DNA of 34,255 bases from the NCBI GenBank assembly GCA_028874995.1, contig JAPPGM010000185.1:1-34255 (forward strand). The letters are read 5' to 3'. This DNA comes from Gemmatimonadota bacterium (GTDB lineage Bacteria > Gemmatimonadota > Gemmatimonadetes > Longimicrobiales > Gaopeijiaceae). Below are positions 1 to 34,255 of this stretch, one piece after another. Both the position numbers and the translations under genes were made by a program. Every line of letters begins with the position of its first letter. Positions within the stretch are counted from its first letter, which is position 1. A model generated the notes under the pieces. That model saw nothing but the letters and a program-made list of their open reading frames with translations, searched no databases and was not told where the DNA came from.

Positions 1-701
1 CATTGTGGAAACGGTCCCCGACGCCGCGAGAGCGCGAATCCAAAACCGTCCATAGTCAGATCGGCCTGTGATCAGACGATTTGGGACGCTGATCCTCCGA
101 TGGCCTGTGATCAGACCGCCCGCCCGCCGCCGCGGCAAATCAAGGGACAGCCGCATGCTCGATTGGGACGCCTCAGCCGCGCAGTCGGCATCGCGCCGCG
201 GCGGGATCACCCTGCCGACGCGCCGCCACGGTTTGATGGCGCCTTTTCCGCACCTGCCGCACCGTCTTACGGCATATCACGTGTGACATGACGCGCCGCG
301 TGTCCATGCGCTTCGTGAAAAACCACGAGGTGCTGGTTCGCACCAGTACCGTCCCGAGCCGTAAGAGTAGCCTTGGGGGCTTGAGTCGGGAGTCTATGAA
401 ATGCCAGCCGTGCCTGGTGGCGTGTCGGGAGGTAGCCTCGTGACACCGATATCGCGCAATGCCCACCAAGGGGCCCCACCACAGCCCGCACCTATCGTAC
501 GCCCGTTCCAGGCCCTCAAGGGCGTGGCTGACCTCGGTGTAGCACGCATCACCGACATTCATGTTGTTCTCTGCCGACCTGACATTGTTGATCCAATTCC
601 TGCTATGACTATCCTCGAATCTTTTGTAAGGAGGGACCGGCGGCGGTGTCGCGAAGCACGGTTGCTGCGCCGCCGTACTCGCCGGGAACCCACCAAGCCC
701 C
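1..701. other. Gene-poor left end, no convincing coding region
   Basis: I see no gene I can support here. Open frames exist on both strands; the longest is 129 codons on the minus strand at 173-562. None has a recognisable domain, a clear ribosome binding site or a plausible signal peptide. The stretch holds a 15-base direct repeat (63-77 and 102-116). Next to 702 it holds the untranslated region downstream of the hydrolase operon, in which no hairpin followed by a T-run is visible. It may be a decayed gene or mobile-element scar, but nothing in the sequence proves that. Confidence 0.5.
63..116 (+). repeat. 15-bp direct repeat pair
   Basis: GGCCTGTGATCAGAC occurs at 63-77 and again at 102-116. 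Each copy contains the palindrome TGATCA. A related GATT(T)GGGACGC element follows the first copy and recurs near 160. The function is unknown. It could be a protein-binding repeat or the eroded end of a mobile element. Confidence 0.5.
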
Positions 702-2165
702 CTACCCCCCCACCGTCCTCAGTATCCAGTCCGCAATCACCTCCATCACCTCTACCGACCAGGTCTCCTCGATGGCCTGGTATTCGCTCGGCGCCCCGGT
801 CTCCGCGTGCTGGAAGAGGTGGTTGAGATCGGGGAAGGAGCGGATCTCGTAGCGGGTGTTGCCGCCTCGCTTTAGCGCCGCCTCGATCTCGCGCAGGTTC
901 TCCTCGTGGGGGACCTGCAGGTCCTTCTCGCCGTTGATGGCCAGCACGGGGACGGTGACCTGCTCGATCGTCTCCGCAGGGTCGTAGGTGAGGAAGTAGC
1001 GGAGCCAGGCATTGCTGGCCAGCAAGGTGATCCACTGTTCGACAATGAGAGGGTGCGTGATGCTGTCCTGGCCTTCCAACCGGCCGCGCAATTCCGTACC
1101 CGACGCCTGAAGAACCCTGGCGATGGCTTCGTCCGCGCGTTCGGGATCGGACTCGGACTTCACTACCTCGAAGAGGGCTCGATTCATTTTCCGGATCTGG
1201 GCGATCTCCTCTTTCGAGGCGCCGCCCGCGCGGGCGATCGACTCGGTTTGCGCGTGGAAAAGGGTCTCGCCAAGTACTCCCGGCGCGGCCATGAGGACGA
1301 TGTAGCTCACATCGGGAGACTCCACCGCCACGATGGGGGCAATCAGGCCGCCCTCGGAGTGCCCGGCGAGCCCGATCCTGCCGGGATCCACGTCGTCACG
1401 CCCTTTGAGGTACGCCACAGCGGCCAGCACGTCCGAGGCGAAGTCCCGCGAGGTCGCTGCCTCGGAGTCCCCGGTCGATCCACCTACGCCGCGGTCATCG
1501 TAGCGCAACACAGCAATTCCGCGCCGTGTGAAGTGGTCGGCCAGGACCAGGAACGGACGGTGCCCCAGGCCGGTTCCGTTGCGGTCCTGCAGGCCCGAAC
1601 CCGAGATCAGGATCACAGCCGGGAAGGGGCCACCGGACGCGGGCCGGGTGAAGGTGCCCGCCAGGGCGTGGCCGCCGTCCGGGTTGGTGTAGGTCACGTC
1701 CTCGGCCAGGTACGGGAAGGGCTCATCGGGATCCTGCGGCCGGCTCGGCGGGACCTCGGCTTCATCCACGCGTTCGAGGACGAGCGGGAAGGTCCGGCCG
1801 TGCTGGGTGAAGGTCCCCGTGATCCTTCCAGCCATTCGCGACAAGGTGCCCGAGTAGGATGCCCGGGCCGCCGACATCGTCAGCGAGATCGTGTTGCCGC
1901 TGATGGTGGACTTGAAGGGGTCACCCCGCTGGTATGTGTACTTGAACTGGAGGGGCCCTCGCTTCACCGAATACTCCGTGAATTGCGGCACACCTTCCGC
2001 CTCGGTCAGGACACAGTGTATCCTCTGCTCCATTCCGTCGATGTCCACGCTGCCCATCCAGGTCCCCACGAAGCCGGCGGAATCGACACCGTCCCCTTCC
2101 TGCCCGGCCACGCCGGGGACCGGCACGGCAAGGAGGGCGGTCAGTACCAGCAGAGATCTCATCAT
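702..2165 (-). CDS. Secreted alpha/beta hydrolase, downstream copy of a tandem pair
   Basis: This is a 487-residue predicted secreted serine hydrolase. An N-terminal signal peptide (MMRSLLVLTALLAVPVPGVA) is followed by a roughly 120-residue beta-rich domain of unknown role and then an alpha/beta-hydrolase domain. The nucleophile motif GHSEGG puts Ser at about residue 270. The likely acid is Asp415 (GEKDLQV) and the base His449 (DLNHLFQH). The start codon overlaps the upstream hydrolase's stop as ATGA, with a GGGGGAG ribosome site, so translation is probably coupled. The enzyme is related to esterase or peptidase-like hydrolases, but the substrate cannot be read from sequence. The last 90 or so residues are nearly identical to the upstream paralogue, while the N-terminal domains differ strongly. 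The start could be either of two adjacent ATGs. Confidence 0.85.
   Translation of the reverse strand: MMRSLLVLTALLAVPVPGVAGQEGDGVDSAGFVGTWMGSVDIDGMEQRIHCVLTEAEGVPQFTEYSVKRGPLQFKYTYQRGDPFKSTISGNTISLTMSAARASYSGTLSRMAGRITGTFTQHGRTFPLVLERVDEAEVPPSRPQDPDEPFPYLAEDVTYTNPDGGHALAGTFTRPASGGPFPAVILISGSGLQDRNGTGLGHRPFLVLADHFTRRGIAVLRYDDRGVGGSTGDSEAATSRDFASDVLAAVAYLKGRDDVDPGRIGLAGHSEGGLIAPIVAVESPDVSYIVLMAAPGVLGETLFHAQTESIARAGGASKEEIAQIRKMNRALFEVVKSESDPERADEAIARVLQASGTELRGRLEGQDSITHPLIVEQWITLLASNAWLRYFLTYDPAETIEQVTVPVLAINGEKDLQVPHEENLREIEAALKRGGNTRYEIRSFPDLNHLFQHAETGAPSEYQAIEETWSVEVMEVIADWILRTVGG
727..1000. repeat. Near-identical 274-bp block shared with 2196-2469
   Basis: This block encodes the C-terminal part of the downstream hydrolase. 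It aligns without gaps to 2196-2469 in the upstream hydrolase, offset 1469 bases, with about 21 differences by eye (roughly 92% identity). The rest of the two genes is much more divergent, especially the first 150 codons. The pattern suggests recent gene conversion or strong constraint on this region. Confidence 0.75.
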
Positions 2166-3622
2166 CGCCCTGCTCCCCCAACCGCCTTCAGAATCCAGCC
2201 CGCTATCACCTCCATCACCTCGACCGACCAGGTCTCCTCGATGGCCTGGTACTCGCTCGGCGCCCCGGTCTCCGCGTGCTGGAAGAGGTGGTTGAGGCCG
2301 GGAAAGGCGCGGATCTCGTAGCGGGTGTTGCCGCCCCGCTGCAGCGCCGCCTCCATCTCGCTCAGGTTCTCCTCCCATGGGACCTGCAGGTCCTTCTCGC
2401 CGTTGATGGCCAGCACGGGAACGGTGACCTGCTCGATCATCTCCGCGGGCTCGTAGGTGAGGAAGTAGCGGAACCACGGGGTGTTGACCTGCTGCACCTG
2501 TGCGGCGATCACGGCGTCCGCCGAGGCTGAGTCGGCGATGCCGGCCAGGGCCAGTTCCTCATCGCTCGCCGTCTCCAGGCTGGCACGTATGATGGCTTCA
2601 ATCTCCCGGCCCGCCCGCTCCCGGTCGGGTTCCGACTTGAGCACCCCGAAGATGCGCTCCTGCCGCGCGCGGTTGCTGGCGATGGCCTCCTCGGTCGCGC
2701 CCCCGGCCCGCAGGATCAGCGCCGCCTGGGCATACAGGATGCGTTCCCCGTTCACCCCGGTCCCCGCCATGAGGACGATGAAGCTCACGTCGTCGGACTC
2801 GGCCGCCGCGATGGGCGCGACCACGCCGCCTTCGGAGTGGCCGGCGAGGCCGATCGTGGCGGGATTCACGTCGTCGCGGGTCTTGAGGTAGGCCACCGCG
2901 GCCAGCGCATCGGAGGCGAAGTCCGGTGTGGTAGCCGTGGCGAACCTGCCGGTTGATTCGCCCACGCCGCGGTCGTCGTAGCGCAGCACGGCGATGCCCT
3001 GCCGGGTGAGGTGGTCCGCAAGCACGAGGAATGGACGGTGTCCCATCAACTCCTCGTTGCGGTTTTGGGGGCCGGAGCCCGAGATGAGGATCACGGCCGG
3101 GAAGGGGCCTCCTTCGGTGGGCCGGGTGAACGTGCCGGCCATCGTGTGGCCGCCGTCGGGGTTGGGATAGGTGACGTCCTCGGCCAGGTAGGGATAGGGT
3201 TCCACGGGATCCTGGGGGCGGCGCATCTCCGCCTCTTCCTCGGACACTCGTTCCAGAACAAGGGGATAGGAGGTGCCGGTCTGAGTGAGGATTCCGGTGA
3301 TCTTCCCGTCATCCGCGGAGAGGGTGCCCTCGTAGGAGGCTCCGAGCGCCGACATCGATACTGTAACGGTGGCGCCGCTCACGGCGATGCCAGGGTTCGG
3401 TATCTGGGCGTTGCCCTGGTCCAGAGAGAAAACCGCTACGGCCAGGCCCCCCTCGCCCTCGGTCACCACGAAGCGGAGCCGCAGTTGGGCCGCGCCGACG
3501 TCCAGGGTGCCCAACCAGTTTCCGACGAAGTCAGCCACCGTGGGGGCCTCCGGTTCCTGGGCAATTACTGGGGGGGCGAGGGAGACCACAATGACGGCGA
3601 TGCACGCCATTAGCGTTTTCAT
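2162..3622 (-). CDS. Secreted alpha/beta hydrolase, upstream copy of a tandem pair
   Basis: This 486-residue paralogue is the first gene of the pair. The start was chosen at 3622 because it gives a clean signal peptide (MKTLMACIAVIVVSLAPPVIA) and has AAAGGAAG six bases upstream. A longer in-frame start at 3706 has neither. The layout is a signal peptide, a roughly 125-residue beta-rich N-terminal domain, then an alpha/beta-hydrolase fold. The catalytic set is Ser263 in GHSEGG, Asp411 in GEKDLQV and His445 in GLNHLFQH. The stop overlaps the next gene's start. The enzyme probably acts outside the cytoplasm on an ester or amide; the exact substrate is unknown. A 21-bp palindrome 54 bases upstream may regulate the pair. 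Confidence 0.86.
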   Translation of the reverse strand: MKTLMACIAVIVVSLAPPVIAQEPEAPTVADFVGNWLGTLDVGAAQLRLRFVVTEGEGGLAVAVFSLDQGNAQIPNPGIAVSGATVTVSMSALGASYEGTLSADDGKITGILTQTGTSYPLVLERVSEEEAEMRRPQDPVEPYPYLAEDVTYPNPDGGHTMAGTFTRPTEGGPFPAVILISGSGPQNRNEELMGHRPFLVLADHLTRQGIAVLRYDDRGVGESTGRFATATTPDFASDALAAVAYLKTRDDVNPATIGLAGHSEGGVVAPIAAAESDDVSFIVLMAGTGVNGERILYAQAALILRAGGATEEAIASNRARQERIFGVLKSEPDRERAGREIEAIIRASLETASDEELALAGIADSASADAVIAAQVQQVNTPWFRYFLTYEPAEMIEQVTVPVLAINGEKDLQVPWEENLSEMEAALQRGGNTRYEIRAFPGLNHLFQHAETGAPSEYQAIEETWSVEVMEVIAGWILKAVGGAGR

Positions 3623-3675
3623 TTCTTGCTTCCTTTGAGCGGACTTGTGAGTGGGGTTGGAAAAAAAGTCATCTA

Positions 3676-3696
3676 CAGTTTCCATAATGTAAACTG
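3676..3696. promoter_or_regulatory. 21-bp near-perfect palindrome, candidate operator
   Basis: CAGTTTCCATAATGTAAACTG reads the same on both strands around a central A, except for one mismatched pair (positions 7 and 15). It lies 54 bases upstream of the first hydrolase start, between dnaE and the hydrolase pair. Size and symmetry fit a dimeric repressor or activator site. No convincing -35/-10 pair is visible around it, so the regulatory role is inferred. Confidence 0.5.
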
Positions 3697-3811
3697 CCGT
3701 TGACATTCAGGAATCCGTGGATAGTAGCGCGCGAGCGCGTAAACCGGCGACGGGGTCTTCACGGGCACTTCGGGCACGTCACGCACCTCAACTCGTACGG
3801 ACGCCCACCCA

Positions 3812-6800
3812 TCACACCTTCACCAGCCCCACCCTCCCCTTCCCGAACACCGCCTCGAGCTCGCGGATCGTCTCGCGGTCCACCGCCACCTTGAAGCTGC
3901 GGGACCGCAGGCGCGGCGCCTCCACCCCTTCGCCATTGCCGACCATCACCTCCAACGGTGCCCCCCCGGTGCGCTCCGTAACCACCGCGCGAGCACGGTC
4001 GAAGGTGCCCTCGGGAAGCTCGTCGTCCCACTCCAGCGCGATCCTCACCGCGAGGCGGCCACTGTCGGGGACCCCCTTGAGCGGCTCGGCCGCGTCGAGG
4101 AAGATCGGGGGGTCCTCCTCGTCGCGTTCGCGATCGCTGACCTTGCCGCGCAGCAGCACGACGGCGTCCGTCCGCAGCGTCTCCTTCCCGGACTGCCAGA
4201 CGTCCTTGAAGGCCAGGACCGTGGCCGTTCCCTGGAACCCCTCGACGGTGATCTTGGCCCATTCGGAGCCGTCGCGCCGCGAAACCTGGCGCGCCACCGC
4301 CGTGACCACGCAAGCCATCTCGACCGAGTCGCCCATGCGGTCCTTGAGCGTGTCACCGCCCACCTGGTCGAAGGCGCGCGCCACCTCGCGGTAGCGGTCC
4401 AGCGGGTGTCCCGAGATGAAGAATCCAAGCGCCTCCTTCTCTCGCGCGAGCCGGTCGCGGTCGCCCCACTCGGGCACGGTCGGGAGCGAAGGGGCCGGGC
4501 GTTCCACACCGGGACCCCCGAAGAGCGAGTGCTGACCCGTCTCCGCCTCCTGCAGCCTCGCCATGACCTCGCCATAGGCGGCGTCGAGCCCGGCCACCAG
4601 CTGGGCGCGGTGGCCGAAGGAGTCGAGCGCGCCCGCCGCAATCAGCGCCTCGCAGGCCCGCTTGTTGAGGGCGCGGGGATCGATCCGCTTCAGGAAGCCG
4701 AAGAAGGTGTCGAAGGAGCCGCCCTCCTCGTGCGCCGCCAGAATCGACCGCACGGCGGCCTCGCCCACCCCCCGCACCGCCCCCAGCCCGAAGCGGATCG
4801 TCGCACCGCCCACCACCGTGAACTTCCAGCCGCTCTCGTTCACGTCGGGCGGAAGCACTTCGAGTCCGTCGTCCAGCCCGGGGTGATAGCGGCCCAGTTC
4901 GCGGCACTCGCCCATGTACTTGACCACGTCGTCGGTCTTGTCGAGCACCGACGAGAGGAGCGCGGCCATGAACTCGGCCGGGTAGTAGCGCTTCAGCCAC
5001 GCCGTCTTGTACGACAGCAGCGAGTAGGCTGCCGAGTGCGACTTGTTGAACCCGTAACGGCCGAAGGTCTCGATCTGGCTGGCCAGGTCGTTCGCGGTGT
5101 TGGGCGGATGCCCCCGCTCGACGACCCGTTCCCGGAAGCGCGCCAGCTCCGCGCGGATCAGCGCGGCGTCCTTTTTTCCCATTGCCTTGCGCAGCACGTC
5201 CGCTTCGCCCAGGGAATAGCCGGCCAGGTCGCTCGCGATCAGCATCACCTGTTCCTGGTAGACGATGATGCCGTAGGTGGGCTCGAGGATGTGCTCCAGG
5301 CCGGGCGCGGGGTAGGAGACGGGCTGGTTCCCGAGCTTGCGCTGGATGTACCTGTCGGTCATCCCCGAGTCGAGGGGTCCGGGGCGGATGAGCGCGTTGG
5401 TGGCGACCAGGTCGTCGAAGCGGTCGCAGCGCATGGCCCGCAGCTTGTCGAGTGCCAGGTTGGACTCGAACTGGAAGACGCCCGAAGTCCCTCCGCTGGC
5501 AAGCATTCGGTAGACCTCCGGGTCGTCGAGGGGGACGTCGTCCATGGCGTCGGAGTCGTAGACCGCCCCCGTGTCCGGATGGCGGAACTCGCCGAGCCGG
5601 TCCTTCACCGCCCGCACCGCGTCGTGGATGACCGTCAGCGTCTTGAGGCCCAGGAAGTCCATCTTGAGCATCCCGGCGTCCTCGAGGCAGTTCATGTCGT
5701 ACTGGGTGACGATGTCGGGGCCGTCCTGGCCGTCCCGCCCGTTGCGCGCACCCTTGGACTGCGTGCAGATCGGCACGTAGTCGTGCAGCGGTCCGGGCGC
5801 GATCACCACTCCTGCCGCGTGCACCGAGGCGTGGCGCGAGAGTCCCTCCAGCGTCATCGAGTAGTCGAAGAGCTGCTTGTGGCGCTCGTCCAGCTCGTAG
5901 AGCGCCTTCACGTCCCGGATCCTCTCGACGGCCTGCGCCACCGTGTAGGCCTGTCCGGGTTGGTTGGGGATCATCTTCGCGATCCGGTCGGTCTCCGCGA
6001 CCTCGAACTTGAGCACGCGGCCCACGTCGCGGATCACCGCGCGGCTCTTCATGGTCCCGAAGGTGACGATCTGGCCGACCGCGTCGCGCCCGTACTTGGC
6101 CCGCACGTACTCGATCACCTCGCCCCTGCGCTCGTAGCAGAAGTCGATGTCGATGTCGGGCATCGAGATGCGCTCGGGGTTCAGGAAGCGCTCGAAGAGG
6201 AGCCCGTCGGCGATGGGGTCGAGGTCGGTGATGCGGAGTGCGTAGGAGACGAGGGAGCCGGCGGCCGAACCCCTGCCGGGACCAACCGGGATTCCGTTCT
6301 CGCGCGCCCAGCGGATGAAGTCCCAGGTGATGAGAAAGTATCCGGCGTAGCCGGTCTTGAGGATGACTTCGAGTTCGTAGTCGAGGCGTTGGCGGACTTC
6401 TGGGGGGAGGGGGTCGGCGTCGGGGCCGCTTTGCGCCGGTGGCTCGTCCTTTTGGTCCGGCGGGAGGTCTTCGTCGGGGCCGTCTTGCGCCGGGGCGGCG
6501 GCGCCCTCGTCGGCGGTGGCGGCATCCGCCCCATGCACATATCGCTCCCGCGCGCCCGCTTCCGCCAGGTGGACCAGGTAGTCGTTGTCGTCGGTGAAGG
6601 GGGTGGGGAGGGGGAAGCCGGGGAGGTGGTACTTCCGTTCGAGAGTGAGGGTGACCTCATCAGCGATCTTGAGCGTGTTCTCGATCACGTCGGTACGGCC
6701 GGGGAAGGCGGCCGCCATCTCGTCGGCGTTCTTGAGGTAGAGGCCGTCGTCGTATCTGAGGCGGTCCTCGTCGTCGTGGTTCTTGGCCGTGCCGATGCAC

Positions 6801-7465
6801 ACCAGGATGTCGTGCGCGGGGTGGTGCTCGTGCTGGAGGAAGTGCGCGTCGTTGCTGGCCACGACGGGGAGGCCGAGTTCGTCGGAGAGCGCGAAGACCT
6901 TCCCGTTCAGGGCGGCCTGGCCGGGGGTTCCGTGGGCCTGGACTTCCAGGTAGTAGCGGTCGGGGAAGGTGTTCGCGTACCAGTCGGCCACCTCGCGCGC
7001 CGTGTCGTCGTTGCCGGCGTTCAGGTGGCGCGCCAGTTCGCCGGCCATGCACGCCGAGGTAACGATCAGACCGTCGGAGTGCCGCGCCAGCGTCTCCCGG
7101 TCCACCCGGGGGCGGTAGTAGAAGCCCTCGGTGTACCCGATCGAGGACAGCCGGATGAGGTTGCGGTAGCCCTCGGCGTCACGGGCAAGCAGCACCAGGT
7201 GGTAGTGCGCCTTGCCCCCCTGCCCCGATCGCGCCCGTTCGCGCCGGTCACCGGGGGCGACGTACGCCTCCATACCGATGATCGGCTTGAGACCCTCCTT
7301 GCGGGCGAGTTTCTGGAAGTTCCAGGCGCCGTACATACAGCCGTGGTCGGTCAGCGCGAGCGCCGGCATCTCGAACCGTTTCGCCCGGCGGATCAGGTCC
7401 GGGAGGCGGTTCGCGCCGTCGAGGAGGGAGTACTCGGAGTGCGTGTGGAGGTGGACGAAGGACAA
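3812..7465 (-). CDS. dnaE: DNA polymerase III subunit alpha
   Basis: This is the replicative polymerase catalytic subunit of the bacterial C family. The chosen TTG start gives MSFVHLHTHSEYSLLDG, the usual DnaE N-terminus, and a protein of 1217 residues; GTG 7624 and ATG 7600 would add a low-complexity leader. The order is a PHP domain with HLHTHSEYS, LTDHG and SNDAHF metal-ligand motifs, then palm and fingers with MPDIDIDF (Asp439, Asp441) and MDFLGLK (Asp603), NKSHSAAYS, a helix-hairpin-helix region and an OB fold (ITVEGFQGTATVLAF). PHP ligands look complete, so PHP-based proofreading is possible. An acidic, proline- and glutamine-rich insert of about 45 residues lies near residues 308-353 (bases 6405-6540). 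No good ribosome site precedes the TTG, so the start is the weakest part of the call. Confidence 0.97.
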   Translation of the reverse strand: MSFVHLHTHSEYSLLDGANRLPDLIRRAKRFEMPALALTDHGCMYGAWNFQKLARKEGLKPIIGMEAYVAPGDRRERARSGQGGKAHYHLVLLARDAEGYRNLIRLSSIGYTEGFYYRPRVDRETLARHSDGLIVTSACMAGELARHLNAGNDDTAREVADWYANTFPDRYYLEVQAHGTPGQAALNGKVFALSDELGLPVVASNDAHFLQHEHHPAHDILVCIGTAKNHDDEDRLRYDDGLYLKNADEMAAAFPGRTDVIENTLKIADEVTLTLERKYHLPGFPLPTPFTDDNDYLVHLAEAGARERYVHGADAATADEGAAAPAQDGPDEDLPPDQKDEPPAQSGPDADPLPPEVRQRLDYELEVILKTGYAGYFLITWDFIRWARENGIPVGPGRGSAAGSLVSYALRITDLDPIADGLLFERFLNPERISMPDIDIDFCYERRGEVIEYVRAKYGRDAVGQIVTFGTMKSRAVIRDVGRVLKFEVAETDRIAKMIPNQPGQAYTVAQAVERIRDVKALYELDERHKQLFDYSMTLEGLSRHASVHAAGVVIAPGPLHDYVPICTQSKGARNGRDGQDGPDIVTQYDMNCLEDAGMLKMDFLGLKTLTVIHDAVRAVKDRLGEFRHPDTGAVYDSDAMDDVPLDDPEVYRMLASGGTSGVFQFESNLALDKLRAMRCDRFDDLVATNALIRPGPLDSGMTDRYIQRKLGNQPVSYPAPGLEHILEPTYGIIVYQEQVMLIASDLAGYSLGEADVLRKAMGKKDAALIRAELARFRERVVERGHPPNTANDLASQIETFGRYGFNKSHSAAYSLLSYKTAWLKRYYPAEFMAALLSSVLDKTDDVVKYMGECRELGRYHPGLDDGLEVLPPDVNESGWKFTVVGGATIRFGLGAVRGVGEAAVRSILAAHEEGGSFDTFFGFLKRIDPRALNKRACEALIAAGALDSFGHRAQLVAGLDAAYGEVMARLQEAETGQHSLFGGPGVERPAPSLPTVPEWGDRDRLAREKEALGFFISGHPLDRYREVARAFDQVGGDTLKDRMGDSVEMACVVTAVARQVSRRDGSEWAKITVEGFQGTATVLAFKDVWQSGKETLRTDAVVLLRGKVSDRERDEEDPPIFLDAAEPLKGVPDSGRLAVRIALEWDDELPEGTFDRARAVVTERTGGAPLEVMVGNGEGVEAPRLRSRSFKVAVDRETIRELEAVFGKGRVGLVKV

Positions 7466-7672
7466 AGGGCGGTTGGGTCGGGGTGAGGGGTGGCGATGAG
7501 GGGCAGCGGGAACCGGCAGCGGTCCGGAGTGGTCAGGACCCCCCCCGCTTTCCTCGAATGTAGCAGTCCGCGGTCGAATCCGCGCGAGTCGCCGAACCAT
7601 TCCCTGCGCGAGTCGATCCAACACCGAGTGTGGGTGCGGCTTGGAGGCGGGGGGTGTGAAGTGAAATCCCCC

Positions 7673-9103
7673 CTACCGCCTTACCATCACCGTGTACCCC
7701 GCGCCCTGGTCCCACCTGAGCACCGTGGCGACGTTCCCCTCGCCCTCGAAGGTGAGGAGCAAGGTGCCGCTGCTGAAGGTCATGTCTCCCCGATAGTCGA
7801 GGGTATCCGCCTCCTGCCGGTCTTCCGGGATGTCCTGGTCGCCGGCCGTGACCGGCGTCATCGTCAGCGCGTCGCCATCGGCAGTGATCCGAACCGCAAC
7901 CTCGCCCGCCCGCGCCGGGCCCGAGTAGGTCCCCTCGAAGTACGCGAGATCCCCGTCGAAGGTGATCGGTTCCCGGGTCGCGTCCCCAGCCAGCAGTTCG
8001 ACGATCCGGCGCGCCAGCGCCGACGGGCCGGGCGGTCCCGTGGAATTCACGAGCACCACCACCGCGAGGTCCTCCTCGGGCAGGTAGAGCGACTGCGAAA
8101 GGAAGCCGTTGATGCCCCCGCCGTGGTGGATCGCCCGGTGTCCGAGGACGTCGGTGACGGAGAGGCCCAGCGCATAGCGGAGCTTCGTGCCGTCGTTCAG
8201 GTCGCCCGGCTCGATCATCTGCGCGTAGGCGTCGTCGGTGAGCACTTCTCCGCCGTGCAGCGCCACCAGCCAGGTCGCCAGATCACCCGCGCTGGCACAG
8301 AGCGATCCGGCCGCAAAGGGGATGTTGTGGACGACGAATCCCTTGTTGCGAAGCCCGTCCGGCCCCGCGTCGTAGCCGGTGACCTTGCCCTCGTGGATCT
8401 CGGTCTCGCTGCAGTAGTGCGACCGGTCCATCCCGAGCTCGCCGAAGATCTTCTCCTCCACGTACTCCTCGTAGGTCATCCCGGAGACCTGCTCCAGGAT
8501 CATGCCCGCCAGGTAGTAGGCGGAGTTGTTGTAGATCGCGTGCTCCCCCGTCGGGAAGTCGAAGGGGTGGGCCTCGATCAGAGCGACGAGGCTGTCGCGG
8601 GGCACTCGCCGCACGAAGTAGGGACGCGCCGCGGTCATCTCGGTGTAGCCCCGGATGCCCGAAGTGTGATCGAGCAGCTCCCGCACGGTGATGCGGTTGC
8701 CCTGGGTGGGAAAGTCGGGCAGGTAGGTGCCGATCTCCGCATCGAGGTCGACGTGTCCCCGCTCCTGCAGCTGGAGAAGCGAGGCGGTGGTGAACTGCTT
8801 GGTGATCGAGCCGATTTCGTAGACGGCGTCTTTGGGCGTCGGCGCCGAGAGCTCCAGGTTGGCCCAGCCGTATCCGCGGACCACGATGCGTTCGCCGCCC
8901 TGCACGACCGCGACCGAGGCGCCGGCGACGACTCCTTCCCGTATCGGTGCCATCATGATCTCGTCGATGGACTCGACGTGGGGAGCGTGGTCGGGGTGGG
9001 CGAATCCGACCCCTTCCGCGCCGAACTCGCCGGGGGGTGGGGAGGCGGGGGGGGTGCAGGCGGCGAAAGCCAGGACTGTCGGGGCCAGCGCCCGAGCCTT
9101 CAT
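7673..9103 (-). CDS. Beta-lactamase-fold serine hydrolase lipoprotein
   Basis: This 476-residue class C beta-lactamase / D-alanyl-D-alanine-carboxypeptidase-like protein starts at ATG 9103, preceded by AAGGGA. The lipobox LAFAAC near residue 16 predicts a lipoprotein, so the enzyme should sit in the periplasm or outer envelope. The three active-site motifs are present: SITK (Ser99, Lys102), YNN in IYNNSAYYLAG, and HGG in IHHGGGINGF. A small beta-rich domain follows the catalytic domain. Members of this family act as esterases, peptidases or cell-wall enzymes; sequence alone does not say which, and antibiotic resistance should not be assumed. It follows the DUF4837-like lipoprotein gene by 10 bases and probably shares its transcript. 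Confidence 0.9.
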   Translation of the reverse strand: MKARALAPTVLAFAACTPPASPPPGEFGAEGVGFAHPDHAPHVESIDEIMMAPIREGVVAGASVAVVQGGERIVVRGYGWANLELSAPTPKDAVYEIGSITKQFTTASLLQLQERGHVDLDAEIGTYLPDFPTQGNRITVRELLDHTSGIRGYTEMTAARPYFVRRVPRDSLVALIEAHPFDFPTGEHAIYNNSAYYLAGMILEQVSGMTYEEYVEEKIFGELGMDRSHYCSETEIHEGKVTGYDAGPDGLRNKGFVVHNIPFAAGSLCASAGDLATWLVALHGGEVLTDDAYAQMIEPGDLNDGTKLRYALGLSVTDVLGHRAIHHGGGINGFLSQSLYLPEEDLAVVVLVNSTGPPGPSALARRIVELLAGDATREPITFDGDLAYFEGTYSGPARAGEVAVRITADGDALTMTPVTAGDQDIPEDRQEADTLDYRGDMTFSSGTLLLTFEGEGNVATVLRWDQGAGYTVMVRR

Positions 9104-9113
9104 TCGGGATCCC

Positions 9114-10151
9114 TTACGGACCGGTGCAGCGGAACGAACTCGTGATCTCGTCAAGCTGGACCATGTACTCGTATTTGTCCCGTCCGGGTGCATAGAGCCA
9201 GGCATCGACGAGGTATCGGCGTCCCTGCTCCGGGCAGTCGACCGCACGCACGATGAGGGGACCTCCCGCAGGATACTCTCCCGGTGGATTCTCCCACACC
9301 GCCTGATACGAATACGCCTGAAGGCCGTTCAGGGTCTCCGGCCCTTCGATCACTCGTTCCGAATTGACCACCTGCGGGTAGTCGTAGTAGCCATCGACGG
9401 TCCGGGCACGCCACGCCAGCAGCTCCTCCGTTCCGAAGTCCGGCTGGATTGGGCTCTGCCATGTGACCGCGAACTGTCGGATGAGCTCGGAGGAATCGGG
9501 GTTGTCGTTCCGGAACACGTGTACCGAGTCGGTCGCCTCGTACCTGTATACCGCCGGCACAAGGAGACTGAAGCCGTGTTTCTCGGCGAGTTCGCGCGAC
9601 ATTACGGTATCGGGATCCGTCACGAACATCCGCGCGACCGACCTGCTTCTGAACCAGTCGACGTAGGTGTCGCCCAGCGCCGCCGCCAGCTCCCGCAGGC
9701 TCTCCACCTCGTTGCCCTCTTCCAGCACCACCGCAGTGACGACCTGGCCCCGTGCCCACACGTCCTCCACGTGCGCGATCTCCGGCGCCGCGACGGGCTC
9801 CCCGACCTTTTCGAGAACCGGGGTCATCCACGGATCCGCCTCCGTCCCGATGACCAGCTGCTGCTTGAGCATGCGGAGCTTGAACCAATCGTCCGTCCCC
9901 GGCTCGGCCGGGGTGACCGTGAAGATCTTCTCGTCTCGAACCGTGAACACGGTCCGTTCCAGAGCCGGCACGAGATCACCTCCGACCTCACCCCAAAGTG
10001 CGGGCGCCGCCGTCGTGATGATGCTGTTGAAGTCACCCATCGCCAGAGGGCGATTCTCGCACGCTGCAACGGGCAAAAGCATGGCGAGGCCCGCGAGAAG
10101 CCCTCCCCCGCGCCTTCGAGCCGGGACCATCGCAAGGATTCGGCTGCGCAT
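9114..10151 (-). CDS. DUF4837-like lipoprotein
   Basis: This is a predicted 345-residue lipoprotein of unknown function. The start at 10151 has TAGGAGA about ten bases upstream and leads into a twin-arginine-rich n-region, a hydrophobic stretch and the lipobox LPVAAC. The mature part has repeated features I associate with DUF4837: an opening GDFNSIITTAAPALWGEV, a WARGQVVTAVV segment, and a second half dense in Tyr and Trp. The family assignment is from memory of the pattern and is moderate. No catalytic motif is visible. It is the first gene of a pair with the serine hydrolase and is divergent from the cytochrome/flavoprotein operon across a 93-base gap. Confidence 0.68.
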   Translation of the reverse strand: MRSRILAMVPARRRGGGLLAGLAMLLPVAACENRPLAMGDFNSIITTAAPALWGEVGGDLVPALERTVFTVRDEKIFTVTPAEPGTDDWFKLRMLKQQLVIGTEADPWMTPVLEKVGEPVAAPEIAHVEDVWARGQVVTAVVLEEGNEVESLRELAAALGDTYVDWFRSRSVARMFVTDPDTVMSRELAEKHGFSLLVPAVYRYEATDSVHVFRNDNPDSSELIRQFAVTWQSPIQPDFGTEELLAWRARTVDGYYDYPQVVNSERVIEGPETLNGLQAYSYQAVWENPPGEYPAGGPLIVRAVDCPEQGRRYLVDAWLYAPGRDKYEYMVQLDEITSSFRCTGP

Positions 10152-10244
10152 TCCGTGGATTCTCCTATATTCGTTGTCGGAAACGGTTCGCGTACACGCG
10201 GTACCTGGATGCACTTACGTACACCGGCGAAGAGAGTCTGGTCC

Positions 10245-10823
10245 ATGCGACGTGTCCACGCCAGAGGGACGACAGCACCGGCAGCGTGCGGGACATGCAG
10301 CCCGACGGCTCGCCCCGGGCCGTGCTCTGGGAGGCCTGTCCACCGGCGGTTCGCCCTGGCGCTGTCCGTCTTCGCCATGGCTTGCGCCTCCGGCGGCACA
10401 CCGCAGGGACCGACCGCGGAACCCGAAACCGCGAGTCCCGCAGCGGAAAACCCGGCACCCGCCGCCGAAGCCACTGCTCCGGCACCGCCGGACCCTGTCC
10501 CCACCGCCGCAATCTTCTCGGAGGGCCAGGCGGAACGGGGCAGGACCGCCTTTGACGAAGTCTGTTCCGACTGTCACACGACCAGCGAGTTTCGGGGACG
10601 GACCTTCCAGTCGAACTGGGGTCACCGGACCGTCTATTCGTTCTTTCGTACCGTCCGCTCCACCATGCCCGACGACAATCCAGGTGGCCTGGAAGAGCAG
10701 ACCTACCTGGACGTCGTATCGTACATCCTGAGCATCAACGGACACGCGGCCGGGGACTCGGAGATGACGGCCCAGTCGAAGATGCGTGAGGTCAGGATGG
10801 CACCGCCGACCCCCAACCCGTGA
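10245..10823 (+). CDS. Monohaem c-type cytochrome lipoprotein
   Basis: This is a predicted periplasmic electron carrier of 192 residues from ATG 10245. A hydrophobic stretch and lipobox-like AMAC (VFAMACASGG) are followed by a long Ala/Pro/Glu linker, then a class I cytochrome c domain. The haem site is CSDCH at residues 107-111, and a likely distal Met ligand lies in TMPDDNPGG. The n-region before the hydrophobic segment is unusually long (about 40 residues), so the true start may differ; ATG 10209 is an alternative and neither has a strong ribosome site. The gene ends 13 bases before the Tat-exported flavoprotein, suggesting that it accepts electrons from that enzyme. Confidence 0.83.
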   Translation: MRRVHARGTTAPAACGTCSPTARPGPCSGRPVHRRFALALSVFAMACASGGTPQGPTAEPETASPAAENPAPAAEATAPAPPDPVPTAAIFSEGQAERGRTAFDEVCSDCHTTSEFRGRTFQSNWGHRTVYSFFRTVRSTMPDDNPGGLEEQTYLDVVSYILSINGHAAGDSEMTAQSKMREVRMAPPTPNP

Positions 10824-10836
10824 CCCGGACCACCAC

Positions 10837-12174
10837 ATGACCGAAACCGGACGCGGGATCGATCGCCGCGAATTCGTAAAGGCAGCCGCCCTGGGCACGG
10901 GCGCGGTTCTGACCGGGACACGTGCCGCATCGGCCGAAGCGCCGTCATCGCGTCCGGCTTCTCTCACACGAACGGGAGCACCCGCGGTACACACGCGCCA
11001 GACTCCGGACGTGGCCGTCATCGGGGCCGGCGCCTTCGGGGCCTGGACCGCACTCAACCTCCAGCAGTCCGGGGCACAGGTCACCCTCATCGATCAGTAC
11101 GGACCAGGGAATTCGCGAGCCACATCCGGAGGTGAGACCCGGGGGGTCCGCACCGGGTACGGGGACCGGGGGCACGGGCTGCTTTGGACCGAATGGGCCA
11201 AGCGCGCCATCGCAAAGTGGAACGAGTGGGACGAGCGGTGGCAGGACATGTTGCTGCCCCGCGTATTCTTCACCACCTCGGACCTGATCATGCGGGACGA
11301 GTGGACCGAGTTCATGGAGGACACGAGGAGGAACTGGGATGAGGTGGGCGTCCGCTACGAGGTCCTCGACGCCGACGAGATCAGGCGGCGGTGGCCTGTA
11401 ATCGAGCTCGGGGACGTCACGGTGGCCCTCTGGGAGCTCGACGCCGGGGTCGTCCGCGCCCGCAGGGCCATCGAGTCGGTGGCCCGCGTCTTCGAGCACG
11501 AGGGTGGCGAGATCCGGATCGCCCGCGCGGAGATGGGCGCGAGCACGGGCCGCAACCTCGACGCCCTTCGGCTGGAGCCGGATGCCACGCTCTCGGCCGG
11601 CACCTGCGTCTTTGCCCTGGGCCCATGGTTCCCGAAAGCCTTCCCGGCGCTGATGGGACAGCGGTTGCGGATCCCCATGGGGCACGTCCTCTACCTGCGG
11701 ACGCCTCCGGGAGACAACAGCTACAGCTACCCCAACCTTCCCAGTTACAACTTTCGCGGCGTTACCGGCTGGCCCGCGCTCCCGCCCGACAACCGGGGCT
11801 TCCGCGTGCGCACCGGCGGCCAGCCACCCGGCGATCCGGACACCAGCCGCCGCTGGCTGCTGGAAGAGGAATACGAGCGCCCTCGGGCCTTCGTGCGAGA
11901 GCGGTTCCCGGGACTGGCGGAAGCGCCGGTCAGCGAGACGCGGGCCTGCCACTACGAGGTGTCCGTGACGCGCAACTTCTTCTTCGACCACCACCCCAAC
12001 TTCGACAACGTGTGGTTCGCGGGTGGGGGATCGGCGGAGGGGTTCAAGTTCGGCCCGGTGATCGGCGAGTACCTGGCAGGGAGGGTGCTGGGGACGGAGG
12101 ACACGCCGGAGCTGATCGAGGCGTTCCGGTTGTCGGAGGAGGAGTTCGAACCCCGGGACGACGGGGCGCCCTGA
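10837..12174 (+). CDS. Tat-exported sarcosine-oxidase-like FAD oxidoreductase
   Basis: This is a 445-residue flavoprotein of the DAO / monomeric sarcosine oxidase type. A twin-arginine signal (DRREFVKAAALG) near residue 10 predicts folded export. The dinucleotide fold GAGAFG lies at residues 63-68, followed by an acidic strand end. The C-terminal half has the family pattern RACHYEV...NFFFDHHP...GGSAEGFKFGP. Cys371 sits where monomeric sarcosine oxidase has its covalent FAD cysteine, so covalent flavin is likely. Family members oxidise secondary amines such as N-methyl amino acids using oxygen; the substrate here is unknown. Export is atypical, and the adjacent cytochrome c gene suggests a respiratory electron acceptor. 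The start was chosen because it places the Tat motif at the N-terminus. Confidence 0.87.
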   Translation: MTETGRGIDRREFVKAAALGTGAVLTGTRAASAEAPSSRPASLTRTGAPAVHTRQTPDVAVIGAGAFGAWTALNLQQSGAQVTLIDQYGPGNSRATSGGETRGVRTGYGDRGHGLLWTEWAKRAIAKWNEWDERWQDMLLPRVFFTTSDLIMRDEWTEFMEDTRRNWDEVGVRYEVLDADEIRRRWPVIELGDVTVALWELDAGVVRARRAIESVARVFEHEGGEIRIARAEMGASTGRNLDALRLEPDATLSAGTCVFALGPWFPKAFPALMGQRLRIPMGHVLYLRTPPGDNSYSYPNLPSYNFRGVTGWPALPPDNRGFRVRTGGQPPGDPDTSRRWLLEEEYERPRAFVRERFPGLAEAPVSETRACHYEVSVTRNFFFDHHPNFDNVWFAGGGSAEGFKFGPVIGEYLAGRVLGTEDTPELIEAFRLSEEEFEPRDDGAP

Positions 12175-12210
12175 TCCCGGCAACCGCCTTGCTTCGCCTG
12201 CTCGGCAGGC

Positions 12211-12297
12211 GCCCTGTTGGGGGTCGGGTTGGTGGGCGCCTACCTGTCGGTGCGTCGTGCGATCCGGGTGCAGCCGCTGCACGCGCTTTCGGAGTAA
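12211..12297 (+). pseudogene. C-terminal remnant of a MacB/FtsX-type permease
   Basis: This frame reads ALLGVGLVGAYLSVRRA followed by IRVQPLHALSE and a stop. That matches the last transmembrane segment and RRA...PLxALxE tail that ends ADOP/MacB-type permeases, including the intact one at 17040-19505 (LAGRRIRRLDPMETLREG). The frame upstream has no matching permease sequence and soon reaches a stop. Only about 28 codons remain, directly after the flavoprotein gene, so a larger permease gene was probably deleted here. Confidence 0.6.
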
Positions 12298-12389
12298 TGA
12301 TCCGCGCCGGACCAGACTCGGGAAGACGGGCGAATAGCTTTGCCGATATATTGAAGGAGGAGGTTCAAGCGGCTACCTGGGGCGAACCG

Positions 12390-14039
12390 ATGCGCGACAA
12401 CAACTCTTGCCAAGGCGACTTGTTCACTCGGCCCGCCGTGCGTCCCGCTCGCCGTTTGGCTCCCGCCCGGGACGTTGCAATCGTCGCCGCCCTGGCCACT
12501 CTCTGGCCCCCGGCGCTGACCGCCCAGATCGGCGATCGGCCCTCTGCTCCACCCGACACCGCCGCCACCGCCACCCTTCCGGTAACCGTCGCGGAAGCCT
12601 TCGCCGGTCTCGATGACTTCATCACGGCCACCATGGCCGAATGGCAGGTACCGGGCCTCGCGGTCGGCGTCATCCGCGACGGTGAAGTGATCCTTGCCAC
12701 CGGCTTCGGCTACCGCGACCGGGCGGCGCGGCTTCCGGTCAGCGAATACACCACCATGGCCATCGGGTCCAACAGCAAGTCCTTCACGGTGACCCTGCTG
12801 GCCATCCTCGCCGACGAGGGGCTGCTGGACTGGGACCTTCCGGTGCGCGAGTACCTTCCCGATTTCAGACTCTACGACGACTTCGCCACTGCCGAGATGA
12901 CGCCCCGCGACCTGGTCACCCACCAGTCGGGTCTCCCGCGCCACGACAACATGTGGTACGGCCGGTCCCGCACCCGGGCCGAGATCTTCGAAAAGCTGCG
13001 GTATCTCGAGCCCAACGCGTCGTTTCGCAGCCGCTACCAGTACCAGAATCTGATGTTCATGGCGGCTGGGCACGTCGCGGAGCGGATCACGGGAAAGGAC
13101 TGGCACCGGCTGATCGACGAGAGGATCTTCACGCCCCTCGGCATGGACCGCTCGACCACGTCCGTCGGCGAGAACTCGGGATCGGGCGACCATGCGCTTC
13201 CCTACGTCCTGCACGACGGGGTCCTCAAGCGGGTTGCCTTTCGTAACATGGACCCCATGGCTCCCGCCGGGTCCATCAACTCGAACGTCATGGAGATGCT
13301 CGTCTACATCCGGACGCACCTTGACGGCGGCGTCTTCGCGGGAGCCCGCATCATCTCCGAAGAGAACTCCGCGCGGATGCAGCAGCCGCAGTTTGCCATA
13401 CCGGGCGAATCCGAGTTTGCCGAGCTGGGGCAGGTGAGCTACGGCCTGGGCCTGCGCGTGGGCAGCTATCGGGGACACAAGATGGTCGACCACGGCGGGG
13501 TGGTCGACGGCTTCATCTCGTCCATGTCCTGGCTGCCTCGCGAGCGGATCGGCGTGATCGTGCTGAGCAACCGTTCCGGGGAGATGAATCCGGTTCCCGA
13601 GATCGTCGCCTACAACATCTACGATCGTCTGCTGGGCCTGTCCGAGATCGACTGGAACGCCCGCAACCTGCATCTGCGCGCGGAGCAGCAGGCGCGCGCG
13701 GCGGAATCCGAACGTGATCTGGAAGCGCGGCGTGTGAAGGGAACGCAGCCGAGCCACGACCTCTCCGTCTATTCGGGGCGCTATGACCATCCGGCATACG
13801 GAGTCATGGAGGTTCGCGTCCGGCGAGGCCGCCTCGAAATCGTCTACGACGGCTGCCACCTCGAACTCGAGCACTACCACTACGACACATTCGCGATCAA
13901 CTCGCGCCCGAGCACAGTGCCGGTTACGGGACTCGTGACCTTCTCCGCCAACGAGTCCGGTGAGGTGGCCAGCGTGGCCATCCCCTTCGAGCCGAACGGC
14001 GCCGACATCGTCTTCCAGCGCGTCCGCCCTCAGCGCTGA
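12390..14039 (+). CDS. Secreted beta-lactamase-fold serine hydrolase with C-terminal beta domain
   Basis: This is a 549-residue predicted exported enzyme. From ATG 12390 there is a long basic n-region and then a hydrophobic core ending near ALTAQ. The catalytic domain carries SNSK (Ser127, Lys130), YQN (in YQYQNLMF) and HGG (in DHGGVVDGF), the full class C beta-lactamase / Pab87-peptidase triad. A linker rich in Arg, Glu and Ala leads to a C-terminal beta domain beginning near LSVYSGRYDHP, like DUF3471 in Pab87-type peptidases. The likely role is peptide or ester hydrolysis outside the cytoplasm. The start is uncertain: a strong AGGAGGAGG lies about 30 bases further upstream without a suitably spaced start codon. 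It is not closely similar to the serine hydrolase at 7673-9103. Confidence 0.88.
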   Translation: MRDNNSCQGDLFTRPAVRPARRLAPARDVAIVAALATLWPPALTAQIGDRPSAPPDTAATATLPVTVAEAFAGLDDFITATMAEWQVPGLAVGVIRDGEVILATGFGYRDRAARLPVSEYTTMAIGSNSKSFTVTLLAILADEGLLDWDLPVREYLPDFRLYDDFATAEMTPRDLVTHQSGLPRHDNMWYGRSRTRAEIFEKLRYLEPNASFRSRYQYQNLMFMAAGHVAERITGKDWHRLIDERIFTPLGMDRSTTSVGENSGSGDHALPYVLHDGVLKRVAFRNMDPMAPAGSINSNVMEMLVYIRTHLDGGVFAGARIISEENSARMQQPQFAIPGESEFAELGQVSYGLGLRVGSYRGHKMVDHGGVVDGFISSMSWLPRERIGVIVLSNRSGEMNPVPEIVAYNIYDRLLGLSEIDWNARNLHLRAEQQARAAESERDLEARRVKGTQPSHDLSVYSGRYDHPAYGVMEVRVRRGRLEIVYDGCHLELEHYHYDTFAINSRPSTVPVTGLVTFSANESGEVASVAIPFEPNGADIVFQRVRPQR

Positions 14040-14101
14040 CCGAGCATCCGCGGCGGGTCAGCCGCACGGACTCTCGCCTGAAGACCCCAATCCCGCGCAT
14101 C

Positions 14102-14133
14102 CGAGGGTCGCGGGTACCGAGGGTCGCGGGTAC
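14102..14133 (+). repeat. 16-bp perfect tandem duplication
   Basis: CGAGGGTCGCGGGTAC occurs twice head to tail, about 57 bases before the S9 peptidase start and in its presumed promoter region. It may be a polymerase-slippage product or a duplicated binding site. Confidence 0.65.
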
Positions 14134-14189
14134 GCTTGCGAATCGGTAATGTGGATCGCCCAATCCTCGTTTCCGTCCCGGAGGTCAAC

Positions 14190-16799
14190 ATGTTTCGCCC
14201 CTTGAGCATCGCTGCTCCCATCCGTTTCCTCCTTCCCCTTACTGCCGCCCTGGCCCTGTCCGGGCTCGCCGTCCCCTCCACCGCGACCTTCGCCCAGGAG
14301 GAAGGCACGGTCATGGTCCAGGGTCCCGGTTCGGCCAACTTCGAACTGGCGGCCCGCTTCGCCCCCTACAAGATCCGCGACCTCCTGCACTCCACCCGCG
14401 TGCAGCCGCGTTGGGTCGGGGACACGCAGAAGTTCTGGTACCAGTGGGAAAACTCGGGCGGCACGCACTACTACCTCGTGGACCCCGAGCGCGGGACGAA
14501 GACCGAAATCTTCGACAACGACCGCATCGCGGCGGAATTGACCCGCATCACGCGCGATCCCTGGGACGCGCAGCACCTGCCGATCCGCGCCATCCGCTTC
14601 ATCGACGAGGGAACGATCCAGTTCGAGGTTCAGTCCTCTCAGGAAGAGGAGGTCGAGGAGGAGGAAGACGAGGATGACGTAGAAGAAGACCAGGAGGAGG
14701 AGCAGGAGCGCGGTTCCCGGAGGCCGCGGATGCGCCCCAAGGTCCACCACTTCGAGTACGACGTGGCCACCCGGACGCTCCGCGAAATGGAGGACTACGA
14801 GGAGCCGCGGACCCACCCCTTCTGGGCCAGCATTTCGCCGGACACGGCGTGGGTGGTCTTCAGCCGCGAGTTCAACCTGTGGATGATGAGCTACGAGGAG
14901 TACGAGAAGATCCGCGAGGCGCGTCACGGAAAGACGGGGGACGAGGCGGAGAAGGCGGAAGAGGACGTCGAGGTGGAGGAGATCCAGCTGACGACCGACG
15001 GTGAGGTCGACTTCAGCTGGGGATCGCAGGGCCGGGGCGCCAACGACGAGGAGACAGAGAAGGAGTACAAGAAACGCCAGCCACCGGGGATCACCTGGTC
15101 CCACGACAGCCGCTACTTCGCGCTCACGCGCCGCGACCGGCGTGAGGTCGCCAAGCTGTGGGTGGTCCACGCGGTGGGCAACACGCGCCCGAAGCTCGAG
15201 AGCTACCGCTACGAGATGCCGGGCGAGGAGAACGTCAGCCAGACCACGCTCCACGTGTACGACATGGAGTCGCGCGAGATGGCCCGGATCGACGACGAGC
15301 CATGGAAGGACCAGCGCATGGGGATCTTGAGCGATTTCAACTTCCCTCGCGGCTTCGACCCCAACGCGATCCGCCAGTCGAGGTGGCTCTCGGACCGGGG
15401 CAACGAACTCTACTTCTGGCGCCGCAGCCGGGACCAGCACCGCGTGGACGTCATGCGGGCCGATCCCGCCACCGGCGAGGTGACGGCTGTGATCGAGGAG
15501 CGCCTCAACACCTACGTGGAACACCAGACGCCCGAACGGCTGGAAAACGGCGACCTGATCTGGTGGTCGGAACGCGACGGATGGGCACACCTGTACCGCT
15601 ATGCGCCCGACGGCACCGTCCGCAACCGCTTGACCGAGGGGCCCTGGCACGTGGACGCCCTCATGGAGGTCAACGAGGAGGACGGATACGCCCTGGTGCG
15701 CGGGAACGCCCGGGAAGAGGGCGAGGACCCCTACTACATGCACATGTACCGGGTCGCCCTCGACGGCAGCCGCACGACCCTGCTCAACCCCGGCAACCAC
15801 GACCACCAGGCCAGTGCCTCCGACGGCGGCCTCTACTTCGTCGACAACTACTCCCGCGTGAACACCACGCCCGCCAGCGCGCTCTTCGACGCCTCGGGGC
15901 GCAAGATCATGGATCTCGAGACCGCCGACCTCTCCGCGCTCGAAGCCGCCGGCTACCGGTTCCCCGAGGTCTACACGGTAAAGGCCGGGGACGGGGTCAC
16001 GGATATCCACGGCGTCATGTACAAGCCATACGATTTCGACCCCTCGAAGAAATACCCGATCGTCGCATACGTATATCCCGGGCCGCAGACCGAGTCCGTC
16101 TCCAAGTCCTTCTCGCTAAACCCGACCGAGCAGGCGCTCGCGCAGTTCGGCTTCATCGTCATCACGATCGGGAACCGCGGCGGCCACCCCGACCGCTCCA
16201 AGTGGTACCACAACTACGGTTACGGCAACCTCCGCGACTACGGACTGGAGGACAAGAAGGTCGGCATCGAGCAGCTCGCCGACCGTCACGCCTTCATCGA
16301 CGCCGACCGCGTGGGGATCTACGGGCACTCCGGCGGCGGCTTCATGTCGACCGCGGCCATGCTGGTTTATCCCGACTTCTTCAAGGTGGCGGTCTCGTCG
16401 GCCGGGAACCACAACAACGACGTCTACAACGCCAACTGGTCCGAGAAGCACGACGGTGTCAAGGAGGTGAAGGACTCCACCGGCGCGGTGACCGGCTTCG
16501 AGTACGACATCGACCGCAACTCGGATCTGGCGGCCAACCTGAAAGGGCACCTGCTGCTGACCACGGGCGACGTGGACAACAATGTTCACCACGCCGGGAC
16601 CTTCCGCATGGCCGAGGCGCTCATCCGCGCCAACAAGCGTTTCGACTTCTTCATCTTCCCCGGCCAGCGCCATGGCTTCGGGAACATGAGTGACTACTGG
16701 TTCTGGCTGCGCGCCGAGTACTTCGTGAAGCACCTGCTCGGAGACGATGAGTGGAACGTTGACATCCTGCAGCTCCAGGGGGAGCGGCCGAGGGGCTGA
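14190..16799 (+). CDS. Secreted S9 family (DPP IV-like) peptidase, copy 1
   Basis: This is an 869-residue exported prolyl-oligopeptidase-family enzyme, probably a dipeptidyl peptidase trimming peptides in the periplasm. The start at 14190 has GGAGGT five bases upstream and a signal peptide ending near TATFAQ. Next comes a beta-propeller (DPP IV N-terminal type), interrupted by a strongly acidic tract at residues 152-174, and then the alpha/beta-hydrolase domain. The catalytic residues are Ser714 (GHSGGG), Asp796 (VDNNVHH) and His828 (GQRHGF). The 32-residue Asp-His spacing equals that of DPP IV. An almost identical copy lies at 19620-22241, with a permease gene between them. Confidence 0.94.
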   Translation: MFRPLSIAAPIRFLLPLTAALALSGLAVPSTATFAQEEGTVMVQGPGSANFELAARFAPYKIRDLLHSTRVQPRWVGDTQKFWYQWENSGGTHYYLVDPERGTKTEIFDNDRIAAELTRITRDPWDAQHLPIRAIRFIDEGTIQFEVQSSQEEEVEEEEDEDDVEEDQEEEQERGSRRPRMRPKVHHFEYDVATRTLREMEDYEEPRTHPFWASISPDTAWVVFSREFNLWMMSYEEYEKIREARHGKTGDEAEKAEEDVEVEEIQLTTDGEVDFSWGSQGRGANDEETEKEYKKRQPPGITWSHDSRYFALTRRDRREVAKLWVVHAVGNTRPKLESYRYEMPGEENVSQTTLHVYDMESREMARIDDEPWKDQRMGILSDFNFPRGFDPNAIRQSRWLSDRGNELYFWRRSRDQHRVDVMRADPATGEVTAVIEERLNTYVEHQTPERLENGDLIWWSERDGWAHLYRYAPDGTVRNRLTEGPWHVDALMEVNEEDGYALVRGNAREEGEDPYYMHMYRVALDGSRTTLLNPGNHDHQASASDGGLYFVDNYSRVNTTPASALFDASGRKIMDLETADLSALEAAGYRFPEVYTVKAGDGVTDIHGVMYKPYDFDPSKKYPIVAYVYPGPQTESVSKSFSLNPTEQALAQFGFIVITIGNRGGHPDRSKWYHNYGYGNLRDYGLEDKKVGIEQLADRHAFIDADRVGIYGHSGGGFMSTAAMLVYPDFFKVAVSSAGNHNNDVYNANWSEKHDGVKEVKDSTGAVTGFEYDIDRNSDLAANLKGHLLLTTGDVDNNVHHAGTFRMAEALIRANKRFDFFIFPGQRHGFGNMSDYWFWLRAEYFVKHLLGDDEWNVDILQLQGERPRG

Positions 16800-17039
16800 C
16801 GGAACCTGGCGCCTGGCACTCGGTCGGCGACACAGTCACGCCGGGTCGTCGCAAAGCGGTGCTCGGGAGTGCCCTATCCACGGCCTATTGGTCCGTCGGG
16901 CTGGGAACCCGGGAACTTCCTCCCCGTTGGCGTGTCATCCTGAAGTCGCAATCGGCTTGAGTCGTCAGGATCCCCCCGCATCTGTCCGGAAGCGATCGCG
17001 CGGACCTTGAACGCCGCCCCCCGGAAAGAGGCAGAAACG

Positions 17040-19505
17040 GTGAGCCAGGGAAGATGGGTGAGAGAGTTGCTCCAGGACGTGAAGCTGGGTTGGCAGAGGA
17101 TAGTCCGCGCACCCGGGCTCGCTACCGTGGCCGTGCTGTCGCTGGCTATCCCCATCGGCAGCAACGCCGCCCTTTTAGGCCTGCTCGACGGCTTCACTCT
17201 GCGCACGCCGCCCTATGAAGAACCGGACGAGTTGGTCGACATCCGGATTTCTCGATCCGGCCAGGATTTCAGCGCGTTTTCCCACGTGGCATTTCGCGAG
17301 TTGGAAGACGCCGCGAAGGAGGCGTTTGCGGGAATAACCGGGGCAATGACGAACAGGGTTCACGCGAGTGATGGTTCCGGATGGAATGACAGCCCCAATC
17401 ATGAACTCGTGGCCGGACCCTTCTTCCAGGTTGTCGGCATCGATGCGCAGATCGGACGAGTCTTCCATCCCGGCGAGGGCGTTGATGAGGGCGCCGACCC
17501 GGTCGTGGTGTTGAGTGACGAGTACTGGCGCCGGGAATTCGACGGAGACACCGCGGTCGCGGGCCGGGTCCTGCGGCTGAACGGGCATCCGTATACTGTC
17601 GTGGGCGTGGCAGCGCCAGGATTCCACGGCCTGTACCGGGGATTCAGATCCGCCTTCTGGGCGCATGCCTCCATGGCCGATCAGCTCTCGCTCTACGGTC
17701 CCCAAACGCTTGACTCGCGGCTGCTCGATCTGTTCTTCGTCACGGGTCGAATGGCGGAAGGAACGACATTGGCCGATGCGGAGGCTGTGGTCGCACACTT
17801 CGCCGCCGATCTCTTCGCCACCCACCCCCTCACCTACCCGGACCGCCGGATCGAGGTGGTGCCCTCCGTTGCCTCAGCCGTTCATCCGATGCTCACGGAA
17901 GTCGTCGCGCCCATCGCCAAACTGGCCTCAGGCATCCTCTCCCTCCTCCTGCTGCTCGCGTGCGTGAATCTGGCCAGCTTCCTGCTCTTCAGGGGAGAGA
18001 GGCGGCGGGCCGAGCTCGCGATCCGCCTGGCCCTCGGAACGCGCCGAAGCCGACTGGTCCGCAGTCTTCTGGCCGAAACGACCATGCTGGCCCTTCTCGC
18101 CGGTGGTCTCGGCGTGCCCCTGGCTCTCGTCGTCCTGGAAGCCATCGCCGGCATCGGAGCGCGACTTGCGGCGCCCATCGCAATCGACCCAATGCTCGAT
18201 GTGACCGTCCTCATAATCGCCCTCTCCATGTCGCTCGTTGCCAGTATCCTGATGGGGCTTGGTCCAGCGATCCAGTCGACGCGCATTCCTGTCTCTACCA
18301 TTCTCAAGGAGGAACGGGTTGGGACGGGCCGCGCCGCGATAAGCGCGCGGAACGCGCTGCTGATCGGCCAGATCGCCTTGACGGCACCGCTTGCCGCGGT
18401 TGCCGTGGGATCCTTGCGCAGCCTGGTCATTGCCCAGGGGGTGGATCCCGGGTTCGGGCAACATCCCGTTGCCATCACCCTGCTGGCCACTCCACATTCC
18501 CATTCGGAGGACCAGCGACGGGACTTTGGGGAAGAATATTTGCGTCGGGTAAGCGAAATCCCCGGGGTCACGTCGGCCGGCGCGACGACCAGTCTTCCGC
18601 TGGCGATCGGCACGTTAAGCCGGCTGCATCTCAAGATCCCCGGCGTCGATCCGCCCCCCGGGCACGACAACATCCTGATCGACTGGACCAGCGTCGCCGG
18701 CGACTACTTCGAAGTGATGGGGATTCCTCTGCTTGCCGGACGGACGTTCGACGCACGGGACGGCTCAGGTCCACTCAACTCGGTCGTTATCAGCAAGACC
18801 ATGGCGGATCGGTTCTGGTCCGGTCAGAACCCGGTCGGTCAGCAGGTCATATTGTGTGAGGGATGTTTGGCGACCGTGGCGGGGGTGGTCGGCGATACAC
18901 GGTCTCGAAGCCTCTTCGAAGCCCCCCGCCCGATGATCTACACCGCCGCTGCCCAATCGCCGTATTTCCACACCTACGTGATGGCCCGCACCACAGACGA
19001 TCCCTCCAGCGTGACCCCGGTCATGCTCGAGGTTGCCACCGAACTGGAACCCCTCGTCATCACGATCGAGACCAACACCCTGGAGCGGCACCACGCCAAA
19101 CACCTCATCCCACTGCGGATTTCGGCCACCCTCGTCGGTGCGATCAGCTTGTTCGCCCTGTTTCTGGCCGCAATCGGACTGTACGGAATCACGATCTACA
19201 CCGCGGCAGCGCGTAAGCGGGAACTGGCAATTCGCATGTTTGCCGGGGCCGATCCCTCCAGGATTGCGACCTCGTTGCAGCGTCCCACGACAAGGAAGGT
19301 CGGAGTCGGGCTGACGATCGGGCTGTTGCTGTCCGTGGCCGGCGCACGCGCGTTCAGGGACATGCCCTATGGAATCAGGCCACTCGAACCGGTCGACTTC
19401 GTCAGTTCCGCGATCCTCCTGGCAGGAGTCGGTTTCCTGGCCACCTGGCTGGCGGGGCGACGAATCCGTCGTCTGGATCCGATGGAAACATTGAGGGAAG
19501 GGTGA
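17040..19505 (+). CDS. ADOP/MacB-type ABC transporter permease
   Basis: This is an 821-residue membrane protein of the FtsX/MacB superfamily in the duplicated ADOP form. From GTG 17040 (AAAGAGG eight bases upstream) there is a short cytoplasmic lead with a WQRIVRAPGLATVAVLSLA-type first helix. A periplasmic MacB_PCD domain follows, then a block of helices around SLLLLLACVNLASFLLFRG with the coupling motif RRRAELAIRLALGTRRSRLVR. A second periplasmic domain and a second helix block with RKRELAIRMFAG come next, and a final RRIRRLDPMETLREG tail. No ATPase gene is adjacent, which is common for ADOP permeases. Such proteins are proposed exporters or envelope mechanotransmitters; the substrate is unknown. 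TTG 17007 is an alternative start. It lies between two S9 peptidase copies. Confidence 0.92.
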   Translation: MSQGRWVRELLQDVKLGWQRIVRAPGLATVAVLSLAIPIGSNAALLGLLDGFTLRTPPYEEPDELVDIRISRSGQDFSAFSHVAFRELEDAAKEAFAGITGAMTNRVHASDGSGWNDSPNHELVAGPFFQVVGIDAQIGRVFHPGEGVDEGADPVVVLSDEYWRREFDGDTAVAGRVLRLNGHPYTVVGVAAPGFHGLYRGFRSAFWAHASMADQLSLYGPQTLDSRLLDLFFVTGRMAEGTTLADAEAVVAHFAADLFATHPLTYPDRRIEVVPSVASAVHPMLTEVVAPIAKLASGILSLLLLLACVNLASFLLFRGERRRAELAIRLALGTRRSRLVRSLLAETTMLALLAGGLGVPLALVVLEAIAGIGARLAAPIAIDPMLDVTVLIIALSMSLVASILMGLGPAIQSTRIPVSTILKEERVGTGRAAISARNALLIGQIALTAPLAAVAVGSLRSLVIAQGVDPGFGQHPVAITLLATPHSHSEDQRRDFGEEYLRRVSEIPGVTSAGATTSLPLAIGTLSRLHLKIPGVDPPPGHDNILIDWTSVAGDYFEVMGIPLLAGRTFDARDGSGPLNSVVISKTMADRFWSGQNPVGQQVILCEGCLATVAGVVGDTRSRSLFEAPRPMIYTAAAQSPYFHTYVMARTTDDPSSVTPVMLEVATELEPLVITIETNTLERHHAKHLIPLRISATLVGAISLFALFLAAIGLYGITIYTAAARKRELAIRMFAGADPSRIATSLQRPTTRKVGVGLTIGLLLSVAGARAFRDMPYGIRPLEPVDFVSSAILLAGVGFLATWLAGRRIRRLDPMETLREG

Positions 19506-19619
19506 CGGGCATCGGGCCGGATCCGTGACGGGGCCGCCTGCGGCGCCAGTCGCAGAACTGCCTCAAACAGCATAAGATGGAATCCCCATCCGTCCGTCCC
19601 CACTCCCGGAGAACCAACG

Positions 19620-22241
19620 ATGAATCGCCGCTCCTTCCCCTTTCCTCCCACCATTGCCGCCCTGGCACTCGCCGGCGCAGCACTTCTGCCAGCTCTCGCG
19701 CTCACTTCCACCCCGGCCCTCGCCCAGGACGAGGGCACCGTCATGGTCCAGGGCCCCGGCTCAGCCAACTACGAGCTGGCCGCCCGCTTCGCCCCCTACA
19801 AGGTGAGCGACCTGGTCCACTCAACCCGCGTCTCCCCGCGCTGGATCGAGGACAGCGACCGCTTCTGGTACCAGTGGGAGAGCTCGACAGGCACAAACTA
19901 CTACCTCGTGGACGCCGCCCGCGGCACGCGCACCGAGATCTTCGACAACGACCGGATCGCGGCCGAGCTGACCCGCATCACGCGGGACCCGTGGGACGCG
20001 CAGCATCTGCCCATCCGCAACATCCGCTTCCTGAGTGCGGGCACGCTCCAGTTCGAGGTGCAGTCGTCGCAGGACGAGGAGATCGAGGAGGAGGAAGAGG
20101 AAGAAGACGAGGAAGACGAAGAGGACATCGAGGAGGAGCAGGAGGATGAACAGGAGGCTCCCAGCCGGCCCCGCACGCGCAAGAAGGTGCACTACTTCGA
20201 GTACGACGTGGCCACGCAGACGCTGCGCGAACTGGAAGACTACGAGAAGCCGATCACCCACCCCTTCTGGGCCAGCGTCTCGCCCGACACCGCCTGGGTG
20301 GTCTTCGCCCGCGAGTTCAACCTGTGGATGATGAGCTACGAGGAGTACGAGAAGATCCTCGAAGCGCGGCGCGGCAAGACGGGAGATGAGGCGGAGAAGG
20401 CGGAGGAGGACACCGAAGTCGAGGAGGTCCATCTTACCACCGACGGTGAGCGGCACTACTCGTGGGGCTTCGAGGGCCGCGGGGCGAACGACGAGGAGAC
20501 CGAGAAGGAGTTCAAGAAGCGCCAGTCCTCGGGCGTCGTGTGGTCACACGATTCCAGGTACTTCGCGCTCACCCGGTCGGACAGCCGCGAGGTCGGCGAG
20601 CTCTGGGTCGTCCACGCGGTGGGCAACAAGCGTCCCAAGCTCGAGACCTATAGGTACTCGATGCCCGGCGAGGAGCACGTCGCCCAGACCACGGTGCACG
20701 TCTTCGACATGGAATCCCGCGAGATGAAGCACATCGACGACGGTCCCTGGAAGGACCAGCGCATGGGGATCTACCGGGACACCAGCACGCCCTTCAGCTT
20801 CGACCCGTCCGAGATCAGGTTCTCGAAATGGCTCTCGGACCGGAACGAACTCTACTACTACCGCCACAGCCGCAACCTGCACCGGGCCGACGTGCTGAGG
20901 GCCGACCCCGCCACCGGCGAAGTGACCGTGGTGATCGAGGAGCGCCTGAACACCTACGTCGAAATCCTGTCTCCCTACCGCCTCGAAAACGGCGACCTCT
21001 TGTGGTGGTCCGAGCGCGACGGCTGGGCGCACCTGTACCGCTACGCTGCCGACGGCACGGTCCGCAACCGGCTGACCGAAGGGCCCTGGCACGTGAGCGG
21101 CATCAGCGGCGTCAATGAGGAGGGCGGATACGTCCTGCTGCGCGCCAACAACCGCGAGAAAGGGGAGGATCCCTACTACTCGCACCTCTACCGCGTCGGC
21201 CTGGACGGACGCGGACTCACGCTCCTCAACCCTGGAGACTACGACCACCAGGTCTCGGTGAACGACGACGCCACCTACTTCGTCGACAACTACTCGCGGG
21301 TGAACAGCGTCCCGGCCGCAGCGCTCCACGACGCCTCCGGCCGCAAGATCATGGACCTCGAGGAGGCCGACTTCTCCGCACTCATGGACGCCGGCTACGA
21401 GCACCCCGAGCCCTACACCGTCAAGGCCGGGGACGGCGTGACCGACCTGTACGGCGTCATGTACAAGCCCTACGACTTCGATCCCGCGAAGAAGTACCCG
21501 ATCGTTGCCTACGTCTATCCCGGCCCGCAGACCGAGTCGGTCAGCAAGGCGTTCTCGCTCAATCCCACCGAGCAGGCGCTCGCCCAGTTCGGCTTCATCG
21601 TGATCACGATCGGGAACCGCGGTGGCCATCCCAACCGTTCCAAGTGGTACCACAACTATGGGTACGGGAACCTCCGCGACTACGGTCTCGAGGACAAGAA
21701 GGTCGCGATCGAGCAGCTCGCCGACCGCCACGGCTTCATCGACGCCGACCGCGTCGGGATCTACGGCCACTCGGGAGGCGGCTTCATGTCCACGGCCGCC
21801 ATGCTCGTCTACCCCGACTTCTTCAAGGTCGCCGTGTCGTCCGCCGGGAATCACAACAACGACGTCTACAACAACTGGTGGTCCGAGAAGCACCACGGCG
21901 TGAAGGAGGTGAAGGACTCCACCGGCGCGGTGACCGGCTTCGAGTACTCCATCGACCGCAACTCCGACATCGCCGCCAATCTGAAGGGGCACCTGCTCCT
22001 GACGACCGGGGACATCGACAACAACGTCCACCACGCGGGGACCTTCCGCATGGCCGAGGCACTCATCCGGGCAAACAAGCGGTTCGACTTCTTCATCTTC
22101 CCCGGCCAGCGCCACGGCTTCGGGAACATGAGCGACTACTGGTTCTGGCTCAGGGCGGAGTACTTCGTGAAGCACCTGCTGGGGGACACGCAGTGGAACG
22201 TGGACATCCTGGAACTGCAGGGGGAGCGGCCGAAGGGGTAG
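19620..22241 (+). CDS. Secreted S9 family (DPP IV-like) peptidase, copy 2
   Basis: This 873-residue paralogue of the peptidase at 14190-16799 is about 80% identical by eye across most of its length. The start at 19620 has GGAGA upstream and leads into a signal peptide ending near PALAQ. The beta-propeller is again interrupted by an acidic run (residues 152-179), longer than in copy 1. The catalytic residues are Ser718 (GHSGGG), Asp800 (IDNNVHH) and His832 (GQRHGF). It follows the permease by 114 bases with a possible own promoter but no strong -35/-10. The duplication is recent enough to retain near-identical C-terminal halves but old enough for signal peptides to have diverged. Confidence 0.94.
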   Translation: MNRRSFPFPPTIAALALAGAALLPALALTSTPALAQDEGTVMVQGPGSANYELAARFAPYKVSDLVHSTRVSPRWIEDSDRFWYQWESSTGTNYYLVDAARGTRTEIFDNDRIAAELTRITRDPWDAQHLPIRNIRFLSAGTLQFEVQSSQDEEIEEEEEEEDEEDEEDIEEEQEDEQEAPSRPRTRKKVHYFEYDVATQTLRELEDYEKPITHPFWASVSPDTAWVVFAREFNLWMMSYEEYEKILEARRGKTGDEAEKAEEDTEVEEVHLTTDGERHYSWGFEGRGANDEETEKEFKKRQSSGVVWSHDSRYFALTRSDSREVGELWVVHAVGNKRPKLETYRYSMPGEEHVAQTTVHVFDMESREMKHIDDGPWKDQRMGIYRDTSTPFSFDPSEIRFSKWLSDRNELYYYRHSRNLHRADVLRADPATGEVTVVIEERLNTYVEILSPYRLENGDLLWWSERDGWAHLYRYAADGTVRNRLTEGPWHVSGISGVNEEGGYVLLRANNREKGEDPYYSHLYRVGLDGRGLTLLNPGDYDHQVSVNDDATYFVDNYSRVNSVPAAALHDASGRKIMDLEEADFSALMDAGYEHPEPYTVKAGDGVTDLYGVMYKPYDFDPAKKYPIVAYVYPGPQTESVSKAFSLNPTEQALAQFGFIVITIGNRGGHPNRSKWYHNYGYGNLRDYGLEDKKVAIEQLADRHGFIDADRVGIYGHSGGGFMSTAAMLVYPDFFKVAVSSAGNHNNDVYNNWWSEKHHGVKEVKDSTGAVTGFEYSIDRNSDIAANLKGHLLLTTGDIDNNVHHAGTFRMAEALIRANKRFDFFIFPGQRHGFGNMSDYWFWLRAEYFVKHLLGDTQWNVDILELQGERPKG

Positions 22242-22296
22242 GGGCGGGGGGGAACCCCGGTCGTTCCGGTCCGATCGCCACGTCTACACAAAGGGG

Positions 22297-22324
22297 TTGA
22301 CGTGGTTCGACGCTGTGTTAACAT
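22297..22324 (+). promoter_or_regulatory. Sigma70-like promoter of the TAC-like locus
   Basis: TTGACG at 22297-22302 and TAACAT at 22319-22324 are separated by 16 bases. They stand upstream of the toxin remnant and the antitoxin. It is one of the better promoter matches in the window. TA promoters are normally repressed by their antitoxin, so an operator is expected here; none is certain. Confidence 0.55.
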
Positions 22325-22365
22325 ATGACTTACCATGAAAAGATCAGTCGAACGCACGGACCGCA

Positions 22366-22591
22366 GTGCGACCCCCGGAGTATGAAGGTCGCAGGCTCAC
22401 GATCCGGTGCATGGAGCGCGCAAGCGGGCGCTGCCCGGCCGGGAGGTTCCTGGACGAGCTTCCCAGGCACGAACGGGCGCGGGTGATCCTGATCTTTCGG
22501 ATGCTCGGGGATCGTGGACCTCTTCGATAGGGCAATCGCGATGAAGTCCGAATTCGATCGCCACAGGAAGGAGAACGATGGAAACCAGTGA
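22366..22591 (+). pseudogene. Broken HigB/Gp49-like toxin gene
   Basis: A GTG-started frame (22366-22530) encodes 54 residues. Its segment GRCPAGRFLDELPRHERARV resembles the N-terminal half of HigB/Gp49-type RelE-fold toxins, and it ends at TAG 22528. The +1 frame then reads LFDRAIAMKSEFDRHRKEND and stops at 22591, overlapping the antitoxin start by 14 bases. That resembles the usual Lys/Arg-rich C-terminal helix of these toxins and their usual overlap with the antitoxin gene. The core beta strands with the catalytic and mRNA-binding residues are missing. I read this as an internal deletion plus frameshift in a toxin of normally about 100-120 residues. The family call is inference from short segments. 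Confidence 0.55.
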
Positions 22592-23036
22592 AGCCTGGAT
22601 CGCACGGCAGGCCAAGGACCCGGAATTCCGGCAATTCTACGAAGAGGAGCGACTGATCCTCTGGACGACCGAAGAAATCGCAGGGGCAATGGTGGATCAG
22701 GGAATCAGCCGGGCGGACATCGCAGAGAGGATCGGAACCAGCCGTGCGAACGTCACTCAGCTTCTGAGCGGATCCCGAAACATGACTCTGCGGAGCCTGG
22801 CCCGGCTCGCACACGCCTGTGGAATGCGGGCGGTCATTCAACTCGAAAACATGGCCGACTCGGTCTTTACTCCCGCCGAAGACCACGCAACCGCGTCTCA
22901 CGTCATCCAAATGAAGTTCTCGACCGAGGAGCCGCCTCCGGAGCTGCCTTTCGCCCCCTCGGTCCTGTCTCCGGTGTCGGTCGACAACGAGAACTCCGCC
23001 GACATTCTACCCTTGCGCGACCGCCTCGCCGCCTAG
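22578..23036 (+). CDS. higA: HigA-like XRE antitoxin with C-terminal extension
   Basis: This is a 152-residue helix-turn-helix protein with AAGGAG just upstream of the ATG. Residues 1-30 are charged (RQAKDPEFRQFYEEERL). Residues 31-90 form an XRE/Cro-type HTH with ISRADIAERIGTSRANVTQL as the recognition segment. Residues 91-152 form an extension beyond the usual HigA fold, rich in Pro and hydrophobic residues and ending RDRLAA. In TAC systems such an extension (chaperone addiction domain) is bound by the SecB-like chaperone and otherwise leads to degradation. The gene order toxin remnant, HTH, SecB-like supports that reading. It probably represses its own promoter. Without a working toxin it may now be a plain autoregulator. 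The gene symbol is by analogy. Confidence 0.75.
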   Translation: METSEAWIARQAKDPEFRQFYEEERLILWTTEEIAGAMVDQGISRADIAERIGTSRANVTQLLSGSRNMTLRSLARLAHACGMRAVIQLENMADSVFTPAEDHATASHVIQMKFSTEEPPPELPFAPSVLSPVSVDNENSADILPLRDRLAA

Positions 23037-23044
23037 GACCTGTC

Positions 23045-23542
23045 ATGCCCACCAACGTCGAACGTGCCAGCGTCGTGTCGCGCCATGTCCAGATCGAGTC
23101 GGCAACGCTGATCGACACCAGGATGAAATCGACCCTTCACACCATCGATCAGCCGACAGCCTTCCGGCTCGGGAACTGGTTTCGGTGCCGCCACGAACTG
23201 AGTTCGTCCAATCCTGACCGGCTGCTCGTCCACGTGGAACTGAAGTTCGAAGCGAGCCCGGAGGGAGAGACTGATTCCGAGATTACCGTGGTCGATCTCA
23301 CCGCAACTTTCCTGGCGACCTATCGCCTGGCGGACGCGAGTTCATATCCTCAAGATGCCCTCCACCACTTCGCCGATCTGAACGGGACTCTGAACGTCTG
23401 GCCGTACTGGCGCGAACTGGTCCAGTCCTTTGCTGGCCGGGCCGGTCTGCCGGGCGTAGTGGTTCCGGTTTTCAGGCCCAGATTGAAGCAGATACCCGAA
23501 CAAGAAGAGCTCCAGATACCCGAAGAGGCCGAGAGTCGCTAG
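23045..23542 (+). CDS. SecB-like chaperone of a TAC system
   Basis: This 165-residue protein resembles SecB-like chaperones linked to toxin-antitoxin modules rather than housekeeping SecB. It has an opening strand region (VQIESATLIDTRMKSTLH), alternating beta strands (LLVHVELKFEA, ITVVDLTATFLATYRL), and the SecB signature helix region at residues 116-145: NVWPYWRELVQSFAGRAGLP followed by GVVVPVF. Housekeeping SecB has a matching F/Y-PYARE...GGFPP...LPPINF layout. The gene starts 8 bases after the antitoxin stop (AGGA upstream), so the two are cotranscribed. By analogy with the mycobacterial HigB1-HigA1-SecB-like system it should protect the antitoxin. The C-terminal tail is charged and probably disordered. 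Confidence 0.8.
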   Translation: MPTNVERASVVSRHVQIESATLIDTRMKSTLHTIDQPTAFRLGNWFRCRHELSSSNPDRLLVHVELKFEASPEGETDSEITVVDLTATFLATYRLADASSYPQDALHHFADLNGTLNVWPYWRELVQSFAGRAGLPGVVVPVFRPRLKQIPEQEELQIPEEAESR

Positions 23543-23593
23543 AAATGTAAATCTCGCTTGCCATAATGTCAGGTGGAGTTTACATCGCCCCCC

Positions 23594-25129
23594 TCAACAC
23601 CCCGCCCACCCCCATCCCCGCCCACACCCCAGCGCGAATAGCGCCCCCAGATCCCGCTCCGCCACGGGACCCTTGCTGCCCCGCAGCACGATCGGCAGTT
23701 CCTCCATGGGCGGCCGATCACGCTCAAAACGGGTCCAGTCGGCCAACCCCGGGTCACCCCCCGCCAATCCCTCGAGATTCCGGCACCCCGGCGGGAACCC
23801 TCGCCGACAGGAACGCTCGAACTCCCCCGTCGCCCCCACGAAGTCCCGGTCCAGCCTCACCAGTAACACCCCGAACTCGTTGCACGCCCAACCGGACCCC
23901 AGGTCGCAGAAGTTCTGCAGCATGACCCCGCTGTAGTTGCACGCCCGCTCGGTGCCCGCCTCGCACGCGTCGCGCCAGAAGGGGTAGTACTGTCCGGGAT
24001 GATGGTCGCCGACCCCGCCCGTGAAGCTCATCGTCGCGAAAACCGTGCCCCATAGCCCCACGGTCGCGACCCGCCGCCGCGCACCTCCCCCACCCTGGAA
24101 GGTCCGCAGCAGTTCCGGCCTCTTCATCGCGATCCACTCCGCCGCCCTGTCCAGCCGCGGCGCCAGCAGGTTGAGAATCGGCACCGGCAACAGCTTGTCG
24201 TAGAAGTTCGGCGCGCCGACCGCGTCCAGCAGAAACACGCTCAGAATCACCCCGCTCCCGTACAGCAGCCCGAAGATCACCCTTCCCCCGTCGGAGCGGG
24301 GCGAGGTGGCCGGATCCGTAAAGAGCAGGTGCAGTCCCAGGAAGACCGAGATCGGGATGTAGGCGTCGTAGAAGAAGTAGATCCCCGTCGACGCATGGTA
24401 GATCAGCCCGAAGGCCAGGATGGTGAGCACCGCCGGCATGGTCATCATGGCGACGCCGAAGAGGAGCTGCGCCGGGACCGCCGCAAGGAAGATCACCAGG
24501 AACATCTGCGGCGGGACGAACTGGCTCTGCGCAATCTCGATGCCCAGCGTGATCTCGGTCTGGCCGGTCACGATCAGCGCCACCGCTGCCACGAAAAGCG
24601 CCAGCGCCGACGGGTTGAAGATGTGCCGTGAATGCCCGCCCAGCTGCCAGCGGATGAACTCCTTCCCCGCGTAGACCAGCACGATCATCGCGAACTGGAA
24701 GAAGAACCACGGGCCCGTGAACCAGAGGAAGAGGTTCACGCTGAAGATCACTGGGATCGGGCCCAGCCCGGCGGTGTAGCGCCCGCGCCGGGTCCACGCG
24801 AACAGACCCTCGAGGGCCACCGCCAGCAGCAATTGTGCCAGGATCATCGGCGCCCACGACCGCACCATCTCCACGTGCGTACCCCACCACACCAGGAGCG
24901 CCCCCTGCGCCAGCGTCTGCATCCAGTGGGGGGTGCGCAGCACAAACTCCAGGATCAGCGGCTCCCCACTCCTCCGCCGCGACGCGAAGAGCCAGCCCGT
25001 CCACACCAGGATCCCCACGACCGCCACCACGAAGCTCCAGAAGGCACTCGGCGTGGCCTGAACGGCCGGGTGCAGCTGAAAGGCCAACAGCCCGGCGGCG
25101 ATGGCACAGGGAAGGAGCAGTGGGCGCAT
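23594..25129 (-). CDS. NqrB/RnfD-like membrane protein fused to a cysteine-rich Sel1-like tail
   Basis: This is a 511-residue protein. The first 350 or so residues form about eight to ten hydrophobic helices with family-like motifs of the NqrB/RnfD group: HIFNPSALALFVAA, and LLFTDPATSPRSDGGRVIFG near residue 270. The usual flavinylation motif (S/T-G-A-T) is not seen. After a basic linker, residues of about 385-450 carry three C-x7-C units (CEAGTERAC, CDLGSGWAC, CRRGFPPGC), typical of disulfide-stabilised Sel1-like repeats of secreted Hcp proteins. The tail is therefore probably periplasmic. No other rnf/nqr genes are adjacent; the gene follows the plug-only protein by 34 bases. The role is unknown, possibly electron transfer across the membrane. 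The start at 25129 lacks a clear ribosome site, and GTG 25144 is an alternative. Confidence 0.78.
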   Translation of the reverse strand: MRPLLLPCAIAAGLLAFQLHPAVQATPSAFWSFVVAVVGILVWTGWLFASRRRSGEPLILEFVLRTPHWMQTLAQGALLVWWGTHVEMVRSWAPMILAQLLLAVALEGLFAWTRRGRYTAGLGPIPVIFSVNLFLWFTGPWFFFQFAMIVLVYAGKEFIRWQLGGHSRHIFNPSALALFVAAVALIVTGQTEITLGIEIAQSQFVPPQMFLVIFLAAVPAQLLFGVAMMTMPAVLTILAFGLIYHASTGIYFFYDAYIPISVFLGLHLLFTDPATSPRSDGGRVIFGLLYGSGVILSVFLLDAVGAPNFYDKLLPVPILNLLAPRLDRAAEWIAMKRPELLRTFQGGGGARRRVATVGLWGTVFATMSFTGGVGDHHPGQYYPFWRDACEAGTERACNYSGVMLQNFCDLGSGWACNEFGVLLVRLDRDFVGATGEFERSCRRGFPPGCRNLEGLAGGDPGLADWTRFERDRPPMEELPIVLRGSKGPVAERDLGALFALGCGRGWGWAGC

Positions 25130-25163
25130 GTGGACTGTCAGCACCCGCCGGGCCGGGCGGACG

Positions 25164-26060
25164 TCACGCCGCTCCCGGAGTCCCGTTCGCCGACGAACCC
25201 TTGCGGCGCGGCCTGCCCGGGTGCTTGCTCTTGATCTCGACCGCGCCCAGGCGGCCACCCTCGCCGTAACGGAAGAAGGCCTGCGACGGCGACAGGATGC
25301 GGATGCTCTCGATCTCGTTCGGATCCTGGTCCAGCAGCATCCTGGCAACGTGTCCCGGCAGCGACGCTTGCGTCATCCGGGCCATCTCCGTCACCGGCGG
25401 TGGAGCGTACACGATCACTCCGTCCAGCACCAGAAGGGCCGGACGGCACCCGTCCCCCAATTCGCGCAGGTCCTGGACCGATGGCCTGCGCCGCGTCGAC
25501 TGAATGCAGAAGGTGATGCCTCCGTGCCCTCCGGACTGGCGGATTTGCAGCCTGGGAGGCGCCTTCGAACGCATCACCTCCAGCAGCTTGTTGGTGCGCC
25601 CCGCCGCCTCCGCCACCTCCTCGGGGCCGATGAACTCCGATTGCCACCCCTGCCGGCGCGCCTCCGTCTCCTCGCGCCGCGTGCCCTCCACCTGAATCCC
25701 TTCCAGCTGGATCGGCCTGGGAGTGACGCGAAGGACCCAAACGTCTCCCGCAACCAGCGGCACCGAGCTCGCAAGCTCCTCGTAGGCGACATGGAAGGTG
25801 GACACCACCTGCCTGTTGCCCGGCACAGCATCGATCCTGAAATAGCCCAGACTGTCCGTGATCGTTCCGAGGCGAAGCTCCGGGAAGTGCACCACCACGC
25901 CCTCGACCGGCAGTCCCGTGACGGCGTCCAGCACCTCGCCCTCCACTGTGGTCTGGGCCAGGGCCGGTGACCCGACCCCGAGACACAACGGCAACAGCAG
26001 CAGCAAGCGCAGCCGCCCCCCGAAGCGACTACTTCGGGGGGCGGCTCCTTTCGCGCGCAT
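25164..26060 (-). CDS. Barrel-less TonB-plug / carboxypeptidase-regulatory domain protein
   Basis: This 298-residue exported protein has a signal peptide (LRLLLLLPLCLGVGSPALAQ). A carboxypeptidase-regulatory-like beta domain follows (VEGEVLDAVTGLPVEGVVV... LGYFRIDAVP), then a TonB-receptor plug-like domain ending IESIRILSPSQAFFRYGEGG. The protein stops where a receptor's beta-barrel would start, with a basic Arg/Lys-rich tail. Two Cys (FCIQST and GDGCRP) may form a disulfide. Plug-only proteins of this kind are found near SusC/SusD genes, but their function is not established. It lies third in the SusC-SusD operon. A 15-bp hairpin begins 14 bases inside the reading frame. GTG 26102 is an alternative start. 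Confidence 0.78.
   Translation of the reverse strand: MRAKGAAPRSSRFGGRLRLLLLLPLCLGVGSPALAQTTVEGEVLDAVTGLPVEGVVVHFPELRLGTITDSLGYFRIDAVPGNRQVVSTFHVAYEELASSVPLVAGDVWVLRVTPRPIQLEGIQVEGTRREETEARRQGWQSEFIGPEEVAEAAGRTNKLLEVMRSKAPPRLQIRQSGGHGGITFCIQSTRRRPSVQDLRELGDGCRPALLVLDGVIVYAPPPVTEMARMTQASLPGHVARMLLDQDPNEIESIRILSPSQAFFRYGEGGRLGAVEIKSKHPGRPRRKGSSANGTPGAA
26011..26046 (-). other. Perfect 15-bp stem hairpin inside the start of the plug gene
   Basis: The arms 26011-26025 and 26032-26046 are perfect inverted complements (AGCCGCCCCCCGAAG), with a 6-base loop. In the mRNA the hairpin starts 14 bases after the start codon at 26060. It is GC-rich and must be very stable. There is no T-run, so it is not a simple intrinsic terminator. 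It could limit ribosome loading, protect the upstream SusC-SusD mRNA from 3' decay or mark a processing site. Confidence 0.8.
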
Positions 26061-26139
26061 CCTGCGCCTTCGTCTCTCTAGCGTTCCGCGGGGAAACCCC
26101 ACGTCCCGTCAAGAGCGTCGAGACGCCTCGGCAGGCGCG

Positions 26140-27525
26140 CTATTTGCTGAAACATCTTTCAGCCACCTGCTCGTTGACCTGGCACTCGTCGAGGGCAATC
26201 GGCATCCCGATGTTGCGCGGACCTCCCAGAATGTCGCAGGTGACGCGCCGGTCGACGGTCGCCTCGTAAACCACGCCGCCACCGTCGAGGTGGGGGTGGT
26301 CCCAACGCTGCATGTCCCAGAGGCGCCGGCCCTCCAGCCAGAGGGTCAGATGGCGCTCCCGGTCGAGGATGTCCCACCCCGACATCGAGGTCGGGTGGGC
26401 TCCCCCGTCTTCGCCGCCGGTGATCGATCCGATCGTGCCGTCGGATTCGAGGGCGTCCAGCCCATGGTGGGCCCGAGCCTCGTTGATCTTGGCCATCGCT
26501 CCCGCCAGGTCTCCGTCGTTCAACGCGGCCTCGGCCTCGATAAGGCGCATTTCGGTTCCCTTGACGAGCGGGATGTCGTCATCGCGTGTCGGGTACTTCT
26601 CCTGCCGGTAGTGGATCGTCTGGCCATCCGCCCCATTGCCGCTGGGACAGTTGCTGGCCTCGTCGGAGCAGTCCGTCCACGGCGTGCGCGGGTCACCGGC
26701 TCCATACGTTCCCGCCAGCGTCATCCAGGCCGAGATCTCATGTCGCCCGTGCGTCTCGTTCCAGATAATGCTCTCCTCCCGGCCCGAGTTCGACGAATAC
26801 GCGGCCGCGAAGACGAAGTCGGTGGGCACTCTGGCGGCATTGGCCAGCGCGTTGGCGGCGTCGCCCAACCCCACGTATACCTGTGCCAGACCTCCCGTCG
26901 CGGCGTTCACGATTTCGGTGTCGCCCGCGGCGCCGCCGTGCTGGATCGCAGCCTCCAGCAGCGGAATGGCCCGCCGGAAGGCGGCCTCCCGGTCCATCTC
27001 CACCCCGGTGTCGATTTCACCAGCGGGCCCTGGGGTTTCCTCGGTGTACGGCGCGCTGAAGACCGTCTTGCAGAAATTCTCGCCGAACCAGCGGTTGGCG
27101 AGCCCCGCGAAGAGGTACGCCCTGGCCGTCTGGACATTCCCGTCGAACTGGTACCCCTCGATCGCCTTCATCCGGAGGATACCGGCTTCGGCCACCCAGC
27201 GGGCGCGCTGCACACCGGCCCAGAAGCCGTTGGCGTCCTCGGAATCGAAGAGCCCGCGGCGGTAGCGGCCCGTGGAGAAGTAGCTTCCCGACCCCACGAT
27301 TTCATCCGACAGGATCGCCGTCGTGAAGGCCAGGTTGTCGTAGGATGCGGAGAAGTCCGAGGACATTCCCGTCACCAGCGACGCCACGCCCGCGGCCGTG
27401 TTCAGGTCGTCGTCCAGGATTCGTCCCGGGTTCTTGACGTCGAAGAGGCCCTCGTCGCAGCCGGTGACCGCGAAGGCCGCCACCAGCGCGCCGAGCATGA
27501 AGAATCGGTTCTTGATCGTTTTCAT
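26140..27525 (-). CDS. SusD/RagB-like outer-membrane lipoprotein
   Basis: This is a 461-residue lipoprotein with lipobox FAVTGC near residue 23 and the SusD-like opening CDEGLFDVKNPGRI. The body is helix-rich with TPR-like pairs, as in SusD/RagB glycan- or peptide-binding lipoproteins that cap a SusC-type receptor. Late motifs include RLIEAEAALNDGDLAGAMAK and LWLEGRRLWDMQRWDHP, the latter characteristic of the family's C-terminal region. It starts 19 bases after the SusC-like gene's stop (AGGAATC before the ATG), so the pair is cotranscribed and the proteins should form one complex. The substrate, glycan or peptide, cannot be told from sequence. Confidence 0.92.
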   Translation of the reverse strand: MKTIKNRFFMLGALVAAFAVTGCDEGLFDVKNPGRILDDDLNTAAGVASLVTGMSSDFSASYDNLAFTTAILSDEIVGSGSYFSTGRYRRGLFDSEDANGFWAGVQRARWVAEAGILRMKAIEGYQFDGNVQTARAYLFAGLANRWFGENFCKTVFSAPYTEETPGPAGEIDTGVEMDREAAFRRAIPLLEAAIQHGGAAGDTEIVNAATGGLAQVYVGLGDAANALANAARVPTDFVFAAAYSSNSGREESIIWNETHGRHEISAWMTLAGTYGAGDPRTPWTDCSDEASNCPSGNGADGQTIHYRQEKYPTRDDDIPLVKGTEMRLIEAEAALNDGDLAGAMAKINEARAHHGLDALESDGTIGSITGGEDGGAHPTSMSGWDILDRERHLTLWLEGRRLWDMQRWDHPHLDGGGVVYEATVDRRVTCDILGGPRNIGMPIALDECQVNEQVAERCFSK

Positions 27526-27544
27526 GATTCCTGTCCCCCCCGGC

Positions 27545-30500
27545 CTAGAAGTCCACCCGGGCCGACAGCACGAAGCTGCGGAACGGAGGGAGGTTGTAGT
27601 ATTCCTGCCGGAACAGGACGTCTGCGGAACCGTCCTCGAAGGCCTCGGGGTCGACGCCTTCAAAGTCGGTGAAGGTGAGCAGGTTCCTGCCCTGCAACCG
27701 CAGCGTGGCGGACCGGAAGCGACCGGGAATCCACTCCTGCGGCAGCCGGTAGCTGAGCGACACCGAGCGGAGCTTGAAGAAGTCCGCCGGCTGCGTCCAC
27801 ATGCCGTAGCGCGTCACCGACGGGTCGCAGAGCGCCCGCTCGCCGGCCGTCAGCTGGTCGCGCCGACCGTCGGAGATGGCCTGGTTGACGTCGCGGCAGG
27901 TCGGCCAGACGCTACGCCGCGCGTTCTGGTACGCGGTGCCGGATGACAGCCAGTGGCCGCCCATTCCCTCGCCGACCACGTCCAGGGTGAGGCGCTGGCC
28001 GAGCGTCAGGGTGGTGTTGACGTTGTAGTTGAGGGTCGGTGTGGTCGAACCCAGGCACTGGGTCGCGTACCGGGGTGCCGCCACCTCGTCGGGGTTCTGC
28101 ACCCGGTCGTGACAGAAGGCCGGCAGCGGGAAGTACACCAGTTCCCCGATTTCGCACCCCTGGCCGATGAAGCCGTTGCCGTCGAAGTCGGTCCCGTTCG
28201 ACAATTCCTCGGTGCACTCCATCGGTGCCTGCACGTAGTTGCGCCAGCCGACGGGAATGTTGTCGAGGACACCGAGGTCCTCCACCCTGGACATGGCGGT
28301 CGCCACGCCCCCGCCCACGTCCCAGATCAGCGCGTCGCTCGACAACAGATTGACGTTGACGAACGCCTCGTGCCCCCGGTTGCTTACCAGGCCCACGTTC
28401 TCGAACTGGCGTCCGACGAACCCGCCCGACGGAATCTGCGTGACGGGGATCAGCGCGTCCGAGGTCTTCTGATAGAAGTACTGATACTCGAAGGAGACCT
28501 TGCCGTTGAGCGTCGAACCTTCGAATCCCCCTTCGTATTCCGTGCTCCGCTCGGGACCCAGCGTCGGGTTCCCCAGGTTGTCCGGGGTCACGCCCGGCTT
28601 CCCGTTGTCGCCGGCCACCGATGCCCAGGTGCGGGCGGCGTCGAAGAGTCCGGGCGCCTTGCCCGACGACCCGAATGCGCCGCGCAGCTTGAGCAGGCCG
28701 AAGCCCTGCGGAAAGAAGCTCTCGTCGGAGACCACGTAGGCGAACGACGCCTTGGGGTAGCTCTGGAGACCGAAGTCCTGACCGAAAGCCGAGTGGCCGT
28801 CCACGCGCAGCCCGAGCGTCAGGAAGAACCTGTCCGCAACGCCGAGCACCTCTTCGAAGAAGAAGCCGCCGCTGGTGACGGTGCTGTTGACCTCGAACGC
28901 CTCCGTGATCGCGCCGGACTGGAGGACCTTCTCGCCCGGGCCCGCGAAGTCGTCGCCGAAGCCGTTGGTTCCGGTAAAGAAGTCGTTGTAGAGCTGGCCA
29001 CCGAGGGAGAATTTCGAGGACAGCCCGAAGAGCTCGCCGGTCCAGCTTCCCGCGTAGTCCAGCGTGAGCTTCCTGGCGGTCCGCTCATCCGTCTCGCGGT
29101 TGCCGAGCTGTACGTAGAAGTAACCCCATGGGCGCTCCTCGAAGTACTCGTTGCGCGTCCAGTCGATCCCCGCGTTGAGCCTGTGCTGCATTCCCTCCAG
29201 GGGAGTCCAGATCAGGTTCATCGAAGAAGTGAAGCGATCGTTGATGTTGGTGATGTCCATGTCGAGGAGCTTGCCGTCCTCGTCATTGGTGTAGTCCCTG
29301 CCGCCACGGAAGACGTTCAGGAGGAGACCCTCGGCGTTGTTGCCGTCCGGCACCCAGGTGACGTCCCTGTGGGCGTAGAAGGTGTTGAAGCGAACGTCCA
29401 GATCCTCGGCGGGGGCGAAGGCGAAGTTGCCGCGGAGGTTCCAGGTCTCCTGCCCCTGCTCGGGGCGCTTGAAGCCGTCGCTGTCGTATCCGGTGTCGAA
29501 GACGCCGGCCTGCGTGCCCCACTTGGCCGACACGAAGTAGTTCATGCGCTCGGCACCGCCCCGAACCGACAGGTTGTAGCTCTGCGTGCGGCCGGTCTTG
29601 AGCCAGGAACCGCTGGCCGGGCAGGACGGATCGGCCGGGAACTGCGAGTCGCCGCCGGAGAAATTGGCGTCGCCCGTGAAATTGCAGTTGTTCAGCCCCA
29701 GGCCGGTGGGGTTGACGTCGGGTGGCGGACCGATGTGGCCCAGGTTGTTGATTCCCTGGTCGACCGTCAGGCTCCACGCCGGGACGCCGGCGACGCCGCG
29801 CTTGGTGAAGATCTGGATCACGCCGCCCGCCGCCTCGGTGCCGTACAGGGTCGTCGCGGCGGCCCCCTTGATGACCTCGATCCGCTCGATATCGGCGGGG
29901 TTGATGTCGTCGAAGGGGTTCGTCTGCTGGTTGGCCTCGTCGGAATGGATCAGCCCGCGTTCGCGGACCCGGATGCCATCCAGGTATACCAGCGGTACGT
30001 TGCTGAACGAGACGGAATTGTTGCCTCTCAGCTTGAAGGTCGATCCCGCTCCGACCTGGCCGCCGTTGGTCAGCACCGTGCCTCCGAGCGTGCGTCCCTG
30101 CATGATGTCTGCCACCGAACTGACCGGCGCCGACTCGAACACGTCCGCGTTGATCTGGGTGACGGAGTTCCCGATCTCGCGCCGGCGCGCGGCGCCCGCG
30201 GTACCCGTGACGACCACGCCCTCCAGGCTGATCGCCTCCGAACGCATGCTGAAGTCCTGGACGACGGCGCCGTCGGCCGTGACCACGACCTCGGCGGTCA
30301 CCGTCCCGTATCCGATGAAGCGCACCTCGACGGTGTGAGTGCCGGCCGGCACGGGCTGCAGCAGATAGCGGCCGACGTTGTTGGCCTGAATCCCGATATT
30401 CAATTCCGGGATGCCGACCTGGGCACCCGCGATGGGCTGCCCGTTGATCGCGTTTCGGACCACACCCGTGATGCTCCCCGTTTGTGCGTGAGCGGGCGCC

Positions 30501-30586
30501 TGAACCGCGACAAGGATCACGACCGCCGCGATCAGCGGCCGGATGGCGGTCCGGGCGACCGCCCGGCTAACTCGTGTTGCTGACAT
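27545..30586 (-). CDS. SusC/RagA-family TonB-dependent outer-membrane receptor
   Basis: This is a 1013-residue receptor and first gene of a probable four-gene operon. The start at 30586 has a near-ideal AGGAGGGAGG ribosome site and a signal peptide ending APAHAQ. Next come a carboxypeptidase-regulatory-like domain (ITGVVRNAINGQPIAGAQVG), a plug domain (residues of about 120-260) with the SusC-type signature IERIEVIKGAAATTLYGTEA, and a 22-strand-type barrel to the C-terminus. The barrel ends in an aromatic residue (FVLSARVDF), as outer-membrane proteins do. It imports a ligand presented by the SusD-like partner using TonB energy. No TonB, ExbB or ExbD gene is present in the window. Confidence 0.95.
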   Translation of the reverse strand: MSATRVSRAVARTAIRPLIAAVVILVAVQAPAHAQTGSITGVVRNAINGQPIAGAQVGIPELNIGIQANNVGRYLLQPVPAGTHTVEVRFIGYGTVTAEVVVTADGAVVQDFSMRSEAISLEGVVVTGTAGAARRREIGNSVTQINADVFESAPVSSVADIMQGRTLGGTVLTNGGQVGAGSTFKLRGNNSVSFSNVPLVYLDGIRVRERGLIHSDEANQQTNPFDDINPADIERIEVIKGAAATTLYGTEAAGGVIQIFTKRGVAGVPAWSLTVDQGINNLGHIGPPPDVNPTGLGLNNCNFTGDANFSGGDSQFPADPSCPASGSWLKTGRTQSYNLSVRGGAERMNYFVSAKWGTQAGVFDTGYDSDGFKRPEQGQETWNLRGNFAFAPAEDLDVRFNTFYAHRDVTWVPDGNNAEGLLLNVFRGGRDYTNDEDGKLLDMDITNINDRFTSSMNLIWTPLEGMQHRLNAGIDWTRNEYFEERPWGYFYVQLGNRETDERTARKLTLDYAGSWTGELFGLSSKFSLGGQLYNDFFTGTNGFGDDFAGPGEKVLQSGAITEAFEVNSTVTSGGFFFEEVLGVADRFFLTLGLRVDGHSAFGQDFGLQSYPKASFAYVVSDESFFPQGFGLLKLRGAFGSSGKAPGLFDAARTWASVAGDNGKPGVTPDNLGNPTLGPERSTEYEGGFEGSTLNGKVSFEYQYFYQKTSDALIPVTQIPSGGFVGRQFENVGLVSNRGHEAFVNVNLLSSDALIWDVGGGVATAMSRVEDLGVLDNIPVGWRNYVQAPMECTEELSNGTDFDGNGFIGQGCEIGELVYFPLPAFCHDRVQNPDEVAAPRYATQCLGSTTPTLNYNVNTTLTLGQRLTLDVVGEGMGGHWLSSGTAYQNARRSVWPTCRDVNQAISDGRRDQLTAGERALCDPSVTRYGMWTQPADFFKLRSVSLSYRLPQEWIPGRFRSATLRLQGRNLLTFTDFEGVDPEAFEDGSADVLFRQEYYNLPPFRSFVLSARVDF

Positions 30587-30590
30587 TGTA

Positions 30591-30600
30591 CCTCCCTCCT
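30591..30600 (-). promoter_or_regulatory. Strong ribosome binding site of the SusC-like gene
   Basis: AGGAGGGAGG precedes ATG 30586 with four intervening bases (TACA). It is the strongest Shine-Dalgarno match in the window. It decides the start over the in-frame position 30673 and implies high translation of the receptor. Confidence 0.8.
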
Positions 30601-30759
30601 GGAGTGTTGACGTAGAGCAGGGCCGCGAGCCATTCGCGACCCCAGGAGCCCGTGGAAGAAACCCCCACGGCATTCGACCGGCGATGCATCCGGGCTCCTA
30701 CTGTATACAATTCCGTATGTAACGCCCCGCCGCAAGGGGGGGGCGATCCTCGTTGCCAG

Positions 30760-31323
30760 TTACCATTTGAATGGGAGCGCGAACCGCACCATGGGCGCGA
30801 ACTGGTCGGTCTGGTCCTCGTCGGGGTTCGGTCCGGTGTTGGCGTCACCCTCGAACCCCAGGTACGCAAGCGTGGCCACGACAGCCACCATCCCAGCCGA
30901 CAGCAGGATGCTGCGCCCGTGGCTGGCCTCTTTGCGCTCCAGCAGGAGGATCGAACCGAGGGGCAGGTCGACTTGGCGGTGCGAAGTCGGTGTGGTCAGG
31001 AGAAAGGTGGCCGAGTCACCTGCCAGGTTGACGAAGCGGGCGCTGACGAGCCCCTCGTTCCCGGATACGAAGGCGACGTTCCTCGCGAGTTCCTCCGGCG
31101 CGAGGCGCATTCGCACCCGCTGCTGCGGCGGGAGGTCCTCGATCCGGGTCTCGCGATAGGTCGCGCAACCGGTGCCGAGGGCGAGGAGGGCGGGAAGCGC
31201 GAACGGCAGCCCGCGGATGGATCCGCCCAGGCGCCATATGCGGTGAAGCGCCGGGCTGGCGGCCGCGGGCCGGCGGCGGTGCGGTGAGTGATTGTGTCTC
31301 GTCCCCATCTTCGTCCTGATCAT
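30760..31323 (-). CDS. Predicted lipoprotein with C-terminal membrane segment, unknown function
   Basis: This is a 187-residue protein I do not recognise. A basic n-region of about 40 residues precedes a hydrophobic core and the lipobox LALGTGC (Cys53). A beta-rich soluble part of about 75 residues follows, including SARFVNLAGDSATFLL and VDLPLGSILLLERK. Near the C-terminus a hydrophobic stretch (ILLSAGMVAVVATLAYLG) could be a membrane helix, then the chain ends FALPFKW. The start at 31323 has AAGGA nine bases upstream; ATG 31308 is possible. The gene lies 173 bases before the SusC-like gene on the same strand and is divergent from the metallo-hydrolase gene. A TTGACA-type promoter precedes it. 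It may be an envelope protein associated with the transport operon, but that is only positional. Confidence 0.66.
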   Translation of the reverse strand: MIRTKMGTRHNHSPHRRRPAAASPALHRIWRLGGSIRGLPFALPALLALGTGCATYRETRIEDLPPQQRVRMRLAPEELARNVAFVSGNEGLVSARFVNLAGDSATFLLTTPTSHRQVDLPLGSILLLERKEASHGRSILLSAGMVAVVATLAYLGFEGDANTGPNPDEDQTDQFAPMVRFALPFKW

Positions 31324-31422
31324 TGTGAACCATCCTTCCAGCCCAACGTCACGGCCGGTTCACCCCGGGCAACACGGTCCCCGGGGGCGTACCTTCCGTG
31401 ACGCAACAGATAGTCTCAAACA

Positions 31423-31444
31423 GTGGTTGCAAGGCCGCAACCAC
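31423..31444. repeat. 8-bp perfect inverted repeat between divergent genes
   Basis: GTGGTTGC and GCAACCAC flank AAGGCC. The element lies about 100 bases upstream of the lipoprotein start and about 107 bases upstream of the metallo-hydrolase start. It could be an operator shared by the divergent genes or a hairpin in the lipoprotein leader. Confidence 0.55.
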
Positions 31445-31489
31445 CCCGAACCCACCTCCGGTGCCAAGAAGGCGGGTGGTTCGCCCGAT

Positions 31490-31517
31490 GCGTTAACTGC
31501 GCTTTACATTTTGTCAA
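31490..31517 (-). promoter_or_regulatory. Sigma70-like promoter for the lipoprotein gene
   Basis: On the minus strand a perfect -35 TTGACA (31517-31512) is followed after 16 bases by TAACGC (31495-31490). It directs transcription towards the lipoprotein start at 31323, leaving a leader of about 160 bases that contains the 31423-31444 inverted repeat. Confidence 0.5.
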
Positions 31518-31550
31518 CCACAGTTGCCACTCGAGCCGGAATCAACTCGC

Positions 31551-32543
31551 ATGAGACCTCCAATCCGACTACTCGCCACCGCCCTCGCCGCCCTCCCGGC
31601 CACCACCGCAACACCGAATGCCGTCCCGGACGCGGGCACACTCGCCGGTACTCCGGGGTTGTCCACCCTCCCACAGCTGCCCTCCCCACCCGACACCACC
31701 ACCCCCCGCGTCGTCATCCTAGGCACCGGAACACCCAACGCCGACCCCGATCGCTGGGGCCCGGCGGTGGCGGTCGTGGCCGGCGGACATGCATACCTGG
31801 TCGACGCCGGCGCTGGAGTGGTGCGCCGAGCCGCCGCGGCCGCACGCGACCACGAGATCGCCGCGCTCGCTCCGGAAGGGCTCGACCGCCTCTTCGTCAC
31901 CCACCTCCACTCGGATCACACCGTGGGTCTCCCCGACCTGATCCTCTCGCCGTGGGTTCTGGACCGTCCGGAACCGCTCCTCATCTTCGGTCCCCCGGGT
32001 ACGGCCGCCATGGCCGCCCACATCGAGGAGGCGTGGCGGGAGGACATCCACATGCGGCTCTTCGGGCTGGAGCCGCGCGACGCCAACGCCGACGCCTACC
32101 GCGCGCTCGTGACCGAGACCACCGGCGGCTTGGTCTACGAAGACGACAACGTGCGCGTCACGGCAATTCCGGTACTGCACGGGTCGTGGCCGCACCCCCT
32201 CGGCTACCGCTTCGACGCCGGCGGCCGCTCCATCGTGATCTCCGGCGACGCGCGCCCGAGCGAATCGCTGGTGGAGGCGTGCGACGGCTGTGACGTGCTG
32301 ATTCACGAAGTGTATTCGGCGGAGGCGTTCCAGCGCCGCCCCCCCGAGTGGCAGGCCTACCACGCCGACTCGCACACCTCCACGGCGGAGCTGGCCGAAC
32401 TGGCCGGGCGGGCGCGGCCGGGGTTGCTGGTGCTCTACCACCAGCTCTACTGGGGCGCCACCGACGAGGACCTGGTGCGCGAGATCCGGGAGGCGGGGTA
32501 CACCGGCCACGTCGTGTCCGCCGCCGACCTGGACGTGTACTGA
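31551..32543 (+). CDS. Secreted metallo-beta-lactamase-fold hydrolase, RNase Z/arylsulfatase-like
   Basis: This is a 330-residue predicted exported metal hydrolase. From ATG 31551 a short basic start and an Ala-rich hydrophobic stretch form a signal peptide. The MBL domain starts at TTPRVVILGTGTPNADPDRW. Metal ligands are visible: THLHSDH (His118, His120, Asp122, His123), a His in VLHGSWPHPLGYR, Asp in SGDARPS and a final His in YHADSHTS. The GTGTPxPxPxR opening and the spacing resemble the RNase Z / arylsulfatase (AtsA) branch. The signal peptide argues against tRNA processing, so a periplasmic ester, sulfate-ester or cyclic-nucleotide substrate is more likely. The ribosome site is weak; TTG 31524 is an alternative start. 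Confidence 0.86.
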   Translation: MRPPIRLLATALAALPATTATPNAVPDAGTLAGTPGLSTLPQLPSPPDTTTPRVVILGTGTPNADPDRWGPAVAVVAGGHAYLVDAGAGVVRRAAAAARDHEIAALAPEGLDRLFVTHLHSDHTVGLPDLILSPWVLDRPEPLLIFGPPGTAAMAAHIEEAWREDIHMRLFGLEPRDANADAYRALVTETTGGLVYEDDNVRVTAIPVLHGSWPHPLGYRFDAGGRSIVISGDARPSESLVEACDGCDVLIHEVYSAEAFQRRPPEWQAYHADSHTSTAELAELAGRARPGLLVLYHQLYWGATDEDLVREIREAGYTGHVVSAADLDVY

Positions 32544-32634
32544 AGACCGTTCGCGCGTCTCAGCTGAAACGTCCCGGTCCTTCCGGCTTCCATGCCGCCA
32601 GGCCCGCGGAACTCGGGGGCAGCCCCCCTGACCG

Positions 32635-32663
32635 TTGCCTTGCCCGCCGCCGGTCGCTAGAAT
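32635..32663 (+). promoter_or_regulatory. Sigma70-like promoter for the cytochrome/oxidase operon
   Basis: TTGCCT (32635-32640), a 17-base spacer and TAGAAT (32658-32663) precede the triheme cytochrome start by 64 bases. Spacing is ideal and both boxes match at four or five of six positions. Confidence 0.6.
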
Positions 32664-32727
32664 CCGCGCGCCGAATTGGCGATCTTAAGGGACGGGTTTT
32701 CAGAAACCAGCCCGCTGAGCGAGGACA

Positions 32728-33762
32728 ATGACGAGGTTCCCGACAGGACAACTCTCCAAGAATATTCGCGGTGGCGCCTCAGCCGCCGTTCTGGCAGCCC
32801 TGACCGCGGCCTGCGGCGGCTCCGAGCCGGGCCTGGCGCGGGGCAAGATGCTCTTCGACACCTGCTCGCCGTGCCACGGCGACGACGGCGCCGGCAAGCA
32901 GTCGCTGGGGGCGCCGGCAATCGCGGGGGGGTCCGAGTGGTACCTTTCGGCCCAGCTCCTGAAGTTCCGGGGGGGCGCGCGGGGGTATCACCACACTGAT
33001 ACCGAAGGGCTGCGGATGCGCCCCATGTCGCGCGCGCTCGTCGACGACTCGGGCGACATCGAGTCGATCGTGGAGTACGTGGTCAGCCTGCCGATTCCGG
33101 ACCCGCCGCCGACCGCCGAGGGGGGCGATGTCGAGGCCGGCGAGACGACGTACATGGAGGCCTGCGTGAGCTGTCACGGCAGGGATGGCCGTGGGGTCGA
33201 CCAGGGCGTACCCGAGTTGAATCCCCCCTCGTTGCTGCATCTCAACGACTGGTACATCGAGTCGTCGCTCCGGAAGTACCGGGACGGCGTGCGGGGGGTC
33301 GGCGACGCGGCCGGTGACAACATGCGCACCTACGCCGAGGGATTGACCGACGAGGAGATCTTCGACGTCACCGCATACATCATGACGATGCAGCGGCTGC
33401 CCCGAAAGATTCCCGCCCCACCCCTCCCGCCCCTGCCCCCGGTCGACGTGGATCCCGCCATCCTCCCCGAGGGCGTGACCGTGGAGATGGTCCAGGAGGG
33501 TCAGGACATCTTCAACACTACAGTGGGCATCTGCTTCACCTGCCACCTGCGGGAGGGTGTGGGCGGACCCCTCGCGCCACCCCTCACCGACGACGAGTGG
33601 CTGAACATCGACGGCGAGTACGAATCCATCATCGAAATCATCACCAACGGGGTGCCGGCACCGGTGGAGTATCCCGGGCAGATGGCACCCCGCGCCAACC
33701 GGCCCCTCACCGACGAGCAGGTGCGCGCCGTCGCCGCCTACGTTTTCACCCTGAGCCGCTGA
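32728..33762 (+). CDS. Triheme c-type cytochrome lipoprotein
   Basis: This is a 344-residue periplasmic electron-transfer protein. The signal peptide ends in lipobox LTAAC, so it is lipid-anchored. Three haem-binding motifs are visible: CSPCH at residues 46-50, CVSCH at 146-150 and CFTCH at 269-273. Each lies in a class I cytochrome c-like domain of about 90-100 residues. The first two resemble the tandem domains of cytochrome c4-type dihaem proteins (CHGDDGAG, CHGRDGRG). The third follows a proline-rich linker (PAPPLPPLPPVDV). Probable distal Met residues occur in RMRPMSRAL and PGQMAPR. It is the first gene of a cluster with a small membrane protein and cytochrome oxidase subunit II, and probably feeds electrons to that oxidase. 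Confidence 0.92.
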   Translation: MTRFPTGQLSKNIRGGASAAVLAALTAACGGSEPGLARGKMLFDTCSPCHGDDGAGKQSLGAPAIAGGSEWYLSAQLLKFRGGARGYHHTDTEGLRMRPMSRALVDDSGDIESIVEYVVSLPIPDPPPTAEGGDVEAGETTYMEACVSCHGRDGRGVDQGVPELNPPSLLHLNDWYIESSLRKYRDGVRGVGDAAGDNMRTYAEGLTDEEIFDVTAYIMTMQRLPRKIPAPPLPPLPPVDVDPAILPEGVTVEMVQEGQDIFNTTVGICFTCHLREGVGGPLAPPLTDDEWLNIDGEYESIIEIITNGVPAPVEYPGQMAPRANRPLTDEQVRAVAAYVFTLSR

Positions 33763-33767
33763 CGACC

Positions 33768-33950
33768 ATGGCAGCCAACCCGACCACCGACCGCCCCACA
33801 CACGCGGAGCTCGCCGCCGAGATCCCCCCCGCGGCCCCGGACGAGACCAACGAGGCGGTCATCTTCGCGAAGAAGACGCTGCGCTGGACGTTCTGGCTGG
33901 CCATCGGCTTCATCGGCGCGGCGGTGGTCTACACCCACATCATGCAATGA
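33768..33950 (+). CDS. Small single-helix membrane protein in an oxidase cluster
   Basis: This 60-residue protein has a charged, proline-rich N-terminal half (AELAAEIPPAAPDETNEAVI) and one transmembrane helix near the C-terminus (FWLAIGFIGAAVVYTHIM). It starts 5 bases after the cytochrome stop and ends 20 bases before the subunit II start, so it is certainly in the operon. I do not recognise a family. Size and position fit a small accessory or assembly subunit of a cytochrome oxidase (like CcoQ- or CtaF-type small subunits), but that is inference. Confidence 0.72.
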   Translation: MAANPTTDRPTHAELAAEIPPAAPDETNEAVIFAKKTLRWTFWLAIGFIGAAVVYTHIMQ

Positions 33951-33970
33951 GCGAAAGGGATTCTCGGTAG

Positions 33971-34255
33971 ATGGGCTTCTTCGAGAGCTGGGGTCACTTC
34001 TTCGACAGGATCGGGCTGATCCGGATCGGGTCCACCTACGCGGCGGACATCGACTTCCTGATCTTCCTGGTGCTCGTTGTGGTGGGCGTCTGGTTCCTCG
34101 CCGCCGAGCTAATCTTCGTCTACTTCATCATGAAGTTCAGGGAGAAGGGGGACGGGCGGCGGGCCGACTACATCGACGGGAAGAACAAGCGCCACAAGAG
34201 GTGGATCACCTACCCGCACCTGGCGGTGCTGGCCTTCGACGTCCTGATCATCGTG
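33971..34255 (+). CDS. coxB: Cytochrome c oxidase subunit II, N-terminal part (runs off the window)
   Basis: The first 95 residues are present; the gene continues beyond the right edge. It starts with MGFFESWGHFFDRIGLIRIG, then a first transmembrane helix (FLIFLVLVVVGVWFLAAELI) and a charged loop (KFREKGDGRRADYIDGKNKR). The start of a second helix (HLAVLAFDVLIIV) reaches the edge. Two N-terminal helices joined by a short charged loop are the layout of haem-copper oxidase subunit II before its periplasmic CuA domain. The CuA ligands would lie outside the window, so copper binding cannot be checked. The upstream triheme cytochrome supports the call. Confidence 0.75.
   Translation, partial: MGFFESWGHFFDRIGLIRIGSTYAADIDFLIFLVLVVVGVWFLAAELIFVYFIMKFREKGDGRRADYIDGKNKRHKRWITYPHLAVLAFDVLIIV

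Follow-up and report, generated by a model that had tools for sequence, protein, structure and literature searches.

A HigBA/SecB-like toxin–antitoxin–chaperone module with a broken toxin, probably early in decay, on a Gemmatimonadota chromosome

The module and its parts

The window, by which we mean the whole 34-kb stretch of DNA that was analysed, is an entire contig (C75) of a Gemmatimonadota genome of 4.5 Mb in 191 contigs, 96.7% complete. Its plus strand carries, in order, a promoter-like site, the debris of a toxin, an antitoxin and a SecB-like chaperone (Table 1), and this is a toxin–antitoxin–chaperone (TAC) module of the HigBA/SecB-like type. The original prediction had proposed just such an order of promoter, HigB-like fragment, helix-turn-helix (HTH) antitoxin and SecB-like chaperone, and both the order and its coordinates hold; homologues with the toxin gene in the same place do exist, since besides the window's remnants the toxin–antitoxin–chaperone order on one strand is found at five related loci with a full-length toxin (L002–L006). 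One of these, L002 in genome G018, is a complete operon at the same site and with the same two flanking genes as the window's, and here the identity to the window is 86–87% for the chaperone and 93% for the antitoxin. The closest named relatives of the window antitoxin lie in Gemmatimonadota metagenome genomes.

Table 1. Features of the module and its flanks in the window
Feature	Position	Strand	Basis or remark
Peptidase-like gene, upstream flank	19620–22241		name by reading of the translation
Sigma-70-like promoter TTGACG-16-TAACAT	22297–22324	+	consensus scan, 9/12 matches; consensus evidence only
Candidate antitoxin operator GTTAAC-N6-CTTACC	22317–22334	+	12-bp-period direct repeat across the -10 region
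Toxin N-terminal remnant	22366–22530	+	GTG start; 54 codons (22366–22527) and stop (22528–22530); about residues 1–53 plus 1 new codon
Deletion junction	22523–22525	+	152 bp fewer than in L002; TC microhomology
Toxin C-terminal remnant, final 21 residues or so	22524–22591	+	out of the frame of the N-terminal part; shares 14 nt with the start of the antitoxin
AGGAAGGAG, likely antitoxin ribosome-binding site	22565–22573	+	sequence; function inferred
Antitoxin, 152 aa, Cro/C1-type HTH at about residues 38–83	22578–23036	+	Pfam, AlphaFold
Antitoxin C-terminal extension, residues 91–152, putative chaperone-addiction region	22848–23033	+	low pLDDT, few invariant residues
C-terminal LAA, putative ClpX degron	23025–23033	+	family ends, tmRNA tag
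SecB-like chaperone, 165 aa	23045–23542	+	PDB 5mtw by profile and by fold
NqrB/RnfD-like gene, convergent downstream flank	23594–25348	-	name by reading of the translation

The toxin of L002 is 125 aa long and matches Gp49 (PF05973) at 1.2e-13 across residues 28–109; all three full-length toxins that were scanned match this family (1.2e-13, 7.5e-9 and 5.5e-7), and a profile built from five of the relatives' toxins has the HigB toxin 6af3 as a PDB match (6.8e-5). Compared with that intact gene, the window lacks an internal 152 bp (L002 827–978), a length that is not a multiple of three and that removes about 51 of the 125 codons, from about 53/54 to 104. The predicted HigB-like fragment is two pieces of one toxin, and with an intact operon in G018 to compare and a frame-shifting deletion in the window, the idea of a TAC-type operon with a broken toxin is confirmed. 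The toxin profile matches the N-terminal remnant at 2.7e-24 over 22366–22533, the C-terminal remnant is identical to L002 at 68 of 68 bp, and a Pfam search of the window's toxin pieces gives no match to PF05973, so that the full Gp49 domain is absent. With the central part of HigB deleted and the reading frame broken, a working toxin cannot come from this gene. In the TAC HigB of Mycobacterium tuberculosis a catalytic pocket has been proposed between K58 and K99, with two residues of the final helix, K113 and R117, also of importance (PMC9098466); by matching of positions, rather than by residue-by-residue alignment, the part missing from the window would be the one that holds this pocket.

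The antitoxin exceeds the Pfam cut-offs for HTH_31 (1.2e-6), HTH_3 (1.2e-6) and HTH_26, with the first two spanning approximately residues 40–83, and its AlphaFold model has helices between residues 3 and 80. Confidence in this model is modest (mean pLDDT 61.6 over the whole of it) and falls below 50 at residues 88–95 and 97–152, so that the C-terminal extension is predicted to be disordered. In the extension only F114, L150 and A152 are invariant across six relatives, and in the window it contains neither Trp nor Tyr, which means that the contact motif WHRLSSYRG is absent; published comparisons of TACs, whose sources include PMC6377645 and PMC5105189, describe antitoxin extensions as having no significant similarity among the TACs that they cover. 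The very end is another matter. Wherever the extension is whole, the family antitoxins (window, L002–L006, L014 and L025, eight in all) finish in L-[AV]-A, the window's in LAA, and the tmRNA tag of the window's own genome reads ANSDLALAA; the tags of five relatives end in LALAA in four cases and in MAMAA in one, and in G005 the antitoxin (L004) ends ASNDLALAA where the tmRNA tag is ANNDLALAA, so that the last seven residues are equal. In M. tuberculosis the ClpX degron of HigA1 is C-terminal and closes with Val-Ala (PMC8165232), and CmdA, as other known TACs' antitoxins, ends in LAA (PMC11618068). At the level of sequence, then, the LAA end is a hallmark of known TAC antitoxins that recurs here, and we consider it a putative ClpX-type degron of the window antitoxin. 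Among 722 long open frames, a set that consists mostly of non-genes and includes the antitoxins themselves, approximately 25 end in LAA or LVA.

Outside the family, an Acinetobacter plasmid MqsA ends in EVA and a Vibrio plasmid MqsA beside a SecB-like gene in NYG; in Thiodictyon a gene of uncertain identity ends in AAS. The notion that every TAC antitoxin bears a degron end was ruled out by the latter two, and a degron is accordingly not universal among TAC antitoxins.

For the two partners the domain searches gave a divided answer, in that the HTH_3 match expected for the antitoxin was found whereas the SecB match expected for the 165-aa protein was not, in either Pfam or NCBIfam. A canonical export SecB was rejected, as PF02556 is matched neither by this protein nor anywhere else in its genome, and the only relative with a trace of PF02556 is L005, at 11.8 bits against a cut-off of 26. 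The profile of the chaperone family, run both with and without a distant MqsA-linked relative (L010), nonetheless reaches PDB 5mtw, the SecB-like Rv1957, at 1.1e-4 and 1.5e-4. An AlphaFold model of the window chaperone (mean pLDDT 80.9) consists of four strands and one long helix; Foldseek places 5mtw first among its matches (E 7.3e-10), and so does VIA-align 2 (5mtw_D, Z 16.0, 134 residues, rmsd 2.3), with the SecB proteins of E. coli and H. influenzae next at Z of about 13. On profile and predicted structure alike the 165-aa protein is assigned a SecB fold, as the original prediction had supposed. The distant relative L010 (G089, 495–1776) is itself of some interest, since there, in a genome from another family of the same taxonomic order, a SecB-like gene comes after an antitoxin of the MqsA family (PF15731).

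Both promoter hexamers are conserved in L002. Operator-like repeat pairs precede the toxin in seven of the eight loci with a whole antitoxin (window, L002–L006 and L025) and are absent from L014 despite its whole antitoxin. In the window the pattern occurs once against 0.05 expected, an expectation that is not independent because the pattern was built from these same seven sequences; it also occurs in all five viral loci described below, directly upstream of the toxin only in the close relatives L054 and L055. The absence from L014 and the mostly misplaced viral matches make the case for GTTAAC-N6-CTTACC a weak one, and we regard it as a candidate antitoxin operator.

A 41-bp imperfect palindrome (23545–23585) lies directly after the chaperone stop, between the convergent genes, and is near perfect in L002. 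Its core, TGACATAATGTCA, occurs in the genome with at most one mismatch 19 times forward and 13 times in reverse, compared with once each for the reversed control, and looks like a genome-wide regulator site.

Erosion among relatives and the age of the break

The genus was surveyed through chaperone, toxin and antitoxin searches of 23 genomes, the window's own included, and the phylum through a chaperone profile search of 395 genomes, all 23 among them, with the best eight or fewer candidates scored per genome. A cross-check in the genus, where all candidates were scored with a single protein, gave the same chaperone genomes except for the G020 scrap, and the genus count leaves out two weak matches to Gp49 at other places in G016 and G021, both at E 1e-4 and each with one stop. 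TAC traces are present in 12 of the 23 genomes and absent, at the thresholds used, from the other 11. Four modules are intact (G001, G005, G018 and G022), one has a broken toxin with whole antitoxin and chaperone, which is the window's own (G000), and seven are scraps: antitoxin residues 53–90 in G007 and 41–96 in G013, chaperone from residue 73 in G009 and from 130 in G020, antitoxin 1–49 joined to chaperone from about 73 in G008, antitoxin 1–90 adjoining chaperone from 95 in G021, and toxin 46–121 in G011. None of the eight broken loci has a whole toxin. Beside the toxin piece of G011, however, neither antitoxin nor chaperone was matched, so not every locus reveals which part went first, and loss of the toxin ahead of its partners is not shown for all of them.

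By their flanking genes the 12 loci fall at two chromosomal sites, six at each, the first between the peptidase and the NqrB-like gene and the second between a small membrane-protein gene (script label CcmH) and a VapB-like gene; G011 was assigned by its first side only and G007 by its second side only, and the flank names (peptidase, NqrB-like, CcmH-like, VapBC-like) are readings of translations. At the second site a VapBC-like pair, again by reading, lies downstream of the chaperone in L004, L005 and L009, and the VapB-like gene persists in the eroded L009 and L029. In L007 (G008) and L009 (G021), deletions at the two sites, one at each, have brought the N-terminal part of the antitoxin beside the C-terminal part of the chaperone, and the join in L007 forms one open frame of 148 aa.

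Across the phylum, with the best eight or fewer candidates scored per genome, the chaperone profile matches at least 12 of the 395 genomes, the window's own included, and at least five of these (G008, G009, G020, G021 and G354) have a partial chaperone only. Outside the genus, L006 (G053) carries a full-length toxin, while in L025 (G220) and L014 a single-base change of toxin frame stands beside a whole antitoxin and chaperone. Both frame changes could be sequencing errors, and a G-rich run near that of L025 makes a sequencing slip possible there; in L025 the change also brings toxin and antitoxin into one frame, so that they form a single continuous open frame. L014 (JAPPMB010000173.1, 4,978 bp) is a TAC of the window's family in a contig binned as Bryobacterales, and its isolate label shares the RHO3 prefix with L011 (JAPPNO010000073.1), so that transfer and misbinning are both possible.

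As for its age, the toxin break in the window looks young. Over 52 codons the N-terminal remnant differs from L002 at seven positions, six of them silent (the chance of at least six silent in seven is 0.002), and with L003 as outgroup the window branch has no replacement and three silent changes (neutral chance 0.018), both chances being from unweighted site counts. A mostly silent N-terminal remnant and an identical C-terminal one suggest that most of the divergence dates from the time of a working toxin; because the toxin pieces still resemble constrained coding DNA, the toxin seems to have been lost not long ago, too recently for its partners to have had much time to disappear. Against L002, dN/dS (YN00 and NG86, some values by NG86 only) is 0.19–0.25 for the antitoxin, with 0.05 in its first 90 codons (NG86) and 0.26–0.32 in the extension, and 0.14–0.19 for the chaperone; these low values presumably accrued mostly before the break. 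For antitoxin and chaperone together, with outgroup L003, the window branch has 15 replacement and 20 silent changes and the L002 branch 17 and 18, so that the two branches do not differ (Fisher p 0.81, low power), and with outgroup L005 the corresponding counts are 3/5 against 4/6 for the antitoxin and 11/17 against 6/13 for the chaperone. We discarded branch-wise dN/dS as a proof of retention, these counts being too small to separate retention from decay.

Known systems and mobile elements

The TAC of M. tuberculosis (HigB1–HigA1–SecB-like, Rv1955–Rv1956–Rv1957) resembles the window module in its gene order, in the HigB-type toxin of the window's relatives, in an HTH antitoxin with a C-terminal extension and a hydrophobic-Ala end, and in a chaperone whose structure is the best match to the window's. 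It differs in that the two chaperones are approximately 16% identical, the window extension lacks WHRLSSYRG and the window toxin is broken. The anti-phage CmdTAC of E. coli also has a SecB-like chaperone, which protects an antitoxin that is degraded by ClpP when unprotected (PMC11618068), and by sequence shares the LAA end with the window; CmdT, however, is an ADP-ribosyltransferase and not a HigB RNase, and the Gemmatimonadota module is known from sequence, not as a defence system. Antitoxin–SecB loci without a toxin have already been counted alongside TACs (PMC4257090), and the window is like these antitoxin–chaperone loci, as that source presents them, in combining an antitoxin and a SecB-like gene where a working toxin is absent; unlike them, it has toxin debris and an intact sister locus that reveal how, and roughly when, the toxin went.

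A known phage or plasmid module was also considered and rejected, as a scan of viral contigs with the antitoxin matched 67 stretches and confirmed none. Relatives of the chaperone, 34–38% identical, are present in five viral loci adjoining other toxin–antitoxin genes; in phage records two of 50,697 matched, at 35–37% identity, and in plasmid records 27 of 72,556, none covering 80% of the query. Read from their translations, the viral trios resemble TACs, with a HigB-like gene and HTH antitoxin in L053, an unnamed first gene and HTH antitoxin in L054 and L055, and MqsRA-like pairs in L056 and L057, and the antitoxin ends across L053–L057 are KVA, DAA and EVA.

A module probably in decay

Judging from the intact relatives and from the TACs that have been studied, the ancestral HigB would have been a ribosome-dependent RNase and the HTH antitoxin would have repressed the operon promoter, while the SecB-like chaperone, seated on the disordered C-terminal tail, would have held the antitoxin folded and HigB thereby neutralised; in the absence of chaperone, the terminal LAA would have handed the antitoxin to ClpXP and set the toxin free. 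In the window the antitoxin frame, the chaperone frame and the promoter are all whole, and the two proteins may still be expressed and autoregulate. We believe, with a probability of about 0.8, that this is a chromosomal HigBA/SecB-like TAC in which a single internal deletion of 152 bp recently inactivated the toxin and which is early in its erosion. The surviving pair is most likely without purpose, with the module in an early stage of the erosion that its congeners display.

The original prediction went further and held that the pair had been kept and might have a new role, for example as an anti-addiction module or a chaperone-sensing repressor. The toxins countered by such a module would be the related, intact ones that congeners carry or mobile elements bring in, while the repressor would be gated by the chaperone. 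There are points in its favour, in that both genes are whole, low dN/dS (0.14–0.25) and open frames would also fit continuing selection, related full-length toxins sit in four of the 23 genus genomes, and toxin-less antitoxin–SecB loci are on record (PMC4257090). We nevertheless find it unlikely, since the break appears young, the partners too are cut or lost in seven of the 12 genus genomes with traces, and neither a second toxin nor a second antitoxin was found in the window's own 96.7% complete genome; loss of the toxin first would be expected anyway, for a cell should not keep an intact toxin once the antidote is gone. A new role is thus possible but unsupported, with nothing that we measured favouring it over decay. 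If the frame changes in L014 and L025 are real, the whole partners beside those toxins suggest that pairs without a toxin may not be merely transient, and a bolder and similarly doubtful proposal makes them a recurring, selected state in these Gemmatimonadota, serving as a chaperone-gated, self-repressing antidote against the re-arrival of the same TAC or as a reporter of chaperone occupancy. If that were true, occupancy (for example by a phage capsid protein, as in CmdTAC) would be reported through de-repression of the promoter.

Quite improbable, in our estimation, is that the deletion is an artefact of assembly or strain mixture and that the cells carry a working TAC. The deletion is certainly known from one assembled 34-kb contig, and an otherwise perfect operon is what such an artefact would leave; the junction, however, has a microhomology of 2 bp only, which is not repeat collapse, and deletions of varied extent strike the same module in seven congeners, though not necessarily as independent events. 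We give hardly any credence to the suggestion that the cells still produce the 54-residue N-terminal remnant and that it works with the antitoxin as a co-repressor or titrates it, since the constraint behind its kept start codon and its lack of replacement changes on the window branch is accounted for by the time before the break, and the only other TAC toxin fragment in the 23 genus genomes, that of G011, keeps residues 46–121.

What we have, then, is probably a module of a known kind caught early in decay, at a type of toxin-less antitoxin–chaperone locus that is already published. The original prediction did not contain the deletion or its extent, nor the LAA end, nor the series of eroded loci in the genus, and a full-text literature search returned no paper naming Gemmatimonad-, toxin-antitoxin and SecB together. 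A HigBA–SecB-like TAC that is overlooked by the Pfam SecB model is now placed in the Gemmatimonadota, and the conserved, tmRNA-like antitoxin ends of this unrelated lineage lend sequence-level support to the model in which TACs work through release to ClpXP. Two sites of one genus present a natural series of states that runs from whole operon through broken toxin with whole partners to scraps, so that more genomes could allow a direct reading of the sequence in which an addiction module of three parts loses them.

Follow-up and report, generated by a model that had tools for sequence, protein, structure and literature searches.

The window analysed here is a stretch of 34,255 nucleotides from a Gemmatimonadota bacterium (GCA_028874995.1, contig JAPPGM010000185.1). 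An operon on its minus strand runs from a small lipoprotein-like protein through a SusC-like receptor, a SusD/RagB-family protein and a CarboxypepD_reg and plug-like protein without a barrel (CPR) to the gene under study, which comes last (Table 1). This gene is a genuine open frame, and its 511-residue product (P0001) combines an NqrB/RnfD-fold membrane domain with a cysteine-rich, Hcp-like Sel1 tail. The lipoprotein-like protein has no Pfam match and is conserved within the genus, and the SusC-like receptor was assigned from its sequence, its position beside SusD and its conservation as a neighbour. CPR, also a conserved neighbour, matches PF13715 (2e-8) and PF13620 (1e-7), with its plug-like part assigned by eye. 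A promoter and terminator scan of the operon returned nothing helpful beyond chance, and the genes upstream of the operon vary even within the genus.

Table 1 Features of the operon and of P0001 (positions are those of the window)
Feature	Residues of P0001	Position	Strand	Basis
CDS, NqrB/RnfD-fold membrane domain and Hcp-like Sel1 tail	511 aa	23594..25129	-	
Extra N-terminal helical hairpin ahead of RnfD-like core	5-54	24968..25117	-	AF2
NqrB/RnfD-fold core	48-342	24104..24988	-	VIA-align, hhalign
Signature loop 1, GKEFIRW..HIFNPS	155-174	24608..24667	-	Common to RnfD as GK-x(n)-FNP[AS]
Signature loop 2, TDPATSP	271-277	24299..24319	-	Conservation, profile comparison
Last transmembrane helix, RRR-flanked on cytoplasmic side	352-370	24020..24076	-	
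Predicted periplasmic Sel1/Hcp-like tail	371-511 (141 residues)	23597..24019	-	
Cys pair 1, C389-x7-C397	389, 397	23939..23965	-	44/44; helix end/helix start (AF2)
Cys pair 2, C408-x7-C416	408, 416	23882..23908	-	44/44
Cys pair 3, C441-x7-C449	441, 449	23783..23809	-	44/44
Cys pair 4, C502-x8-C511	502, 511	23597..23626	-	44/44
CarboxypepD_reg and plug-like protein without barrel (CPR), immediately upstream		25164..26102	-	
SusD/RagB-family protein, same operon		26140..27663	-	PF07980, 9e-10
SusC-like TonB-dependent receptor, same operon		27545..30673	-	Sequence, position by SusD, conserved neighbour
Small lipoprotein-like protein, operon head		30760..31323	-	Conserved within genus

Family distribution and selective constraint

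Relatives of P0001 share 45-97% identity, and the gene is under purifying selection, with a dN/dS of 0.11 against the related locus L001 and 0.13 against L002; core and tail taken separately each give values of 0.07-0.14 in the same comparisons. Conservation and dN/dS together rule out a spurious frame at positions 23594-25129. A family profile built from 16 members and run on 395 sampled Gemmatimonadota genomes matched 77 of them, four weakly (~20 bits), leaving about 73 clear matches, and the carriers are mostly uncultured Gemmatimonadota. Within the window's own genus the profile found the family in 19 of the 23 sampled genomes. For phyla outside Gemmatimonadota the coverage is solely that of an exact-peptide scan of GTDB contigs; such a scan can pick up no more than close relatives, and its 21 loci were all from Gemmatimonadota. 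The family protein had no match in PHROGs and none among plasmids (tblastn).

Seven relatives in the genus (L007, L009, L011, L012, L013, L014 and L016) carry a tandem second family copy with a full cysteine-rich tail (e.g. L012:9448-11061); the window holds one copy. At a further locus (L058, G116:C7:49364-50497) a family copy is broken by one in-frame TGA and is probably a pseudogene, and the same genome has two further family copies without stops.

The NqrB/RnfD-fold core

The full-length AlphaFold2 (AF2) model of P0001 has moderate confidence values (mean pLDDT 76, pTM 0.68). Structural alignment with VIA-align placed RnfD or NqrB in all of the 13 best rows (Z 15.1-17.2; 247-271 residues aligned over model residues 48-342, rmsd 3.7-4.6), followed by Rh/AmtB (Z about 11) and urea transporters (about 8.5). 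Foldseek also returned NqrB as its top row for the full-length model, at an E-value of only 0.21. The hairpin that precedes the core is modelled as helices 5-25 and 27-54, and RnfD entries align only from residue 63.

At the sequence level, P0001 itself matches PF03116 (NQR2_RnfD_RnfE) weakly (14.6 bits, E 0.022, curated cut-off 27.7), as it does the NCBIfam model rnfD (TIGR01946). Its relatives score better (E 1e-4), and several sister members pass the PF03116 cut-off (35.8 bits for G389:C115), each hit coinciding in position with the family match. In profile comparison (hhalign), 227 columns of the family aligned with short RnfD-like Gemmatimonadota proteins (E 6e-8), and 60 columns around TDxxTSP aligned with canonical RnfD (E 1e-5). 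With the Pfam scores of P0001 itself weak or absent, the assignment of both domains rests on relatives, profiles and fold comparison, and the model confirms that residues 48-342 are predicted to take the NqrB/RnfD fold. An earlier note, made from the DNA sequence alone, had proposed an NqrB/RnfD-like membrane domain, a proposal borne out by the model, and both motifs that it cited, FNPSALALF and TDPATSP, are present in P0001.

The FNPS and TDPxTSP cores are near-invariant across the family. A set of 26 invariant polar residues lies within residues 1-370 and includes H68, N132, K156, H169, N172, D255, D272 and K312; H267 is largely conserved. These invariant residues and the retained signature loops speak for a site in the core that still functions, and against an inert anchor.

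Loss of the flavin attachment site and of partner subunits

The expected FMN attachment loop, D..[ST].A[ST], was found in 17 of 29 RnfD/NqrB sequences from the phylum, most others keeping ATPL at that place. Not one of the 44 family members has a flavinylation motif (D..[ST].AT) between the signature loops, which are 100-101 residues apart in the family versus 145-164 in RnfD/NqrB. The window genome (97% complete) has no match to PF03116, PF02508 (Rnf-Nqr), PF04205 or PF02424, and no recognisable Rnf/Nqr partner, FMN-binding domain (FMN_bind) or ApbE. ApbE is present in 223 of the 395 phylum genomes and absent from all 23 sampled genomes of the genus. The earlier note had seen no flavinylation motif and no other Rnf/Nqr subunit nearby; the motif proved absent from all 44 relatives, and Pfam profiles found no such subunit in the window or genome-wide. 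P0001 likewise has neither a PF00175 NAD-binding domain nor a PepSY_TM Pfam match of the ferrisiderophore/copper reductase kind, its fold being that of RnfD, and family loci show no consistently adjacent redox partner (FMN-bind, cytochrome or Fe-S protein). As far as sequence tells, the lack of motif, ApbE and partners excludes covalent flavinylation, and the joint loss of FMN loop, partners and ApbE argues that the core is no longer part of a pump.

The cysteine-rich Sel1/Hcp-like arm

An RRR-rich loop precedes the mostly uncharged helix 352-370, which leads into the tail. Clade 1, to which the SusCD-linked members belong, usually has three or four K/R before this helix and none or one after it, and a sister clade (clade 2, see below) has the same trend, less strong; the loop charges of the window protein agree. 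From this K/R distribution the tail is predicted to be periplasmic. Folded alone, it gave a better-defined AF2 model (pLDDT 82, pTM 0.80), for which the first two Foldseek rows were HcpB and HcpC of H. pylori (probability 0.90-0.92, E 0.2-0.4). Structural alignment with SLR/TPR proteins gave Z 6-7.5, which is modest for a helical repeat, and the family profile matches HcpC (1ouv) at E 3e-7. Pfam Sel1 has no match in P0001 and matches one relative below the cut-off (2e-4).

All eight arm cysteines are invariant in 44 of 44 relatives, far beyond chance. In the tail model each pair bridges two successive helices, from the end of the first to the beginning of the second. The repeats are irregular, with spacings between first cysteines of 19, 33 and 61 residues and no regular tandem repeats of 36-38 residues, and the arm contains no CxxC. 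The reading of a cysteine-rich Sel1/Hcp-like tail given in the earlier note agrees with the HcpC profile match, the tail model and its HcpB/HcpC fold matches, and its three C-x7-C units are all found, together with a fourth, C-x8-C pair that it had not listed. Its placing of the arm in the periplasm is also supported by the predicted topology, and the cysteines are neither predicted to be cytoplasmic nor poorly conserved.

Genomic context in two clades

Almost every genus member whose contig extends far enough keeps the operon order; L018 is an exception. Outside the genus, pairing with SusC and/or SusD was found at L017, L020, L056, L066, L117 and L119, where the family gene precedes SusCD at some loci and follows it at others. 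As only seven SusD genes occur in the window genome, chance adjacency should amount to about 1% per locus by our estimate. No SusCD neighbour was found at L018, L019, L057, L059, L060, L068, L069, L114, L116, L118, L120 or L121.

Clade 2 is a sister clade (support 1.0) of 11 members (L061-L065, L067, L070, L071, L112, L113 and L115) with the same architecture and all eight cysteines. In each of its 11 loci the family gene is directly followed by a gene for a membrane-anchored FGE/SUMF1-fold protein (PF03781, 1e-40), and these partners conserve a CxxC before DMSGNVWEW. Compared at the positions that we take to be those of the FGE active-site cysteines, all 11 lack the expected residues, and a true FGE (sulfatase-activating) role is unlikely. 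The earlier note had suggested a stand-alone module, a reading not supported by the conserved operon with SusC/SusD and the plug-like protein or by the FGE-fold partner of the sister clade.

Comparison with known systems

With the NqrB/RnfD subunits of Na+-NQR and Rnf (PF03116) the family shares the fold of residues 48-342 and the GK-x(n)-FNP[AS] and TDxxTSP loops. It differs in having no flavinylated Thr, about 45-60 fewer residues between the loops and no other subunit in the genome, and in adding an N-terminal hairpin, a C-terminal helix and the Sel1 arm. UnbU, a membrane protein of enediyne clusters, is RnfD-like and is not known to have partners. By profile, the closest sequence relatives of the family are short RnfD-like Gemmatimonadota proteins (about 270-300 residues), which likewise have no flavinylation motif but differ in having no Sel1 arm. 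In L054 one of these (L054:5129-5968) overlaps an ApbE-like gene (5961-6908), possibly as a separate flavin-linked system.

A precedent is given by the Nqr/Rnf-like complexes, which contain an NqrB/RnfD-like subunit that has no flavinylation Thr and has an apparent non-covalent flavin site (PMC10979944). The two-subunit Nqr/Rnf-like systems (PMC8238504, PMC10979944) resemble the family in having such a membrane subunit, but come with a PF00175 NAD domain in the cytosol and with a partner of the FMN-bind kind, neither of which was found for P0001 or in its genome. The arm recalls the Sel1-like repeat proteins HcpB and HcpC of Helicobacter, in which disulfides tether successive repeats (PMC3851747) and cysteine pairs lie between successive helices. 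Hcp proteins are free, secreted and regular in their repeats, whereas the family arm is short, irregular and membrane-tethered. In CrtA/CrpH a TonB-dependent importer and an inner-membrane PepSY_TM protein share one operon (PMC13038864, PMC12914433), and here too an outer-membrane importer is encoded with an inner-membrane redox-type protein; the membrane fold there is unrelated (PepSY_TM, heme), and the operon partner of the family is SusC/SusD. Both parts of P0001 are known folds. We found no description in the open-access literature of RnfD/NqrB combined with Sel1 or with SusC/TonB, or of this architecture in Gemmatimonadota, nor of the loss of flavinylation or the exchange of SusCD for an FGE-fold partner.

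Proposed role and alternatives

Reuse of the fold, loss of the flavin site and of partners, gain of the arm and the nutrient-uptake companion together make it probable that the protein is a membrane module repurposed for redox or docking tasks. We tentatively favour, at somewhat less than even confidence, a repurposed, NqrB/RnfD-derived inner-membrane module whose redox chemistry, with a non-covalent cofactor, is directed at a periplasmic partner or at imported cargo. The arm would lie in the periplasm, its cysteines paired, as in Hcp proteins, in structural disulfides that hold helix ends together, and would provide a docking surface for the periplasmic partner encoded in the operon; an arm that is conserved while partners are operon-specific fits such a surface. 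The core may still bind flavin or quinone non-covalently and pass electrons between the membrane pool and either the periplasmic partner or the SusCD-imported cargo. The logic would be that of the PepSY_TM reductases that serve TonB-dependent importers, an analogy and not homology; electron transfer is probably the way in which partner or cargo is served. Points against the redox-module reading are the absence of a consistently adjacent redox partner, the members without SusCD, the moderate quality of the full-length model and the E-value of 0.21 that NqrB receives from Foldseek by itself.

The alternatives differ in how much of the RnfD heritage they take to be in use. A non-redox scaffold, in which the RnfD fold is a mere membrane anchor and the arm an adaptor that reaches across the periplasm to organise either SusCD and the plug-like protein or the FGE-fold partner, would suit a genome without redox partner, ApbE or FMN-binding domain, and conserved operon partners that are binding or receptor proteins. 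It would also suit the most distinctive gain, since SLR proteins have a superhelical, TPR-related fold that binds ligands in its groove (PMC3851747). We nevertheless regard it as unlikely; an inert anchor would hardly account for the two signature loops and the 26 invariant polar residues, kept down to about 45% identity. Slightly less likely still is an inner-membrane channel or transporter, built on a fold that NqrB/RnfD, AmtB/Rh and urea transporters have in common, that passes SusCD-imported substrate into the cytoplasm. That the next structural matches are Rh/AmtB and urea transporters (Z about 8-11), that the operon is shared with an outer-membrane importer, that H169 is invariant and that H267 is largely conserved speak for this reading; RnfD/NqrB nevertheless outscore these matches by about 5 Z units, both loops typical of RnfD persist, and the sister clade retains the core yet pairs with an FGE-fold protein and not with SusCD.

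A third kind of explanation would make the arm cysteines catalytic, the disulfides relaying electrons from the membrane core to partners in the periplasm, somewhat as in COA7, a Sel1 protein with disulfide-reductase activity (PMC10769979). The eight invariant cysteines and the conserved CxxC of the clade 2 partner are consistent with such a thiol-redox relay, but the C-x7-C spacing and the placing of the cysteines at the end of one helix and the start of the next are those of the Hcp structural staples, the arm has no CxxC and no thioredoxin-fold partner was seen, so we consider the relay improbable. As to an ordinary Rnf/Nqr subunit or an ApbE-flavinylated Nqr/Rnf-like protein, the fold and the weak PF03116 and TIGR01946 matches would agree with it; it is contradicted by the missing partner subunits, ApbE and flavinylation motif and by the deleted loop, and we rejected it as exceedingly improbable.

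NqrB/RnfD proteins are known mainly as subunits of ion-pumping complexes that carry covalent flavin. A family that retains their core, has shed the flavin attachment and every partner, and has gained a docking arm in the periplasm and a fixed operon with an outer-membrane importer would show the fold put to a different use in the envelope. It would also allow a direct approach to the question whether an inner-membrane partner is dedicated to SusCD uptake in Gemmatimonadota. The more far-reaching reading is doubtful, namely that of a new envelope system in which a pump-free NqrB/RnfD core with a non-covalent cofactor is docked through its arm to SusCD or an FGE-fold protein and coupled to the membrane electron pool; if true, it would tie import or periplasmic processing to that pool, in a system so far seen in Gemmatimonadota.

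Other genes in the window

Near the operon, on the opposite strand, positions 32728-34255 hold a c-type cytochrome gene together with the beginning of a cytochrome c oxidase subunit II gene. A link between these genes and the operon was set aside, since what lies upstream differs even among genus members. On the other side of the family gene, positions 22578-23542 encode an XRE-type helix-turn-helix protein and, after it, a SecB-like protein. The relative L001 has a further RelE/HigB-like gene beside this pair (L001:10538-10915). This points to a toxin-antitoxin-chaperone module, of which the window may lack the toxin. Two DPP-IV-like peptidase paralogues (14136-16799 and 19620-22241) flank an ABC-permease-like protein (17007-19505).
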